From: Trametes villosa
Lineage: Eukaryota; Basidiomycota; Agaricomycetes; Polyporales; Polyporaceae
Assembly (NCBI GenBank): GCA_002964805.2
Contig: PUDQ02000003.1
Location: forward strand, 992,001-1,056,000
Length of the DNA stretch: 64,000 nucleotides
Reading direction: 5' to 3'
In this document: positions 1 through 64,000 of the stretch, piece by piece
Numbering within the stretch: the stretch's first letter is position 1
Layout of the letters: each line of letters starts with the position of its first letter
Notes under the pieces: model-generated
Database searches by the model: none
The model's input: the letters and a program-made list of their open reading frames with translations, nothing else
What the model was told of the DNA's origin: nothing
Position numbers and translations under genes: made by a program

Positions 1-1717
1 CAAGCGATCCTCCCCGAGGTTATCCGGCCCTAGTTGGATGGAAAGGGCCACCAGTATTCCCCCAACGCTGCCGCCCGCAAGTTCGACACTAGGGAGGTCT
101 ATTGAGGAATCGGTCCACCTGAAGTGCAAGGACAGTCGAGCAAAGATCCTAGACAGCCCCTCTTCCCAAAGGCTCCAAGTCTGCTCGTCAACGTCATTGC
201 TGCACGGACGAGACGCATACGAGCAAAGCAGCGAGTCGGCCCAGAGGTTTCGCAGAAAGACAGGCTGACCCGTCTCGGCCATTACGGCACTGTAGTAGTC
301 GTCTCCGCCAAAATGTCTCTCCTCTACTTGGTATAACCCACGCAAGCACTGCAACACGAGCGCAGGCTCGAATTCTGAAAGGCAGATAGCGAGGCAGCGG
401 GGATTGAGGGAGGTGTCGTAGGCGTGGATGATGGTTGTAGTATCCAGGGATGTTTTCTGTGGTGGGGTAGAGACTTCCAATTGCTCATACCCGCGCCACG
501 TGCGCGGTTTGTCTGGGCAGACAGCCCGCATAGCTCTGTCAAGGAGTTGCAGGATATGTTCCAGTAGAGGCGTAGAGGCGGGCTGCATGTCCCAGATCCA
601 CCACTGGAGGGGGTCTAGTAGAAGACGCCAGACCGGAGCCTTGATCAGATAGTATGTACCGTGGTGGATGGCGTAGTGCACCGCGAGGCTCTGGGGGGAG
701 AGATATGCGCAGCCGCGCCGCATCGAAGGAAGAAGGACGGTGACTAGGGTGAAGGCGCCCAGTAGACCAGTGAATACGGATGCAACGGTCGCCACTGTTG
801 GGTCGAGGGTCCAGAGCAGGATGAGGAGGCCCGCGAGGAACAACGCAACGGCGAGTTCCAGCAAGATAGGAATCACGTTAACAATGGTCCCAACATGCCA
901 CTTGACGAGGCCGTTCAGGCGATACTGGCGAAGGCGGGCCATATGTCGAGAGTCCTCGGAGGAAAGGCCGCTGACATACTCGTTCAGCCACTGCCTGACG
1001 AGCATCGCGATCGTGGCAGATGAGAGACTGAGGATCAAGCTCGTGAACCACAAGGTGTTCAGCCAGACGGCGGCACGAGGGACCGGAGGGGGAGGGGCGT
1101 TGGTTTGTTCGAACGCGGGGTGAGTGGAGTTGACGAACGTCGGGGAAGAACCACTGCTGGAGAAACTGCTGAGCTGCAGGGAGATCTGCTGCAGTGCGGC
1201 GAGGGTGGGGTCTGGTGGGGCGGGATGTAGGAGGACGTATGATTGAACGTTGAACGCGGTCAGTACTGCGGAGAAAAGACCCGCCTGTCCATCGCTGTGA
1301 GATGACCGCAGCAGCGTTCGAAGCGGTGAGCGACATACGAAGACGAGGTACGTGTCAATCTCTGTGTTCCATCGCTTGATCATCTCGTCGCTGTACCGCT
1401 GCACAACCTCCCTAATCTCCTTCCATGCCGCCGCCTTTTCCTCGGGAGTGTACATTGTTTTGCGCTTTTTTAATTCTTCCTACTCCGTGCTGTAAGCTAC
1501 GATCTTTGTGCGCGGTCTGGTATACATCGTGACAAACCTCGATGGAGGGCAGTACAAACGGGAAAGATGGGGGGATCGGGTTTGGAGCAATTGGCGCGTC
1601 TGATGGCCGTTCTTCGCCTGCGGCCGCTGCTGTATCTGCGGATGGGGGAGGCTGCGCGGCTGGCGGTGTCTCAGCCGTCGGAGGGATCGCTGCCGGTTCG
1701 GTTGCGCTTTGAGACAT
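1..1717 (-). CDS. DUF6535 membrane protein, copy A (3' end beyond window)
   Basis: Member of the DUF6535 family of Agaricomycete membrane proteins; function unknown. It reads leftward from an ATG at 1717. Exon 1 is a Pro/Ala-rich leader ending near PPSIE. Exon 2 carries the YTPEEKAAAWKE and RYSDEMIKRWN signature and ends at TYLVF. After an intron near 1270-1330 comes the membrane core, with AVWLNTLWFTSLILSL (first membrane segment) and an IPILLELAVALFLAGLLILL hairpin. The frame stays open to base 1, where the C-terminal exon found in the other copies is cut off by the window edge. It is about 75-85 percent similar by eye to copies B-E. Family assignment is firm; activity and true start are inferred from comparison with copy C. 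Confidence 0.85.
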
Positions 1718-2439
1718 GCTGAAGACAACAGATGAGAAGTCGGGTCGGGGGAGAGGGAGAGGCGGCGATACAGGGAGAGGTTGAAGAGGCTCAGCGCACA
1801 TAAGGTTCACACCATGCAGGAAACTGTGAGGCTGCCGCACCGCGTATTACGTGCCTGTCAATGTAACTTTGACCCCCAATACAGGCGCAGCGCCAACACG
1901 CGCATACCTGCGTTGTCCGCACTCCCGTGCAATTGACACCAGGACGGTACGTATTACCACTGCGTGATCGGGTGTGAGCACAAACGCACAAGCAAGACGG
2001 ACCTAGACGGACTGCAACACGCCGACTTCACCTGAAGTCCGTCTCGAGTCCGTCGCCTGCTCGTCTCGCTCGACCCTCCCATCATGCATCATACTCGTGC
2101 TCATCCCCCTCCGCAAAGCACAGCTCATTCTCTTCCGCAACCGCCACCTCGCCACGGTCCTCGTGCCGCTCGTCGCGTCCCACACATTGAGTCGGGCTCG
2201 ATCTCCAGCGCGAGCTCCCCTGAGCCCCCCGCCCCCGCCTCTCCCTCAGGATCCGCATGCGGCAGGAAACTTGTGTGAGCGGCCCAGGAATCGCCGCGGG
2301 CAGCGTTTGCCCCACTAGCTGTGGTGCTCGCGCAGGTGTTTATGCCGCTCGCAGTCTTCGTCCATACTTACACTGCTCAATGTGGTTGCGCGAAAGTGCG
2401 CCCATCGGCGATTCGGGCGAATCTGCACTCGTTGTAGAG

Positions 2440-4571
2440 CATCAGGAAACCCCCGAGTTGCTATATTGTGCAATGGAGTCTATATAGACGCCATAGCACC
2501 ATTGCCACTCCCCCTTTATGTAGCACCATATAGCGCCGTGCCAAAATTCTATAGCACCATATTGCACCATATAATACACCCTGTTCGGGCCTACTGCATA
2601 CGGATGACGGGCCAATTATACTTCAGACGTGTAAATGAACACAAAACAACATATTATATTACACATCTACAACATATATACACCAAGGCGTAGCAACAGG
2701 AACAGACAGTAACGAGCGGTGGACAGGGAGTAGCCGCTCGCGTCGCAATGGACACCGCAGTCGAGGGCGTCGCAAGCGGGTGTGACAACAGCTGCTGCGT
2801 GACCTCCTCGAGTGCTCGCGCGCGGTGAAAGTGTCGCGCTGAACGCAACACCAGTGCGGATGTCTGAGGACGAGTCCCCGGGTAAGATGCAGAGTGCGGC
2901 CTTGAATCCAGACTCCTTAGCAGCAGGCCTTAACGGTCCGAGCATGGGCGAGTGGACCTTGCAAGAACCCGACGTCGACCTTGAACCCGGACGCCGGACG
3001 CCACGCAGGCACGCGTCCCATGACAAGGGCACCGGGGCGCGTGCCTGCAGAGAGCTTCGCGGTGATCCGCGACGAAAAAGGTCGCGTTGACCTCGGAGGT
3101 CCTCGAGGGCGCGGACGCCGAAACGCGCACCACCGGCTGTGTACGCCCCCTCCCGCCGCGCCATTCGGCAGAAAGGCTCCCCCACACGTACCCTATCCGC
3201 ACACGCCGGTTTCAAGCGCGTACAAGGATTTTGCCTGCTCTCCGTCGACGGTGATCCGTGGTGGAGGAACGAGGGGTGGCGGATGGGCGCGAGCTGTGCG
3301 AGGGAGCGGGCGAACGATGGCGCAGGAGGGCTGTGCGAGGGAGCTGACTAACGACAGCAGGCACGGGCTGCGCGAGGGTGCTCACCGACGAGGACGCGCA
3401 CGAGGATGGGCGCAAGGCAGACTTTGAGCGTAAGGCCAAACAGCGCGCGGGGTTGATGGGCGGTTCTAGAGGGAACTGAGGCTGCATACGTACCAAAGAA
3501 TCGCCGTCAGGCCCATAGGACCTACACGTTTGAACGTCAGCGAGCGGTGCATACTAGGGACAAGGTGAGCACACGTGTGCAGACTCACCTGGTACTCGCA
3601 CCGTTCTCGACCGTGTAGGCATAGTGAGCTGCGGCGGCAAGAGCCGTGCTTGATGTACACATCCGCGAAGAGGACGTGCTCCTCGAACACCAGGACTTCG
3701 TCGACCATTTCGCGCGGCTTGATATGCGGCGTGAACTGCGCAAAGTTGTTGATGACGCTCTTCCGGTGTATCGCATCAAAGACAAGTATCAGAGACCGAG
3801 AGCGCTGAGCGTCCAGGGGTGCTGCTAGCATAAGCAATGAGAGCCTGAGAACGAGAGAACAAGAAGACATTGACGGATACAAGGTAGCACAGAGCGCGGG
3901 GAGGAACAGAGCAGGCGTGCAGGTACCAGGCTTGACAGAGGAGCATTAACTCAAAGTCGTAAGCCCAAGGTAAGAGCCAAAACCGAGGACTACTAGGATA
4001 AAGCCTAGGGTTGGAAACGGAGACGAAGCACAAGTGAAGCTTGCCGACAGAAAGCTAGACTAAGGCTGACTACTGAGAAGTAGATACTTCAGTGGAGCCG
4101 GATTTGGTGCAGACGGCAGTGACGATGGAGGTCAGGAGGTAGAAAACGGAGAGCGAGGCCGTTGAGGATGAGAGAGAAGCGCAAAGGACGCGATAACGAG
4201 TGAAGTGTCGACGTGGCAAGATGAGAAGTGTAAGCGCTCATCCCGCCGCGCGGCCCGTGCCCTGCGGACTTCCCCGGTCCAGCAAGCGCGACCAGCGCCT
4301 GTCTACTCCAATTACGCGCCCGTACGCATCCTTTTCCTCGGACTACCGCAACGTCCACAGCAAGCTAGCTCGTGCACAGAACTCAGCAAAAAATTTATGA
4401 CGACTTCGGTGGATGTCTGTCTAATGCTAGATGGTATTTATATTGATATTCGGGGCAGGAGGCTCTATATTGCTCTACAAAGTGTGAGTGAGGGCTATAT
4501 AGTGCAATGGAGACTATATCGCGCTATAGAGCTTGGGTGGCTGCAATGGCCTGGTGAGGGGTTTCCTGATG
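2440..4571. mobile_element. Inserted element with 14-bp terminal inverted repeats, no transposase seen
   Basis: CATCAGGAAACCCC at 2440-2453 recurs as its exact reverse complement at 4558-4571. Outside these ends the sequence is ctk3 relic on both sides, continuous in alignment with the intact gene (left flank ends GTAGAG, right flank starts AGGGGGTTGCGG). A possible 2-bp target duplication AG is visible. Inside each end lies a similar subterminal motif around TGCAATGGAG flanked by CTATAT blocks (2461-2487 and 4494-4520), and a cluster of TATAG/CACCATAT words at 2490-2575. The 2132-bp body shows no recognisable transposase, so a non-autonomous DNA transposon is the best reading. The superfamily is not determined. 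Confidence 0.7.
3466..3882 (-). other. Open frame inside the TIR element, unrecognised
   Basis: A 138-codon open frame lies within the inserted element. Its middle (residues about 35-75, around HIKPREMVDEVLVFEEH) looks more protein-like than its surroundings, but I recognise no domain and no splice pattern. It may be a captured gene fragment, a remnant of an element protein, or chance. Reported only because it is the longest frame in the element. Confidence 0.2.
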
Positions 4572-5594
4572 AGGGGGTTGCGGGCCGCGGCTGCTCGTCG
4601 GTCGTCGAGACTCGAGAAGTGGATTTGCGCCGTACATTTTTGGCGAATGGATAAGGCGTTTGCTCCGCCAGCTCTCCAGGACCTGTGGGGAGTCAATATT
4701 CAACAAGGTGTGTCAGATAAGCCTCCTGCGCAGTACGCAAGTCTCTCGTGCCTATAAGGTTGGCCAGGCCTTGTCGCCCTTCGCCGGGGTCGACGCGGTA
4801 GACGGCTTCGAAGAGGCCGAGCTTAGTACGGCTCTATCCTGTCTTATCGTCTTCTATCGCTGTTTTCTGCGCATTCGTTATAAACGCTGCGAGACGGAGT
4901 GCACAGCGAGCAGAATGGTAGGTCGAGGTCGAACATTGAACGTTAACCGTTGGAAGGAAGGAACTCCAGCACATCGACTTGCGGTTGCTTCGGAACATAG
5001 AGCGCCTAATCCCGCCTTTGAAACTCCGGCTTATGACCACTTATCCCTGCTTCAACCAGCGTACTAAGTACACTGGCTCGCGCTTTCTATGCCGTGTACT
5101 ACTAGTATCAGCCCCTCTCAAAGCATCCAGCCTTCAACAAAGTTCCCCACTCGTTGTGTCTGACGTTCATCGCCCTCCCCGCCATGCATCGTCTTCAACT
5201 GGCTTCAAGCTTCAAGTTTTCGAGAGCCGGAATTTGCCTCGACACTGGCAGCGCGTTGCAGCCCGCTGCTTCCAAAGTCGCCGGCTTCGGCGTCAGCCTC
5301 ATCTCCGAGTCCACCCTCGTCCCATGTACCAGTCTGAGTGCTCGCTGACATGGATAAAGAGCACCGGATCGTGTCCTGCTCATCGCTGACGATCACGGTC
5401 GGCCTTTCCTCGGACATCAGAGTATGGGTCGACAGGTAAGGCATTCGTGTGAATACGAGATGGTTAGTACTTCAGTCTCTACAATACAGTTTCTACAATA
5501 GTCTGATTTACGATTTACGGAAGATGATAGCGTACACAGGAAAAGGTTCGGACAACAGCAGCCAGTCAAAATGTAGGGAGACCTCGTAACCATA

Positions 5595-8500
5595 CTACAG
5601 GCGGCACGCGTCGGAGCCTCTTCGCCACTGTCCCTTCAAGGTGGACATCCCCGTCGACTCCCCACCGCGCCTCCAGACAGGAGCAAGCACGGGGAAATCA
5701 TCCGCGGGCACGTCTCGCCCACACGCCGCCAGGGTCATGGCTCTCGGAGAGTCGCCCTGAGTTCGAGAGGACGGAAGCAGGAGCAGAGGGCTCAGGGCGC
5801 TTTCAGGATGCTGTGGGCGACCGCTTCGCGGTGGGGTCTCCGTGGCAGAGCGTAGGTGTGGTGGGATATACGAGGAAGACCCGGTGCTGCTGGAGATCAC
5901 GGCGGCATCGGGGATGGTGTAGGACGCAGACCTCGTCTTCGTCCCTGACGCCCACGACGTCGAGCACGTATGAGCCCCAAAGCCCCCGCCTCTGGAGACT
6001 TGTAGGGCGGCGGCGGCGGTGGCGTGAGGGACGATTGTCTGGTGACTGGAAGCCACCGCAGGAACGCTTCGGGGGGCAACAGCCTCGACGGCGGCAGCGC
6101 GCCCGGGGACGCCGGGCAGGCTGGCGCGCCCGTCGGAGAGCGCGAGGGCATCGATCCAAACGTCCGCGCCGCGCCATCCCCCAGCACTGCTAGACCAACG
6201 CTGCGCGAGCTCGCCGAGGAGCGTCGCGCGCCCGGGGCCGAGGAGGAACGCCCGCTTGGAGACGAGGATCATCCCGCGCTTGCAACGCGTGAGCATGACG
6301 TTCGTGCGGTTGCGCGAGCGGAGGAACCCCGGCGCCGCAGTGCGCACAGCGGACACCACGACGTACTCGGCTTCGTGTCCTGGAGCGCGGGGTGAGTCGC
6401 GGGTTAGTGAAAGCGCGAGCAGCCTCTGGGTATGGGGAGGAGACGTACCCTGGAAGCTGTCGACATTATAGACGTTCTCCCATGGTAGGCCCGCGCTCTT
6501 CAGCTGTCTGGTGATCTCGGCCCGCTGAGCATCGTACGGGGTGATGATACAAAATTCCTTGGATTTGTAGTGGTGCTTGACAATGTTCACCACTGCGCGC
6601 GCCTCTTCCGTGTTCTATAGATAATGCATACACACGCGTAAGTGAACAACGAAGGTCGCGGAAGGAACTCGGCGCGTTCACTCACCTGCCAGCTTGAACC
6701 CACTCGCTCCTCCTGCCCCTTTCGCACGTCGACGAAGCGAACCGTGCTTCCATCCTTGATTTCGTGCACTGACTTGAGCTTGTTGTCGTAGACGTGTTCT
6801 GAGATGAAATCGCCGAGCGGAACCGGCATGCGGTACTGAGTGTTCAAGAAGTAGGCGGCGGCCTTGAGCTGCTTGAAGTCGTAGATCGTCTTCATCTCCG
6901 GCGCCGTCTCCTTCCCATATGGAGGCACTAAAATATAATCGTAATCGCCGGTGAGCACTTCTCCGCCCCAAGACAAGCGTGCGAAGGACGTGGGCTTACG
7001 CTGCTTCGGGTCACCGAACATGCACACCTTCTCTAGCTTGCAGAACTTGTGGAATAGATGCTGCAATAGGCATACCTCAGTACCGTTACTCGCAGATTAC
7101 TGCCAGGGCACGTGGCGCTCACCATGAACTCGAAGGTATCGATCTGAGATGCTTCGTCGACAACGAGGCGCTCAACGGGTACGAGTTTGAAGATCCCGCA
7201 AGTGTCGATGGCGGGATTGGAGAGCATTGAGATCGTGCACAGTACTACGATGGAGGAGCCCAGTTTGCGCTCCACGCCTGTCGGATCTGAGAATAGCTCG
7301 TCTGAGCGGAGGAGGTGCCGCTCAAGGTCCTCGTATAGGTGTTCGTGCCTGCGTACTTCGTGAGGAACGATAGGGATCCATTTGAGAGATTATGCCCTCT
7401 TACCATTCGACGTAGAACTCCTTTGAAACGAGTAGCTTGAAGTCCATCTCACATTCTAGCAGCTTGTCCGCGATGTTCTGCACGCCTACATTGGACTGCG
7501 CAATCACCCACGCCGGGCTCCCTTCACGCTGCCATGAGTCGAGAGCGGCGGCGATGGTCGTCGTCTTCCCTGTACCGGGTGGTCCTAGGGAACACATCGA
7601 TTAGTACACAACCGCCTGTGTAGTTGGGCGCATACCACACACCGTGCACAACGACGAGCGGCTCATCGTCGGCTAACATTGCCGCAATGACTTGCTTCTG
7701 GGAGGGATTCGACTTAGAGAATACAGAGGCAAGCGGGGGGATGGCGTGTGGAGGATGGACCCTTTGGCGCGCCTGCTCGGTCGTGAACCATAGCATGCGA
7801 ATGTACGGCGAGTCCATAAGTGACGGCAGCACGCCCTGCAGTAGTAGCAGGACGAATTCGTCGCGGGCGACCTCGGAACTCGTCTGCTCCTCGCGGCCGA
7901 CGACGCGGATGCGCTCGATCGTGCCTCGGTAGTTGCCCCCGTGCACTTTCACGCCGGTCTCCTTGCCTTTGGCGCGCACTGCTTGACCCACGATTGTCTG
8001 CCCCCGCGTGGTCTCCATGATGATGGATGTCTATAAGGCGTTTAGTGTATCAGGAGCCACGAGAGCGAACGCATGAACATAACACGGCACCTGTTTGCTC
8101 CTTCGTACGCGGGTGCTGAACCGGGCGTTGCGGATGACTAGCTGTCCTTCCGCGTCCACCTCTACCTCGTCGAACTCATTTTCAACCTGCGTGGGGCGTT
8201 CTCCTTCCAGTAGTTCGACATTGAGGAGGAGCTGAGAGAGGCACGCGAGGTGGGAGTCCGGGAGGTTGCGAGTGTCCACCTTCAACGCGCTTTGGACCTC
8301 CTTGAAGGAGTCCGTGGCCAATCTGCATACAACGCCGGACGCAGGAGTCAGTGATACGGGTGACAATGACGTTCAGATGCGTATACGCACATGACGGAAA
8401 GCCATGCACGGAGACACACGTCCTCGACGCTGTCCCCATACCATGCTGCGTGTATCTTGCTCTTGTTCACGTCCGGGTGTATGCGCTTCGATGCGAATTC

Positions 8501-8914
8501 GGCCGCGGACTGGAACTTCTGGGGGAAGGCGAATAGAGTGGACAGCTCGACGCCCTCGACGTGCATTCCCCAATGCCGGTAGAGGTGCATCGCGAGACGC
8601 GACATCCCAAACCCGACAAGGATAGTGAGCGAGCCGTCGAGGACACGTACGAGGTTGCTCTTCCCGGGCGAGAGGTTCTGTTCAGAAGACGCGAAGCTCG
8701 TGTAAAAGACGTTGGTGGGTGTGGCGAACGCGACGCCGTCGACTCCTCCGTGGTCTTGGGAAAGCCGCAGGGATACACCGCAGACAGGCGCTGCTTCGTC
8801 CAACAGGTGCTCCGTAAGGAGCCCCCATTGTTTGGCAGTGAGCCGGTGCAAACGGATGCGATGGTCGTAGAGGTGTTGGGGAAGGAAGTCTTGGTGTACG
8901 AAGCCGGTCTGCAT
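5595..8914 (-). CDS. UPF1-like superfamily 1 helicase, paralogue 1, with YIPPHLR tail
   Basis: Multi-exon gene starting MQTGFVHQDF at 8914. Exon 1 encodes an N-terminal domain of about 170 residues ending EDVCLRAWLS, shared with the paralogue at 57.3 kb and possibly a degenerate 3'-5' exonuclease fold (weak inference). The helicase core has all the main SF1 motifs: Walker A GPPGTGKTTT (about 7565-7595), VDEASQ (about 7165), GDPKQLPPYG spanning an intron, NTQYRMP, VDSFQGHEAEYVVVSAVR and NVMLTRCKRGM. ATP-dependent unwinding of RNA or DNA is the expected activity. After the core comes a Ser/Pro/Ala-rich tail of roughly 180 residues absent from the paralogue, containing YIPPHLR (5850-5870). About eight short introns; no broken motif seen. 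The cellular role is not determined. Confidence 0.85.
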
Positions 8915-9721
8915 GAGCGGTTGATATTTGGATGGTGGAGGGAGAAGAGGAGTGGGGTTGCGTACAGTCCATGTCGCGCGGTATATAAGGGACTTGTGTG
9001 TCGAGGAACATACGGCATGGCATCCGTTTGTTTGCGGCTTTCCGATCGCCTACCGCAACGGCGAAGTTGGAGTTGTGTCGCGAGGCCTGTGTCAGGCGCG
9101 GCACGTAGATAGAAGGTTTCCATATAGGTGCGCGATGATGTTGCTGCGGTAAGTGGCACTGCCGCCAAACCACCTACATGTCGCTCATTCGAGCGTGGCA
9201 CAGTCATTTCGGGCCCCTGTAACATGCCTTGCGGTGGAATCGCAGCACGATGCAGTCATGTTAAGCACAAAAATCTACACTGGTAATGCACTGCGGTAAA
9301 CAGCCAGGCTCAGCGCATAATGTGGACGCAAGAGAAGATCAGGAACACATACGAAGGCGGTACCGCTCGTCGTCCACAAGAAGCTCGACTCGCGCCGGAA
9401 CCGGGAATAGCAATCTCGGCGAGTGCATGCCGAGGGACGTTGCGCGGGCGCATGGTATGGGTATTTAAGCAGATAATTGCGGTTAGAGTTGATACACGAT
9501 GGGATGCAACGCCTCCAGAGCCACAGGTTTGGCGAATATATAGTACTTAGAAGCAACCCGCAAGTCGAATTGAAATTGGAGCGTAGATGGTCAAACATAC
9601 GGGGAAACGAAGTAAGTTCGGGATCAAGGTCCGGGTGGTTCTGAGTTCTGGGCATGAGTTGGGCACATACCGTCGTCATACACTAGGGGTCGGTCATGGA
9701 GGGGTGATAGCACTGGGTGGT
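8915..9721. other. Intergenic region between helicase 1 and DUF6535 copy B
   Basis: About 800 bases with no convincing gene. It must hold the promoter of helicase 1 (read leftward from 8914) and the 3' flank of DUF6535 copy B. Open frames here overlap one another in several frames and lack splice-linked partners or domains. Short AT-rich blocks (for example TATTTAAG near 9461) are not placed well enough to be called promoters. Confidence 0.5.
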
Positions 9722-12244
9722 TCAATCAAGTTGGATGAGGGCGGCTGAGTGCTGCATTTTAGCGCAGATATTGATTAGCCTTCTAGGATGTCGTTTGCGA
9801 AAAGCGACGCACCACATTACATCGGCTCCAGGAGGAGGCCGTGCTTGCGGCATCAGTGGTGCTGCGAGTGAACGACCCCTCATTGCCCGGAGACGCGCCA
9901 GCTTGTCTTCCAGGCTTTCCCTGTTACCAGCGCTGTCGCGAAAATCGTAGCCATCCTCAGTCTCTCCCCGATGGCGGATGACACTCTGCACAATGGCCAC
10001 GGCATGCTCTAGCGCGGCTACGCGATCGTCGGAAAAGAGCGAGTAGAGGGCAGCAGAACGTGGGTCCTCCGTGACGAAGCTGACGAGCCGGGACAGTGTA
10101 CCAGAGAAAAGAGAAAGTAGAGATTGGTCCCAGGAGTCTTCGCCGCTGATACCCCGTAGAACGTTTGTCAGATCGCCAAGGGCATAATCAACGCACGAGA
10201 GGATCGCTTCGTGATCGGGTCCGGCCGGCGTGTCGTGGGCTGTCGTATCCCTCACAACGCACTCCATCAGACAGGTCACAGTGGCGATGTGCTCGTAGAG
10301 GAAACGTCGTGGGTTCGAGTCTTCCCACGGACCGGGGGGAGTGAGTTGTTGGTATAACGCTGCAGCAACTGGTCGAAGCCATGAAGTCAAGCCCATGTCA
10401 ATGCCGTCCGTGCAAAACGCAGCTCACCTTGACGTAGGGAGTCGTTTCCGACGTGAAGCCCGTGGTAGTCGCACCACATCAGCATCTCCCGCAGGATCTG
10501 GAGCATCGAGAATGAGTACAATGTCGCGGGGCTTTCGTGCGGGGCGGCGAGGTTCATGCTAGCGAGCAGAGAGAGGGCGGTCATGATTCTTTCCACCCCA
10601 CCCGCGCCGACTCCCGACAGGCGTTCTGCGCGGGAACCAAAATGCAGCGACAGCCGACTAAGGATCCTCTCCAGCGCGTCTCTCCAAGGGTTGACAATCT
10701 TCAGTTGCGTGACGTCACTGCCGCGAGGGCGGGACTCGTACAGTGAGAGCAGTGAGTCGGCCCAGAGGTTCTGGACGACAGCGGGGCCGGCGGCCTTGGC
10801 GACGATGAGGTTGTAGTTGACGCCGTACGAGCCGAAGTGGCGCTCCTCCGCCTTGTGCAGCCGGTGCAAGCACCGCGGTACGTGCGCAGCTTCGAGGTCG
10901 GAAAGACACACGGCGAGGGAATGCGTGTTCATCGAGGTGTCGTACGCGGCAGTAAGACCGTCAACGTCGAGCTCCGGTGCTTGCCAGGCGATGGCTGACT
11001 GCTCCCTCCCGCGCCACGTGCGGGGTTCGTGCGGGAAGAACAGCCACATAGTGTCGGACAGAAATTGCAAGATATGTTTGAGCAGAGGGGCTCGGCCGGG
11101 CTGCTGTCGCAGGGATTCAGAGCGACACCAGAGGGGCCTTACGAAACGCCAAACGGGGGATTTGACCAGATGATAGATGCCGTGGTGGAGGGTGTAGTAC
11201 AATGCCAGGCTTTGGGGAGAGAGATATGCGCAGCCACGTCGCATCGAAGGAAGAAGCATGGTGGCTAGGGCGAAGACAGTCAATAGACCAGTGAACACGG
11301 ACGCAACCATCGCCACCGTTGAGTCGAGGGTCCAGAGGAGTACGAGAAGGCCAGCGAGGAACAGAGCAACCGCGAGCTGTAGTAGCACAGGTATCATATT
11401 GACGATGTCCCCGACGCGCCAGGTGGTGAGGCTGTTCAAGCGATACTGGCGAAGGCGGGCCGTTTGTCGAGAGTTCTCAGACGAGAGACCACTGGCGTAC
11501 TCGTTCAGCCACTGTTTGACGAGCATCCCGATCGAAGCAGAGGAGAGACTGAGGATTAGACTCGTAAACCACAGGGTGTTCAGCCAGACGGCGGAGCGAG
11601 AAACCGGCGGTGGAGGGGAGTTGGTTTGCTCGAACGCGGGGTGCGTCGAGTTGACGAATGTCGGGGAGGAACCAGCACTCGAGAAACTGCTGAGCTGGAG
11701 CGAAATCTGCTGTAGTGCGGCGAGGGTAGGATCCGGTCCGGCCGGCTGGAGGAGCACATATGATTGGACGTTGAACGCAGTCAGCACCGCGGAGAACAGA
11801 CCGGCCTATGCATGGCCCACTCGTCAGATTACCGCAGGCAGCGTTCGACGCGGTAGATGACCTACGAAGACGAGGTAAGTGTCGATCTCCGCATTCCATC
11901 GCTTGATCATCTCGTCGCTGTAGCGCTGTACGACTTCGGCCGTCTCCTTCCACGCCTCGGCCTTGTCTTCGGGCGTGTACACCATCTTCCGCTTTTCAAA
12001 TGCTTCCTGTGGTGCGCCGTGAGTCAGAGCTTTCATCATAACACTCGATCGGGCACGCGATGCGACAAACCTGAGGAGAGGGAGGGGCCCACGGAAATGT
12101 TGGTGCCTCCAGGTTCGAAGCCACCGGCACGATAGGCCGCTCTCCCTGACCTTCGGTCCTCGGTGGATGCGTGGTTGATGCTGGCTGCGCAGCTGCATGA
12201 TGGCGCTTCTGCCGTGCCAGCCGTTGCGGCCAGGGAAATTTCAT
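9722..12244 (-). CDS. DUF6535 membrane protein, copy B
   Basis: Four-exon DUF6535 gene. The C-terminal exon (9722 to about 10390) follows a splice after NDSLRQG. The core exon (about 10420-11800) carries FSAVLTAFNVQSYV, AVWLNTLWFTSLILSL and the IPVLLQLAVALFLAGLLVLL hairpin. Exon 2 has YTPEDKAEAWKE and RYSDEMIKRWN. The conserved exon 1 ending PTFPWAPPSPQ is reached only from ATG 12244 (MKFPWPQR). The ATG homologous to the family start (MSQDE, 12254) is now in another frame, so a small indel has changed the N-terminus. The core is otherwise open. Together with a CFEM-tail relic upstream it is the inverted counterpart of copy D. Function unknown. Confidence 0.8.
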
Positions 12245-12419
12245 CCTGCGACATCTTGTAAACGCCAGATGGGATTGAACGCGGGGGAAGAGGTTGTGGT
12301 ACAAGTTCAAAGCGATGAGCGCACTCACCTAGGATGAATTGAACCCAAGGAACCATCAAGGCGTCGCACCGCCTTCGGCCGTATTAGTACTACTTGACGT
12401 TTCTTTCCCGCACAGCTAC

Positions 12420-12830
12420 TAGCCACATATCAGTCTACAGGCGCGGCGCACAGCAAGGAGTACGTACGCGGGCGATGAACCGCACACAGTGCAAGCTTCC
12501 AGGCGATGAGGATCGGTACGTACTCCAGGCGCTTCAGGGCGGAGGCGCACCGGCAGACGGTATAGTGCGGCTAGGTCTCTACAGTGTCCGAACGGGGCTG
12601 TCCGGGCGCTGCCATCTGACAGAAAGCAAGTGCGCCCGCGCTCTCAGAGCAGTTTGGCGTAGGGGGTCAGAGGGCTCACGCCATCAGGACTACAGCGAGG
12701 GTAGCCACGAGGCCAAATACGCCTGCGGCGCGCACCGAGCCCTCGCCGTTACCTCTGTCAGAGCCCGCGCTGCTGGACCCGGAGGTCGAGGAGGGTGTCA
12801 CGACGTATAAGATCCTATTGCACGTTGTCC
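12420..12830 (-). pseudogene. Relic of the 3' end of a CFEM gene
   Basis: Read on the minus strand, this stretch matches the 3' end and 3' flank of the CFEM gene at 19141-20294: a Ser/Gly-rich run, then GVFGLVATLAVVLMA and a stop, against GVFGFVAALAAVLLA and a stop in the intact gene (a GPI-signal-like tail). Similarity continues past the stop (TACTAATACGGCCG against CACTAATACGCCCG). No CFEM cysteine domain is present. It lies directly upstream of DUF6535 copy B just as the intact CFEM gene lies upstream of copy D, which marks an inverted duplication. Confidence 0.75.
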
Positions 12831-13217
12831 CAACGAAGCTTGACTCACAATAACTGATCTCGGCGAGTCCATGTAGAAAGCAAGCGGCCAGAATGTCGGA
12901 CGTCGGGATGTGATTGCGTATCCAGAGGATGGTAGGGAGTTCGTGGAGGAGTCACAGAATACTGGTACACGACGTCGCTTTGTCGCAAACCGGCCCGGAA
13001 ATCGAGAATATTTTACCAAATCTTCGGAGAAAGGAACTACCGCCAGCATGAGAAACCGGGGCTTGGGATATAACTTGGGCACGTACTATCTCAACCGCAC
13101 CCCGGGGCAGCTATGATGAGATACTAGCCGACGACTCGGATGATTCAGTTGACACGAATGAAGATGGCTGAGGGCTGGATTCATGCCTAGATTCAGGTCA
13201 GCCTTCCATGATGTCGT
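12831..13217. other. Spacer between CFEM relic and DUF6535 copy C
   Basis: About 390 bases with no gene that I can support. It is the 3' flank of copy C. Weak resemblance to the 3' flank of copy B (a GGGCACGTAC-like stretch near 13080 against GGGCACATACC near 9662) suggests shared duplicated flank sequence, but decay prevents firm alignment by eye. Confidence 0.4.
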
Positions 13218-15700
13218 TCAAGGAGAGCGAAACCTGGCGACGCACCAAAGTACACTGGTCCCAGGGGAGGGTCCAGCTTGCCGCGTTGGCGCTGCTAGTG
13301 GATCGCCCCCGATCGCCCGGAGGCGCACTAGTTTGTCCTCGAGGCATTCCAAGTCACCAGCACGGTTGTGTATCCCACTGAGGGCCCAATATTCGGGGTA
13401 TTCGTCTTGAAGTAGCTCGAAGTCCAGAATGGGTAGGATGTGTTCCAGTACGGATAAGCAGTCCCGGGAAAACAGTCGCGCGTGGAGAGGGGCAGCATGT
13501 GGCTCTTCTGTGACGAGGTTGACGAACCCGGATATCGCGCGGATGACAGCGGGGAGATAGGCCACGGTGTCTACGAAAGTCTCGTGGTTGACATCCCGTA
13601 AGACGGCCACCAGGCCTCCCAGAGCGTGATCGACACAGGTCAAGATCTCCGTGAGGTCGCGTGCATTTACATCATTGGGCAGCGTCGTCATCCTCCGAAC
13701 ACATCCCAAGAGGCAGGTCACACTGTCGATGTGGTCTTCAAGGGTAATGGGCCTGGCACCGCACGAAGCGGGAGCAGTAAGATGTTGGTACAAGGCTGCA
13801 GCGACTAGTCCGACGTCAAAAACTAAGCCCGTGTATAATTGTTTCGGGGTAACGCTACTCACCTTGACGTAGAGTGATATCCCCTATGCGAACATCGTGG
13901 TAGTTGCACCACTCAAAGAGTCCCTTCATGGCCTGTAGGACTGGGTAGACGAACGTGCTATCTAGGTCTTCATCAGGCTGAGCGAAGTTGTTTGTCCCCA
14001 GTATGATGGAAAGAGCCACTAGTATCCTCTCGACGCTGCCGCCAGCTCCGACGACAGGGGCGTGTGTTGCCAAGGAACCGGACAATGAGAAGTGCAAGGA
14101 TAGTCGCTCAAAGATCCTCCCCAGTCCCTTTGCCCGACCGTTGGTGAGCTTCATCTGCTCGATGGCATCATCGCGGCGTGGACGATACACGTACAAGCAG
14201 AGTAGCGAGTCGGCCCATAAGTTCTCTAGAGCGACAGGCTCAGTCGCCCTGGCCACTACGAGATCGTAGCAGACGTCCGTGTTGTTGAAGCCGAAGTGTT
14301 TCTCATCTACTCGGTATAACTGATACAAGCACTGTGACGCGTCCCGAGGCGCAAACTCGGAAAGGCAGACAGCGAGACAGCGGGAGTTGAGGGAGGTGTC
14401 GTATGCTTGGGTGAGGGTATTGTCGTCCAGCAATGATGAGATTCGCTGGGTCGAGACATCCGTTCGTTCTCGCCCGCGCCAGGTGCGGAAGTCGGACGGG
14501 TAGAACATACACATGCCGTTCAATAGGGATTGCTGTATATGAGTCAACGTAGTGGTAGACCCGTATCTGTGTCGCAGGCAGCCAACCCATTCGTGGAGGG
14601 CCTTGAGCAGATGGAAGAGAGAGGTCTTGAAGTGGTAGATGGCGTGGTGGAAGACATAGTTCAGCGCGAGGCTCTGAGGGGAGAGATACGCGCAGCCGAA
14701 CCGTATCGAGGGAAGCATCATGGTGGCGAGTGCGAAGGCGCCTAATAGACCAGTGAACACGGATGCAACGGTCGCCACAGTCGCATCGAGGGTCCAGAGG
14801 AGAACCAGGAGACCGGCGAGGAACAGGGCTACTGCGAGCTGAAGTAGCACGGGTATCACATCGATGATGTCCGCGACGTGCCATGTGACGAGGCCGTTGA
14901 GGCGAAATTGGCGCAGGCGAGCCGTCTGTCGAGAGTTCTCGGCGGAGAGGTCGCTGGCATACGCGTTCAGCCACTGCTTGGCGAGCATCGCGATTGAGGC
15001 AGATGAGAGGCTGAGAATCAGACTCGTAAACCACAGCGTGTTTAGCCAAACGGCCGAGCGAGGGACAGGTGGCGGAGGGGTGTCGGTTTGCTCGAACGCC
15101 GGGTGAGTCGAGTTGACGAGCGTCGGGGAAGAACCGGTGCTGGAGAAACTGCTGAGTTGGAGCGAAATCTGCTGCAGTGCCGCGAGAGTGGGGTCCGGTC
15201 CGGTAGGCTGCAGGAGGACGTATGATTGAACGTTGAATGCGGTCAGCATCGCAGAGAAAAGGCCCGCCTATTCATGGCTGTAAGATGACTACCGTAGCGT
15301 TTGACGCGGAGAGTGACCTACGAAGACGAGGTATGTGTCGATCTCTGCGTTCCATCGCTTGATCATCTCGTCACTGTACCGCTGCACGACCTCCGCCGTC
15401 TCCTTCCACGCCTCGGCCCTTTCCTCAGGAGTGTAAATTGTCTTCCGCTCCTTCAATACCTCCTGCTCTGTAGTGTAAGCTGCGGTCCCTATGCGCGGTA
15501 TGCAATATAGCGCGGACCTCGAGGGAGGGCGGTGCGCACGGAAAAGCTGGGGCGTCTGGATGTCGGGTCAGCGACGTGGGTGGGAGCCCTCCTGCATCTT
15601 CGGCCGCTGGCACATCCACGGTTGGGGGAGGCTGCACGGCTGGTGGTGTTTCCGACATGGGAGGCATCGAGGCCATTTCGATTGAGCTTTCATCGGACAT
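13218..15700 (-). CDS. DUF6535 membrane protein, copy C
   Basis: Complete four-exon DUF6535 gene starting MSDESSIE at 15700. Exon 1 is a Pro-rich leader ending PAFPCAPPSLE; exon 2 has YTPEERAEAWKE and RYSDEMIKRWNAEIDTYLVF; the core exon (13855 to about 15270) has AVWLNTLWFTSLILSL and the IPVLLQLAVALFLAGLLVLL membrane hairpin; the last exon (13218 to about 13855) is a soluble C-terminal region ending WCVARFRSP. No internal stop or frameshift was seen. It sits tail-to-tail with nothing downstream and head-on toward ctk3, the arrangement copied at copy A. Function unknown; a multi-pass membrane location is inferred from the hydrophobic segments. Confidence 0.87.
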
Positions 15701-16042
15701 GCTGAAGATAGCAGACGAACTGCGGGATCAAGGGAGAGGGAGAGGGGACGATAAAGGGAGAGGCTAAGGGGGCTCAGGATGCTTAAGATTCAGACCTACT
15801 TAAGTGCTGAGATACCGCCCACCGCATATTAGGTTCTGTCCCTAGGGCGACTTTAACGCATCCGTTTCGTACCGTTACAGCATCAGCGCTCAGCGCCGAC
15901 TTGCACAAACCTGCAAATATTGTGCGCATTGTCTCCGAATCACACTAGGACGGACCTCATCGACACTGCGTGTTCGGATGTGAGCATATATGTACAAGCA
16001 AGACGGACAGATGGACAGGCACCTAGACTTAACACGCCAACA
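15701..16042. other. Spacer between DUF6535 copy C and ctk3
   Basis: About 340 bases without a gene: promoter of copy C and 3' flank of ctk3. It has a recognisable duplicate at about 1720-2040, sharing the CAAGCAAGACGGAC stretch and its surroundings. Confidence 0.6.
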
Positions 16043-17034
16043 TCACGACAAGTCCATCGCCTGCTCATCCCGCCCATCCCGTTCCTCCCGCCCATCGTAC
16101 TCGTACCCGTCCGGAAAGCACAGCTCGTTCTCCTCCGCGACCGCCTCCTCGTCGTCCTCGTTCCAGTCGCTCGTCGTCTCCCACTCGTTGTCGAACTCGA
16201 TGTCCAGCGCGAGCTCCCCCGCCCCCGCCTCGTCCTCCGCCAGCGGCAGGAAGCTCGCGAGCGGCGGCATCGCCGCAGGCAGCGTCTGCCCAACCGGCTG
16301 CACCCAGCGCCGCTCACGCAGGCGCTTGTGCCGCTCGCGGTCCTCCTCCATGCGCCGCTTGATGTCGTCCCGCGAGAGCGCGCCCGCGGACGACTCTGGA
16401 GATGCGGCGCGCGCGGCGGAGGCGGTTGCGGCTGCGCGTCGCTCATCCAGGAGGGTGATCGCCTCGTCCACCTTTTGTGGCTCGACGATGCGTTTGCTCC
16501 GCCAGCTTTCCAGGATCTGCGGGGAGTCAGCGAGGCGCAACGGCTGTCTGCCTGAGCGACACGGACCTGTCTGGTACTCATGAGGTTCGGCAGGCCTTGT
16601 CGCCCCTCGGGGACGATACCATCGACGACCTTCCCCAGGTCGCGCGCGACATAGGTCACGTATGAGGATGTCGGCTGGGGTACGCCTAGTGGCGGCTTTG
16701 ACACCAACGAGGCTTCGCATAGCGAGTCAACCAAGTACAGGATGTTGATTCTACTGTTCAGCGAGCCCTAGTGGTTTCGCGCGAAGTCAGACTCATCCCG
16801 CAAAACGCATGCATGTTGCAGGGACGCACCTTCTGGCATTCTTCCAGCATACAGTCCCACAGGTCCTCGCCACATGACGGCGAGTATTTCATGGCATACC
16901 CCACGATTTTCTTGATAGACTGTTGAGAGCTGTCGGTCGTTCAGGACGTCCGGACACGGGTTCGAAAGTAGAACGTACGCGTCGAGTCTCCGGAGCAGCC
17001 CCAGAAATTGCATACGGACTTCAAACGGGTCCAT
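16043..17034 (-). CDS. ctk3: CTD kinase subunit gamma (Ctk3-like)
   Basis: Regulatory subunit of the CTDK-I kinase complex, which phosphorylates Ser2 of the RNA polymerase II C-terminal repeats. The start MDPFEVRMQFLGLLRRLDA at 17034 is the typical opening of the Ctk3 CID domain. It continues after splicing as SQQSIKKIVGYAMKYS, EDLWDCMLEECQK and SLNSRINILYLVDSLCE. The last exon, entered at ILESWRSKRIV, contains the C-terminal Ctk3 signature SRDDIKRRMEEDRERHKRL and ends in an acidic stretch (AVAEENELCF to DEQAMDLS). About four introns, all with usable GT-AG sites. It is divergent from the pinin gene across 336 bases. A decayed duplicate lies at 2.0-4.8 kb, so this is the working copy. Confidence 0.88.
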
Positions 17035-17370
17035 AACTGCAAGTTACTTGCTTCCCTCGCCGAATGTTGCGTAATTTCCTGAGAGTTATGGATTATGGTC
17101 GGGAGGAAAGTACACGGCGAGCAGCATGAGGGTCAAGACGGAAGGAAGGAGGGCTTGAACTTTGCTTTCGCTGTGAAACAAAGCGCCTAACTGTGTTTTG
17201 AAATCGGGGTTTATGAGGACTTACAGAGGCTTAAGAGGAGCATACTAACCTCTCTAACCCGCGCTTCTGACTATTCGTGGCGTGAACGCCCACTCGCTCG
17301 TTGCCTCCGACGTTCATCTCGCCCTCCCCGCCTTTCGCCCCCTCGTCCAACCCTCTAGCTCTTGCGCAAG
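17035..17370. promoter_or_regulatory. Shared divergent promoter region of ctk3 and the pinin gene
   Basis: 336 bases separate the two start codons, so both transcripts must start within it. No clear TATA box was seen. The left part was copied to about 4860-5170 with the ctk3 relic, including AGAGCGCCTAA-like and GACGTTCATC-GCCCTCCCCGCC-like words. Confidence 0.6.
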
Positions 17371-18638
17371 ATGTCGACAGAAGAGTGCGTATGCCCATCT
17401 CCTGCAGCCTGATCTGCACGCTAAACCGCTATTGCGCGTCACAGACCTATGCGCGACTCCCCCGCGCCGTCTCAGGACGCTTCCATGCAGGTCGAGGCAA
17501 CGCCCGCACCCGACGCGGGCACGGCGACGAAGAAGCGGCCGCGCATCGACATGGCCGTCGAGCCGCGCGAGCGCAAGCGCGGCAAGACCATGTTCGGGCT
17601 CGTCCTCGGCACGCTCAAGAAGGCGCAGAACGAGGACAAGGAGCGCAACGCGAGCGAGGCGGTACGTCATGCTCTCTCCCTCTCGCTCATATACGTGTGA
17701 TTTGCTGACTGAGATGTGTGCGGGACAGGCGAAGAAGCGGCAGCTGATCGAACAGAGGTTACAGGATAAGCTGCGGAAAGAGACTGACTCTGTCAGGCGC
17801 GCCGAGGAGGCGAAAAAGGACAAGACGACCGCGAATCGCAAGGAGGAGGAGCTGCAGCTCAAGGACTCGATTGTGCGTGTTCCCATTCTCCCAGTCATCC
17901 CCCTCCCGCGCCGCCAACGAGGACTGACGTATGTTGCGCCGCATCTAGCACAAGCTCCGGCGGACACGACTCCCGCTCTTGTCAAATTTCCTGCTCACGT
18001 CTGATGTTATACCCTCCGCCGACTCTGACGAGCCCACGTCTACCAACCCGCTCGCGCCGCCGCCACGGTCACGCCCGCCACCCTTGTACTACCTCCCTGC
18101 GAAGCTCCTGCCGTCCCAAGAAGCGTTCCTGCAGCGGAGAAAAGCAGAGGTACGTCCCGTTTATATCGTCGTGAGAATACTGCAGGCTGAGTAGTTGCAT
18201 GTGTAGGTCAAGGAAGCAACCGAGAAGGAGTGGGAGGAGTTCAAGGCGGAGCGCGCTGCTGGCATCGAGGAGATCAACCAGCTCCGACAGCGCGTTGCGG
18301 AGGAGGAGAGCCGCAAGAAGACAGAGCAGCCAGAAGGCGACGACCAGCCATCTGAGCCCGCACCCGCCAATGGAGACAAAGAGGACGCGAAGATGGCGGT
18401 CGAAGGCGAGGAGAAACCCGCGCCGCCACCCGCGAGTGAACCTAGCCAACCCGCCGAGCAGAACGGCGACGCGACGATGGAAGTGGACGAAGCGAAGCCT
18501 GCGGAAGCACCGCCAGCCACGAGCAAGCCGGAGAAGCAGAGTGAGGGCGCTGAGACTAAGGATGCGGGTGCGGAGAAGAAGGCGGAGGCGACCTCGGCTG
18601 CGGCGCCTGGGTACGACGACGATGCTGTTGAGTACTAA
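17371..18638 (+). CDS. Pinin/SDK/MemA-domain nuclear protein
   Basis: Pinin-family proteins are nuclear factors linked to mRNA splicing and the exon-junction complex. The likely start is ATG 17371 (MSTEE), spliced within the fifth codon to PMRDSPAPSQD. The domain core follows: KRPRIDMAVEPRERKRGKTM, then MFGLVLGTLKKAQ, the pinin signature. A Lys/Glu-rich coiled region (RQLIEQRLQDKLRKE, VKEATEKEWEEFKAE) runs across two further exons with YYLPAKLLPSQEAFL between. The C-terminus is a low-complexity Glu/Pro/Ala/Lys tail ending DDDAVEY. Introns near 17385-17450, 17660-17730, 17870-17950 and 18148-18210 all have GT-AG ends. It pairs divergently with ctk3, another nuclear RNA-processing gene. Confidence 0.83.
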
Positions 18639-19140
18639 AGGTTAGGTCACAGTGTGATGCGTAGATGATCGATGGCTACCTGTAAGTCGTAGTACATGGC
18701 TCGTAGGCTAGGTCCGATTCGTTTTCTTGTGGCCCTCTGCGTATGTTCTATGTTTACTTACCCCGCGACCGAGCTCCCCCTCTCCCCCGCGTTGTTCTCC
18801 GTTCATTTCAGAGGCTTCCCTTCGTTGCCTTCATGACTATTTGTTATGCATTTCCCATCCATGGCTTGTCGCTAGCTTGTCGCCGTGGTTCCCTCGAATC
18901 CCCGACGTGTGAGTACATAGTCCGAGAGCACGTGGGCGCCACCATGGAGCGACGTTCCTGATCGGGCATCCCCAGGCGGGGCGTCCCTGGCTTTGTCTCG
19001 ACCACCATCTTCCTCGCGTTCATAACTTCATACGCGCCCACACTCCTGTTGCTCGTGTCGAAAAAGCCTCAGAACTACGACCTCATCGTCTGAGGCCATC
19101 GCAGCGCTCACCGCCAATTTTGACACCCAGAACGGCCACC
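18639..19140. other. Intergenic region between pinin gene and CFEM gene 1
   Basis: About 500 bases holding the pinin 3' flank and the CFEM promoter and leader. I see no further gene. The start of the CFEM gene has a strong context (GGCCACCATG). Confidence 0.5.
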
Positions 19141-20294
19141 ATGCTCGCGCGTTTGCCCGTCACGCTCATACTGCTGCCGCTCTCGCTTCTTCTGGTGTCG
19201 TCTGTCGACGCTGCGGCATCGCTAACGCCTCCGGCCGAGTCCACCTCGGGATCTGTTGGCCTGAGCTTGTCTTTTACCCCGAATCCAACCTCGGGCGCAA
19301 GCGGCTCTGCGTCCGGCAGCGGGAGCGCTAGCGTTAGTGGGACCGGGACACCAACGTCGTCGGCACAATTCCCGAGTTTGAGCGGACTATCGGACTGCGG
19401 TGAGTGCCAGGTGATGAGGTATCGAACTGCAGGTCGGACGGGTGATTGACGGTGTATGCAGCGAGCCAGTGTCTTGGGCTGGCGATCTCCCAAGATGGAT
19501 GCAACAGCATCGTTGACGTGAACTGCTACTGTGCAAAGTGAGTCTTCTTCGTACGTTTATGCCAACTCCCATGCCACCGTACGCTGTACCGGAGAAGTCG
19601 TGCGTTGGCCATTTGCTGGTGACCGTCAAGCCTTATATGCAAGACAATGGGGTGCCCGGGGCAAGGTGATGCAGACGTTCAACACTTGAACTAGCACCCT
19701 GCTTCAACCGAGGTCCTAGTATATCATGTCGCTCAGCTGGTGGCTGGTTTGCCTGCAGTCTGCTCTGTCTTATGAGGGTCATTAAAGCAGGGGCATGTTT
19801 TTGGCATAGTTTGATCACGCCATAAAACAACCAATGTACCTGCAGGTCCTTCCGCTACCCCCTCACAATTTGACACGTCTTGACCTCCCGCCTCCCATGC
19901 ATTCACTAACCCCGATGCTTCTCACAGCCCCAAGAAGTTCACCTCCGGCCTCGTCGCGTGCATCTCTACGCAATGCCCAGCCGACCTCGCGTCCGCGGAG
20001 TCCATCTCCCAGCAGTTCTGCGCGCTCGCCTCCCAGAGCACCTCCCTCTCCTTCCCCACCTCTGCGCCGTCGACGACGTTCTCCGACCCGTTCACGTCGT
20101 CCACCTCCGCGTCCGTCCCCATCTCCCGCAATAGCTCCAGCGCAACCTCCCCGTCGGGCACGCCCAGCTCGACCTCCGCGTCGGCCTCCGCATCCGGCAG
20201 CACGGGCTCAGGCGGAGGGAACGGCGCGGGCACGGTGCAGACGACCGGCGTATTCGGCTTCGTGGCTGCGCTCGCCGCGGTCTTGCTGGCGTGA
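19141..20294 (+). CDS. CFEM-domain, probably GPI-anchored cell-surface protein 1
   Basis: CFEM proteins are eight-cysteine fungal surface proteins, several of which bind haem or act at the cell wall. A signal peptide (MLARLPVTLILLPLSLLLVSS) is followed by a Ser/Thr/Gly-rich stretch, then the CFEM domain in two exons: DCASQC, DGC, NCYC, VAC, TQC and QFC supply all eight cysteines. A Ser/Thr-rich stalk leads to a hydrophobic tail (GVFGFVAALAAVLLA) typical of a GPI signal. Introns are about 19393-19462 and a long one at about 19541-19926. It is unusual in having a Ser-rich linker before as well as after the domain. A relic of its tail lies at 12.4-12.8 kb. Confidence 0.85.
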
Positions 20295-21116
20295 GCTCCC
20301 CGCTCCCTGCCTCACGCTGCCTCCTCCGTGCAACTGCTCCTCGAGCATGTGCGCATGCTGTTTTTCTGGGCGTCTGCGCCCGCGATACCCCGGCCTTGGA
20401 CAGTGTATCACCTTTGCTGGATTTTGCTGGATCATACCGTACGGTAGTGCACATACGCGCTGACGTGTTTGTAGTACGTACCGCCCCTCCTTATTGCCTG
20501 GACACTTGCATGTGTGGGACACTGCCCGCGTTGGCGTGCGGTGAGTGGCAATGCATGCATGATACCTTTCGGTACCGCCGGTATGATGCTTTGCTCAAGA
20601 GGACGCAATATGATGAACCCGAGAAGCAAGCAGGCTTCACTGGACGTATGTATGCCGCCGCGTGGTGCACGTACGCTTACACTGATATAAACCGTTACAT
20701 AGGAAGCCCGCTAATTTCATGAGTGCAAGCTTTCATCCCTCTTGTACTTGCTACAAGTGCAGCCTCATCTGCTGTTCACACGGTGTTCGGCGCATGCTCT
20801 CAACCTGGAAGCACGCTCGTTCAAGACGTTTCAAAGCCCTCGAGAACTATCCGGCTTGACCACCTACTAAAAGTATACAGACCATCCATCAAACGACATC
20901 ACTGATTGCGAGCAGCCTAGTACTAATCAGTGTACATATGGCGACACAGCAGACAGATCAACACCGCGTGGAACAGTTACCTCCACTAATACGCCCGGAG
21001 GCAGTGAGGAGCCCCCTCTATCGCAGGTACCTCCATCATTCTCAGCTTCTTCCTCCTCCCCTCCCTCTGCCTCGCACTCTGCTCAGGCTAGGTCCATCTT
21101 GCATACTACCAGAAAA
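20295..21116. other. Intergenic region between CFEM gene 1 and DUF6535 copy D
   Basis: About 820 bases, no supported gene. Parts are duplicated: a stretch near 20890-21010 (GACATCACTGATTGCG, CACTAATACGCCCG) recurs before copy E near 23880-24000, and inverted near 12.36-12.45 kb. It presumably includes the copy D promoter. Confidence 0.5.
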
Positions 21117-23566
21117 ATGTCAGAAAGCACGCCGGAACTCGTGTCAGGGCCTCTTGTCGCAGAATCAGCGGCGTCCATCGAACCTACAGATACGCCCAAG
21201 ACCGAAGAAGCAGAAGCAGAAGAAAGCCGAACGCCCACGCCCGCAACTTCCGCGCCGGGTGCCCCGGCATTTCCGTGGGCACCTCCCTCTTCCGAAGTCG
21301 GTGCACCCAGCCTAAGGTTGTACGTCGAAATCAACTCTGATGTTTACTGTAGGAAGCGTTGGACAAGCGGAAGACAATCTATACCCCCGAGGAAAAGGCA
21401 GAGGCGTGGAAGGAGACGACACAGGTCGTACAGCGCTACAGCGACGAGATGATCAAGCGGTGGAATGCGGAGATCGACACATACCTCGTCTTCGTAGGTC
21501 ACTCTTGCCTTCGAACGGTGCTGCGGTCATCTCATAGCAATGACTAGGCGGGTCTTTTCTCTGCGGTGCTCACCGCGTTCAATGTCCAATCATACGTCCT
21601 GCTACAGCCTGCCGGACCAGATCCCACCCTCGCCGCTTTGCAGCAGATATCGCTGCAGCTCAGCAGTTTCTCTAGCACTGGGACATTCGTCAACTCGACT
21701 CACCCGGCATTCGAGCAAACCAACTCCCCTCCTCCGCCAGTTCCCCGCTCCGCGGTCTGGCTGAACACTCTGTGGTTCACTAGCTTGATTCTCAGTCTCT
21801 CGTCCGCCTCGATTGGGATGCTCGTCAAACAGTGGCTAAACGAGTACGCTAGCGGTCTCTCCTCCGAGAACTCACGACAAACAGCTCGCCTTCGCCAGTA
21901 CCGCCTCAACGGTCTCGTCACATGGCGCGTCGGGGATATTGTCAACGTGATTCCTGTTCTACTCCAGCTCGCCGTCGCGCTTTTCCTCGCTGGTCTCCTG
22001 ATTCTCCTCTGGACTCTCGACTCAACGGTGGCTACCGTCGCATCCGTATTCACCAGCTTGCTGGCCGCCTTCGCATTCGCCACCATCATTCTTCCCTCGA
22101 TACGACGCGGCTGCGCCTATCTCTCCCCTCAGAGCCTTGGATTCTACTACGCCTTACACCACGGCACCTACTACCTGATCAAGATCCCTGTCTGGCGCGT
22201 CCTAGAGGCACTCCAGGATCGCCTCGTCACCATGCGATACCGACGCCGGTCTACCACTACCTCAGCTAAGCTACTGCGATCCCTAGCAGACTTTATCTCG
22301 CTTTTCACTCCGCACGAACCGCGCACCTGGCGTGGGCGAGAACAGTCCGAGGTCTCAACTTGGCAGAGATTCTCGCTGGATGCCGACGTGATTACCCAGG
22401 CGTACGACACCTCCCTGAACTCGCGCTTCCTCGCCGTCTGTCTGTCGGAACTCGGACCCATGGACGTGCCGGGGTGCTTGCAGCGGTTGCACAAAGCGGA
22501 GGGGAGACAGTTCGGCTCGGACAACGTCCACTACCACCTCGTCGTGGCCCAGGCGGCTGAACCGACTGTCATGCAGGATCTCTGGGCCGAGTCGCTGCTG
22601 TGTCTGTACGTGGCACGGCCGCGCGACGATCGCATCGAACTGGCGAAGTTCACCGAGCCCTGGGAAGATGCGCTGCAGCGAATCCTTTATCGCCTGTCTT
22701 TGCACTTCCACTTGACTCCTACCTCGGAACGCCTTCCCAATGCCCGAGCGGGCAGCGTGGAGCGGGTGATGGCGGCGCTTTCTATGCTCACAACGATCAA
22801 CCTCGAGCCACCTCACCCGTCCCCGGCTGGCATCTACTATTCCCTCATGCTAGACATCATCACCGACATGCTGGCGTGGTGCGACTTCCACGGTGTTCCT
22901 ATAAGCAACGACGTCCTGCGTCAAGGTGAGCAGCGTCCCTTGGGGAGATTGCTGGCGTGGGTCTGACCTTGTTGGCGCGCTGCACTAGTTGCGGCAGTGT
23001 TGTACCAACAGCTCACCACCACCGCTCCGAAAGCCCCACGGAATACGCTCTACAGGTATCTCCCGACCGTGATCTGCTTCTTGGAGTGCATCGCGCGGAG
23101 AACGACAGTCCTCACCGAGGCGACCACGGACGAACGCGAAGCCACTCTCCTTTGTGTCGACCATGCGCTGGGTGACCTGACGGTGGGCCTTCAGGAGCTC
23201 AATACCGCCTCCTTCGGTTCCAGCAGCAGTGCCGTTCTCTCGCTTGTCACTGGCCCGCTCTCCACGCTCGTCAATTTCGTCACGGAAGAACCACGCGCAG
23301 CGCCCCTCCTCCCGCTCCTCTCCCGAGATCGAATCTTCGCGCTGAAGCACGCCGTGACTGTCGTCCGGGACACGATACGTCTAAGAGGTGGCTCCGAGGA
23401 CGAGTACAAGATTTTCAACCGTGCGGGTAAGAAAGAACGCCTCAAGGACAAGTTTATTCGGCTCAGGGCGCTCGCCGCCCGGTCAAGCGATGTGCCACAA
23501 ACCCGCTTTCATGTGAGACCCAGTGCTGCCCCGTACGTCGTTTCGTATCCAGCGCGCTTGTTATAG
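21117..23566 (+). CDS. DUF6535 membrane protein, copy D
   Basis: Best-preserved copy. Exons can be set precisely: 21117-21296 (leader MSESTPELV to PAFPWAPPSSE), 21353-21493 (EALDKRK, YTPEEKAEAWKE, RWNAEIDTYLVF), 21548-22925 (membrane core with AVWLNTLWFTSLILSL and IPVLLQLAVALFLAGLLILL, then a long soluble region) and 22989-23566 (VAAVLYQQLTT to YPARLL). The lengths sum to 2277 bases, 758 residues plus stop, in one frame. Hydrophobic segments predict a membrane protein with most of the mass in the soluble C-terminal half. The second intron is only 54 nt. It is tandem with copy E and the inverted counterpart of copy B. Function unknown. Confidence 0.9.
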
Positions 23567-24105
23567 TCCACTGATTGAGGTGTGGGAGTTGCAGGGCTGA
23601 TTTACCACCATCCTTCCCGGCTGGGTCACCGGCGACGTAGTGACATGTGCTACAGGTATGAAAATGACAGACCCTGCACTGGCACAACGCCATCATTCCT
23701 TTGTGCGATCCGAATACGCCTGATAACGCTGGTAACGCTTCTTGTGCTCATAGATATAGATGGTATGCTTGCATTTCGCGTCGGCGTGCGGTAAGAGTAA
23801 CAATGCGTGCACGACACCACTCTAGCCCGCTGGGAACTCTCCTCATTCATAGAAACGTACATAGAGAGCATCTGTCAGACAGCATCACTGATTGCGGCCA
23901 GCCTGGTGCGAATCAGAGCGTGTCTGACGGCAATGTGGACACAACAGACAGATAAGTACCATGCGGAACAGAAACGTCATCTAATACGCCCGAAGGCGAT
24001 GAGGAGGTTTGAAATTGAGGGGATGGCCATTATCCTAGGTACGTTTTCCTTCTTACTTCTCCCCCATCACCTCCCACTTCCTCCAATTTTGTGTAATAAC
24101 TGAAG

Positions 24106-26609
24106 ATGCCCCAAAGCATGCCGGAACTCGTACCAGCGCCTCCGTTGGCCGAACCGCCGACGGCCACCGAGCCTCGCATAGCTGCGGGTACACCCGGGGT
24201 CGAAGCAGAAGAAGGCCGAACACCCTCCGACTCACCAGGAACGCCTACGAACACGAATGCCCCAGCATTTCCGTGGGCACCCCCCTCTCCCCGTGTTAGT
24301 ACATGTTAGTCTATGGATGAGGATCGAGACTCACAACGCATGGTAGGAGGCGGTAGAGAAACGGAAGACGGTCTTCACACCCGAGGAAAAGGCCGAGGCG
24401 TGGAAGGAGACGGCCGAGGTCGTGCAGCGCTACAGCGACGAGATGATCAAGCGATGGAACGCGGAGATCGACACATACCTCGTCTTCGTAGGTCATCTAC
24501 CGCGTCGAACGCTGCCTGCGGTAATCTGACGAGTGGGCTATGCATAGGCCGGTCTGTTCTCCGCGGTGCTGACTGCGTTCAATGTCCAATCATATGTGCT
24601 CCTCCAGCCGGCCGGACCGGATCCTACCCTCGCCGCTCTGCAGCAAATATCGCTCCAGCTCAGCAGTTTCTCGAGTACTGGTTCCTCCCCGACATTCGTC
24701 AACTCGACGCACCCCGCGCTCGAGCAAACCAACTCCCCTCCGCCGCCGGTTCCTCGCTCCGCCGTCTGGTTGAACACGTTGTGGTTTACGAGTCTCATCC
24801 TCAGTCTTTCGTCTGCCTAGATCGGGATGCTCGTCAAACAGTGGCTGAACGAGTACGCCAGTGGTCTCTCGTCTGAGAACTCTCGACAGACCGCTCGCCT
24901 TCGCCAGTACCGCCTCAATGGCCTCGTCACATGGCACGTCGGGGACATCGTCAACGTGATACCTGTGCTGCTGCAGCTTGCGGTCGCGCTTTTCCTCGGC
25001 GGTCTCCTGATTCTCCTCTGGACCCTCGACTCAACGGTCGCGACTGTCGCAACCGTGTTCACTGGTCTGTTGGGCGCCTTTGCACTTGCCACCATGCTTC
25101 TCCCTTCGATACGGCGCGGCTGCGCGTATCTCTCCCCTCAGAGCCTCGCGCTGTACTATGTCTTCCACCACGGCACCTACCACTTAATCAAGTATCCTAT
25201 CTGGTGTGTCCTAGAGGCCCTCCAGGATCGCCTCAACACGATGCGACGCCGGCGTCGGACTACCACTGTCTCGGCGATCACGCTGCATCTCCTATCCAAG
25301 TTCATCTCGCTGTTCTCCCCGCGCAAACCTCGCACGTGGCGCGGGCGAGAACAGTCGAAGGTCTCGACATCGCAAGGATCGTCGCTGGATGCCCACCTGA
25401 TCACACAAGCATACGACGCCTCCATGAACCCCCGCTCCCTCGCTGTCTGTCTTTTGGACCTCGGGCCTCTGGACGTGCCGCAGTGCTTGCAGCGGCTACA
25501 CAAAGCGGACGAGCGACACTTCGGCTCTGACTCTGACGTCAACTACCATTTCATCGTCGCCGAGGCGGCCGAACCTTCTGTCATGCAAAACCTCTGGGCC
25601 GACTCGCTGTTCTGCTTGTATGTGGCTCGTCCACGTGGCCGCCGCGTCTTCCAGGCGAAGTTCACTGAGCCTTGGCAAGATGCGCTGCAGAGGATCCTAA
25701 TTCGCCTGCACTTGCACTTCAACTTGCACTCTTCCTCGCAGCGCCTCCCTGGAATTGGAGCGGGCGGCGTGGAGAGGATACTGGCAGCCATGTCCTTGCT
25801 GATGACAATGAGCCTCGTTGGGGCTGACGATAGCCCGGTCCATCCATACTATGTCCTTATAGTGGATAGCATACACAGGATGCTGGTGTGGTGCGACTTC
25901 CAGGAGGTTCTCGTCGGAAACGACATCCTGCGCCAAGGTGAGCAGCATCACTCCGGGAAGTTGCCAGCATGGGCCTGGCTTTCTCACTCTGGACTACTTA
26001 GTTGTAGCGGTCGTATACCAACAACTTACTACCGCCGCTTCCGATCCGCATTTTTCGCAGTTCATGCTCTACATGCACATCCCCGCCGTCACTTGCTTAC
26101 TGGAGTGCATTGTTCGGACTCGGAAGGTGACAGCCCTCGGCGATGCGACCGCGGACGATCATGAAGCGACCCTCCTTTGCGTCGACTACGTACTAGGTCG
26201 CCTGATGGCGATCTTACGAGACCTCGGTCACACCTCCTTCCGCGCCACCTCACCTCCTGCCGTCGAGCTGTCCAGCCTGGTCAACTTCGTCACCGAAGAT
26301 CCACACGCCGCGCCTATCCTCCCGCTCTTTTCCCGAGATCGCATATCCGCGCTGGAGCATGCTGTGACCGTCGTGGAGGGTATTATGCACCGACGAGGCT
26401 ACTCGGAGCTCCAGGACAAGATTTGCAACCGTGCTGGTAAGAAAGAGCTCCTTGAGGATAAACTGACTCGGCTCAGGGCACTCAAGGCCCGGTCAAATGA
26501 TGTACCGCAAGTCCGCCCCCCTGCTGAACCCCAACCCGTCTCGTACGTTTTGATTGCTATGCGTGCGCGTCCCAGCGTACTGATTGAGGTGGACGGACTA
26601 CAGGACTGA
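24106..26609 (+). pseudogene. DUF6535 membrane protein, copy E, with in-frame nonsense codon
   Basis: Tandem duplicate of copy D with the same four exons: leader MPQSMPELV to PAFPWAPPSPR, exon 2 (EAVEKRK, FTPEEKAEAWKE), core exon and C-terminal exon ending about 26609. In the core, the Ser codon of LSLSSASIGML is TAG at 24818-24820, which truncates the product inside the first membrane segment. An ATG directly after (MLVKQWLNEY, 24827) could restart a shortened protein. The rest of the core and last exon are open, so the stop is either recent, read through, or a sequencing error. Its upstream flank (23880-24000) is a copy of that of D. Confidence 0.75.
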
Positions 26610-26877
26610 TTTCCAGCCATCTACCTCCGCCGAGCCATCCACCTCCGCCGGGCCATCGCCCACGTAGTAACGTGCCAGTGCGTTACATGGATGAAAGTGG
26701 CATGCTCTCATACTCGCAGAATTGTATCCAGTCACTTCCTCGTGCCGTATAAAAATGCTTCATAACGCCTGTTGCGCTCGCAGCCACAGAACATGTACAC
26801 AATACGGCCTGACCCTTGCATTACGCTCTCCCCGATCTCCCCCGCTGCAACAGAAAATGCTCCCCCATTCACGTACG

Positions 26878-27363
26878 TCACAATCCCGCCGAGCCCCGCG
26901 CCTCCCCGACGCCCTTCAGGAACTCTTGCACCTTCTCGCCCTCGAGCTTCCAAGCCTGCCGCGGGAGCCGGAACCCGTCGCCGACCCGCGCGTACGTGAT
27001 GTCCCCGAGGCGCGAGACAGGCCGCAGTTTCGCGTAGTCGACGACGCCGCGCTCGTTCAGCACGTCCTGCCGCACGTGGATGCACTTCACGAGCCCGAGG
27101 ATGAGCGTCGCGGTGTGCTTCCCGCTGGACGGGTGGGTGATGTCGATCGCCTGGAAGAGCTGTGGAGGCGCGTGAGCATCGGGACCGCCAAAGATTGACA
27201 TGGGGGAATGGCGGGGGAGGTACCTCGCACTCCATGCTGAACGCGCTCTCCTGCACCCGCGCGGGCTTGACGTGAATCTGCGCAAACCAATGAGCGACGG
27301 CCTGCGTGTGGTATGGGAAGAGCGCTACGAACGCTCGGCTCCTTCGTAAGCCCCGTGAGCGGC
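26878..27363 (-). pseudogene. 3' fragment of flavin-reductase-like (FMN-binding) gene, separated by LINE
   Basis: Reads leftward from the LINE junction: PLTGLTKEPSVRS, a splice, IHVKPARVQESAFSMECE, a splice, then LFQAIDITHPSSGKHTATLI, LGLVKCIHVRQDVLNERG and a C-terminal end at 26878 (GEARGSAGL). This matches the paralogue at 62.8-64 kb closely and lies beyond its cut end at 64 kb. Flavin reductase-like proteins bind FMN in a split beta-barrel and reduce flavin or an attached substrate using NAD(P)H. This half has no start; its 5' half is at 37157-37898. Confidence 0.85.
27348..27363. repeat. Target-site duplication, left copy (16 bp)
   Basis: AAGCCCCGTGAGCGGC is identical to 37157-37172. It is host-gene sequence (codons of WPLTGL read on the minus strand) duplicated on LINE insertion. 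Confidence 0.92.
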
Positions 27364-28117
27364 GGAGGGGACCTTGGACCTGAACCACCATCATCTCTGA
27401 TGTCGTGGCTCAGCGGCCCGCCCAGCGAAGAGGGCCCGAGGCGCATTCTCCAATGAGAATGTAAAGTGGTCGTTTCCTGAGTCGTCCTTCGTCCAGGAAG
27501 AAGGCCTCTTACTATGAGAGCGTCCTCGACATCTTCTGTCGGCCGCTGCGAACAACCAGCGCAACGTTCCCCCATCTCTTGCTAGGGAGGGGGGCGATGA
27601 GGGACCCAGCTGGCACACCCCAGGCGCCGCCCAAACAGGCACAAACCTTACAAATCCCGGCGACCGGCGAAACCGGCAGATGATCGAGTACCGCGCTGCA
27701 TCAGCCCGATACGTCAGCAGCCCGGTGACCGAGGGGTGCCTAATTAGGAAGCTGTCCTAACCTCCTAGCGTCTGAGCGCCCGAGGCGTGAAAGCGTGATG
27801 CCAAAGCTGGCAAATCCCCACTCTAGAATGTGCTGGCGAGACGAGCTGAGCACGTCTACACCCGTAAGGCTGACGACTGAAGTTGGGGAACGTCTTACGG
27901 CAGCGCAAGGGACATCAAACTTACGCGTCGCTTATAACAAGCGGCTGGAAGAGCGCCGGAGCCAAAGCCTCTAGAACCACCATGACCATGCCCCCCTAGT
28001 TTAACGTGCCGGCAAACTCGCTAAACAAAGTGGCTCTAAAAACCAGCAGAATCAAGCCCACCGCTCCTACGCAACCTCTTCCCCGCATCTGCAACGTCCT
28101 CCCCGCCCTTCTCAACT
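27364..28117 (+). other. LINE 5' leader region
   Basis: About 750 bases between the left target duplication and the accessory frame, starting GGAGGGGACCTTGG. No coding region or recognised fold was found. LINEs need an internal promoter here; no TATA or initiator element could be assigned with confidence. Confidence 0.4.
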
Positions 28118-28738
28118 ATGTCCCGCACTGGACCCTACACGTTCCTTTTCGTCGGCGATTTGCAGCCCGCCCTGCCCAAAGTCCTTCCAGACATATCCCG
28201 GTACCAACTCCTTGTGTGCCCGTACCGACCGCTCGAGATCGGCTCGATGGTCTTCCTCGTCAACGTCCTCGACGCGCCCTGCACGGTCCCCTTCTTCCCC
28301 CGATGCGTCACAAGCCCCCCAGTGGTGACCTACTACTCCGATGTGTGGGGACAGGTCGTCGCCGCGAATACGCTAAGCGAGAGGGAGATCGAGTTCGTGG
28401 TGCAGAACTGGAATGCTGAGGCGAGGGTGAGGAGTGCCTTCATCCGAGTCCCGCGCCTTCCTGGCCTTGCAGTCGCTCGGGATATCTGGAGATCCCTTAG
28501 CGCCCAACTCTCTCGCGAACTCGATGATGTAAGTCGGGGACAGACAGCCTAGACCGTACTGACGTCACCTGTTTAGTCGCCCAAGGATGAGGCAAGCAAA
28601 CAACCTCAAACAACGGAGGCTGGACTGGAGGAACCGGCGAAATGGAACGATCTCTTCTTTGTATGGCTCCCGGAGAACGCTGAAGGGGAAGAACCGCGCG
28701 GGCAGTTCAAGGAAATCGAAATCGGGCCGCCCTCCTGA
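28118..28738 (+). CDS. Spliced accessory reading frame inside the LINE, unknown protein
   Basis: ATG 28118 opens 137 codons (28118-28528), followed by a textbook 48-nt intron: GTAAGT donor, TACTGAC branch-like site and TTTAG acceptor at 28576. The frame continues for 54 codons (28577-28738) to a TGA, giving about 190 residues. The N-terminus reads MSRTGPYTFLFVGDLQPALP; there is a Trp-rich middle (VWGQVVAAN) and an acidic end (WLPENAEGEEP). No domain recognised. It lies on the same strand as ORF1 and ORF2 and inside the target duplications, so it was carried by the element. It could be an element gene or a captured host gene. Confidence 0.5.
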
Positions 28739-29679
28739 TTATGATGTAAACCTTCCAACCAATCTTACGCATCCCCTCCTCCCCCGCGAATACATCTGGC
28801 CACGAGTGCAAGCCCCAAACCCCTCAGACCATCAGCGTGCGGCGGGCTGCTAGAATGCGCCTACCAAAGTACAAAGGTACGAGCTTTGCAATGTCCAATA
28901 ACGGCGACCTGGGAGTGCGCACCGTGCACGTCAGAAGCCGGAACGGCATGACAGTGCCCAAGCCCCAGCTGACTGTCATTTACCCCAATGTATGCCTCCG
29001 GCCGAAGCCCCGGAAAACTACGCCGAAGACACGTCAGACTGATATTGCGACACTATGACATCACTGAGCCCAGCCAGGCCGCAGCCTAGCAACGTGCAGC
29101 CGGAGCGCCGAAACCTAAAGCCTACTGACCGTAGCTGCGACTCCCGCCACGAACCCACGAAGAATGGCATCGCCGTGAACGACCACAGGCAATCCGAGCC
29201 AGAACCGCAGCACAAACACGCCGATGGAGAACTACTGCTCGGCGGAGGGGTGGAGCCCTTTGTGGACAGCCTGAGGTAAGGCTCGCTCCGGTGGAATCAA
29301 CTGCCTTGAGGCTTGAGCTGATCCCCAACGGCGAAAGCGTGCGCGGACTGCTAAGCGACGCCCGACGTGCACCGTAAGACCGGAATATCGTGCACGCACG
29401 CAGACCGTGCAAACAGATAGAGGCCTACCCGAGGTGCGACCGACATGCAAAACCAGCTAACTCAATGCTGACATGCGAAGCAGCTGCGACGGAGACCACA
29501 CGCTGTGGCGGGAGTGTTAGCTCTCATGGACGGGTGCACAAGCGCCGTGTTGCCCCAGGACCGCACAAAGATGCTCAGCGGTCAGCAACGAGCCGGATCA
29601 AACAACGCACCTTGCATCAGCACAACGAACACGAGGGAAACCATTGCATAACGGGGATGCAGCTAAGCGAAGGTAGGAG
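28739..29679 (+). other. LINE region between accessory frame and ORF1
   Basis: About 940 bases. The ORF1 frame is open leftward to about 29390, but the stretch before 29765 reads like non-coding leader. No second spliced gene was found. Confidence 0.4.
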
Positions 29680-29686
29680 TATAAAA
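29680..29686 (+). promoter_or_regulatory. TATA box candidate before LINE ORF1
   Basis: TATAAAA at 29680-29686 lies 79 bases before the preferred ORF1 start (29765), a plausible distance for an RNA polymerase II start at about 29710. It suggests a second, shorter transcript carrying ORF1 and ORF2, or a promoter inherited from an older 5' end. Confidence 0.45.
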
Positions 29687-29764
29687 TGGGGACCGTTAGG
29701 CCCTGCTCACCACGCCCAGCAGCGATACGCCCTCCGAGAACGGCCAGCTCCTCACTCTACCGCG

Positions 29765-31333
29765 ATGAACCACCCCGCTCCGGCGACACCCTCCCCGTCC
29801 CCGCTCCCCGCTCCTACCACTCCGGTCGATCACCCTATGAACGGCCTGGACCAGGGCCAGGCAGCGAAGCGGTCTCGCACAGAGAACGGTAGCCAAGCTC
29901 TCGTAAGAACCCCTATGTCCTCCCCCGAGAGGACGACGCTGAGGAAGCAGCCCGTCCGGCAGAACCTCTGGGAGCGAGAGGCCGCTCTCCTCCCGGTGCC
30001 GGAGCCGCCGGCGGACGATCTGCTCGCCTTGGACATGACGTCTCGGCCGTACGACCCGAGGCTTGACCCGGCCAACTACGCGGACATCATGAGCGGCCGC
30101 TCCAAGAATCCGCACCTCCGCATGTCGCGCCAGGGCCCCGCCCCGCCGAAGCCCCTCCCCCCGCACCGCCCCTTCCCTGACGGCCCGTTCCCTGTCCCGC
30201 CGATCCACGCGTCTGACCTGCGGGGAAACCTGAGCCAGGAGCAAGTCAAGGAGGTCGACCGCATTCTCGCGGAACAGCCCAACACCCTACTCGCGCTAGT
30301 CCCCCACGGCGCCGGGAAGGCAATGAATACGCGCGCAGCGAAGATTGTCGCAGAGATCCAGGATTTCCTGAGGTCGCTCGCCTTTGAGGAGAACGCAAGA
30401 CGGCCGTACCGAGTCACCGTCTACCCGCCGGACACGCGCAACAAGGGCGGCCCGAACAGTCGCCCTTTCAGCCGCCCGTGGACGTTCCTCCTCCGCATCC
30501 CCCCTGACGCAACCCCGCTCCGCGCCTTCCTCCTGTGGCAGCGCGTCCTCGCCGTCGACAAGAACATCTCGTTCACCGTCTATGAGCTCACCGAGACCGC
30601 CCTCGACTGGCTCCTCTGTACTCTGCAGGGGCCGACGATCACCGCCGACATGACGCACGAGGAAGTCCTCGAGCAGAAGCAACTCATCCTAAAAGCGATC
30701 AAGACAACGATGCACACGACCCCCGACTACCGCGCCTTTGCCTCGAAGCTGGCGTACAAGCATATCGAGCATAAGGGAGACCTGAACCAGGCCCTCGAAA
30801 CGCTCGCTAGAACCTTCGCCCTCGAACGCGCCGAAGCGGAGACCGGCGGAAACGGTGGCCTCACGCCGGTCTACCTCTTCATGGCCCGCCCGCCTACTGA
30901 CGACCCCCGGGAGTTCGCCGACTGGAAGTCCCGTTTCCTGACGAGCAACGGCAAGCCGCGCGAGGCTTTCCGCTTCGCGCTGGAGCACTTCGATCTCGCG
31001 ACGCTCCCGGTCCACGTCTTCTGCGACCTGTGCAAGTCCAAGATCCACTCGACGGCGAGGTGCCCTCTCCCGATGACGGAGGGTTGGCTTGGCATCACTC
31101 CGAGAGACCTCGGAGTGCGCGCGACGTCGATGAACCCGCCGGTGTACGACGGCCCGGCCGGCGTCGTCAACACCGCTCTCATGCAGGAGTTCCGCGCCGC
31201 GATGGCCTTGAACGGAGCTACGGGGACTGCTAGTCAAGGACGCGACAGTGTCCGGGGGACTGGCCGTGGACGAGGCACCTACCAGGGTCCTGGCCGCGCC
31301 GCTGCAGGCGGACACCGCGGACGCGGAAACTAA
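29765..31333 (+). CDS. LINE ORF1 (Gag-like nucleic-acid-binding protein)
   Basis: About 522 residues from ATG 29765 (MNHPAPATPSPSP); the frame is open further upstream to about 29390, but that part looks like leader. The N-terminus is Pro-rich and basic, the middle is a conserved-looking core (LRSLAFEENARRPYRVTVYP, RPWTFLLRIPPDATPLRAFL), and near the end stands a single CCHC zinc knuckle, CDLCKSKIHSTARC, followed by a Gly/Arg-rich RNA-binding tail. Fungal LINE ORF1 proteins coat the element RNA in cytoplasmic particles. No stop or frameshift. ORF2 begins 429 bases downstream. Confidence 0.85.
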   Translation: MNHPAPATPSPSPLPAPTTPVDHPMNGLDQGQAAKRSRTENGSQALVRTPMSSPERTTLRKQPVRQNLWEREAALLPVPEPPADDLLALDMTSRPYDPRLDPANYADIMSGRSKNPHLRMSRQGPAPPKPLPPHRPFPDGPFPVPPIHASDLRGNLSQEQVKEVDRILAEQPNTLLALVPHGAGKAMNTRAAKIVAEIQDFLRSLAFEENARRPYRVTVYPPDTRNKGGPNSRPFSRPWTFLLRIPPDATPLRAFLLWQRVLAVDKNISFTVYELTETALDWLLCTLQGPTITADMTHEEVLEQKQLILKAIKTTMHTTPDYRAFASKLAYKHIEHKGDLNQALETLARTFALERAEAETGGNGGLTPVYLFMARPPTDDPREFADWKSRFLTSNGKPREAFRFALEHFDLATLPVHVFCDLCKSKIHSTARCPLPMTEGWLGITPRDLGVRATSMNPPVYDGPAGVVNTALMQEFRAAMALNGATGTASQGRDSVRGTGRGRGTYQGPGRAAAGGHRGRGN

Positions 31334-31762
31334 TAGCATACCTAATGTTCGCTGCACTCTACTGTACCTAGCCTAGCTACCCCCACTCAGCCTAGACCTG
31401 CCCGCCCAATACATGCGTACCCACTACACCTCTACTGCTGACCGCCACCTGCCTCGGGAAGGAGTGTGAAAACACACGGTTGGGCCCTCCCTATCCTGCC
31501 AGTGGCTCCGGATGAACACCTGCTGCCCGCTCTGGATAGAAACCCGAGGATCTATCCAGAGCGAGCAGCGACAACACCCCCGGCGACAACCTCGCGGCCT
31601 AGCAAGCCGTGAGCGAGCCACAAACAAGCGACAGACTACACACAAAGAGAATACAGCATACCTTCGACTAGCGGCAACACGGTAAGCGGAACAGCGGCGA
31701 CGCCCTCCCGAGGCCTGGAGAGCGTCCGTGCGGCTCCCCTACCCAGTGAAGGAGGCGGCGAA
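31334..31762 (+). other. LINE inter-ORF spacer
   Basis: 429 bases between the ORF1 stop and ORF2 ATG. A pair GGATAGA-AACCCGAGGATCTATCC near 31536-31560 can form a hairpin. ORF2 must be translated by reinitiation or another unconventional route; no overlap exists. Confidence 0.45.
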
Positions 31763-34700
31763 TTGAACAGTGCGGCCGAGCAAAGGGGTCCGGGAGGAAG
31801 GGCGAGCAATAGCCGTCCTCTCCGGGACGCCATACTCGATCTTTCCTCGAATGAGGGAACCCGAGGTCGACCTAGCCGGGCGACCGTAAACGCCGTGAAT
31901 GCGGGCCCACAACGCGACTCGAATGGGAATGCTAGCGCTGACCTGAATGGGGCAGGTCGCGAAGAGCCCAGAGAAGGGCAGAGCCGTGAGCGAATGCAAC
32001 AGCAGCGGCCGCAGCAGCGACGTGCTGCCACACGACGAGAGCGCCTGGGCAGACGGACAGCCATACGCATTGCGTCCTTGAATATGAATGGGTTTGGCTC
32101 GTTGACGCCAGATCACCCAGAGAATAAATGGAACTCTATGTACAAACTACTTAAGCAGAACTCCGTTGGAGTACTCCTACTCCAGGAGACCCACCTAACG
32201 CCGCAGAGAGTGGACAACATTGTAAAATTGTATAAGAGTAAGATAAAGATCCTGTACTCTGCACACCTCGACGCCCCGACACGCAAGGAAGGTGTCGCGG
32301 TAGTCCTGAATAAAGCACAGGTCGATGCGGCCGGGGCATCCGTGACAGAAATAGTACCTGGGCGCGCCATACAGGTCTCGCTGAAGATGAACCGAAACGA
32401 CGATGTTCATGTCCTCTGCGTGTACGCGCCAACATCTGACGGGGTAGATGAGCGGCGACGTTTTTTCCAAGCTGTCAGAGAATTCTATGAAACGCACCCG
32501 GCCCTCCCGCGACCATGTCTTATGGCTGGGGATTTCAACAACGTTGAGGAGGCAATCGACCGGCTGCCTATGAGCGAGCCCGACCCATCGCTTCGCGACC
32601 TGGATGACCTGAAAGAGAGTCTGAACATGATGGTAGCAGACGGCTGGCGAAATACGCACCCGAATGTCAGAAGATACACCTTCCACAGGGGAACTGGACC
32701 GGGAGCAGTATGCTCAAGACTCGACCGGATATATGTGACCAGGCAGACCTTCGCGCGGGCGCGTGAGTGGGAGATAAAGACCCCGCATGTAAAGACTGAC
32801 CATAGCTTGATTAGCGTTCAACTGACGACGCCCAGCGCCCCGGTGGTAGGTAAAGGGCGGCCAGTAGTCCCACTCCATTTACTTCGGGATAGAACCCTGG
32901 CAAAGCAGATGAAGGAAGCTGGAATGCGAGCAATCAGTAAGCTGAACGACCTCGAGAGGGGGGCGAGCCGCACAGAGGACAACAACCCACAGGTAATATT
33001 GTACCACCTGAAAAAGGAGTGGTTAGCTCTGGCTAGGAAACGCGAACGCGAAACAGTACCGAAACTGGTGGCGGAGATCAAAATGGCAGAGAAAGAACGA
33101 GACGAGCTGGAAGCCCAACACGAGAATGATGGGCCTGACCGCGCAGCAAGAATCAACAAGCTAACAAAACAAATCGCAGAGCTCAGCGCGAGGAGAATAA
33201 AGCAGCAACAAACGAGAGGGAGAGCGGTACATGCTCTTGAAGGAGAGCGACCAACGAAATACTGGTCAGCTGTACACAAACCGACCAAGCCGAGAGAGAT
33301 CATCCATGCCTTTGAGGTCCTGAGCCCGGAAGGGGATAGCGGCCCTCGGACGTATGTCGAGGACTCGCACAAGATGGCGAAGCTCGCGAGAGACTACCAC
33401 GAGCGTATTCAATATGACGAGGTGGGGATCCCGCCCGACCAAGAGCGAGAAGCCTGCATACGGGAAGCCCTGCGAGCCCTAGATGCAACGCTAGAGAATG
33501 AGCAGCAGGACGAGCTGATGAGCGACATAACGTATGAGGAGTGCGAAGTGGCCCTCCGCTTCTCGAAGAGCGGTACTGCTCCGGGCAGAGACGGCCTACC
33601 ATATGAGCTGTGGAAGACGCTCCAGGCGCGCTTTGTGGAAGATCGGCGGCACGAAGGCCGGGCGACCTTCGATGTGCTGAGAGTACTGCTGTGCGCATAC
33701 CGAGACATCCAGGAGTTTGGTGTCTGCAACTCCGTCCCGTTCGCTGAAGGCTGGATGGCACCGATATACAAGGAGAAAGGAGAACGCACCCAAGTCGCCA
33801 ATTATAGGCCGATCACCCTCCTGAATACGGACTATAAACTCCTGTCCAAGATCCTCTCCATTCGACTTGCCGCGGTAGCGCCGCAGCTAGTGCACACGTC
33901 GCAGGCAGGGTTTGTTCCTGGCCGACGTCTCCACAACCATACGCAACTGGCAAGAATGATCATGTCCTGGGCGGAAGCAAACGAGGTAAACGGCGCGATA
34001 GTTGCCCTCGACCAGGAGAAGGCGTACGACAAGATAGCGCACGACTACCTGTGGAGAGTCCTCCAGAAATTTGGTGTCCCAGACCGCTTTGTCCGAATAG
34101 TCCAGGCCCTATACACGCGTGCAGAAACATCAGTACTGATCAACGGCATCCTCAGCGACCCGTACCGAGTCGTACGGGGGGTGCGGCAGGGAGACCCCTT
34201 GTCGTGCCTACTCTTCAACCTAGCGATTGAACCGCTGTCTGCAATGATCCGCAAAGGCGATATTAGAGGACTGAACGTACCGGGGTGCCCAGAAGCCGTC
34301 AAAGCGACCCTCTTCGCAGACGATACAACGGTCTACTTGTCCTCGGAGGATGACTTCGCCTCCCTCCAGCGGGTGCTGGATGTTTGGTGTGGCGCTGCGA
34401 AAGCACGCTTCAACCTGAAAAAGACGGAGATTATCCCAATCGGCTGCCCAGAATTCAGAGAAGAACTGGAGAGGACATACCGCGAAACGGGTCAGTGGAA
34501 GAACTACCCGCGAAACATACACGTAGCCGGGGAAGGTGTCGCAGTACGAGTGCTTGGCGCATGGATAGGAAACGGTGTAGACGAATGCGGGATCTGGCTC
34601 CCCACAGTCAATAAGATAGCTGAGGCCTTGGAGAGATGGGAGTCATCGCGAGCCACCCTAGAAGGTAAAAGACATGTAGTACAGATGTTCTTGGGGGGAA

Positions 34701-36916
34701 TGTCCCAATTCCTCACCAATGTTCAACGCATGCCCCCGCCGGTCGTGGAACGACTGAACAAGATGTCCAACAAGTATCTATGGAGTGGGAAACGCATCCC
34801 CCCTGTCAGCCGCGAGCACCTACTCCTGCCGCCCTCGCGCGGTGGCTTTGGTATCCTCGATCTTGATGCACGAAATGACGCGATCGATCTAATGTGGTTG
34901 CGGGCGTACCTGGACATGACGCCAGGGCGCCCACTCTGGGCCAAGGTGGCCGACGAGATCTTTGCAAAAGCAGTGCCGGCGAGGAGCGTACCTGCGGAGA
35001 GATCGCTTCGCGTTAGCCCGTTCCTACAGCACTGGAAGCCGACAGCCTACAAGCTGCCGGAATCCCTACGGAGTATGCTTAAGGTTGCGAACCGATATGG
35101 CCTCCGCCTGGAGTGCCGTGCCCCGGCACGGGCCCTCATGAGGGCTATGCCTATGTGGGACAACATCATGACGGACAGACCGTCCGTCCGGAAGCTTGCC
35201 GCGCGCTCTGTGGCGTCGGCCTGCCTGAAAAACAATCACCAAGCCCGGACGGTTGGGCAATTTGAAGCGGTGGCGGCCGCTGTGAACTCGAACGGCCACC
35301 GCCCGGCCCGCGACTGTGGGTGCGAAGAATGTGTACGGGCACGTACGGACTATGGCTGTGCGGACCCCCACGGATGCTTTGAACGAGCGCGCCAGTTTCT
35401 GAACCTCCTCCCTGCGCGATGGGACCCGAGGGGAGTGCATCCCGAGGACTACGAGGATCAGCTGATGGTGGGAGTGGCCAGAGACTTCCGAACTGTAGAC
35501 AGAGAGTACATACCCTTTAATAGGCGTGTGACGACCAGGGGCTCACTGAGCGACGCTTTTAGGATCTTCACAGGGCCGGGTGATGTGAGCGGAGCCCGCT
35601 TGGACATGACGATGAGCGACAACCGCGTGCCGATAATGGTGGCGGCCACGGATGGGTCGTGCTTCAACAACGGGCAGAGCGATGCCCGCGCCGGAGCGGG
35701 AGTCTTCATCGCGGACGGCCACCCGTGCAACCGGAGCCTACGCCTCCCTACGAACCTGAAGCAGTCAAATCAGACTGGCGAAGCAGTGGCCGCGCTCATG
35801 GCGACCCGAGCACCGGAAGCCGAGAGGACGCTCCTCCAAGTCACGGACTCCAGAACGACGATGAACTCAATTACCCTGCGACGGGAGAAGAACGAGGATG
35901 AGGGATACATCATGCAAGAAAATGCGGCACTCACCCAAGCCCTGGTCGCGGCGAACCTATGCAGAAGGGCCCACACAGCCTTCCAGTGGGTGAAGGGGCA
36001 TGCCGGTCACCCAGGCAATGAAGCTGCGGACAAGCTTGCAGCAGCAGGGGCACAGAAGCCGATGGCAGATGAGGTCGACCTGACGATCCCGGATGAGCTG
36101 AAGCTGACAGGCGCGAAACTCACCGCGATAACCCAGCGGCTGGCGTATAGAGCGATCGTACGAAGAAAGCAGGAGGCGACCAAGCCCCGCACTAGAACTG
36201 CTGCGCGGGTCCAGCAAATCCTGAGCGACCTGCGAGACGACTTTGAAACGAAAGCGACCGAGGAGCAGCTATGGAAGTCCTTGAAACGTTTCCCTATCAC
36301 GCGTGAGCAACGACAGTGGATGTGGATGGCTATCCACGATGGATACATGGTTGGGACTCACTGGCTTCGCCCGACGATGCCGGATGATCTCAAAGAGCGC
36401 GCCCTCTGTAAGACATGCCTCCAAACTGAAACCCTGGAGCACATTTTCTTCTCGTGCGAAGCGGAGGGCCCCCGCAGGGTGTGGCTTCGGCTGGACGGTC
36501 TTTGGAGAACAACGGGACGCCATACCCCGGACCCAAGCTGGGGGGCGGTGATGGGAGCCGCCTGCGCGACCTTCAAGTCGCAGGAGGGCGTAAAGGACGT
36601 AGCCACGGGTCAGCGTTGGGCAACCCTGGTAGTGGAATCTGTACATTTAATCTGGAAACTGCGTTGTGAACGAGTGATCGCGAACGAAGGGGCCGAGTTC
36701 TCGGTGGAGGAAGTGGACAGGCGCTGGGAGGCGGCGCTACTCCGGCGCCTGTCCCTCGAGCGCGCCATAGTGGCTCAACTCGGAGGGAAAACGAGAGCAA
36801 AGCGCGCCCGGACGGTAGACCGCGTCTGGAGACCCCTTCTGGAGGGTGGATCACAACTGACCCAGGACTGGGTAACGAATGGCGGGGTTTTAGTGGGTAT
36901 TAGACGAGGGAGATGA
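31763..36916 (+). CDS. LINE ORF2: endonuclease, reverse transcriptase, RNase H
   Basis: 1717 residues without interruption. Residues about 100-350 form an apurinic-like endonuclease (SLNMNG, LLQETH, VYAPT, GDFNN, SRLDRIYVT, TDHSL), which nicks target DNA. Residues about 670-900 form the reverse transcriptase (NYRPITLLN, QAGFVPGR, DQEKAYDKI, RGVRQGDPLS, catalytic FADDT). Residues about 1290-1425 form RNase H with its acidic residues in place (ATDGSC, GEAVA, TDSRT, KGHAGHPGNEAADKLA). A C-terminal CKTC, H, C pattern (about 1550) resembles a zinc-binding motif. All catalytic motifs are intact, so the protein should be active in target-primed reverse transcription. Confidence 0.95.
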   Translation: MNSAAEQRGPGGRASNSRPLRDAILDLSSNEGTRGRPSRATVNAVNAGPQRDSNGNASADLNGAGREEPREGQSRERMQQQRPQQRRAATRRERLGRRTAIRIASLNMNGFGSLTPDHPENKWNSMYKLLKQNSVGVLLLQETHLTPQRVDNIVKLYKSKIKILYSAHLDAPTRKEGVAVVLNKAQVDAAGASVTEIVPGRAIQVSLKMNRNDDVHVLCVYAPTSDGVDERRRFFQAVREFYETHPALPRPCLMAGDFNNVEEAIDRLPMSEPDPSLRDLDDLKESLNMMVADGWRNTHPNVRRYTFHRGTGPGAVCSRLDRIYVTRQTFARAREWEIKTPHVKTDHSLISVQLTTPSAPVVGKGRPVVPLHLLRDRTLAKQMKEAGMRAISKLNDLERGASRTEDNNPQVILYHLKKEWLALARKRERETVPKLVAEIKMAEKERDELEAQHENDGPDRAARINKLTKQIAELSARRIKQQQTRGRAVHALEGERPTKYWSAVHKPTKPREIIHAFEVLSPEGDSGPRTYVEDSHKMAKLARDYHERIQYDEVGIPPDQEREACIREALRALDATLENEQQDELMSDITYEECEVALRFSKSGTAPGRDGLPYELWKTLQARFVEDRRHEGRATFDVLRVLLCAYRDIQEFGVCNSVPFAEGWMAPIYKEKGERTQVANYRPITLLNTDYKLLSKILSIRLAAVAPQLVHTSQAGFVPGRRLHNHTQLARMIMSWAEANEVNGAIVALDQEKAYDKIAHDYLWRVLQKFGVPDRFVRIVQALYTRAETSVLINGILSDPYRVVRGVRQGDPLSCLLFNLAIEPLSAMIRKGDIRGLNVPGCPEAVKATLFADDTTVYLSSEDDFASLQRVLDVWCGAAKARFNLKKTEIIPIGCPEFREELERTYRETGQWKNYPRNIHVAGEGVAVRVLGAWIGNGVDECGIWLPTVNKIAEALERWESSRATLEGKRHVVQMFLGGMSQFLTNVQRMPPPVVERLNKMSNKYLWSGKRIPPVSREHLLLPPSRGGFGILDLDARNDAIDLMWLRAYLDMTPGRPLWAKVADEIFAKAVPARSVPAERSLRVSPFLQHWKPTAYKLPESLRSMLKVANRYGLRLECRAPARALMRAMPMWDNIMTDRPSVRKLAARSVASACLKNNHQARTVGQFEAVAAAVNSNGHRPARDCGCEECVRARTDYGCADPHGCFERARQFLNLLPARWDPRGVHPEDYEDQLMVGVARDFRTVDREYIPFNRRVTTRGSLSDAFRIFTGPGDVSGARLDMTMSDNRVPIMVAATDGSCFNNGQSDARAGAGVFIADGHPCNRSLRLPTNLKQSNQTGEAVAALMATRAPEAERTLLQVTDSRTTMNSITLRREKNEDEGYIMQENAALTQALVAANLCRRAHTAFQWVKGHAGHPGNEAADKLAAAGAQKPMADEVDLTIPDELKLTGAKLTAITQRLAYRAIVRRKQEATKPRTRTAARVQQILSDLRDDFETKATEEQLWKSLKRFPITREQRQWMWMAIHDGYMVGTHWLRPTMPDDLKERALCKTCLQTETLEHIFFSCEAEGPRRVWLRLDGLWRTTGRHTPDPSWGAVMGAACATFKSQEGVKDVATGQRWATLVVESVHLIWKLRCERVIANEGAEFSVEEVDRRWEAALLRRLSLERAIVAQLGGKTRAKRARTVDRVWRPLLEGGSQLTQDWVTNGGVLVGIRRGR

Positions 36917-37156
36917 CCGTAGGGGGGAGGTGTGAAGACGGTGTTTCCTGATGACTCTGGAGTCCCACACGTAGTGCGTAAATGCATTTCCTCGTGGTGT
37001 GGCAGCGGCGAAAGCCATCTGTAGTATAGATAGTCTCGCTTAAGCGGTGCGCTCTGGGGTTTTCTCGTTTCCCTAGAGTGCTGCCAAGCGCGCCCCTGTA
37101 TGTACCAAATGCTCGGATGAGCTCAATACATTGCGGGGCAACACGCGCTCAACCAA

Positions 37157-37172
37157 AAGCCCCGTGAGCGGC
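37157..37172. repeat. Target-site duplication, right copy (16 bp)
   Basis: AAGCCCCGTGAGCGGC, identical to 27348-27363 and joined directly to the host-gene sequence GGCGAGTGGCCGCTC on the minus strand. Confidence 0.92.
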
Positions 37173-37898
37173 CACTCGCCGACGTCCGCGGGCACGTCGA
37201 TGCACGCCATGTTCGCGTTCTCAACCCACGGCTCGCTGATGATGTTCACCGTGAAGCCCTTCGTCGCCTTGATGTTGACCACCGTGTCCTTCATGCCGCC
37301 CTCGGGCTCCGGGCGCGCGTTGCACGACACGGAGATGATCGGCGGGTTGTGCGTTACCTGTGGCACTCAAGCATGTAAGGCGGTGGGTCGGGTGGTAGCG
37401 GGAGGGCTGGCACGCACTTGGTTGAACAAGCTGTGTGAGGCCCGAGAGATATAGTAAGCAGTGTGCGTCCGCCGAAGGAAGCGAGCGCGGCGGGACTACC
37501 TGTAGGGCGCGAGGTTCTCCACCCCGTCCGCGGACACGCTCGACACGAACGCGACCGGGCGCGGCACGATCCCGCTGATCATGAGGGGGTACTGCAAACC
37601 ACACACCATCCTCAGTCAGACGATTCTCTGCAGGTTCGATGTTTCTTACTATCTTCCTGGATTACGTGGGTGTCGAAGATCATCTGAGAGACGGCCAGAC
37701 TTGCAAATGCACTCACCCCGGGTCCTCCGTGGCAGCATCTACAGTCTTCCAGCCGTCCTTCGCGCCCTCAACCCAAGCCTTCCCCTCGGCCGTGTCGCTG
37801 ACCTTCTGCCCGTATGTGAATGCAGGGTTTGGGCTCTCCGTATACTTCGCCCTGCTCTTGTGCTCAAACGCAGGGAGTGATTCGGCAGGCTGCGACAT
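37157..37898 (-). pseudogene. 5' fragment of flavin-reductase-like (FMN-binding) gene, cut by LINE
   Basis: ATG at 37898 (MSQPAESLPAFEHKS). Exon 1 ends KTVDAATEDPG; after introns follow YPLMISGIVPRPVAFVSSVS, ADGVENLAPY, then VTHNPPIISVSCNARPE, KDTVVNIKATKGFTVNIISE and NMACIDVPADVGEWPLTGL. Here the LINE begins and an unrelated tail with an early stop follows. The split-barrel FMN-binding signature (VPRPVAFVSS, PPIISVS, DTVVNI) is present, but the dimer and C-terminal parts are 9.8 kb away at 26878-27363. The gene cannot make a normal product. The paralogue at 62.8 kb has an added N-terminal leader. Confidence 0.88.
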
Positions 37899-39095
37899 CG
37901 CGGTATACGTTGCGAACGAGCAAGACAGCGCGATGTGGTCGCAGGAAGCGAGTCTTCGTTAGCAGCGGCCGCAGCGCAACAGACTTCGGGCTGCAGCTCG
38001 TTCTTGGTCAGCCGAGCATAATAATACCGCGCGCCGCCCATGAAGACCGGTCCATCCCCTCCTTCCCACCGCTCGATGCTTCGCAGCCGCAGTAGGACGG
38101 GGCCAGACGAGCACGCGCGCGCTGCCAGATAAAGACATGAATTCATGAGTTGCTCGTATTATCTAGACGTACTGGTACATTTTCCACGAGAACCACCGGG
38201 CAGAGAGCGGACGGAAATGGGGCAGTAGCACAAGGTAAGGTAGGTAGGTCGGCGCGAGGCGCAGGCGGCGTATCGCCTTAACAGAATCAGATGAAGCTTC
38301 CAGGCACAGTCGCGGGGAAAGGGATGTCGCGAGGGCGAGAGCGGGGATGGGACAGGACAAGGAGGGGACAGGGCGTAGCCGTAAAATGTGCGTATATGTA
38401 CACGGTCGCCGCCGCCCAGCGCTGGCGGGCCAGCTCCGGACCAGCTCCACTCTGAGTTAAGCCAGAGCCGCGGCGGCGAGGAAGAAGCATCGAGAATAAG
38501 ATAGGGTGGGAAGGTGAAGAACGGTGAAGGTGATAACTGTGGACACAAATACCAGTGTCTATGGAGGCCACGATGAACGGTGAAAGGCAAGACGGGCTCA
38601 GCGGACGGAGGGGAGGTAGTTGGGCGGTGGGGAGTTGAGCGGAGGCAGTGGGATTGCTGCGCGCACAACAGGGGATGACAGGAGGCGATGTTGCGAAAGG
38701 GGGCGGTCGGCCAACAGAAACGCCCGCGAGGCAGGTCCAACCTACGAGAGATATCCACGCAATCGGACCTCGGACGGGGGCCTCGTGTGGCAGTGCGTAC
38801 CAGGATTACGCAGTAGGGAGGTTACAGGAGTGTGCGAGGGGAGCGGGAGTGGCGCACGGGAGGGAGGAGGCGCCGGTAGCGGCGACGAGGGGCGAGGCCG
38901 GGGACATAGATGCGGGATAAGACGACAACATACAAAAGCGACGAGATCATGAATGAATGAGCGAGAACGAGACCAGGAGACGGATGCCGATGTGAGCGGA
39001 GACGTGATGCGCGTGATGGGTACAGGCCGAGTCAGGGGCGTGGTCGTGAATGAGTGGATGCAGATGTGGATGGGCCGGCGACGCTGGACGAGGGG
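37899..39095. other. Intergenic region between split flavin-reductase gene and G-alpha
   Basis: About 1.2 kb. It holds the promoter of the split gene and the 3' flank of the G-alpha gene. Open frames overlap on both strands and show no domain or exon pattern, so none is called. Confidence 0.5.
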
Positions 39096-40881
39096 CTATA
39101 GGATACCCGAGTCCTTGAGGGCGTTCTGCAGTATTGTCTCTTTCACGGCCGCGAACACGAGCCGAATATTTGACGTATCCGTCGCCTGCGTCAAGCTGTG
39201 CCCGCGGGTCAGCAGGTGTCCTCCAGTACGGCCACGACGAGACTCACTGTGGGTACACGCTCAACCGCGCGCGATTCGCCTGCATGAACCGCCACAAGAT
39301 GTACTTCGCCGCCTTGTTGATGTCCGGGCCCCCGGTGTACTCGGGGAAGTACCGCTCCAGCGGCACCTTCGGGAGCTTGCTCTTGAAGACGTCGATCTTG
39401 TTCAGGAACAGGATGATCGATGTTCTTAGGAACCATCTTGAGTTGATGACGCTCTCGAACAGGATGAGCGACTCCTGCATTCGTTTCTACATGAATGGCA
39501 GGGTTAGCTGGCTCTACCTAGACTTCGCGCGAGTGGTTCGTACCTGATTCCGATCCTCGAGAAGCACCTGGTCGTACTCGCTCAGCGCCGTGCAGAAGAT
39601 GATGCTCGTCACGCTCTCGAAGCAGTGTATCCACTTCTTGCGTTCTGAGCGCTGCCCGCCAACGTCGAACATGTGTATTCTGTATGCATATGTTAGTTAG
39701 GAGGCGCATCTTATGCGATATGGTACGCGGCACTCACGACAAAGGCCCTAATGAGAACCTCGTTTCTGAGATGCCTCTACTTGTTGCTCGTGCTCGTAGT
39801 ACGTCGGTCTCGGTCGGGATGTAGTTCGGTGTCCCTATTCGAAGCGCTTCGCTGAAGAAACTATGGGATTCGATGTCAGCTTCTGTATGCTGCGCGGAAG
39901 TTCAGCGCAGTGGCGCGTGTCCAGGGCCCAAGATATGAAAGGCGTCGCAATCCCTGTTTGAGCTCAATGCCTCTCCAAGAGAGCGCAAAGGGACAAAGGC
40001 CTGCGAACTACCCCTCGGGTAGCTTCTGCGCCTAAGGTCGATGGCCTGACAAAGGCAACGCAACGCACGTCCTTTGACGGACGAACATTGCTGCATCCAG
40101 GCAGCAGGCCTACAAATAGGTCGACTCACGCTCGCCGCATCAGAGATCCGCGGGTCAGAGTCTTACTTCTTGGCCAGGTTGAGCGGGGCCGGGGTCCGTC
40201 TAATCCCACCGCAACCGACGGAGGTCAAGACGTTGCCCCGACCCCGGGTCAAACCTTCGAGTCCGACTAGGGCCAGGCCCGGATCTGACCAAGGTCCGAC
40301 CAGGTGTAGCACACCCCCTTACGCCTAACCGACCCTCGCAAGCGTCTCGTGGTGGCGCTGCGATTGCGCACGCCGCATACACTCTCAACGGAAGCGCAGA
40401 CTGAGAGAAGAACTCACTAGCTAGCACTGTCCATCAGGTAGAACTCGCTACTATGATCCATGATCGTGGGGATGATGGGGTCCTTCCACAGGTCGTATAT
40501 CGCGCGAGCCATCTCTTCGGAGAAGTAGAATGTAGGCGCAGGATTTACGACGTAGTCGAGGATCTTCTCCGTCCGTGCACGGTTGGCGGGGTCCGCACAG
40601 TCCATGCCGAGCTTGCGCATGGCGAGGATGATGTGGTGGGCGGAGTCGAGAAGGTTCTTGTAGATCGTGGTGCGGTACTGGTTGCGCTCCTCGGGCGTGT
40701 ACCCGTTCTGGTGGATGATCTTCATCTGCTTGACGATGGTGCTCTTGCCGGACTCGCCCGAGCCGAGGAGGAGGATCTTGCACTCTTTCTTGAGCTTGCG
40801 CGAGTCCTCCTCGATCTGCTTATCTATCTCCTGCGAGCGCATTTGCGCCTCGCGGTCCGTCGTGGACACGCAGTTGCCCAT
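39096..40881 (-). CDS. Heterotrimeric G protein alpha subunit, fungal group III (GNA-3/Gpa2-like)
   Basis: Signal-transducing GTPase at the plasma membrane; group III fungal subunits act on the cAMP-PKA pathway. Starts MGNCVS at 40881, giving an N-myristoylation Gly2 and palmitoylation Cys4. The P-loop is [18 protein letters not shown], switch [14 protein letters not shown], the guanine motif FLNKID and the C-terminal box [20 protein letters not shown], ending [23 protein letters not shown] marks group III. Exon 1 ends at 40418 after FYLMDSAS; exon 2 begins at 39860 with [16 protein letters not shown]. The intron between them is 557 nt, ten times the usual length; the others are short. Switch I reads RARATSRGI instead of the usual RARTKTTGI. 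Confidence 0.92.
39861..40417 (-). other. Oversized first intron of the G-alpha gene
   Basis: GTGAGT donor at 40417 and ATAG acceptor at 39861 join FYLMDSAS to YFFSEAL in frame. The body is GC-rich, with GGTCGGACC/GGGTCGGGG-type runs (40190-40320), and has no coding sense. Other introns in this gene are about 50-65 nt, so about 500 bases were probably inserted. I could not identify terminal repeats or a tRNA-like promoter for a SINE. Confidence 0.55.
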
Positions 40882-43154
40882 TGGTGCTGCAGCGCCGGGC
40901 GAAGAGCAGCGTCGGTGTCAGTCGAAAGGGATGGGAGGAGGTCGTCGAGGGAAAGCGACTTTGTAGTCCCGGTGGGAGAAAGACCTGCGAGCGTGGGTGC
41001 TGGGAGTGACTATATGCGGAGTCTTTCTGCAGCGTCGGCGAGCGTGGTGCAGATGGGGGGCGTCGGGGGATGTCGCAGACGACGAGGAGCAGGGGGACGT
41101 CGTGAGAGGGCGTCGGGAGGTCGTGGGCGGGGGGAAGGGGGAGAGGGCGGTCGCTGGCTGGCGTCGGCTCGCCCAATCCGGATGCTTTGTTCGACGTCTG
41201 CCCATCATCGCACCCTGTCACGCACCATACGCTCCTTCAATTTTGTGCCTTATCCGGCCCGATGGCAGGCACATCTCGGAGGAGGCTATAGCTTGCGGCT
41301 TACTGCTTGTTAGCAACCGGCCCGAGCTCTAATGCCACTCGTAAAGTGCGGCAAGGGGAACTTAACGTCGGAACAGCTCAGAGTTGACTCCGTCACGCTA
41401 ACAGCCCCATCTCCGACGGGGATCTATCAGGAGGACGTCACGTCATTAATTACCTGGGTTCATTTTGCGTGTCGCCTCTGCCGGCACCGTGAAACAACCT
41501 AAACGTATGCCCTGAACCTCTCGTAATGAACGCACAGTGCCTGCAGCAGCCCCCGCCCTCTGCCCAGCGGCGACCCGTCGTGCGTGGAGGACGCCACAAG
41601 GCCAGCGGAAAACGCGGTCGGCGGCGAACGAGGCCATCGCCGCGACGGCCGATGTCACCCTCTGGACGAATTTATCCGGTCACGCAGCAAATAGCGCAGC
41701 CACCCCCTCCACCATCGCAATATATCCCGCAGGAATCTCGATTGCCATCACCGCCTACCTCATGCCGGCCGCGGCATCCCCTCACACTTTACCCCAACGC
41801 GGGCAAGCCGCAGGCGCGCCCAGATCTGGAAGCCAAATTCCCAGCGCCCTGCGTGCTCGGTTCCAGTCCGCCGGTGAATTACCGGGCCTTCCTTGCCTTC
41901 AGCCGCTCTCGCTGGAGGAGTTCATTCGCGGACTGTCTGCGAGCTCATACAAATCAGCCCTGCTCACGAGAGAACATGCGTAACATGGCTCACCAGCAGT
42001 GTCCATCTGTTGGGCGTATTATAGGCTGACTGTGGCGCACACAACCATGAGTTCACGCTCGTTCCAGCCTCACTCTTGATCGACGATCGGACGCCACCGT
42101 GCTCGCCAACTCGCGTCCGCAAGGTTATCTGCGTGCTCTTGTCGACATGGGATTCTGCGGGCTTGACGACGCCGCCGGGGGAGGTTCAGCCGCGCCTGTA
42201 CGTTCATGCGCAATGCAGCAACTGACGATGGCAACATATGACCTTGGCCTGGGACATGACGGCTGCAAGCTCATTGGGAATGCAACACACCTCTGAAGAC
42301 TCGGCGGATGGTGCACTCACCGAAACTCAGACACACCGCACTAACGAAAATGAAGAAGAGCGCGGTGGTAGACTTGCGACAGAACACCCGGGCCTGTAAG
42401 GCCAGTGGGAAATCTCGATACCATCGCCCGTCTGGATCTCGTTAAGCAGTGCGCCAGGCGAAATCTGCGATGTGCGGGATACAGCGTCAGCGAGCAGAAG
42501 GGATCATCTCTTAATGTTTGAACACTACTATGACAGATTGCGACCGCCCTGTGCTCACAGCCAGCGCACAGGCAGGCCGAGCTTCTGGCCGCATGCTTAC
42601 ATGTTAATCCGGTGCACTGGCCGTGGACGTCAGCCGCAGGTCAATGAACTAGGTCGAACACAACTTACCTGTCTGCTAGACTAGTCCTATGCGCAGGGAG
42701 TCTACCTGGAGGGCTCAGTTGAGCGTGCTTGCGTGGTTCAGCTCGCGGTGGGGATGATCTTGGTGCTCACGACCGCCGCAGCGTGCAATGCAACGCGGAC
42801 ATCTGAGAGGGCGCTCATCCGAAGCGTCACAGCGTCCAGGCAAGGTTTGATACCACCACTGTCATAGCGCGATATACTACGCTCCCCCGTAGTTAGCATC
42901 TCGATTCTTGACTGCTGCAATCATCGCGGCGCACGGAAGATGCGATCCTGGCACTCAGATCGCGCAGGGAATCTGTAGGTCCTGATGGGTGGGCTCGGAT
43001 GGAAGCAGGGAAGGCGGCCTCGTATTGATAACCAACGCGCGGCCGCGGTGTATGTGCGGATATAGCGATGTGCTGACGACATACATACGTTCATCTGTCC
43101 GAAAGTCAGTGACTGAAGATCGGTCGGGCGGGAGGATTGGTGGCGTACTGTTAC
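40882..43154. other. 2.3 kb region without a supported gene
   Basis: The first 400 bases are the G-alpha promoter and leader. The rest holds several overlapping open frames of 60-170 codons (largest about 41526-42029 and 41537-41983 on the plus strand) with compositionally biased Pro/Ala/Arg translations and no splice-linked continuation. It may include decayed transposon or gene sequence, but I see no diagnostic motif. Confidence 0.45.
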
Positions 43155-44465
43155 TCATCGCAGCAAGCTCATCCCGGCGAAAGACTCGTCCAGACCTGCT
43201 TTCTCCCTTCCTTGCTCACGCCTTGGGCTGTCGTGCTCATCCTCGCTGTCGACTGACTCGTCCTCGTCTTCGCAGAGCAGCGCCAGCCCGCGCCATCGCT
43301 GCACTCTGACGCGGAGGAGCTTTTCGATCTCGTCGATAGACGCGCACTTCCCAAGCGTCGCGCGGAACTTGTTGAACCACGGTCTTCGTCCGCTGTGCAC
43401 ATGTCAGTACCGCGATTCATGTGTGGGCACTAAACGATAGCATAGCGCTCAGACGTACCATTGGTGGTCGACGAAGTGCCGTATGTGCGTCTGGGTTGTC
43501 TGCATGGTCGCGGTGCCAGGGTGCTCTCGGCATATATCGAGGTATTCGAGCGAAATCTTCACCGGGTCGGGGATGATGTTCGCGAACAAGCTGCACGGGT
43601 CGTGAGCCGGCGCTCTAACTGAAACCTCCCGCGATTCGGGACTTACCATGGATTCGCGAGCAGCGTCTCCCCGACCATGACCCCATCCGCCCACGTCTCC
43701 TCCAGATTCCTCTGCACGTCCTCCCACGTCCGGACGTTCCCGTTGCTCACCACAGGGATGCTGACCCGTTCCTTGAGCACGCGCACCTGCGACAGGTCTG
43801 CCGCACCCTGTCGCCGTCTGCGCGCGGAGACGTGTCGTGCGTGGAGGGTAAGCCAGGACGCGCCCACAGCTTCGAGGCGCGCGGCGAGATCGGGGGTCGA
43901 GGGTGTGTTTTGGCACAGGCGCAGTTTTGCGCTGACTGGTACCGAGAGGGAGTGTGATAGTGCCGAGACTACAGGGCGAGTTTATGAGATTGAGTTCTTC
44001 ATGATTTAGTGGAAAGTGCGTACCTATGCTCTCCACAACTGGCCAATCCTTCTTGTCCAGAAGGTACCCGCCATAGTGGCCTTCCCTTGCGGCTTCCTGG
44101 GGACAGCCAAGGTTGAGATCTATATACCTTCGCGAAACGTGAGCTTCATGCATGGTCAATTCGCACAAACCATGCGCACCTATGGCATCCGCCTTGTCCA
44201 CAACTTTCCGGGCAGCATCCAAGACAATCTGGGGATCGTTACCGCATAACTGCACCACGACGGGTGCGTCGACTTCATCATGGAGCCCTCTCATGTGAAA
44301 TTCGAGGTATTCCTGGTCGTTTAGGAGGCGTTCAGGGAGGAGCATTTGGGTGTAGACAAGCGAGGCGTTGTAGCGGCGCACGAGGATGCGGAAGGGGAGG
44401 TCGCTCTGGTTGACCATAGGAGCTGCCACCCTCGACAGGTCTAGGTGCGTTGCTACTCGTCCCAT
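43155..44465 (-). CDS. dus1: tRNA-dihydrouridine synthase (Dus1 type, tRNA positions 16/17)
   Basis: FMN enzyme that reduces uridines in the tRNA D-loop. The start MGRVATHLDLSRVAAPMVNQ at 44465 is followed by SDLPFRILVRRYNASLVYTQM. The catalytic block DLNLGCPQEAAREGHYGGYLLD contains the active-site Cys and directly follows VDKADAI once a 60-nt intron without stops is removed. Later exons give SVPVSAKLRLCQNT, TLHARHVSARRR, IPVVSNGNVRTWED and ADGVMVGETLLANPW, the barrel elements that hold FMN. The C-terminal helical part (RRPWFNKFRATLGKC) ends in an acidic tail at 43155. Five or so introns. No missing key residue noticed. It diverges from CFEM gene 2. Confidence 0.9.
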
Positions 44466-45433
44466 TGCCCAAGCCTCAGCCGGGATCGGGGGTGGTTTTC
44501 AAGGTATTTGTGCTGAAGACTATTTAGTGAGTCGTGAATACGACTCTGAGGATATGGGCGTAAGTCGAAGTCATGAGTGTCTGGGACAGAGATCCGTTTG
44601 AGATCCAAGGCTTGCCGGGAACTGCCGGTAAGGGCGCTAATAAAGACCACAACATATCGTCCACGTCTCTGTCCAGCTCTGTCCAGTCTGTCCTCGCCCT
44701 CCATTCCTCTCTCCACCACCCCTCTGCCCTCCTTGTCATCTCACACGTTTTAGCTATCAACCCTCGGAGGAGGGTCGAGTGTTTGCTCCTCCTGCGTGGA
44801 GAAGACGCTCAGCTGGAGAAGCCGACCTCAGTCCGCGTGATGAGTGAGCTGATCAGCGGGTGCACACCGATGCCCATCGCGGTGAATGTGTCGGCGGCTG
44901 GACAGGCGCGAAGGTGAGCGACAGTCAGATGACACCCGCTACAAGCATGCTCGAAGAGCTGCGCATGTTTCTCGCCGCACGCGGGGTACGGTTCAGGTGC
45001 GCATGCTACTTTGCGGGAGTCATGCGTGCATGCATCGGCGGTCGCCCCGAAGCCCTGGAGTGGATTGCCTCCGTGCGTACCTTCCCGCGCTGGAGTCTCT
45101 TCCGCCGCACAATCTCGGAGGGCTGTATAAAACTGCGGCGACCTGCATCCCCACGTCGCTCCTCCTCGACGACGCCCCGCCTTAGGACCGCCTCATTCCG
45201 CCCTCGCCTGCCGCGCTCCGCTGCTGCCACATTCTCGTCTTACGTCTAAGTTTGCGCCGGGCCCACTCTCCCACGGCGAAGGCTCCGAAACACGCGCCTG
45301 GAGGACTTCTAGCTCGCGGCCTCGAACAGACCCCGCACCTCCGCCTCCACTTATACCCCGGACGTCTACGCTGGCTACCGCCGTCGCTCTTGCTCTGCGC
45401 ACCCTCGCGACTCCGCTCAGACGCCTTGGCACC
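44466..45433. promoter_or_regulatory. Divergent intergenic region of dus1 and CFEM gene 2
   Basis: About 970 bases between the two starts. A good TATA box, TATAAAA at 45126-45132, lies about 300 bases before the CFEM start. Open frames here (for example 44573-44917) have no recognisable content. Confidence 0.5.
45126..45132 (+). promoter_or_regulatory. TATA box candidate for CFEM gene 2
   Basis: TATAAAA in the context GGCTGTATAAAACTGCGG, on the strand of the CFEM gene, leaving a leader of roughly 270 bases. Strong TATA boxes suit highly regulated surface-protein genes. Confidence 0.5.
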
Positions 45434-46449
45434 ATGCCTGCCCCACCTTTTGTCGCGAAGCAGCCGCGTTGGCTCATCCTCTCAGTTTTCCTCTTCCTGT
45501 GGTCTGTCTCGTCTGGCTTCCGCCGAGATGGCCGCGCGAGGGCTATGGGCTTCGGCATCGAGGCGCGCGTCCATCCGTTCGCCGCAGATACTTTAGAGAC
45601 GGTGTGGAGGAGGCAGGTTGGGATCCCTACATGTGCCGTCGTCTGTGCAGCACAGGCTGGCGATGCAATAGGATGCGGCGAAGGCCTGTGAGTCCGGACT
45701 ACCTTCGTGTCTCTGAAAGGCCGCAGTCAGTTGCTAACATGGTACGGATGCTGCCAGAAATCTTGGCTGCGCGTGTCACTCCGAGTCGTTTTTACCCGAC
45801 ACCGTTAATTGCATGGAGAAGAACTGCACATCCATCGACGAGCAGGAGGGCGAGAAGGCGCTCCTGAGCGCATGTCTGGCAGTTGGGACTTCCACCACCT
45901 CCGCCTCAGCCACCTCGACCAGCTTCAGTGCCTCCAGCACGTCGATCACCTCAGGTATGCCACCCTAATTCACGTCAGTCCCACCTACTGATCCCTGTCA
46001 TCCCAGGACCCGTCGGCATTAGCACGTCCGCGCCGCCCACCTCTGCAGCGTCGCAAACGACAGTCTCAGTCACCGTCACCATCACCTCCGGGTCGCCCAC
46101 GGGGTCCGGAACCGCCCCCACCTCCGCCCCTCCCGTCTCTTCCGGAGCCGGGACATCAGCGACCGCGACTGTCCCAGTGGTCACCACCACCACGCTGGTC
46201 ACCTCGAGCAGCACGGTGCTCATGCCGACGAGCGGGAGCGCGACGCACCCCGTGACGACGGTGACGAGCACGAGCACCCTCGGGGATGCCCCCACTGTCG
46301 GACCTGCACCCGGGACTGGCAGTGGAACGGGGACGGGGACGGGCGGGACTGCGACGGGACAGAATGGCGCGGTTTCGGGCGGGCGCGCGGGCGTTGCGGG
46401 TGTGGTCGTGGCAGTGTTGATCGGTGCGGGGGCGATTCTAGTGATATGA
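45434..46449 (+). CDS. CFEM-domain, probably GPI-anchored cell-surface protein 2
   Basis: Start ACCATG at 45434 with a hydrophobic leader (LILSVFLFLWSVSSGF). The CFEM domain follows: PTCAVVC, GCGEG, then across an intron LGCAC, VNC, KNC and SAC give the eight cysteines. After a second intron in TSITSG comes a long Ser/Thr/Gly/Pro-rich stalk (SVTVTITSGSPTGSG, TSTSTLGDAPTVG), ending in a hydrophobic GPI-type tail (VAGVVVAVLIGAGAILVI). Residues about 30-50, between leader and domain, are basic and unusual; the first exon might contain a further small intron or a different start. The family is related to CFEM gene 1, but the sequences are well diverged. Confidence 0.83.
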
Positions 46450-46888
46450 GGAGCGGAAGGTTCACGACGTGTATTGGACTGGTGTGAGCGGTCAGCTGTT
46501 TTCTCGAGGGATACTTATGCTATGCCTGTTACGATTGTATACGTGTATACTTTGTATCTGTATCTGTACATCATGAATACCTTCACACCGCGCGGTGGTT
46601 TGGTATGCTGCAGCATCGAGGAACTCGGTGGAATTTGCAAGTGCTTACATAAGCGCTCGGGCCTGTCTTTGTTTGCTCATGTTAGGATCGCAAGCCGTCG
46701 CCCCCAAACGACTCAACGCCAACTCTATGACGCGTACGCCAATCACTCAACTCTGCTCTTTCCCATCTCCAAGTCTCAACATCGAACCGCACCTACTACG
46801 AAGTACTCTTAACAGGCGAGACGAGACGTTCTCCAGCATGCTTGAGACCGGTCCAACTGCTCCGGTAAGGGATACACCAGCTCGAGGC
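46450..46888. other. Intergenic region downstream of CFEM gene 2
   Basis: About 440 bases between two converging 3' ends. No gene seen. An AT-rich run near 46535-46580 (GTATACGTGTATACTTTGTATC) may belong to the CFEM 3' untranslated region. Confidence 0.4.
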
Positions 46889-47720
46889 TTAGACCTTCAG
46901 AATGTCAACCGCTGCATCATCTTCGTTGCACCGCAATTTCCAGGAAGACATACTCACTGAACGAGGTTGATATAGATTCCGCATGACGAGATTGACGCGC
47001 TCTCCGATATCCCTCATCTCCTCGTTGATGACCATATGCGGGATATCGAGCTCCCTCAGCGTCGCGAACAACGCGAGGTTGTACGCCCATGGATCCTCTA
47101 GAGACCGCACCCCATCGTCGAAGACCCACTCTTGAACTGGCTCTAAGACCACTGTGGGTGGATGCACGTCACCTTCAACGTCTGCGACTGCATATATGTA
47201 CAGGCCCTCGACGTACCGAAGAGGGAAGTTCGATAGGCGGGTAACATTCTTTGCAGCCGCGGGTCGCTCAGAAGCCTCTGGCGATGATCCGATGCACCCG
47301 GTACGGTCGATGTGGTAGCATATACGATTGGATCGACTGCTGACCTGTCGCTCAGGATTGCAACAGAGTTGTGCCCGCCATCGACCAAGGCTTTGGCGGC
47401 CTCTTCTTCGGCAGCCAGCTGAGCTAACATAATGGCATGTTGCATCTCGTAGGTATCCGTATCGTCCCTCGTGAAGCCGTGAGTCTTCATGACGTTTCGC
47501 GCGACCTCCTTGATATACTGAGGGGAACGGATGTTCAGATGCTCTGCGAGAGCGTCGCAAAGCGTTGTCTTCCCACTCGAGGACGGTCCCAATACGAACA
47601 CCGCCCGGTGGAGGAGTCGACGGGAGAAACTGTCACTGGAAACTTCTACGTCCTGTCCCGCATTGAGCAACACTTCTTGAGCCGAATATCCGGCGAAATC
47701 CTTACCTCAAGTTGGCTCAT
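46889..47720 (-). CDS. AAA-domain / NadR-like P-loop ATPase or kinase
   Basis: Start ATG at 47720 (MSQLE), spliced to DVEVSSDSFSRRLLHRAVFV. The P-loop is LGPSSSGKTTLCDALAEHL, followed by YIKEVARNVMKTHGFTRDDT, EMQHAIMLAQLAAEE and AILSDRSAVDPIVYA, where SDRS carries the Walker-B-type Asp. A later exon has EWVFDDGVRSLEDPWAYN. The layout fits the AAA_28 family of small fungal ATPases that resemble NadR/thymidylate-type kinases; the substrate is unknown. The last exon may use a further intron (GTGAGTATG near 46960), so the 3' end is uncertain. It is divergent from the RdRP-helicase gene with only 239 bases between the starts. Confidence 0.72.
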
Positions 47721-47959
47721 GCCCAACTCCCTGTGCCGGCCCAGGTAGGAGATTTGGTGAGTGGTTCCGCATGTGTAGCCCACTCGTGCTCGTTTTGCGC
47801 ACTCATGTGCGCCAACTTAGTTTTCGCGTGGAAAAGGTGCTGCGGTAGTCACGCGCACGTCTGCAACCGAGTTGCCCATTCGAAGGTAGGTGCCAGTATC
47901 GGCGTGCCTAAGCTCGAGTGAGGTTTGCACGCACTCTGCCCTTGATCCACAGCTACAGC
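47721..47959. promoter_or_regulatory. Shared divergent promoter of the AAA gene and the RdRP-helicase gene
   Basis: Only 239 bases lie between the start codons, so the genes share a bidirectional promoter. No TATA box was found. Co-regulation is possible but not shown. Confidence 0.55.
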
Positions 47960-50900
47960 ATGGCCACGATAGTGCTGCGTAGCACACCATCTCCGGACGA
48001 CGACTCATGGGTTTTCAGCGTCCAGTTACCAGCGGCACCGAGGCGCCCGGGTATGGGAATGCACGTCTCGTTCACAACGGAGGCGATCAAGTTCGACTGG
48101 ACCTTGTACCCCACGAACCGCATTCTGCACTCGGACGACATCTCGCAGTTCGTCCTTGCCTCGTTCGAGGGTCTACGGTTCCCCGAGAAGCCTGCGTCCG
48201 CGACGAGGGAATACAAGATCCGTCTATTCAAAGCCGGCTTTCACCTCAACGGGGTTCAGTATCGCTTCTACGGTCACAGTAACTCGCAACTGGTGGGCAC
48301 ATCCTGTCCATGTTCGCATCGCAGGGCTCAGCTTATAAAAATTTTGCGCACAGCGTTCGGGGAGCTGCTTTCTTCGTGCGGGCACAGATCAGGCACTTGA
48401 AGCGAAGATCAACAGCTACGGCGAGTTTCGACAGATCAAGAATGTCGCCAAATGTACGTGCTGTCCCGATATCGACAGCGCCATTCGGTAACGACGGTTG
48501 TCAGGTGCCAAAAGAATAGGCCTTCTCTTCTCCAAGGCTGAGATCGACTGGGTGCTTGACCCTCGCGTCACCGAGGACATCGAGGACATCGTCGTTAACG
48601 GGGAGAACTTCTCCGATGGCTGCGGGCTCATCGCGCCCCACTTCGCTCGTATGCTGAGTCGCCGGAAGAAGGTGGTTTTCCATGGCCGGCCATACACTCC
48701 GAGCGTGTATCAGATCAGGTATGGACTGAACGCGGCCTCAACCTCGTTGACTGCGCTGCTAATAGTAGCATCGGCTTGCAGATACAAGGGCTACAAAGTG
48801 GGTCCCGAGTCCGGCGACGTATCCTGTGGCTTACGCTTGATTCTAGGGCGTGCTCATGCTGCACCCCCAACTTCAAAAGGAATGCGTAGCGCAGTTCCGG
48901 GCCAGCCAGAAGAAATTCCGTGCCACGAACGATAACACGTTCTCCGTCGTCGCCCATTCGGTGCCGTACTCCTTTGCTCGACTCAATAACGAGATTGTCG
49001 TCCTCCTGTCGAGCCTTGGAATCTCTTCCGAGACGTTCCTGAAGCGACAGGAGGAGTACCACGGCTGGCTACGGCTCGCATCCACGGATTGGCAGGTCGC
49101 CTTCAACATCCTGTGCGCGCTCAAGCAGTTCGAATCGGCAGAACGGCTCCTCGTGCGAGGCATCGAGTCGCCCGACGTCCAAACAAGCATACGATCTGCT
49201 CAGATGGCCGAGATCAACTCCTTCAAGAAGAAAGAGAAGTTCCGCGCTCGCATGATCATCCCGAAGTCCCGTTTCCTCTTTGGTGTCTGCGACCCGTACG
49301 GCGTCCTCAAGGAGGGCGAGGTACACGTTCGGGTCTCCGTCCCTCGCAAGGGTGCCTCGACCCTCACGAATACCGAGGTGCTCGTCGTACGGAACCCCTG
49401 CCTTCATCCAGGCGACTGCCTCAAGCTGTGGGCGGTGGAACATCCCAGTTTGAGTCACCTGGTCGATTGTGTCGTCTTCGCGTCGACGGGGCAACGCGCC
49501 GCCCCATCCATGAGTGCAGGCGGAGATCTAGGTAGGCAACATACGTCCCGGAACCTGCCGGGTACTTCGCTGATGGTCGTACAGATGGCGATGAGTACAC
49601 GGTCATCTGGGATCCGGACTTCATCCCGCGCAAAGTTGCCGAGGTTCGTTGCTGTATCCTGTGTGATTATTGGCTATGAGTTTGTAGCTGATAATTCAAT
49701 TTGTGCGAAGTCGTACACCTATCCAGCACCGAAAGAGCACACAGTTAGTACAGTGACGAGAGAGGACCTCGCCCGCCACTTTGCGTCCTACAACTCGTGA
49801 GTGTCGTGCACGCCTCTTCTTGCGATTTGGAAGAAACTTAGAAGCATGGTTGTGGAGTATGGCTTTAGCACGCATCGTCAAGCTGCACAGCAAATGGGTT
49901 CGGTGTAGCCCTAAAGGTGCCATGAGCGACGAATGCCAGGATCTCAATGCCCTACATTCTCTCGTCGTAGACGGCGGCTCGGTCAAGATTCCCGACCGCC
50001 TGCTACATCCACCAGAGGATCCGACCACTCCATTCATCCTAGACCTCCTCCAGGAGTGTGCGAAGACGTTCTACGACGACTTCATTCAAACCCGCGAGGA
50101 CTCGGCCCAAGACCTAGTTACCGGGGATGCAGAAGAAGTGCTGGTTGGGCTTCTGACGTCGGAGAAACTCGCGGTGTCCGAGTACGAGCTGGTCATGATG
50201 GCTACCCGTTTTGCCGACAGACATCATCTCGAGATCCGCAAACACTTGGGACATGTCGACTTCGGTGCGCTCTCGACTGCGGAGAAGCACGCGCTGAGTT
50301 TTGTGCTCGGTCTGACCCCGGACAAGGACCCCTATGTATGGAATAGGTATGAGGTTTAGGTCATGGCAATTGGGTATATGCTCACGAGCGTTTGGACAGT
50401 CTGATGCGTTCGGAGATCCTGCAGTCGCGTGATCTCGAGGAGAGGAAGCTCGGTGGGCCCCTCCGTCTGCAAAAGCTGTACGCCTCCTCTCAGCATGGTC
50501 GAGCTGCCTTCTTCGAGTATCTGCACCAAGCGCTGGATAACTTCAAACGACGCTTGCTTATTCTCAAGGTTGGCCTTTTCCGAGATATAGTTTGTGTGAT
50601 TGGGCTAAGCTGGTCCGATCTTAGACTGATGATCGATTCTCAGTCGGAGTCTTCCTACATGGAGAGATTGCTTGGGACGACGACGTTTGTTGACTTCTCT
50701 CTTGATTATTTGACATAACTAACCTCTGCCCTCTAGGCCGATGTCAATCAGAATGTCGTGGTGTGCTCGTTCATGCCAAAAGCCTCGGGCCTCATGTCGG
50801 CCTACTGGCAGGGAACGAATGGCTACAGGCTGTACTGTGGCGATAACGTGATGCAGCTCTTCGACGGGGACAGAGGGAACAGCTTTGTCTTCGTCACGCG

Positions 50901-53900
50901 CCCACCCCCAAAGTCCGGCAAGGACATCATCACTAGTATTGCGCTGAACAAAATCTCAAAGCGAGTGCAGCAGGTCAGCCATTGCTCTACTCGTGCATAC
51001 TGCTAGTACTGATGAATGCGACGTAGCAATGCGGTCGCGTGTACCGCTCGCCTGTGCTCGAGATCGAAATCCACGTCGTGTCATGCCGTGATCGGGTGGC
51101 CCATCAAGCTTTCGATCTGCGCTTCGAACAGTACGTCTTACGCGGTGCTAAATCCGCACCCCCGTATGACTAATGTTTTGTAGTGTGCAAACCGAGGAGA
51201 CGCTGCGGAGGTTTGACTACACCAAACAGCCCTTTTCCTACAACTCCATCGCCGACTATGATTGGGGGGAGGACCACCTCGGGATACAGCTCTTCGACGT
51301 GCACACCTTGCCCGACCGCGTACAGGGAATATTGGACCGTCTAGACGACAACAGACTCATTCATTACTTCGAGCTCGCCATCCGATACCGCGCCGAGAGT
51401 CACGTCTTCATGATCTTCAGCGTATTCATGGAAAAGGAAGACCCAGACATCGACATTCTGCGCCTATGCATCACCATGTATCCTTCGCTCGCATATTGTG
51501 TTCTCAAGAAACACATCCCCGATGGTCCCGCGGCCCTCCCCGAGAGTATTGCGCCCCTCGCCCCTTCGATCATCCGAAGCCTGCTCTGCTCCGCTGACGC
51601 CATGGGGATCGCTACTCTTGCCGCCTTGGAACGACTCTCGCACGACATCGGAGCTCTCGACCTTGGCACATTTCTCGACATTCTCTGGTCTGCGGCGCTC
51701 TGTATCCGGTCCCCGAAGTTGGTGCAGGAGGTCCTCCTCGTTCTACAAGACAGCCGTAGTGCGGCCCGAACAGAAGACGCCGTCGCCGAGTACTCCCACA
51801 AGCACGCGATGGCGGTGGTTTTCGACAGGGCTGAGGAAGCCGCAGATACTTGTCCTTGTGACGAGACGGGCCGTCCCAAGCGTCAATCTACGCCGCCTAC
51901 GAGAGCCAAGCTGGTCCATCCACAACAACAACAGGCTCCTCCAGAATCGGACGGGAATGCTCCCACTGCGGACGCGACCGATCCTTCAAGTGGGGGTGCA
52001 AAAATCATTGTTGTCGCCCACACCCGGATCGACGCCGCTAGCACGGTCCGAATCCATAGCCACGTTCGCCTGCAGGTTGCATCCGTGACCCCGAACTCCA
52101 CGCTGCCGCCTCCCATTGTCGATGCAGTAGTTCTCAGGGCCACGCGAGGCGAGCTCCACCTCGAGGTCAAGCAGCCCCTACCCCCCGAGTGGGAGGTCGT
52201 CGACTGGAATATGTTCGATGCAGGTGGCGTCGCGACTTCCGCAGCCATGCTGAACGCGGTGCGCAAACTGGCGGATAAGCGCTACGAGTGCTGCAAGCTC
52301 TACAACGTCCTTGTTGGCTTCCCCTCGGGGCCGCTTGCTCGAGGTGCGACTTCCCCGGGTGGGTCTGACGCCGGGCGGAGCTCCGATGAGACGGCCGACG
52401 ACTTGGACTCCACGCTCAACGCAAGTCAACGTCGCGCAGTCATGCTCGCGGTGCAGACACCGATGTGTCTCATCTGGGGTCCTCCTGGTAAGCTCCTACT
52501 TTTGCAATCCCCGATCGACTTGTCTATCTGACAAACTGAGGCAATAGGAACTGGGAAGACTACCGTTGTCGTTCAAATTCTTGTACAATTCCTTCGCCGC
52601 TTTCCGGATGCGAAGATTCTCATGACAGCTTCAACACACAACGGTACGCCAAACCTTGCTATCAAAGACTGTTTTCAGCATCTCACGAAGATCTGCGTCT
52701 CAATGTAGCCGTTGACAACGTACTTGAGAGATTCGTGGCCTTCAACGATGCTCACCACCTCCTCGACGACGACAAGATACTGCGGGCGGCGACCGAGAGC
52801 TCAAGGGTGCACAAAGCCCTCCAGAGGTATACCGTGGACGCCCGACTTGGCGGGAACATCAACGACAACCCCCGGCTGCTTCAAAAGGCCATGAAGCGTG
52901 TCAAGGAGTCCCGCATCGTCTTCACGACGTGCTCCGGCGCGGGCCTAGGTATTCTCCGGCATGCAGACTTCGACACTGTCCTCATCGACGAGGCCTCGCA
53001 GATTACCGAGCCGTGCGCTTTGATTCCGCTCGTCAAGGGATGCGGGCGGGCGGTTCTTGTTGGGGATCAGTAAGTATTGTGAGTTCATTTGGGATACGGG
53101 TACTGAGACGCATCTGATACCAGTGTGCAACTTCGGCCTACTGTGAAGCGCATGGGTCAGGCACTGGAATTCGACAAATCGCTCTTTGAACGCCTTTGGA
53201 AAGGAGCCGACTACTCAGAGCTAGTGCGGACTATGCTCGAGGCATGCCGTTCCACACCTCTGCAAGACGCTCGTCTCACATTCAGTCTTATGCATATCCT
53301 TAGGTCCAGTATCGGTTTTCTGAGGACGTCGCGCGCTTCCCGTCTCAGGAGTTCTATGAAGGGCGGCTGCAAACCGGGACCCCGAGGGAAACCGAGATCT
53401 CCTCCACGCTCGGGGTATCATCGTTTCCGTGGCCCCTCTTTCACGGACGCATCGGCCCCGTCGTCTTTGTCCCGTGCACCTCCGAAGAAGACTACGGAAG
53501 GTCGTCTAAGAGCAACGCAGGCCAAGTCGCACTGGTCAAGCACATCATATCCTTACTCCGAAGGCCGCTGCAACCAAACGACGATCACGCATCGCGCTTA
53601 CGATCAGCCACTATAGCGGTCCTAACCCCATACTCCAGACAGGTCCAACTACTTCGCCAGACGCTTCCTGCCTCCATGAACGCAGTAGTCAGTACGATCG
53701 ACGGCTTCCAGGGGCGCGAGGGGGACATCGTCGTATTCTCTACTGTGCGTTGCAACACGGAGGGGGATATCGGTTTCGTCGAGGATGAGCGCCGCCTCAA
53801 CGTTGCATGGACTCGACCGAAGCTGGGCCTCATCATAGTTGGCGACCGGCGCACGCTGCAGACTGGTAGCCCGCTCTGGCAAAGGGCGCTAAGTGCTTGC

Positions 53901-53936
53901 ACGGAGGTGGTGATCGCCCGACCAGACGAAACGTAG
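47960..53936 (+). CDS. RNA-dependent RNA polymerase fused to SF1 (UPF1/Hrr1-like) helicase
   Basis: One spliced gene of about 1,650 residues. The N-terminal third is an RNA-silencing RdRP: FYGHSNSQL, RIGLLFSKAEIDWVLDP, NGENFSDGCGLI, RKKVVFHGRPYTPSVYQIR, YKGYKGVLMLHP, VVRNPCLHPGD, and the catalytic DLDGD rebuilt across the intron 49532-49584. RdRP-type sequence continues (VRCSPKGAMSDECQ) and a linking region (FSVGVFLHGEIAWDDD, NVVVCSFMPKASG) leads without a stop or start into the helicase. Helicase motifs: Walker A GPPGTGKTT split by intron 52488-52547, LIDEASQ, GDHVQLRPTV, QYRFSED, TIDGFQGREGD and RLNVAWTRPKLG. Every intron tested keeps the frame; one appears to be GC-AG (about 53245-53305). 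Expected role: making and unwinding dsRNA for RNA silencing. Confidence 0.87.
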
Positions 53937-54898
53937 CATTCCCAAGTCTGGTGAGTCTTATAATGGCACTATGGGTGAACTTCGAAGTCCTGGTGCTGAC
54001 CGTAGTGCTGAGTTGTTGAACCGCATAACCTTTCTATAGATCATGTTTCTACTAGGGAACTATAACGACTGTCGAGGTACTCAGCATTCCGAACTACACA
54101 ACCATCGTCAACGTCATACAAATACCCATCAAACCAGTGTAAGAACGGTTGATGATGGTATAGGTAGGTTTTCATTTCAGGCGTTACACTCTGATTTGGG
54201 GCAGGTACTCCCGACGCCGCCGACTAGTTCGAAACGCACCTCGACTCCGCCGCCCGAGATGCGAGGTTGTTTGTCCGTATTAGGGCCAGAAGGCGACGGC
54301 CTCAATCGGCTCTTCCTCGGGCTTGTGTTCCATGCCGCTGCAACTCTGTCCATAGTGCAGGCGAAGCCGCGATGAGGCTATTTGGTGAGGTCTCAGGCGA
54401 ACTGGGGCGTATGTGTCAGATACTCAGAAGACTCTCCACGCTGCAGGAAGCGCGCCTTCAGCCTCGTCATCGGCAGCTCGGTGAACTTTCGGACCAGGTG
54501 ACCACTTCCGTCATCTCGTCGGTGCTTCTACTCACCTCGCCCTGTAACGCTGGCAGGTCCTGCGGCGTTCCTGAGGCCTCTACTCTTCCGCGTTCGGAGG
54601 GGCACGTACGGTGCGTCGCTTCTTCCGGGGTTTCATGCGGGTACATGACCTAACGCTACTCTCCGTCGCCGTAATTCCGCCTAAACGCTCAGTCTTATCA
54701 CATCAGACGCATGCGCACGGGACCAGGTACAGCTCTGGAAGACCGCATGCACCAAGATGCAGCGCTTCGATAGCGATGGAGCGGCCGGACGTTCTGAAGC
54801 CTGCGATGGACGGGGACGCGCTATATGAACCTCCGCGTTCCTTGACGGGCCATTGAGCATCGTCCTCTGCGCCGGCGGGCTGATCCCCACTTTACAGC
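53937..54898. other. Intergenic region between RdRP-helicase gene and S28 peptidase
   Basis: About 960 bases holding the 3' flank of the fusion gene and the promoter and leader of the peptidase. Open frames (for example 54043-54375) have no domain or splice support. Confidence 0.45.
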
Positions 54899-57048
54899 AT
54901 GCTGTTCATTCACTTCGTCTCAATTCTCTTCCTCCTACACTCTGCCTCGGCGCGGCCCGCTCGCCCCAAGGGGCCCGCACACCTCCGCCCCAGGCCCTCG
55001 GTGCCTCAGAGGCACCGGCCTGCGCAGGAGATGCCCGTCGTCAGCAGGAACGGGACCGAGCTCCCGCCCTACGACTACAGCTATGTCTTCCAGCAGCTCA
55101 TCGACCACAACAACCCCAGCCTGGGGACGTTCCGGCAGCGCTACTGGCACACATACGAGTTCTACGAGCCTGGTACGTTTGTCGCACTTTACTGCCACCG
55201 AAACGCGGATGTCTGACGTCAATATGTGCTGGGCGGCCCGATAATCTTGTTCATGCCGGGAGAGGTCGATGCATCGGGTAAGTCCAATACCAACACTGTG
55301 CCTGCATACCTATTGAGTATAACGGCTTCGACAGGCTACTTCGACTACTTGGCGAACTCGACGATGAACGGACAGATCGCGCAGAAGCTCAACGGCGCCG
55401 TCGTCATCCTCGAGCACCGTTTCTTCGGCGACTCCAACCCGCTGCCGGACATGTCCGTGCAGAGCCTGCGCGTGCACACCGTGCAGCAGGCGATCGACGA
55501 CCTGGCCTACTTCGCGCAGAACGTGCATCTGCCGATGCCCAATGGAGACCAGCTCGCCCCTGGGAAGGCGCCGTGGATCCTGACTGGTGGGAGCTACGGC
55601 GGCGCGCTGGTCAGCTACACGATGAGCAAGTGCGTCCTTCGAACTTCTCACGGGTTGCTCGTGCTAATATCTCTTTCAGCCACCCGGAATCTTTTTACGC
55701 TGGCTACGCATCGTCCGCGGTTGTCCAAGCCATCATGTAGGTCCTCACGCCGCGTTGAGGAGCTCTGTATCTGATTGTGTATGCGAACTAGCGACTTCTG
55801 GGGATACTTTGAACCCATCCGCCAAGCTATGCCCGCCAACTGCTCAGCAGACATCCAAGCCGTCATCGCCCACGTCGATTCTGTCCTCACAACGAATAAC
55901 AGCGCCCAGGTCACCGCACTGAAGACCACGTTTGGCCTGCAAGGCCTGGCACACAACGACGACTTCGCCGCCGCTCGTGCGTTCACCACTCCGCTTGCAC
56001 GTGTTCCGTGCTAATGGTGATAACGAATTCCTCCAATTGACAGTGCAAGAGAACTTCCTGTCATGGCAGGCTCTGCAGCCGGACAGCGGGCCCGGAGCCG
56101 ACTTCTTCGAGTTCTGCGACGCCTTGGAGGTCAAGAACGGCGTCAATGCTGGGCCCTCTGGATGGGGTCTCGACCACGCCCTCCAGGCGTGGGGCAACTA
56201 CTGGAAGTCGACATACTACGCGGAAAGTGAGTACCTTCAGACTTACCGCTGTAGATGTGCGGCTGACAATGCGGCAGTTTGCGGTGACGACGACAACGAG
56301 TGCGTGCCGCCTGTGTACTCGTCGAGCAATAAACCTGACGGACATTTACAGGACTTGTCTTGGGACGTACGACGCGAGCAACCCGTTCTGGTCTCACGAC
56401 TACCTGGGACAGACTGACCGCGCCTGGAACTGGCTCTTGTGAGCATCACCATCCCTTTGCGCGTTCACACGCACACCGTACTTACTGAGATGGCCTGTCA
56501 GGTGTAACGAGTTCGGCTTCTACTTCGATGGTGCACCTGCCAACCACCCTACCCTCGCGTCTCGTTTGGTCACCCCGTCCTGGGGCGAGGTGGGTCAACC
56601 ACAACCAACGACTCGCATTTATGCTAACATGTGCGGAAAATAGCGTCAATGCGGCTACCGCTTCCCCGGCGCGTTCTCCAATGTCTCTTCCTCAGTCGAG
56701 GTCCCCAACGCGCGCGGGGTGAACACGGTCTACAAGGGGTGGAACACCACGACCGAGCGCCTCATCTTCGCGAACGGCATCAGTACGTACCCTCCCACCG
56801 ACCCCGCCTGTGCCCTTTCGGACACTGACATCTACACGATAGACGACCCATGGCGCGAAGCGACGGTCGCGGCGGACGGGTCGACGAGCACGGGCTCCGA
56901 TATGCAGCCGCACCTGCTCTCGGACGGGTTCCACTGCTCGGACCTGCTCGTGGACGAGGGCGATGCAAGCCCCAAGGTGAAGAACGTGCAGACCACCGCA
57001 CTCACGTACCTGGAGAAGTGGCACTCCCAGTGGAAGCCGACGGCGTAG
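54899..57048 (+). CDS. Secreted serine carboxypeptidase, family S28
   Basis: S28 peptidases (Pro-X carboxypeptidase/DPP2 type) cleave after proline. A signal peptide (MLFIHFVSILFLLHSASA) and short pro-region lead to YVFQQLIDHNNPSLGTFRQRYW. The nucleophile is in GGSYGGALVSY after VVILEHRFFGDSNP; HPESFYAGYASSAVVQAI follows across an intron. Catalytic Asp is in NDPWREATV, reached by removing a 60-nt stop-free intron, and His in SDGFHCSDLL; the end is EKWHSQWKPTA. About eight introns. Anomaly: intron 1 starts with GTACG after FYEPG (about 55173), but no AG lies before the next exon (GPIILFMPGE, from about 55234); the expected acceptor reads TGG. The gene may be damaged there, or the assembly may be wrong. 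Confidence 0.82.
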
Positions 57049-57258
57049 CAGTGCTCCCTGCCCATGAGAGCATTGGAGAGGCATGAAAACATGTGAATGT
57101 ACAGCAGCTGATACAAGAAATACAAAACAACGGGCTACGCGTTCTACGACGCCAGCTACAAATACAGCACTGGATACATCAGTCTCTACACTCCCGTTTC
57201 TACGTCAGCGCGCATCTGCGCTACGAGCCCGTCCCGCGACACGCGCACCTCAGACAAC

Positions 57259-60140
57259 TCACGCAGCCCGCCTCCCCGGCGCCCCCGGCAAGTCCGCACG
57301 CCTGTCCGCGACGCGCATCGCGTCGACCCACACCGCGTCCGCGCCCGCAGCGGCCTCCCAGCGCTGCACGAGCTTCCCGAGGAGCGTGTGCTTCCCGCGG
57401 CCCTCGACGAACGCGCGCTGCGTGACGAGGACCATGCCGCGCTGGCAGCGCGAGAGCATCACGTTCATGCGGTTGTCGAAGCTCAGGAAGCCGGGCCGCG
57501 TCGTGCGCACGGCGGAGACGAGCACGTATGGCGCCTCGTGGCCTGCGAGGCAGGTGGGTTAGGATTCGACGTGAGATGTTGAAAGGGATGGGGATAGGGA
57601 CGCGGAGAAGGGCGCACCTTGGAAGCTGTCGACGTTGAAGACGATGTCCGAGGGCAGGTTCGCATCCTTGAGAAGCTGCGTGATGAGCGCGCGCTGGGGG
57701 TCATACGGGGTGATCACGCAGAAGTCGTCCTTCAGCCTGCGGTAGTAGTCGCGCACGAGGTTGACGACCGTGCGGGCCTCCTCGGTGTTCTACACGGAGA
57801 CGAGGAAGGGGGGATGAGCTGCGAGGGAGCGGAGGCGCGGCGCGGCACACTGACCTTCCAGCTCCGGCCGGCGGCTTCTTCTGCGCCCTTGCGCACGTCG
57901 ATGGCGCGGATGCACGCGGTGCCTGCGATGGCGTGCACGGAGTTGAGCTTGGATTGGTACATCGCGTCCGAGATGAACCGGCCCAGCTCGAGCGGCATGC
58001 GGTCTGCGCGGGTACCAGCACTACGTCAGCGGCAGGCGGCAGGCGGCGGGTAGCGGGGAGAAACAGACGCATACATTGGGTGTCCAGGAAGAACGAGGCG
58101 CTCCTGAGGTGCGGAAAGTCGAAGATCGTCTTCATTTTGGGGGCTTGTTCTTTGCCGTATGGCGGCACTGTCAATAGACGCACTCAGCAACACACCTGTG
58201 CGAGATAAGACGGGCTGCGCTCACGCTGCTGCGGGTCGCCAAACATGCAAACCTTCTTTAGCTTGCTGAACTTGTCGAACAGATGCTGGCGGGCGCCTCG
58301 TGAGTGAACTCGCGTACTCGGAGATGCGATACCGTGGAGCGCGACTCACCATGAACTCGAGGGTGTCGATCTGCGATGCTTCGTCAACGAGGAGGATCTC
58401 GACCGGGCGGTACTTGAAGACGCCGTACAGGTCGAGCATGGGGTTCGAGAGCATCGCGAGGGTGCACAGCAGGACGTGCGTGTCCCCGATCCGGCGGTTC
58501 GCGTCGAAGCCCAGGCCGAACTCGTCGGAGCGGATGAGCGTTCCCTCGACGGCGCCCTTGTATAGATGTTCGTGCCTGCGCATGCACGAGTCAGACCGGA
58601 GGCCCGCATGCCGCCACAGCCGCGCCGGCGCGCGCGAGCAGAACGTACCACTCAAAGTGGAACTCCTTGGAGACGAAGAGCTTGAAGTCGATGTCGCGCT
58701 TGATGATGCTGCGCGCGATGTTCTTCACGCCCACGTTGGACTGGGCGACCACCCAGACCGTCTTTTTACACTCTTGGAAGTGGCGAAGACCCGCGGCGAT
58801 CGTCGATGTCTTCCCAGAGCCCGGCGGGCCTGAGCGAGCCTACGGTCAACGTCGTACACAGGGGACTGCGAAGGAAAGGACCGCCCACCCTGAACCCGAT
58901 CGATGAGATTGCTGCCCGAAACCATGGCGTTCGCGACGCGTATCTGCGACGGGTTGAGCTGCTCAAAGTCGCGCTGGGGCGTCTGCACGGCGCGCGGGAT
59001 CCTGCGCGCCGGAAACCAGAGCAGGCGGATGAACGGCGAGCGGTCCATCGCGGCCTCTCCCTGCAGCAGCCGCATGATGTACATGTCGCGCGCGCTTTCT
59101 GCGCTAGTCGCCTGCTCGCGCCCGACGACGCGCACGCTCTGGATGTCCATGGGGGGGACGCCCTTGCGCTTGAGCGTGGTCTTCTTCCCCCGGGCGCCCT
59201 CGGTGTATGCGCGCATCTCATCGCCGTTGATCTTCAGGAACGTCTGCAAGCCGACGTGCCGCCAGAATCAGCCTTGAGGCGTGGGTGCGATCTGGGTGCG
59301 CGTGGGCTACGTACCTGTCTGCTATGTCGGACCCTCGTCTTGAACCGGGCGTTATGAAGGACGAGCTTCCCGTCCTTGTCGAGCTCCCACCCCTCGACGT
59401 CGTTATCCGTGTGGGTGGGCTTCATTGCCTGGAGGAGCTCAACGTTCATAACATGGAGAGACAGACACGCGAGATGCGCCGGACGCAGGCCGCGCGTCGA
59501 GACCCTCGCCTCCTTGGGCACGTCGCCGAGCTCTCGGGCTACCATGCTGTTGTGATCTCGTCATAAGTCTGCTTGTGAAGGGCGGAAATCGAACGTACTA
59601 CGAGAGCCAGGCGCGGAGACAGAGGTCGTCGTTGCTCTGACAGTGCCACAGGGCGTTGATGGCGAACTTGCGCGCCTGCGCCCCGAGCTGGTGGCACGCG
59701 ATCTCCCCAGGGGAGGGCAGCCCTTTCTCAACGATCCCTGCGAACATCACGGGCAAATCGATGCCCTGAGCGCGGAGGTTGAACCGACGGTGGAGCAGCA
59801 GCAGAATACGCGCCGTATCAACGCCAACCAGCACACACCGAGATGGATTGAGCACGTTTGATAGTTTCTTGTTGGCATCGCTGGGGGTATGGCTCTGGCC
59901 GGCTGACGCTGGACCGCAATCGACGGTGAGCTGGACGATGAGCTTTTCTGTTGCGAGCGCGACCGCCTCCAAGGATCCCTTCTTGGAGAGCCGCAACGAC
60001 ACTCCCAGTGCCGGCGCCCTCGCACCCTGACCAAAGCCAAGCAGCATCCCAAGCGTCTCGCACTGACCGCTCGGAAGGCGCTTGACATTGACAGTCTCCG
60101 GGAGACCGGGGACCAGCTTGCGGGTGTCGAGAGTGGGCAT
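57259..60140 (-). CDS. UPF1-like superfamily 1 helicase, paralogue 2
   Basis: Start MPTLDTRKLVPG at 60140. The N-terminal domain ends DDLCLRAWLS exactly as in the paralogue at 5.6-8.9 kb, and the next exons align too (LRPAHLACLSLHVMNVELL; RHSRQ before an intron). Core motifs: Walker A GPPGSGKTST (about 58800-58830), LVDEASQIDTLEFM, GDPQQ with PPYGKEQAPKMKT, MPLELGRFISDAMY, VDSFQG with YVLVSAVRTT, and NVMLSRCQRGMVLVTQ. It ends at GAPGRRAA, without the long Ser/Pro tail of paralogue 1. About nine introns. Expected to unwind RNA or DNA; substrate not known. It converges with the S28 gene and diverges from Rpc40. Confidence 0.85.
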
Positions 60141-61011
60141 TGGGAGCGGGCGCAGGGGCAGAGCGAGAGGGGGAAAGCAAGTCCAACCACCCCTGGCCGC
60201 CCGCCATTAATATCGACGAGATAAGGTTCCATCCAAACAACGAGGGCAACAACGAGGGCAACAACGAGGCGGCCACCAAACGTCTGAAGAGCTGCCGGGT
60301 GGTCGTGGAAGGCGATTGGCCTTCCTGCGCGCTGTCCGCAAGGGGCGGGCAAGGTGCCTTTCGCAGCGCAGTGGCGCGACCTTGGGTGCCGCAATCAGTG
60401 GACAGGCGCACACATCGAGGCATGTTCTTGCGTAGATGCACCTACCGCCGAGGCCTGTTGCAGATCGTAAGTAGCGTCTCACCTGTTTGAGCATCAAGCC
60501 AGAGAACACAAACATCGTTGACAGAGTCGCCCGAAAAGCCGCCAGTTGAATCACAGTCCACCCAGCAGCCAATTATGAGAGCCCCGTTCAAGCATGCAAA
60601 AAGATCCATATGCGTTCTGGGGTAATGTTGAGCGTACAGGCGACTCTGCTTGCCCGATATCCACTGGCAGGACTCAAGAAGCCACCAGTAGTCAGCACCA
60701 GTCGCGCATCAACTTACGCAGTATGCTTTATCCAGAGGCCGGTCTTCAATCACGCATATATGTTCAGAGCAGCAGGAAGAGGCGAAACAAAGAACGATAT
60801 TGCTGCGCCAACTGGCGGAGACATGAAGGCAAGAGGAAAGAGAGGCTGCCAGCCGCAACATACCGGCGGATTCCAGAGCGCTTAGGCGTGTTACATTCCT
60901 TTAGATTCAAATTGTCTAACATTACGCGACAAGTCCATTTCTGGACTTGTGCTCCAAAATCCTCGATCAGCGCGGCAAGAAAGTCAATTTGCAGCGCGCT
61001 CGAGCTCGAGA
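60141..61011. other. Divergent intergenic region of helicase 2 and Rpc40
   Basis: About 870 bases with promoters for both genes. It contains the 12-bp repeat at 60238-60269. Open frames here show no domain. Confidence 0.5.
60238..60269. repeat. 12-bp minisatellite, about 2.7 units
   Basis: Unit CAACGAGGGCAA at 60238-60249 and 60250-60261, then a partial CAACGAGG. It lies about 100 bases upstream of the helicase 2 start. Confidence 0.85.
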
Positions 61012-62609
61012 ATGGCGTCCTCTTCCTCTTCCCAACTCCCGCCCTCCGCCTTCAACCCTCGGCGACATGTCGGCGTGCACGCGGAGCGCATCTCGGACGT
61101 CGCGAGCACAGAGTTCCCCGGCCACTATCCCGGGGAAGACCACAGCTGGAGCTTGGCGCGGTTCAAGGAGGTGCGCATCCTAAAATGCCTCGCGGAGGAC
61201 CAGGGCTAACCTGTGTGTGCGCTGCAGAACCTGACCGTCTCGGTGAAGAGGCTCTCGCAACGGTCAATTGAGTTCGACCTCGTCGGCGTCGACGCGTCCA
61301 TCGCGAATGCGTTCCGACGAATAATGATCGCGGAGGTGAGCCCCATACCCGCTCGCACTCCCGGAAGCGTGCTCACGTCTGGCGCAGGTGCCCACTATCG
61401 CCATCGAGGACGTCTTCGTGTGGAACAACACGTCCGTCATCCACGACGAGATCCTCGCGTCGCGCCTCGGCCTCATCCCGCTCAACGTCGACCCCGCGCT
61501 CTTCTCGCCCCGCCTGCCGGGCGACATCCCCTACGACCGGAACACGCTCGTCTTCCAGCTCGACGTGGAGTGCACGCGGGAGAAGGGCGTGATCGTGAAC
61601 GAGTATGTGACGAGCGGGGACTTGAAGTGGGTGCCGCAGGGCGAGCAGGAGTCCGTCTTCGGGGACGTTGTGCCGTGCGCTACGAACAAGGTGTGTTTTT
61701 CGTGTTCATCGTGGAACGCTTCCGTTTTTCCGCGAGTTACTGCTTGGCAGTATTCGCCGTTTTCCCGAGCCAGCGGCCTGGTAGGACCTGGCAATAGATA
61801 GGCACCGACCCAGAGCCGTTCTGCCCCATACACCATGCGTCTGCGTGGCCTTCTTCCCCACGCATTACTCAACCGACGTTTCAGGATATCGTGATCGCAA
61901 AACTACGACCTGGGCAGGTCATCAACATGGAGCTGCACGCGATCAAGGGCGTCGGAAAGGAGCACGCAAAATGGAACCCAGTCGGTGAGTGCAAAGTGTC
62001 CCTTCCATCACCTCCCAACTGCCCTAACTCGCGTCTCCTAGCCACGGCGACGTACCGACTACACCCGCTCGTCCTCCTGAATCCGTCAAAACCCGTCCCC
62101 CCACACCTCGCCCAAAAATTCGCGTCATGTTTCAGCCCTGGCGTCGTAAAAGTCAGCCCCGACGGAGAGGTGCGTCCACCCACACCCACACTGCCCGCTA
62201 GTGAATTAAAGCTCACGCGTCGCAATTCACAGGTCTCCATCGACGACCGGCACCTGCGGAAAGAGACGATGTCGCGCGAGGTTCTCCGGCACAAGGAGTT
62301 CGAGGGCTGCGTCGAGCTCAAGCGTATCCGCGACTGGTTCATCTGTACGTCCTACCCCCTTCCCTCCCCCTCCTCCCATGTCTTCCTTTCCCCACCGTAC
62401 TGACGCGCACGTTGTTTGCAGACAGCGTGGAGAGCGAGAGCGCGTACGCGCCCGAGGCGCTCTTCCCGGAGTCGATCAAAATCATGCGCGGGAAGATCGC
62501 GTCGATACGCGCGGCCGCGGAGGCCCTCCTCGCGGACTCGGAGGGGCCGGGCGAGGGCGCGGTGGCTGCGGGCCCGGACGCGGATGGGGACGTCGAGATG
62601 GAGTCGTGA
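61012..62609 (+). CDS. RPC40: RNA polymerase I and III subunit RPAC1 (Rpc40)
   Basis: Shared alpha-like assembly subunit of RNA polymerases I and III, paired with Rpc19 in the nucleus. Start MASSSSSQLPPS at 61012, then a first exon ending SLARFKE. The next exons give the alpha-type dimerisation domain: LVGVDASIANAFRRIMIAE, VPTIAIEDVFVWNNTSVIHDE and ILASRLGLIPLNVDP. Later exons: DIVIAKLRPGQVINMELHA, GVGKEHAKWNPVATATYRL, RETMSREVLRH-type region (KETMSREVLRH) and ESESAYAPEALFPESIKIM. It ends in an acidic tail (DADGDVEMES). The intron before DIVIAKL is about 195 nt, longer than its neighbours of 50-65 nt. All splice sites checked are GT-AG and keep the frame. Confidence 0.92.
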
Positions 62610-62823
62610 TCGTCGTGTAGGTTAGACTCTAGCAGCAGAGCGCCGTTGGCGTGCACGCCAGTGCGCACTGTGCAGACACTCGATATATGCGCTTTACATG
62701 GTGCTAAGTTGCTAAAATAATGACGAGCGGACCGCCCGGCACTCCGCACCGGGTTTGTCTGGGACGATGTGCCCAAAACAGTAAGTCGTAGGAAGTGGGT
62801 TCTCGCCGTGCGGGCGCCGCGAT

Positions 62824-64000
62824 ATGCTCGTCTTACCAAGAACCAGCACAACCGCCATACAACTGCTAGCAAGGGCTCGGCATACGCCCGTATCCTGCAC
62901 TAACCTCAGCAGCTTTCGACGTTTTCACAACAGCCGTATCATCATGTCGCAGCCTACAGGATCCGAACTCCCTGCGTTTGAGCTTCAGACGAAGGCGAAA
63001 TATACGGAGAGCCCGAACCCGGGCTTCGTGTACGGCCAGAAGGTGGGCGAGACGGCTGAGGGCAAGGCGTGGATCGAGGGCGCGAAGGACGGCTGGAAGA
63101 CCGTCGACGCCGCGACGGAGGACCCGGGGTCAGTACATCTGCGACCTTCACCGCGATCATGTGGAAGTAGACTAAACTGCCGGCCCGCTTCGCTTTTACA
63201 GAAAGCTGGTAAGACGAACCGATACGCTACGGCAGGTACCATCTTACTGACCCACGGCGCGTGGATAGTACGCCCTTATGATCAGCGGGATCGTGCCCCG
63301 CCCGGTCGCGTTCGTGTCCAGCGTGTCCGAGGACGGCATAGAGAACCTCGCGCCTTTCAGGTAAGTAGCCGAGACTTCATCTCTACGCCTGCGAGAGGAG
63401 TTCAGCTCATTTAGGCGTATCTTCACAGCTGGTTTAACCAGGTGCGTGCGAGCCGTGCCATAAGTACCTGCCTCGCGAGTCGCCGGCTCACGGGTTCACA
63501 GGTAACACACAACCCGCCGATCATCTCCGTGTCGTGCTCCGCACGTCCCGAGGGCGGCCTGAAGGACACCGCGGGGAACATCAAGGCGACGAAGGGCTTC
63601 ACGGTGAACATCATTAGCGAGCCGTTCGTCGAGAACGCGAACATCGCGTGCATCGACGCGCCCACGGACGTCGGCGAGTGGCCGCTCACGGGGCTCACGA
63701 AGGAGCCGAGCGTGCGTAGCAGCCCCATCCATACTATGTGCGAGCCGCGGCTCACGACTTCGTCTAGATTCACGTCAAGCCCGCACGGGTGCAGGAGAGC
63801 GCGTTCAGTATGGAGTGCGAGGTACCCCATTCCTTCCTTCCTAACGTAAATACTCAACGGTACTCACGCACTCTCACAGCTCTTCCAGGCGGTCGACATC
63901 ATCCACCCGACGAGCGGGAAGCACACCGCGACGCTCATCCTCGGGCTCGTGAAGTGCATACACGTGCGGAACGACGTGCTCAATGAGCGCGGCGTCGTCG
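62824..64000 (+). CDS. Flavin-reductase-like FMN-binding protein, intact paralogue (3' end beyond window)
   Basis: Start at 62824 with a basic, Ser/Thr-rich leader (MLVLPRTSTTAIQLLARARH) that could target mitochondria; an internal Met at 62944 (MSQPTGSELPAFE) matches the start of the split copy at 37.9 kb. Exons read KYTESPNPGFVYGQKVGET, YALMISGIVPRPVAFVSSVS, VTHNPPIISVSCSARPEGGL, IKATKGFTVNIISEPF and ADVGEWPL-equivalent TDVGEWPLTGLTKEPS, then VHVKPARVQESAFSMECE type and LFQAVDIIHPTSGKHTATLI before the edge. Split-barrel FMN-binding fold; probably an NAD(P)H-dependent flavin reductase or related oxidoreductase. It shows the uninterrupted sequence at the LINE target. Confidence 0.88.

Follow-up and report, generated by a model that had tools for sequence, protein, structure and literature searches.

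Background

Cellular RdRPs supply dsRNA to Dicer, and UPF1-like helicases move along single strands by using ATP. In S. pombe, the RdRP Rdp1 forms a complex with the helicase Hrr1. Neurospora SAD-1 and SAD-3 are likewise an RdRP and an SF1 helicase that act in RNA silencing, and in both organisms the partners are separate proteins. To our knowledge, the solved RDRs and QDE-1 are without a helicase. According to the available portions of the relevant papers, the SAD proteins of Neurospora assemble into a complex (PMC7763443), and Hrr1, SAD-3, and RnhA are orthologous stand-alone helicases, of which RnhA has an NF-X1 zinc finger (PMC5384783).

An architecture in which an RdRP and a helicase share one chain is already described, namely FgRdRp5 of Fusarium graminearum. 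The accessible text of a 2015 report (PMC4515635) gives FgRdRp5 C-terminal helicase and AAA domains and a position nearer plant RdRPs, and states that Fusarium RdRP deletion strains had no phenotype under the conditions used. A 2024 paper (PMC11237814), as far as its available text extends, places FgRdRp5 on a separate branch of the RdRP tree and describes only RdRP, DEXDc, and AAA domains, the last with limits of 1475-1677. Expression is raised in sporulation and sexual stages. Deletion of Fgrdrp5 lowered 21-25 nt 5'-U reads by about 32% and reduced ascospore discharge, although its effect on siRNAs was the mildest among the three sequenced RdRPs. The same text raises links to decay and rRNA processing from a predicted interaction network.

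The preliminary description of the locus reported here asked whether this architecture was catalogued. It is, as Fusarium FgRdRp5; for basidiomycetes, and thus Agaricomycetes, no mention of an RdRP-helicase fusion was found in the available portions of the open-licence full texts PMC7763443, PMC11237814, PMC4515635, PMC5384783, PMC9769868, PMC4290597, PMC6572790, PMC8385953, PMC3145265, and PMC4890784. A functional result for a basidiomycete member was likewise not found in the portions of open-licence PMC literature consulted. Three or four RdRPs only are counted in the available text of RNAi papers on Colletotrichum higginsianum (PMC4890784) and Sanghuangporus vaninii (PMC9769868; all <1200 aa), and the fusion family may be under-counted in fungal RNAi surveys.

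Gene structure and domain order

The DNA analyzed here (the window) is a stretch of 64,000 nucleotides from the 46.7-Mb, 140-contig assembly of Trametes villosa. Positions 47960..53936 of the + strand carry an RdRP-helicase fusion gene, which was spliced by hand with homologues as a guide. Its 17 exons have predicted borders (47960-48292, 48354-48453, 48505-48718, 48782-48797, 48847-49531, 49585-49643, 49711-49796, 49858-50346, 50400-50568, 50625-50684, 50737-50973, 51027-51130, 51184-52487, 52548-52643, 52709-53069, 53124-53241, and 53304-53936). The spliced coding sequence runs as a single open frame from an ATG at 47960 to a TAG at 53934-53936, encodes 1687 aa, and contains no internal stop. 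In this model, the introns measure 49-67 nt each and 913 nt in sum. All are GT-AG except the last, a GC-AG intron (53242..53303, +) whose flanking frame agrees with homologues at LE/VQYR. A 60-nt exon (50625..50684, +) similarly agrees with the TDxRFxVGxF block of homologues.

The predicted protein is 78.2% identical to P0001 of Cubamyces lactineus over 1677 aligned residues, with gaps of at least 4 residues only at 1112-1118 and 1260, and 78.5% identical to P0002 over 1662 aligned residues. A Pfam search of the joined protein, as had been proposed earlier, places RdRP (PF05183) at 83-537 (E 1.1e-108) in the N-terminal part and AAA_11 (E 1.3e-45) and AAA_12 (1455-1659, E 1.5e-46) in the C-terminal part of one chain. 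As read from the predicted exons, the gene is one that encodes a single long protein joining an RNA-silencing RdRP to a helicase. The initial proposal that both enzymes lie in one frame is thus borne out, and with a longest intron of 67 nt there is, as also proposed, no gene-length gap between them.

The RdRP core occupies aa 1 to about 580 (47960..50104, +, introns included). Motif mapping on the spliced protein puts the catalytic DLDGD at aa 448-452 (49525..49592, +, split by the intron at 49532-49584), so the motif reported as intact is indeed so. Motif, Pfam, and predicted-fold searches find both the DxDGD catalytic loop and the RDR/QDE-1 fold, which supports a cellular RNA-silencing type of RdRP with predicted polymerase activity. 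Conservation was assessed in relatives of at least 1500 aa, which make up 93 of the best 120 listed homologues of the window protein and 110 of the best 120 of the lichen-fungus protein P0202. In these two lists, Asp 448 is conserved in 91/93 and 106/110, and Asp 450 and Asp 452 are each conserved in 92/93 and 107/110. Plant RDR2 and Neurospora QDE-1 are cellular RdRPs like this half of the protein; however, the plant RDRs (183-192 bits) are much nearer to it than is QDE-1 (54-56 bits).

The C-terminal part, aa about 1048-1687 (51773..53936, +, introns included), is predicted to be an SF1 helicase of the UPF1/IGHMBP2 type that includes a stalk and a beta-barrel. Mapped motifs comprise Walker A GPPGTGKT at aa 1283-1290 (52478..52561, +, split by the intron at 52488-52547), motif II DEASQ at 1411-1415 (52987..53001, +), VGDHVQL at 1435, QYR at 1479, motif V at 1607-1616 (53691..53720, +), and motif VI RRLNVAWTR at 1640-1648 (53790..53816, +). 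Motifs I, II, III, V, and VI and the stalk/beta-barrel fold are all found, in keeping with the complete UPF1-like helicase first reported. The Walker A Lys is conserved in 79/93 (11 gaps) and 108/110 long relatives, and the motif II Asp in 83/93 (10 gaps) and 107/110. Against solved SF1 helicases, the family profile scores highest with UPF1/NAM7 (296-301 bits), followed by SEN1 (249), IGHMBP2 (239-240), DNA2 (201), and ZNFX1 (169). UPF1/NAM7 and IGHMBP2, the best matches by sequence and fold, share with the fused helicase its motifs, its stalk and beta-barrel, and a pair of RecA domains, but they are not part of an RdRP chain. Moreover, UPF1 carries a Cys-His (UPF2-binding) domain before its helicase, whereas the fusion carries helical and TLDc-like domains there; no Cys-His domain appears in the Pfam listings of P0001 and P0299 or in that of the window protein, which covers up to 25 families.

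The segment between the enzymes is predicted to contain a TLDc-like domain (aa about 661-835; 50400..51083, +, introns included), in which the 60-nt exon lies, and an all-helical domain (aa about 882-1047; 51275..51772, +) placed by mapping the secondary structure of residues 133-298 of the P0053 model onto the window protein. The former matches the TLDc fold in a predicted-fold search and thereby resembles OXR1, NCOA7, and mEAK7. However, its sequence falls below the Pfam TLD cut-off of 24.5 bits, both as a segment (23.6) and within the whole protein (18.6), and P0001 and P0299 give no Pfam TLD match. Several matched TLDc entries bear V-ATPase titles, which give no clue to a role in an RNA enzyme. 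When the middle region was compared with the other RdRP and helicase loci of the genome, no convincing match was found (best E 0.71).

Relation to FgRdRp5, distribution, and origin

P0299 is FGSG_09076 (FgRdRp5). At 1721 aa it is similar in length to the window protein, has the same order of RdRP followed by SF1 helicase, and is 38.8% identical over 1596 aligned residues, despite its origin in another phylum. Pfam places its AAA_12 at 1476-1677, and its segment aligns with the TLDc-like segment with 28% identity over 173 residues. The window protein has the features of the FgRdRp5 type, a single chain with PF05183 in its N-terminal part and an AAA_12-bearing SF1 helicase in its C-terminal part. 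In trees of each half it clusters with FGSG_09076, apart from other RdRPs and helicases, the paralogue rows in these trees being gappy. Judged from these comparisons, the window gene is most likely an orthologue of FgRdRp5. What appears to be newer than the known fusion is the resemblance of its helicase to UPF1 and IGHMBP2 and the presence, by predicted fold, of a TLDc-like domain between the enzymes.

PF05183 occurs together with PF13086 or PF13087 in 103 of the best 120 listed homologues of the window protein, so the survey of Agaricomycetes that had been suggested finds the fusion widespread there. The matches listed come from what we take to be the orders Polyporales, Boletales, Agaricales, Russulales, Hymenochaetales, Auriculariales, Cantharellales, and Sebacinales. 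P0071 is the Coprinopsis cinerea homologue. Restriction to Agaricomycetes is rejected: in the search from P0202, 117 of the best 120 listed, P0202 itself included, have both domains. These ascomycetes presumably represent Lecanoro-, Leotio-, Sordario-, Dothideo-, Eurotio-, and Pezizomycetes among the matches listed. Annotation names (Methylisocitrate lyase, PhoH-like protein, and ATP-dependent helicase upf1) are misleading for P0176, P0253, P0274, and P0010.

Two sequences carry doubtful species labels. P0128, filed under Acaulospora colombiana (Glomeromycota), would extend the range, but is 84.7% identical over 635 residues to P0127 of Serendipita vermifera; it is probably a contaminant and is excluded. 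A fusion-like protein filed under Salix suchowensis (P0214) is suspect.

Basidiomycete and ascomycete fused clades are sisters in the RdRP tree (support 97 and 97, joint 88) and in the helicase tree (99 and 100, joint 95). In these separate trees, the fused clades stand apart from the other RdRPs of the genome, plant RDRs, and other SF1 helicases; support among outgroups is low, and the genome paralogue rows are pieced together from exons and gappy (166-376/424 and 187-467/693 columns). Because the RdRP-helicase order recurs in two phyla, chance is excluded. The simplest reading of the trees would be a single fusion before the split of Agaricomycetes and Pezizomycotina, with later losses.

Alternative explanations

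Two neighboring genes might look fused only through guessed introns, as could be surmised from the 14 of the best 120 listed relatives annotated as RdRP only and the 3 annotated as helicase only. However, 11 of these 14 RdRP-only models stop within about 35 residues past the Walker A GPPG, and apparent stand-alone Trichoderma helicases (P0144) start within RdRP sequence. These 17 single-half models can be explained as truncated gene predictions, those 11 RdRP-only ones ending as if the intron at 52488-52547 had been read. P0093, 58% identical to a Serendipita protein, encodes 1720 aa on a contig of 5416 nt; this contig most plausibly represents a spliced transcript, because it would be too short if it held the 913 nt of introns of the window gene, our yardstick. 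The two-gene explanation is extremely improbable, and we reject it because members of two phyla keep the frame across the junction and because no intron of the window gene exceeds 67 nt. The single protein could instead contain a fused orthologue of Hrr1, SAD-3, and RnhA, a built-in Rdp1-Hrr1 complex, as the label "Hrr1-like" in the preliminary description implied. Such a function would suit an SF1 helicase within an RdRP protein, but UPF1/NAM7 rather than ZNFX1 is the nearest solved helicase by sequence, by the bit scores given above. A helicase tree was built with other SF1 helicases and L033, the ZNFX1-type gene of the genome, and the fused clade is separate, far from L033 (166/424 columns, on a long branch). 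As ZNFX1 and L033 serve as stand-ins for Hrr1 and SAD-3, the label is dropped as far as these stand-ins allow, neither being closest to the fused helicase; by the same comparison, the RnhA/SAD-3/Hrr1 group is probably not what this helicase resembles most. We regard a fused Hrr1 orthologue as quite unlikely.

The UPF1-like character of the helicase raises another option, that the protein acts mainly in mRNA surveillance or decay and affects siRNAs secondarily. The decay and rRNA-processing links proposed from the predicted Fusarium network (PMC11237814, available text) point the same way. Against this stand the genome's own UPF1-like gene (L031), the lack of a Cys-His domain among the listed Pfam families, and the drop of siRNAs on Fgrdrp5 loss in that same text; a primary role in decay is therefore improbable, if slightly less so than an Hrr1 origin. 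More weight is due to the possibility that region 661-835 is unrelated to TLDc and matches its fold only by chance, as one beta-sandwich of that size may match another. Its HH probability is only 6.5-17, a profile search of the PDB returns no TLDc chain at E<=10, and Pfam detects TLD in just 7/31 segments at E<=1. We nevertheless consider chance likeness the less probable reading, and the region appears TLDc-like, mainly by its predicted fold.

Walker A exon

The Walker A Lys-Thr lie on a 96-nt exon (52548..52643, +), defined with homologue models, whose skipping preserves the reading frame. Among the matches listed, this exon is missing in 22/117 spanning models of relatives. The next two exons are missing in 10/115 and 18/114 models, largely the same cut ones, and other exons in 0-5. 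Of models with the WGPP motif among the matches listed, 30/114 are not intact at this exon. Eleven models end soon after GPPG, just before it, and nine skip it exactly (P0077, P0086, P0088, P0091, P0092, P0094, P0096, P0097, and P0099). The exact skippers fall into two groups, Russulales and Lentinula and kin. Annotation error, together with the length window of the homologue search, is the likelier cause of the missing exon; less probably, alternative splicing of this exon may serve to switch off the helicase.

Other genes of the genome and window

An assembly-wide profile search finds RdRP matches at seven places and AAA_12 at twelve, including the window gene, which is the only place where both lie within a few kilobases. 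Stand-alone helicases were labeled by eye from motifs as UPF1 (L031), SEN1-like (L030), DNA2-like (L032), IGHMBP2-like (L034), a MOV10-like pair (L035), and ZNFX1-like (L033). The L033 gene (G000:C101:81000-88511) has Cys-rich stretches and is truncated on the 5' side, where the contig ends. One of its pieces has ZNFX1 as the best PDB match (53.6 bits) and another matches it weakly (25.6 bits); L033 is likely the counterpart of RnhA/SAD-3/Hrr1 in T. villosa. L035 (G000:C82:488500-498400) is a tandem pair of similar SF1 helicase genes whose MOV10-like label comes from motifs only.

The window also carries two further SF1 (AAA_12) helicase genes, at 57418-57798 (-) and 6255-6620 (-); with L036 and L037, they have a common HEHLY block and cluster in the helicase tree. 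A long frame occurs in three similar copies, at 10390-11805 (-), 13858-15267 (-), and 21548-22963 (+). Pfam finds DUF6535 in the first of these and in a further frame at 24821-26161 (+). Very long open frames lie at 29378-31330 (+; 651 codons; no Pfam match) and 31613-36913 (+; 1767 codons). Other Pfam assignments are a dihydrouridine synthase (43452-44498, -), an AAA_28 P-loop protein (47143-47706, -), an S28 serine carboxypeptidase (55217-55771, +), and an Rpb3/Rpb11-type RNA polymerase subunit (61210-61794, +).

Possible function

Taking the observed frame, motifs, spread, orthology, and folds together, we consider it probable that the window gene encodes an FgRdRp5 orthologue composed of an RDR-type RdRP, a TLDc-like domain, an all-helical domain, and a UPF1/IGHMBP2-type helicase, and that its enzymes were joined once and both active sites kept. 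The helicase would most likely help dsRNA synthesis. The joining would date back at least as far as the ancestor shared by Agaricomycetes and Pezizomycotina, with both sites kept since. The RdRP would turn single-stranded RNA, such as aberrant or sliced transcripts, into dsRNA for Dicer. Driven by ATP, the helicase half of the chain could strip the template of structure or protein, or could instead help the enzyme let go and reload. The two activities would be coupled, and the TLDc-like domain may be a docking or spacing piece. By analogy with the Fusarium orthologue, we infer a role in building up siRNAs during the sexual stage.

A bolder and rather doubtful proposal is that Dikarya carry an old, little-noticed class of RNA-silencing enzyme apart from QDE-1, SAD-1, and RRP-3, with the four domains above on one chain, in which the TLDc-like module would link or dock a pair of motors acting on the same RNA. 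In mushrooms, alternative splicing of the in-frame Walker A exon might then produce a polymerase whose helicase is dead or missing. We know of no TLDc-like domain yet reported in an RNA-silencing enzyme, and such a domain would be new, if true. With a polymerase that would make dsRNA and a helicase on one chain, the cooperation of RdRP and helicase could be tested by point changes in a single gene.
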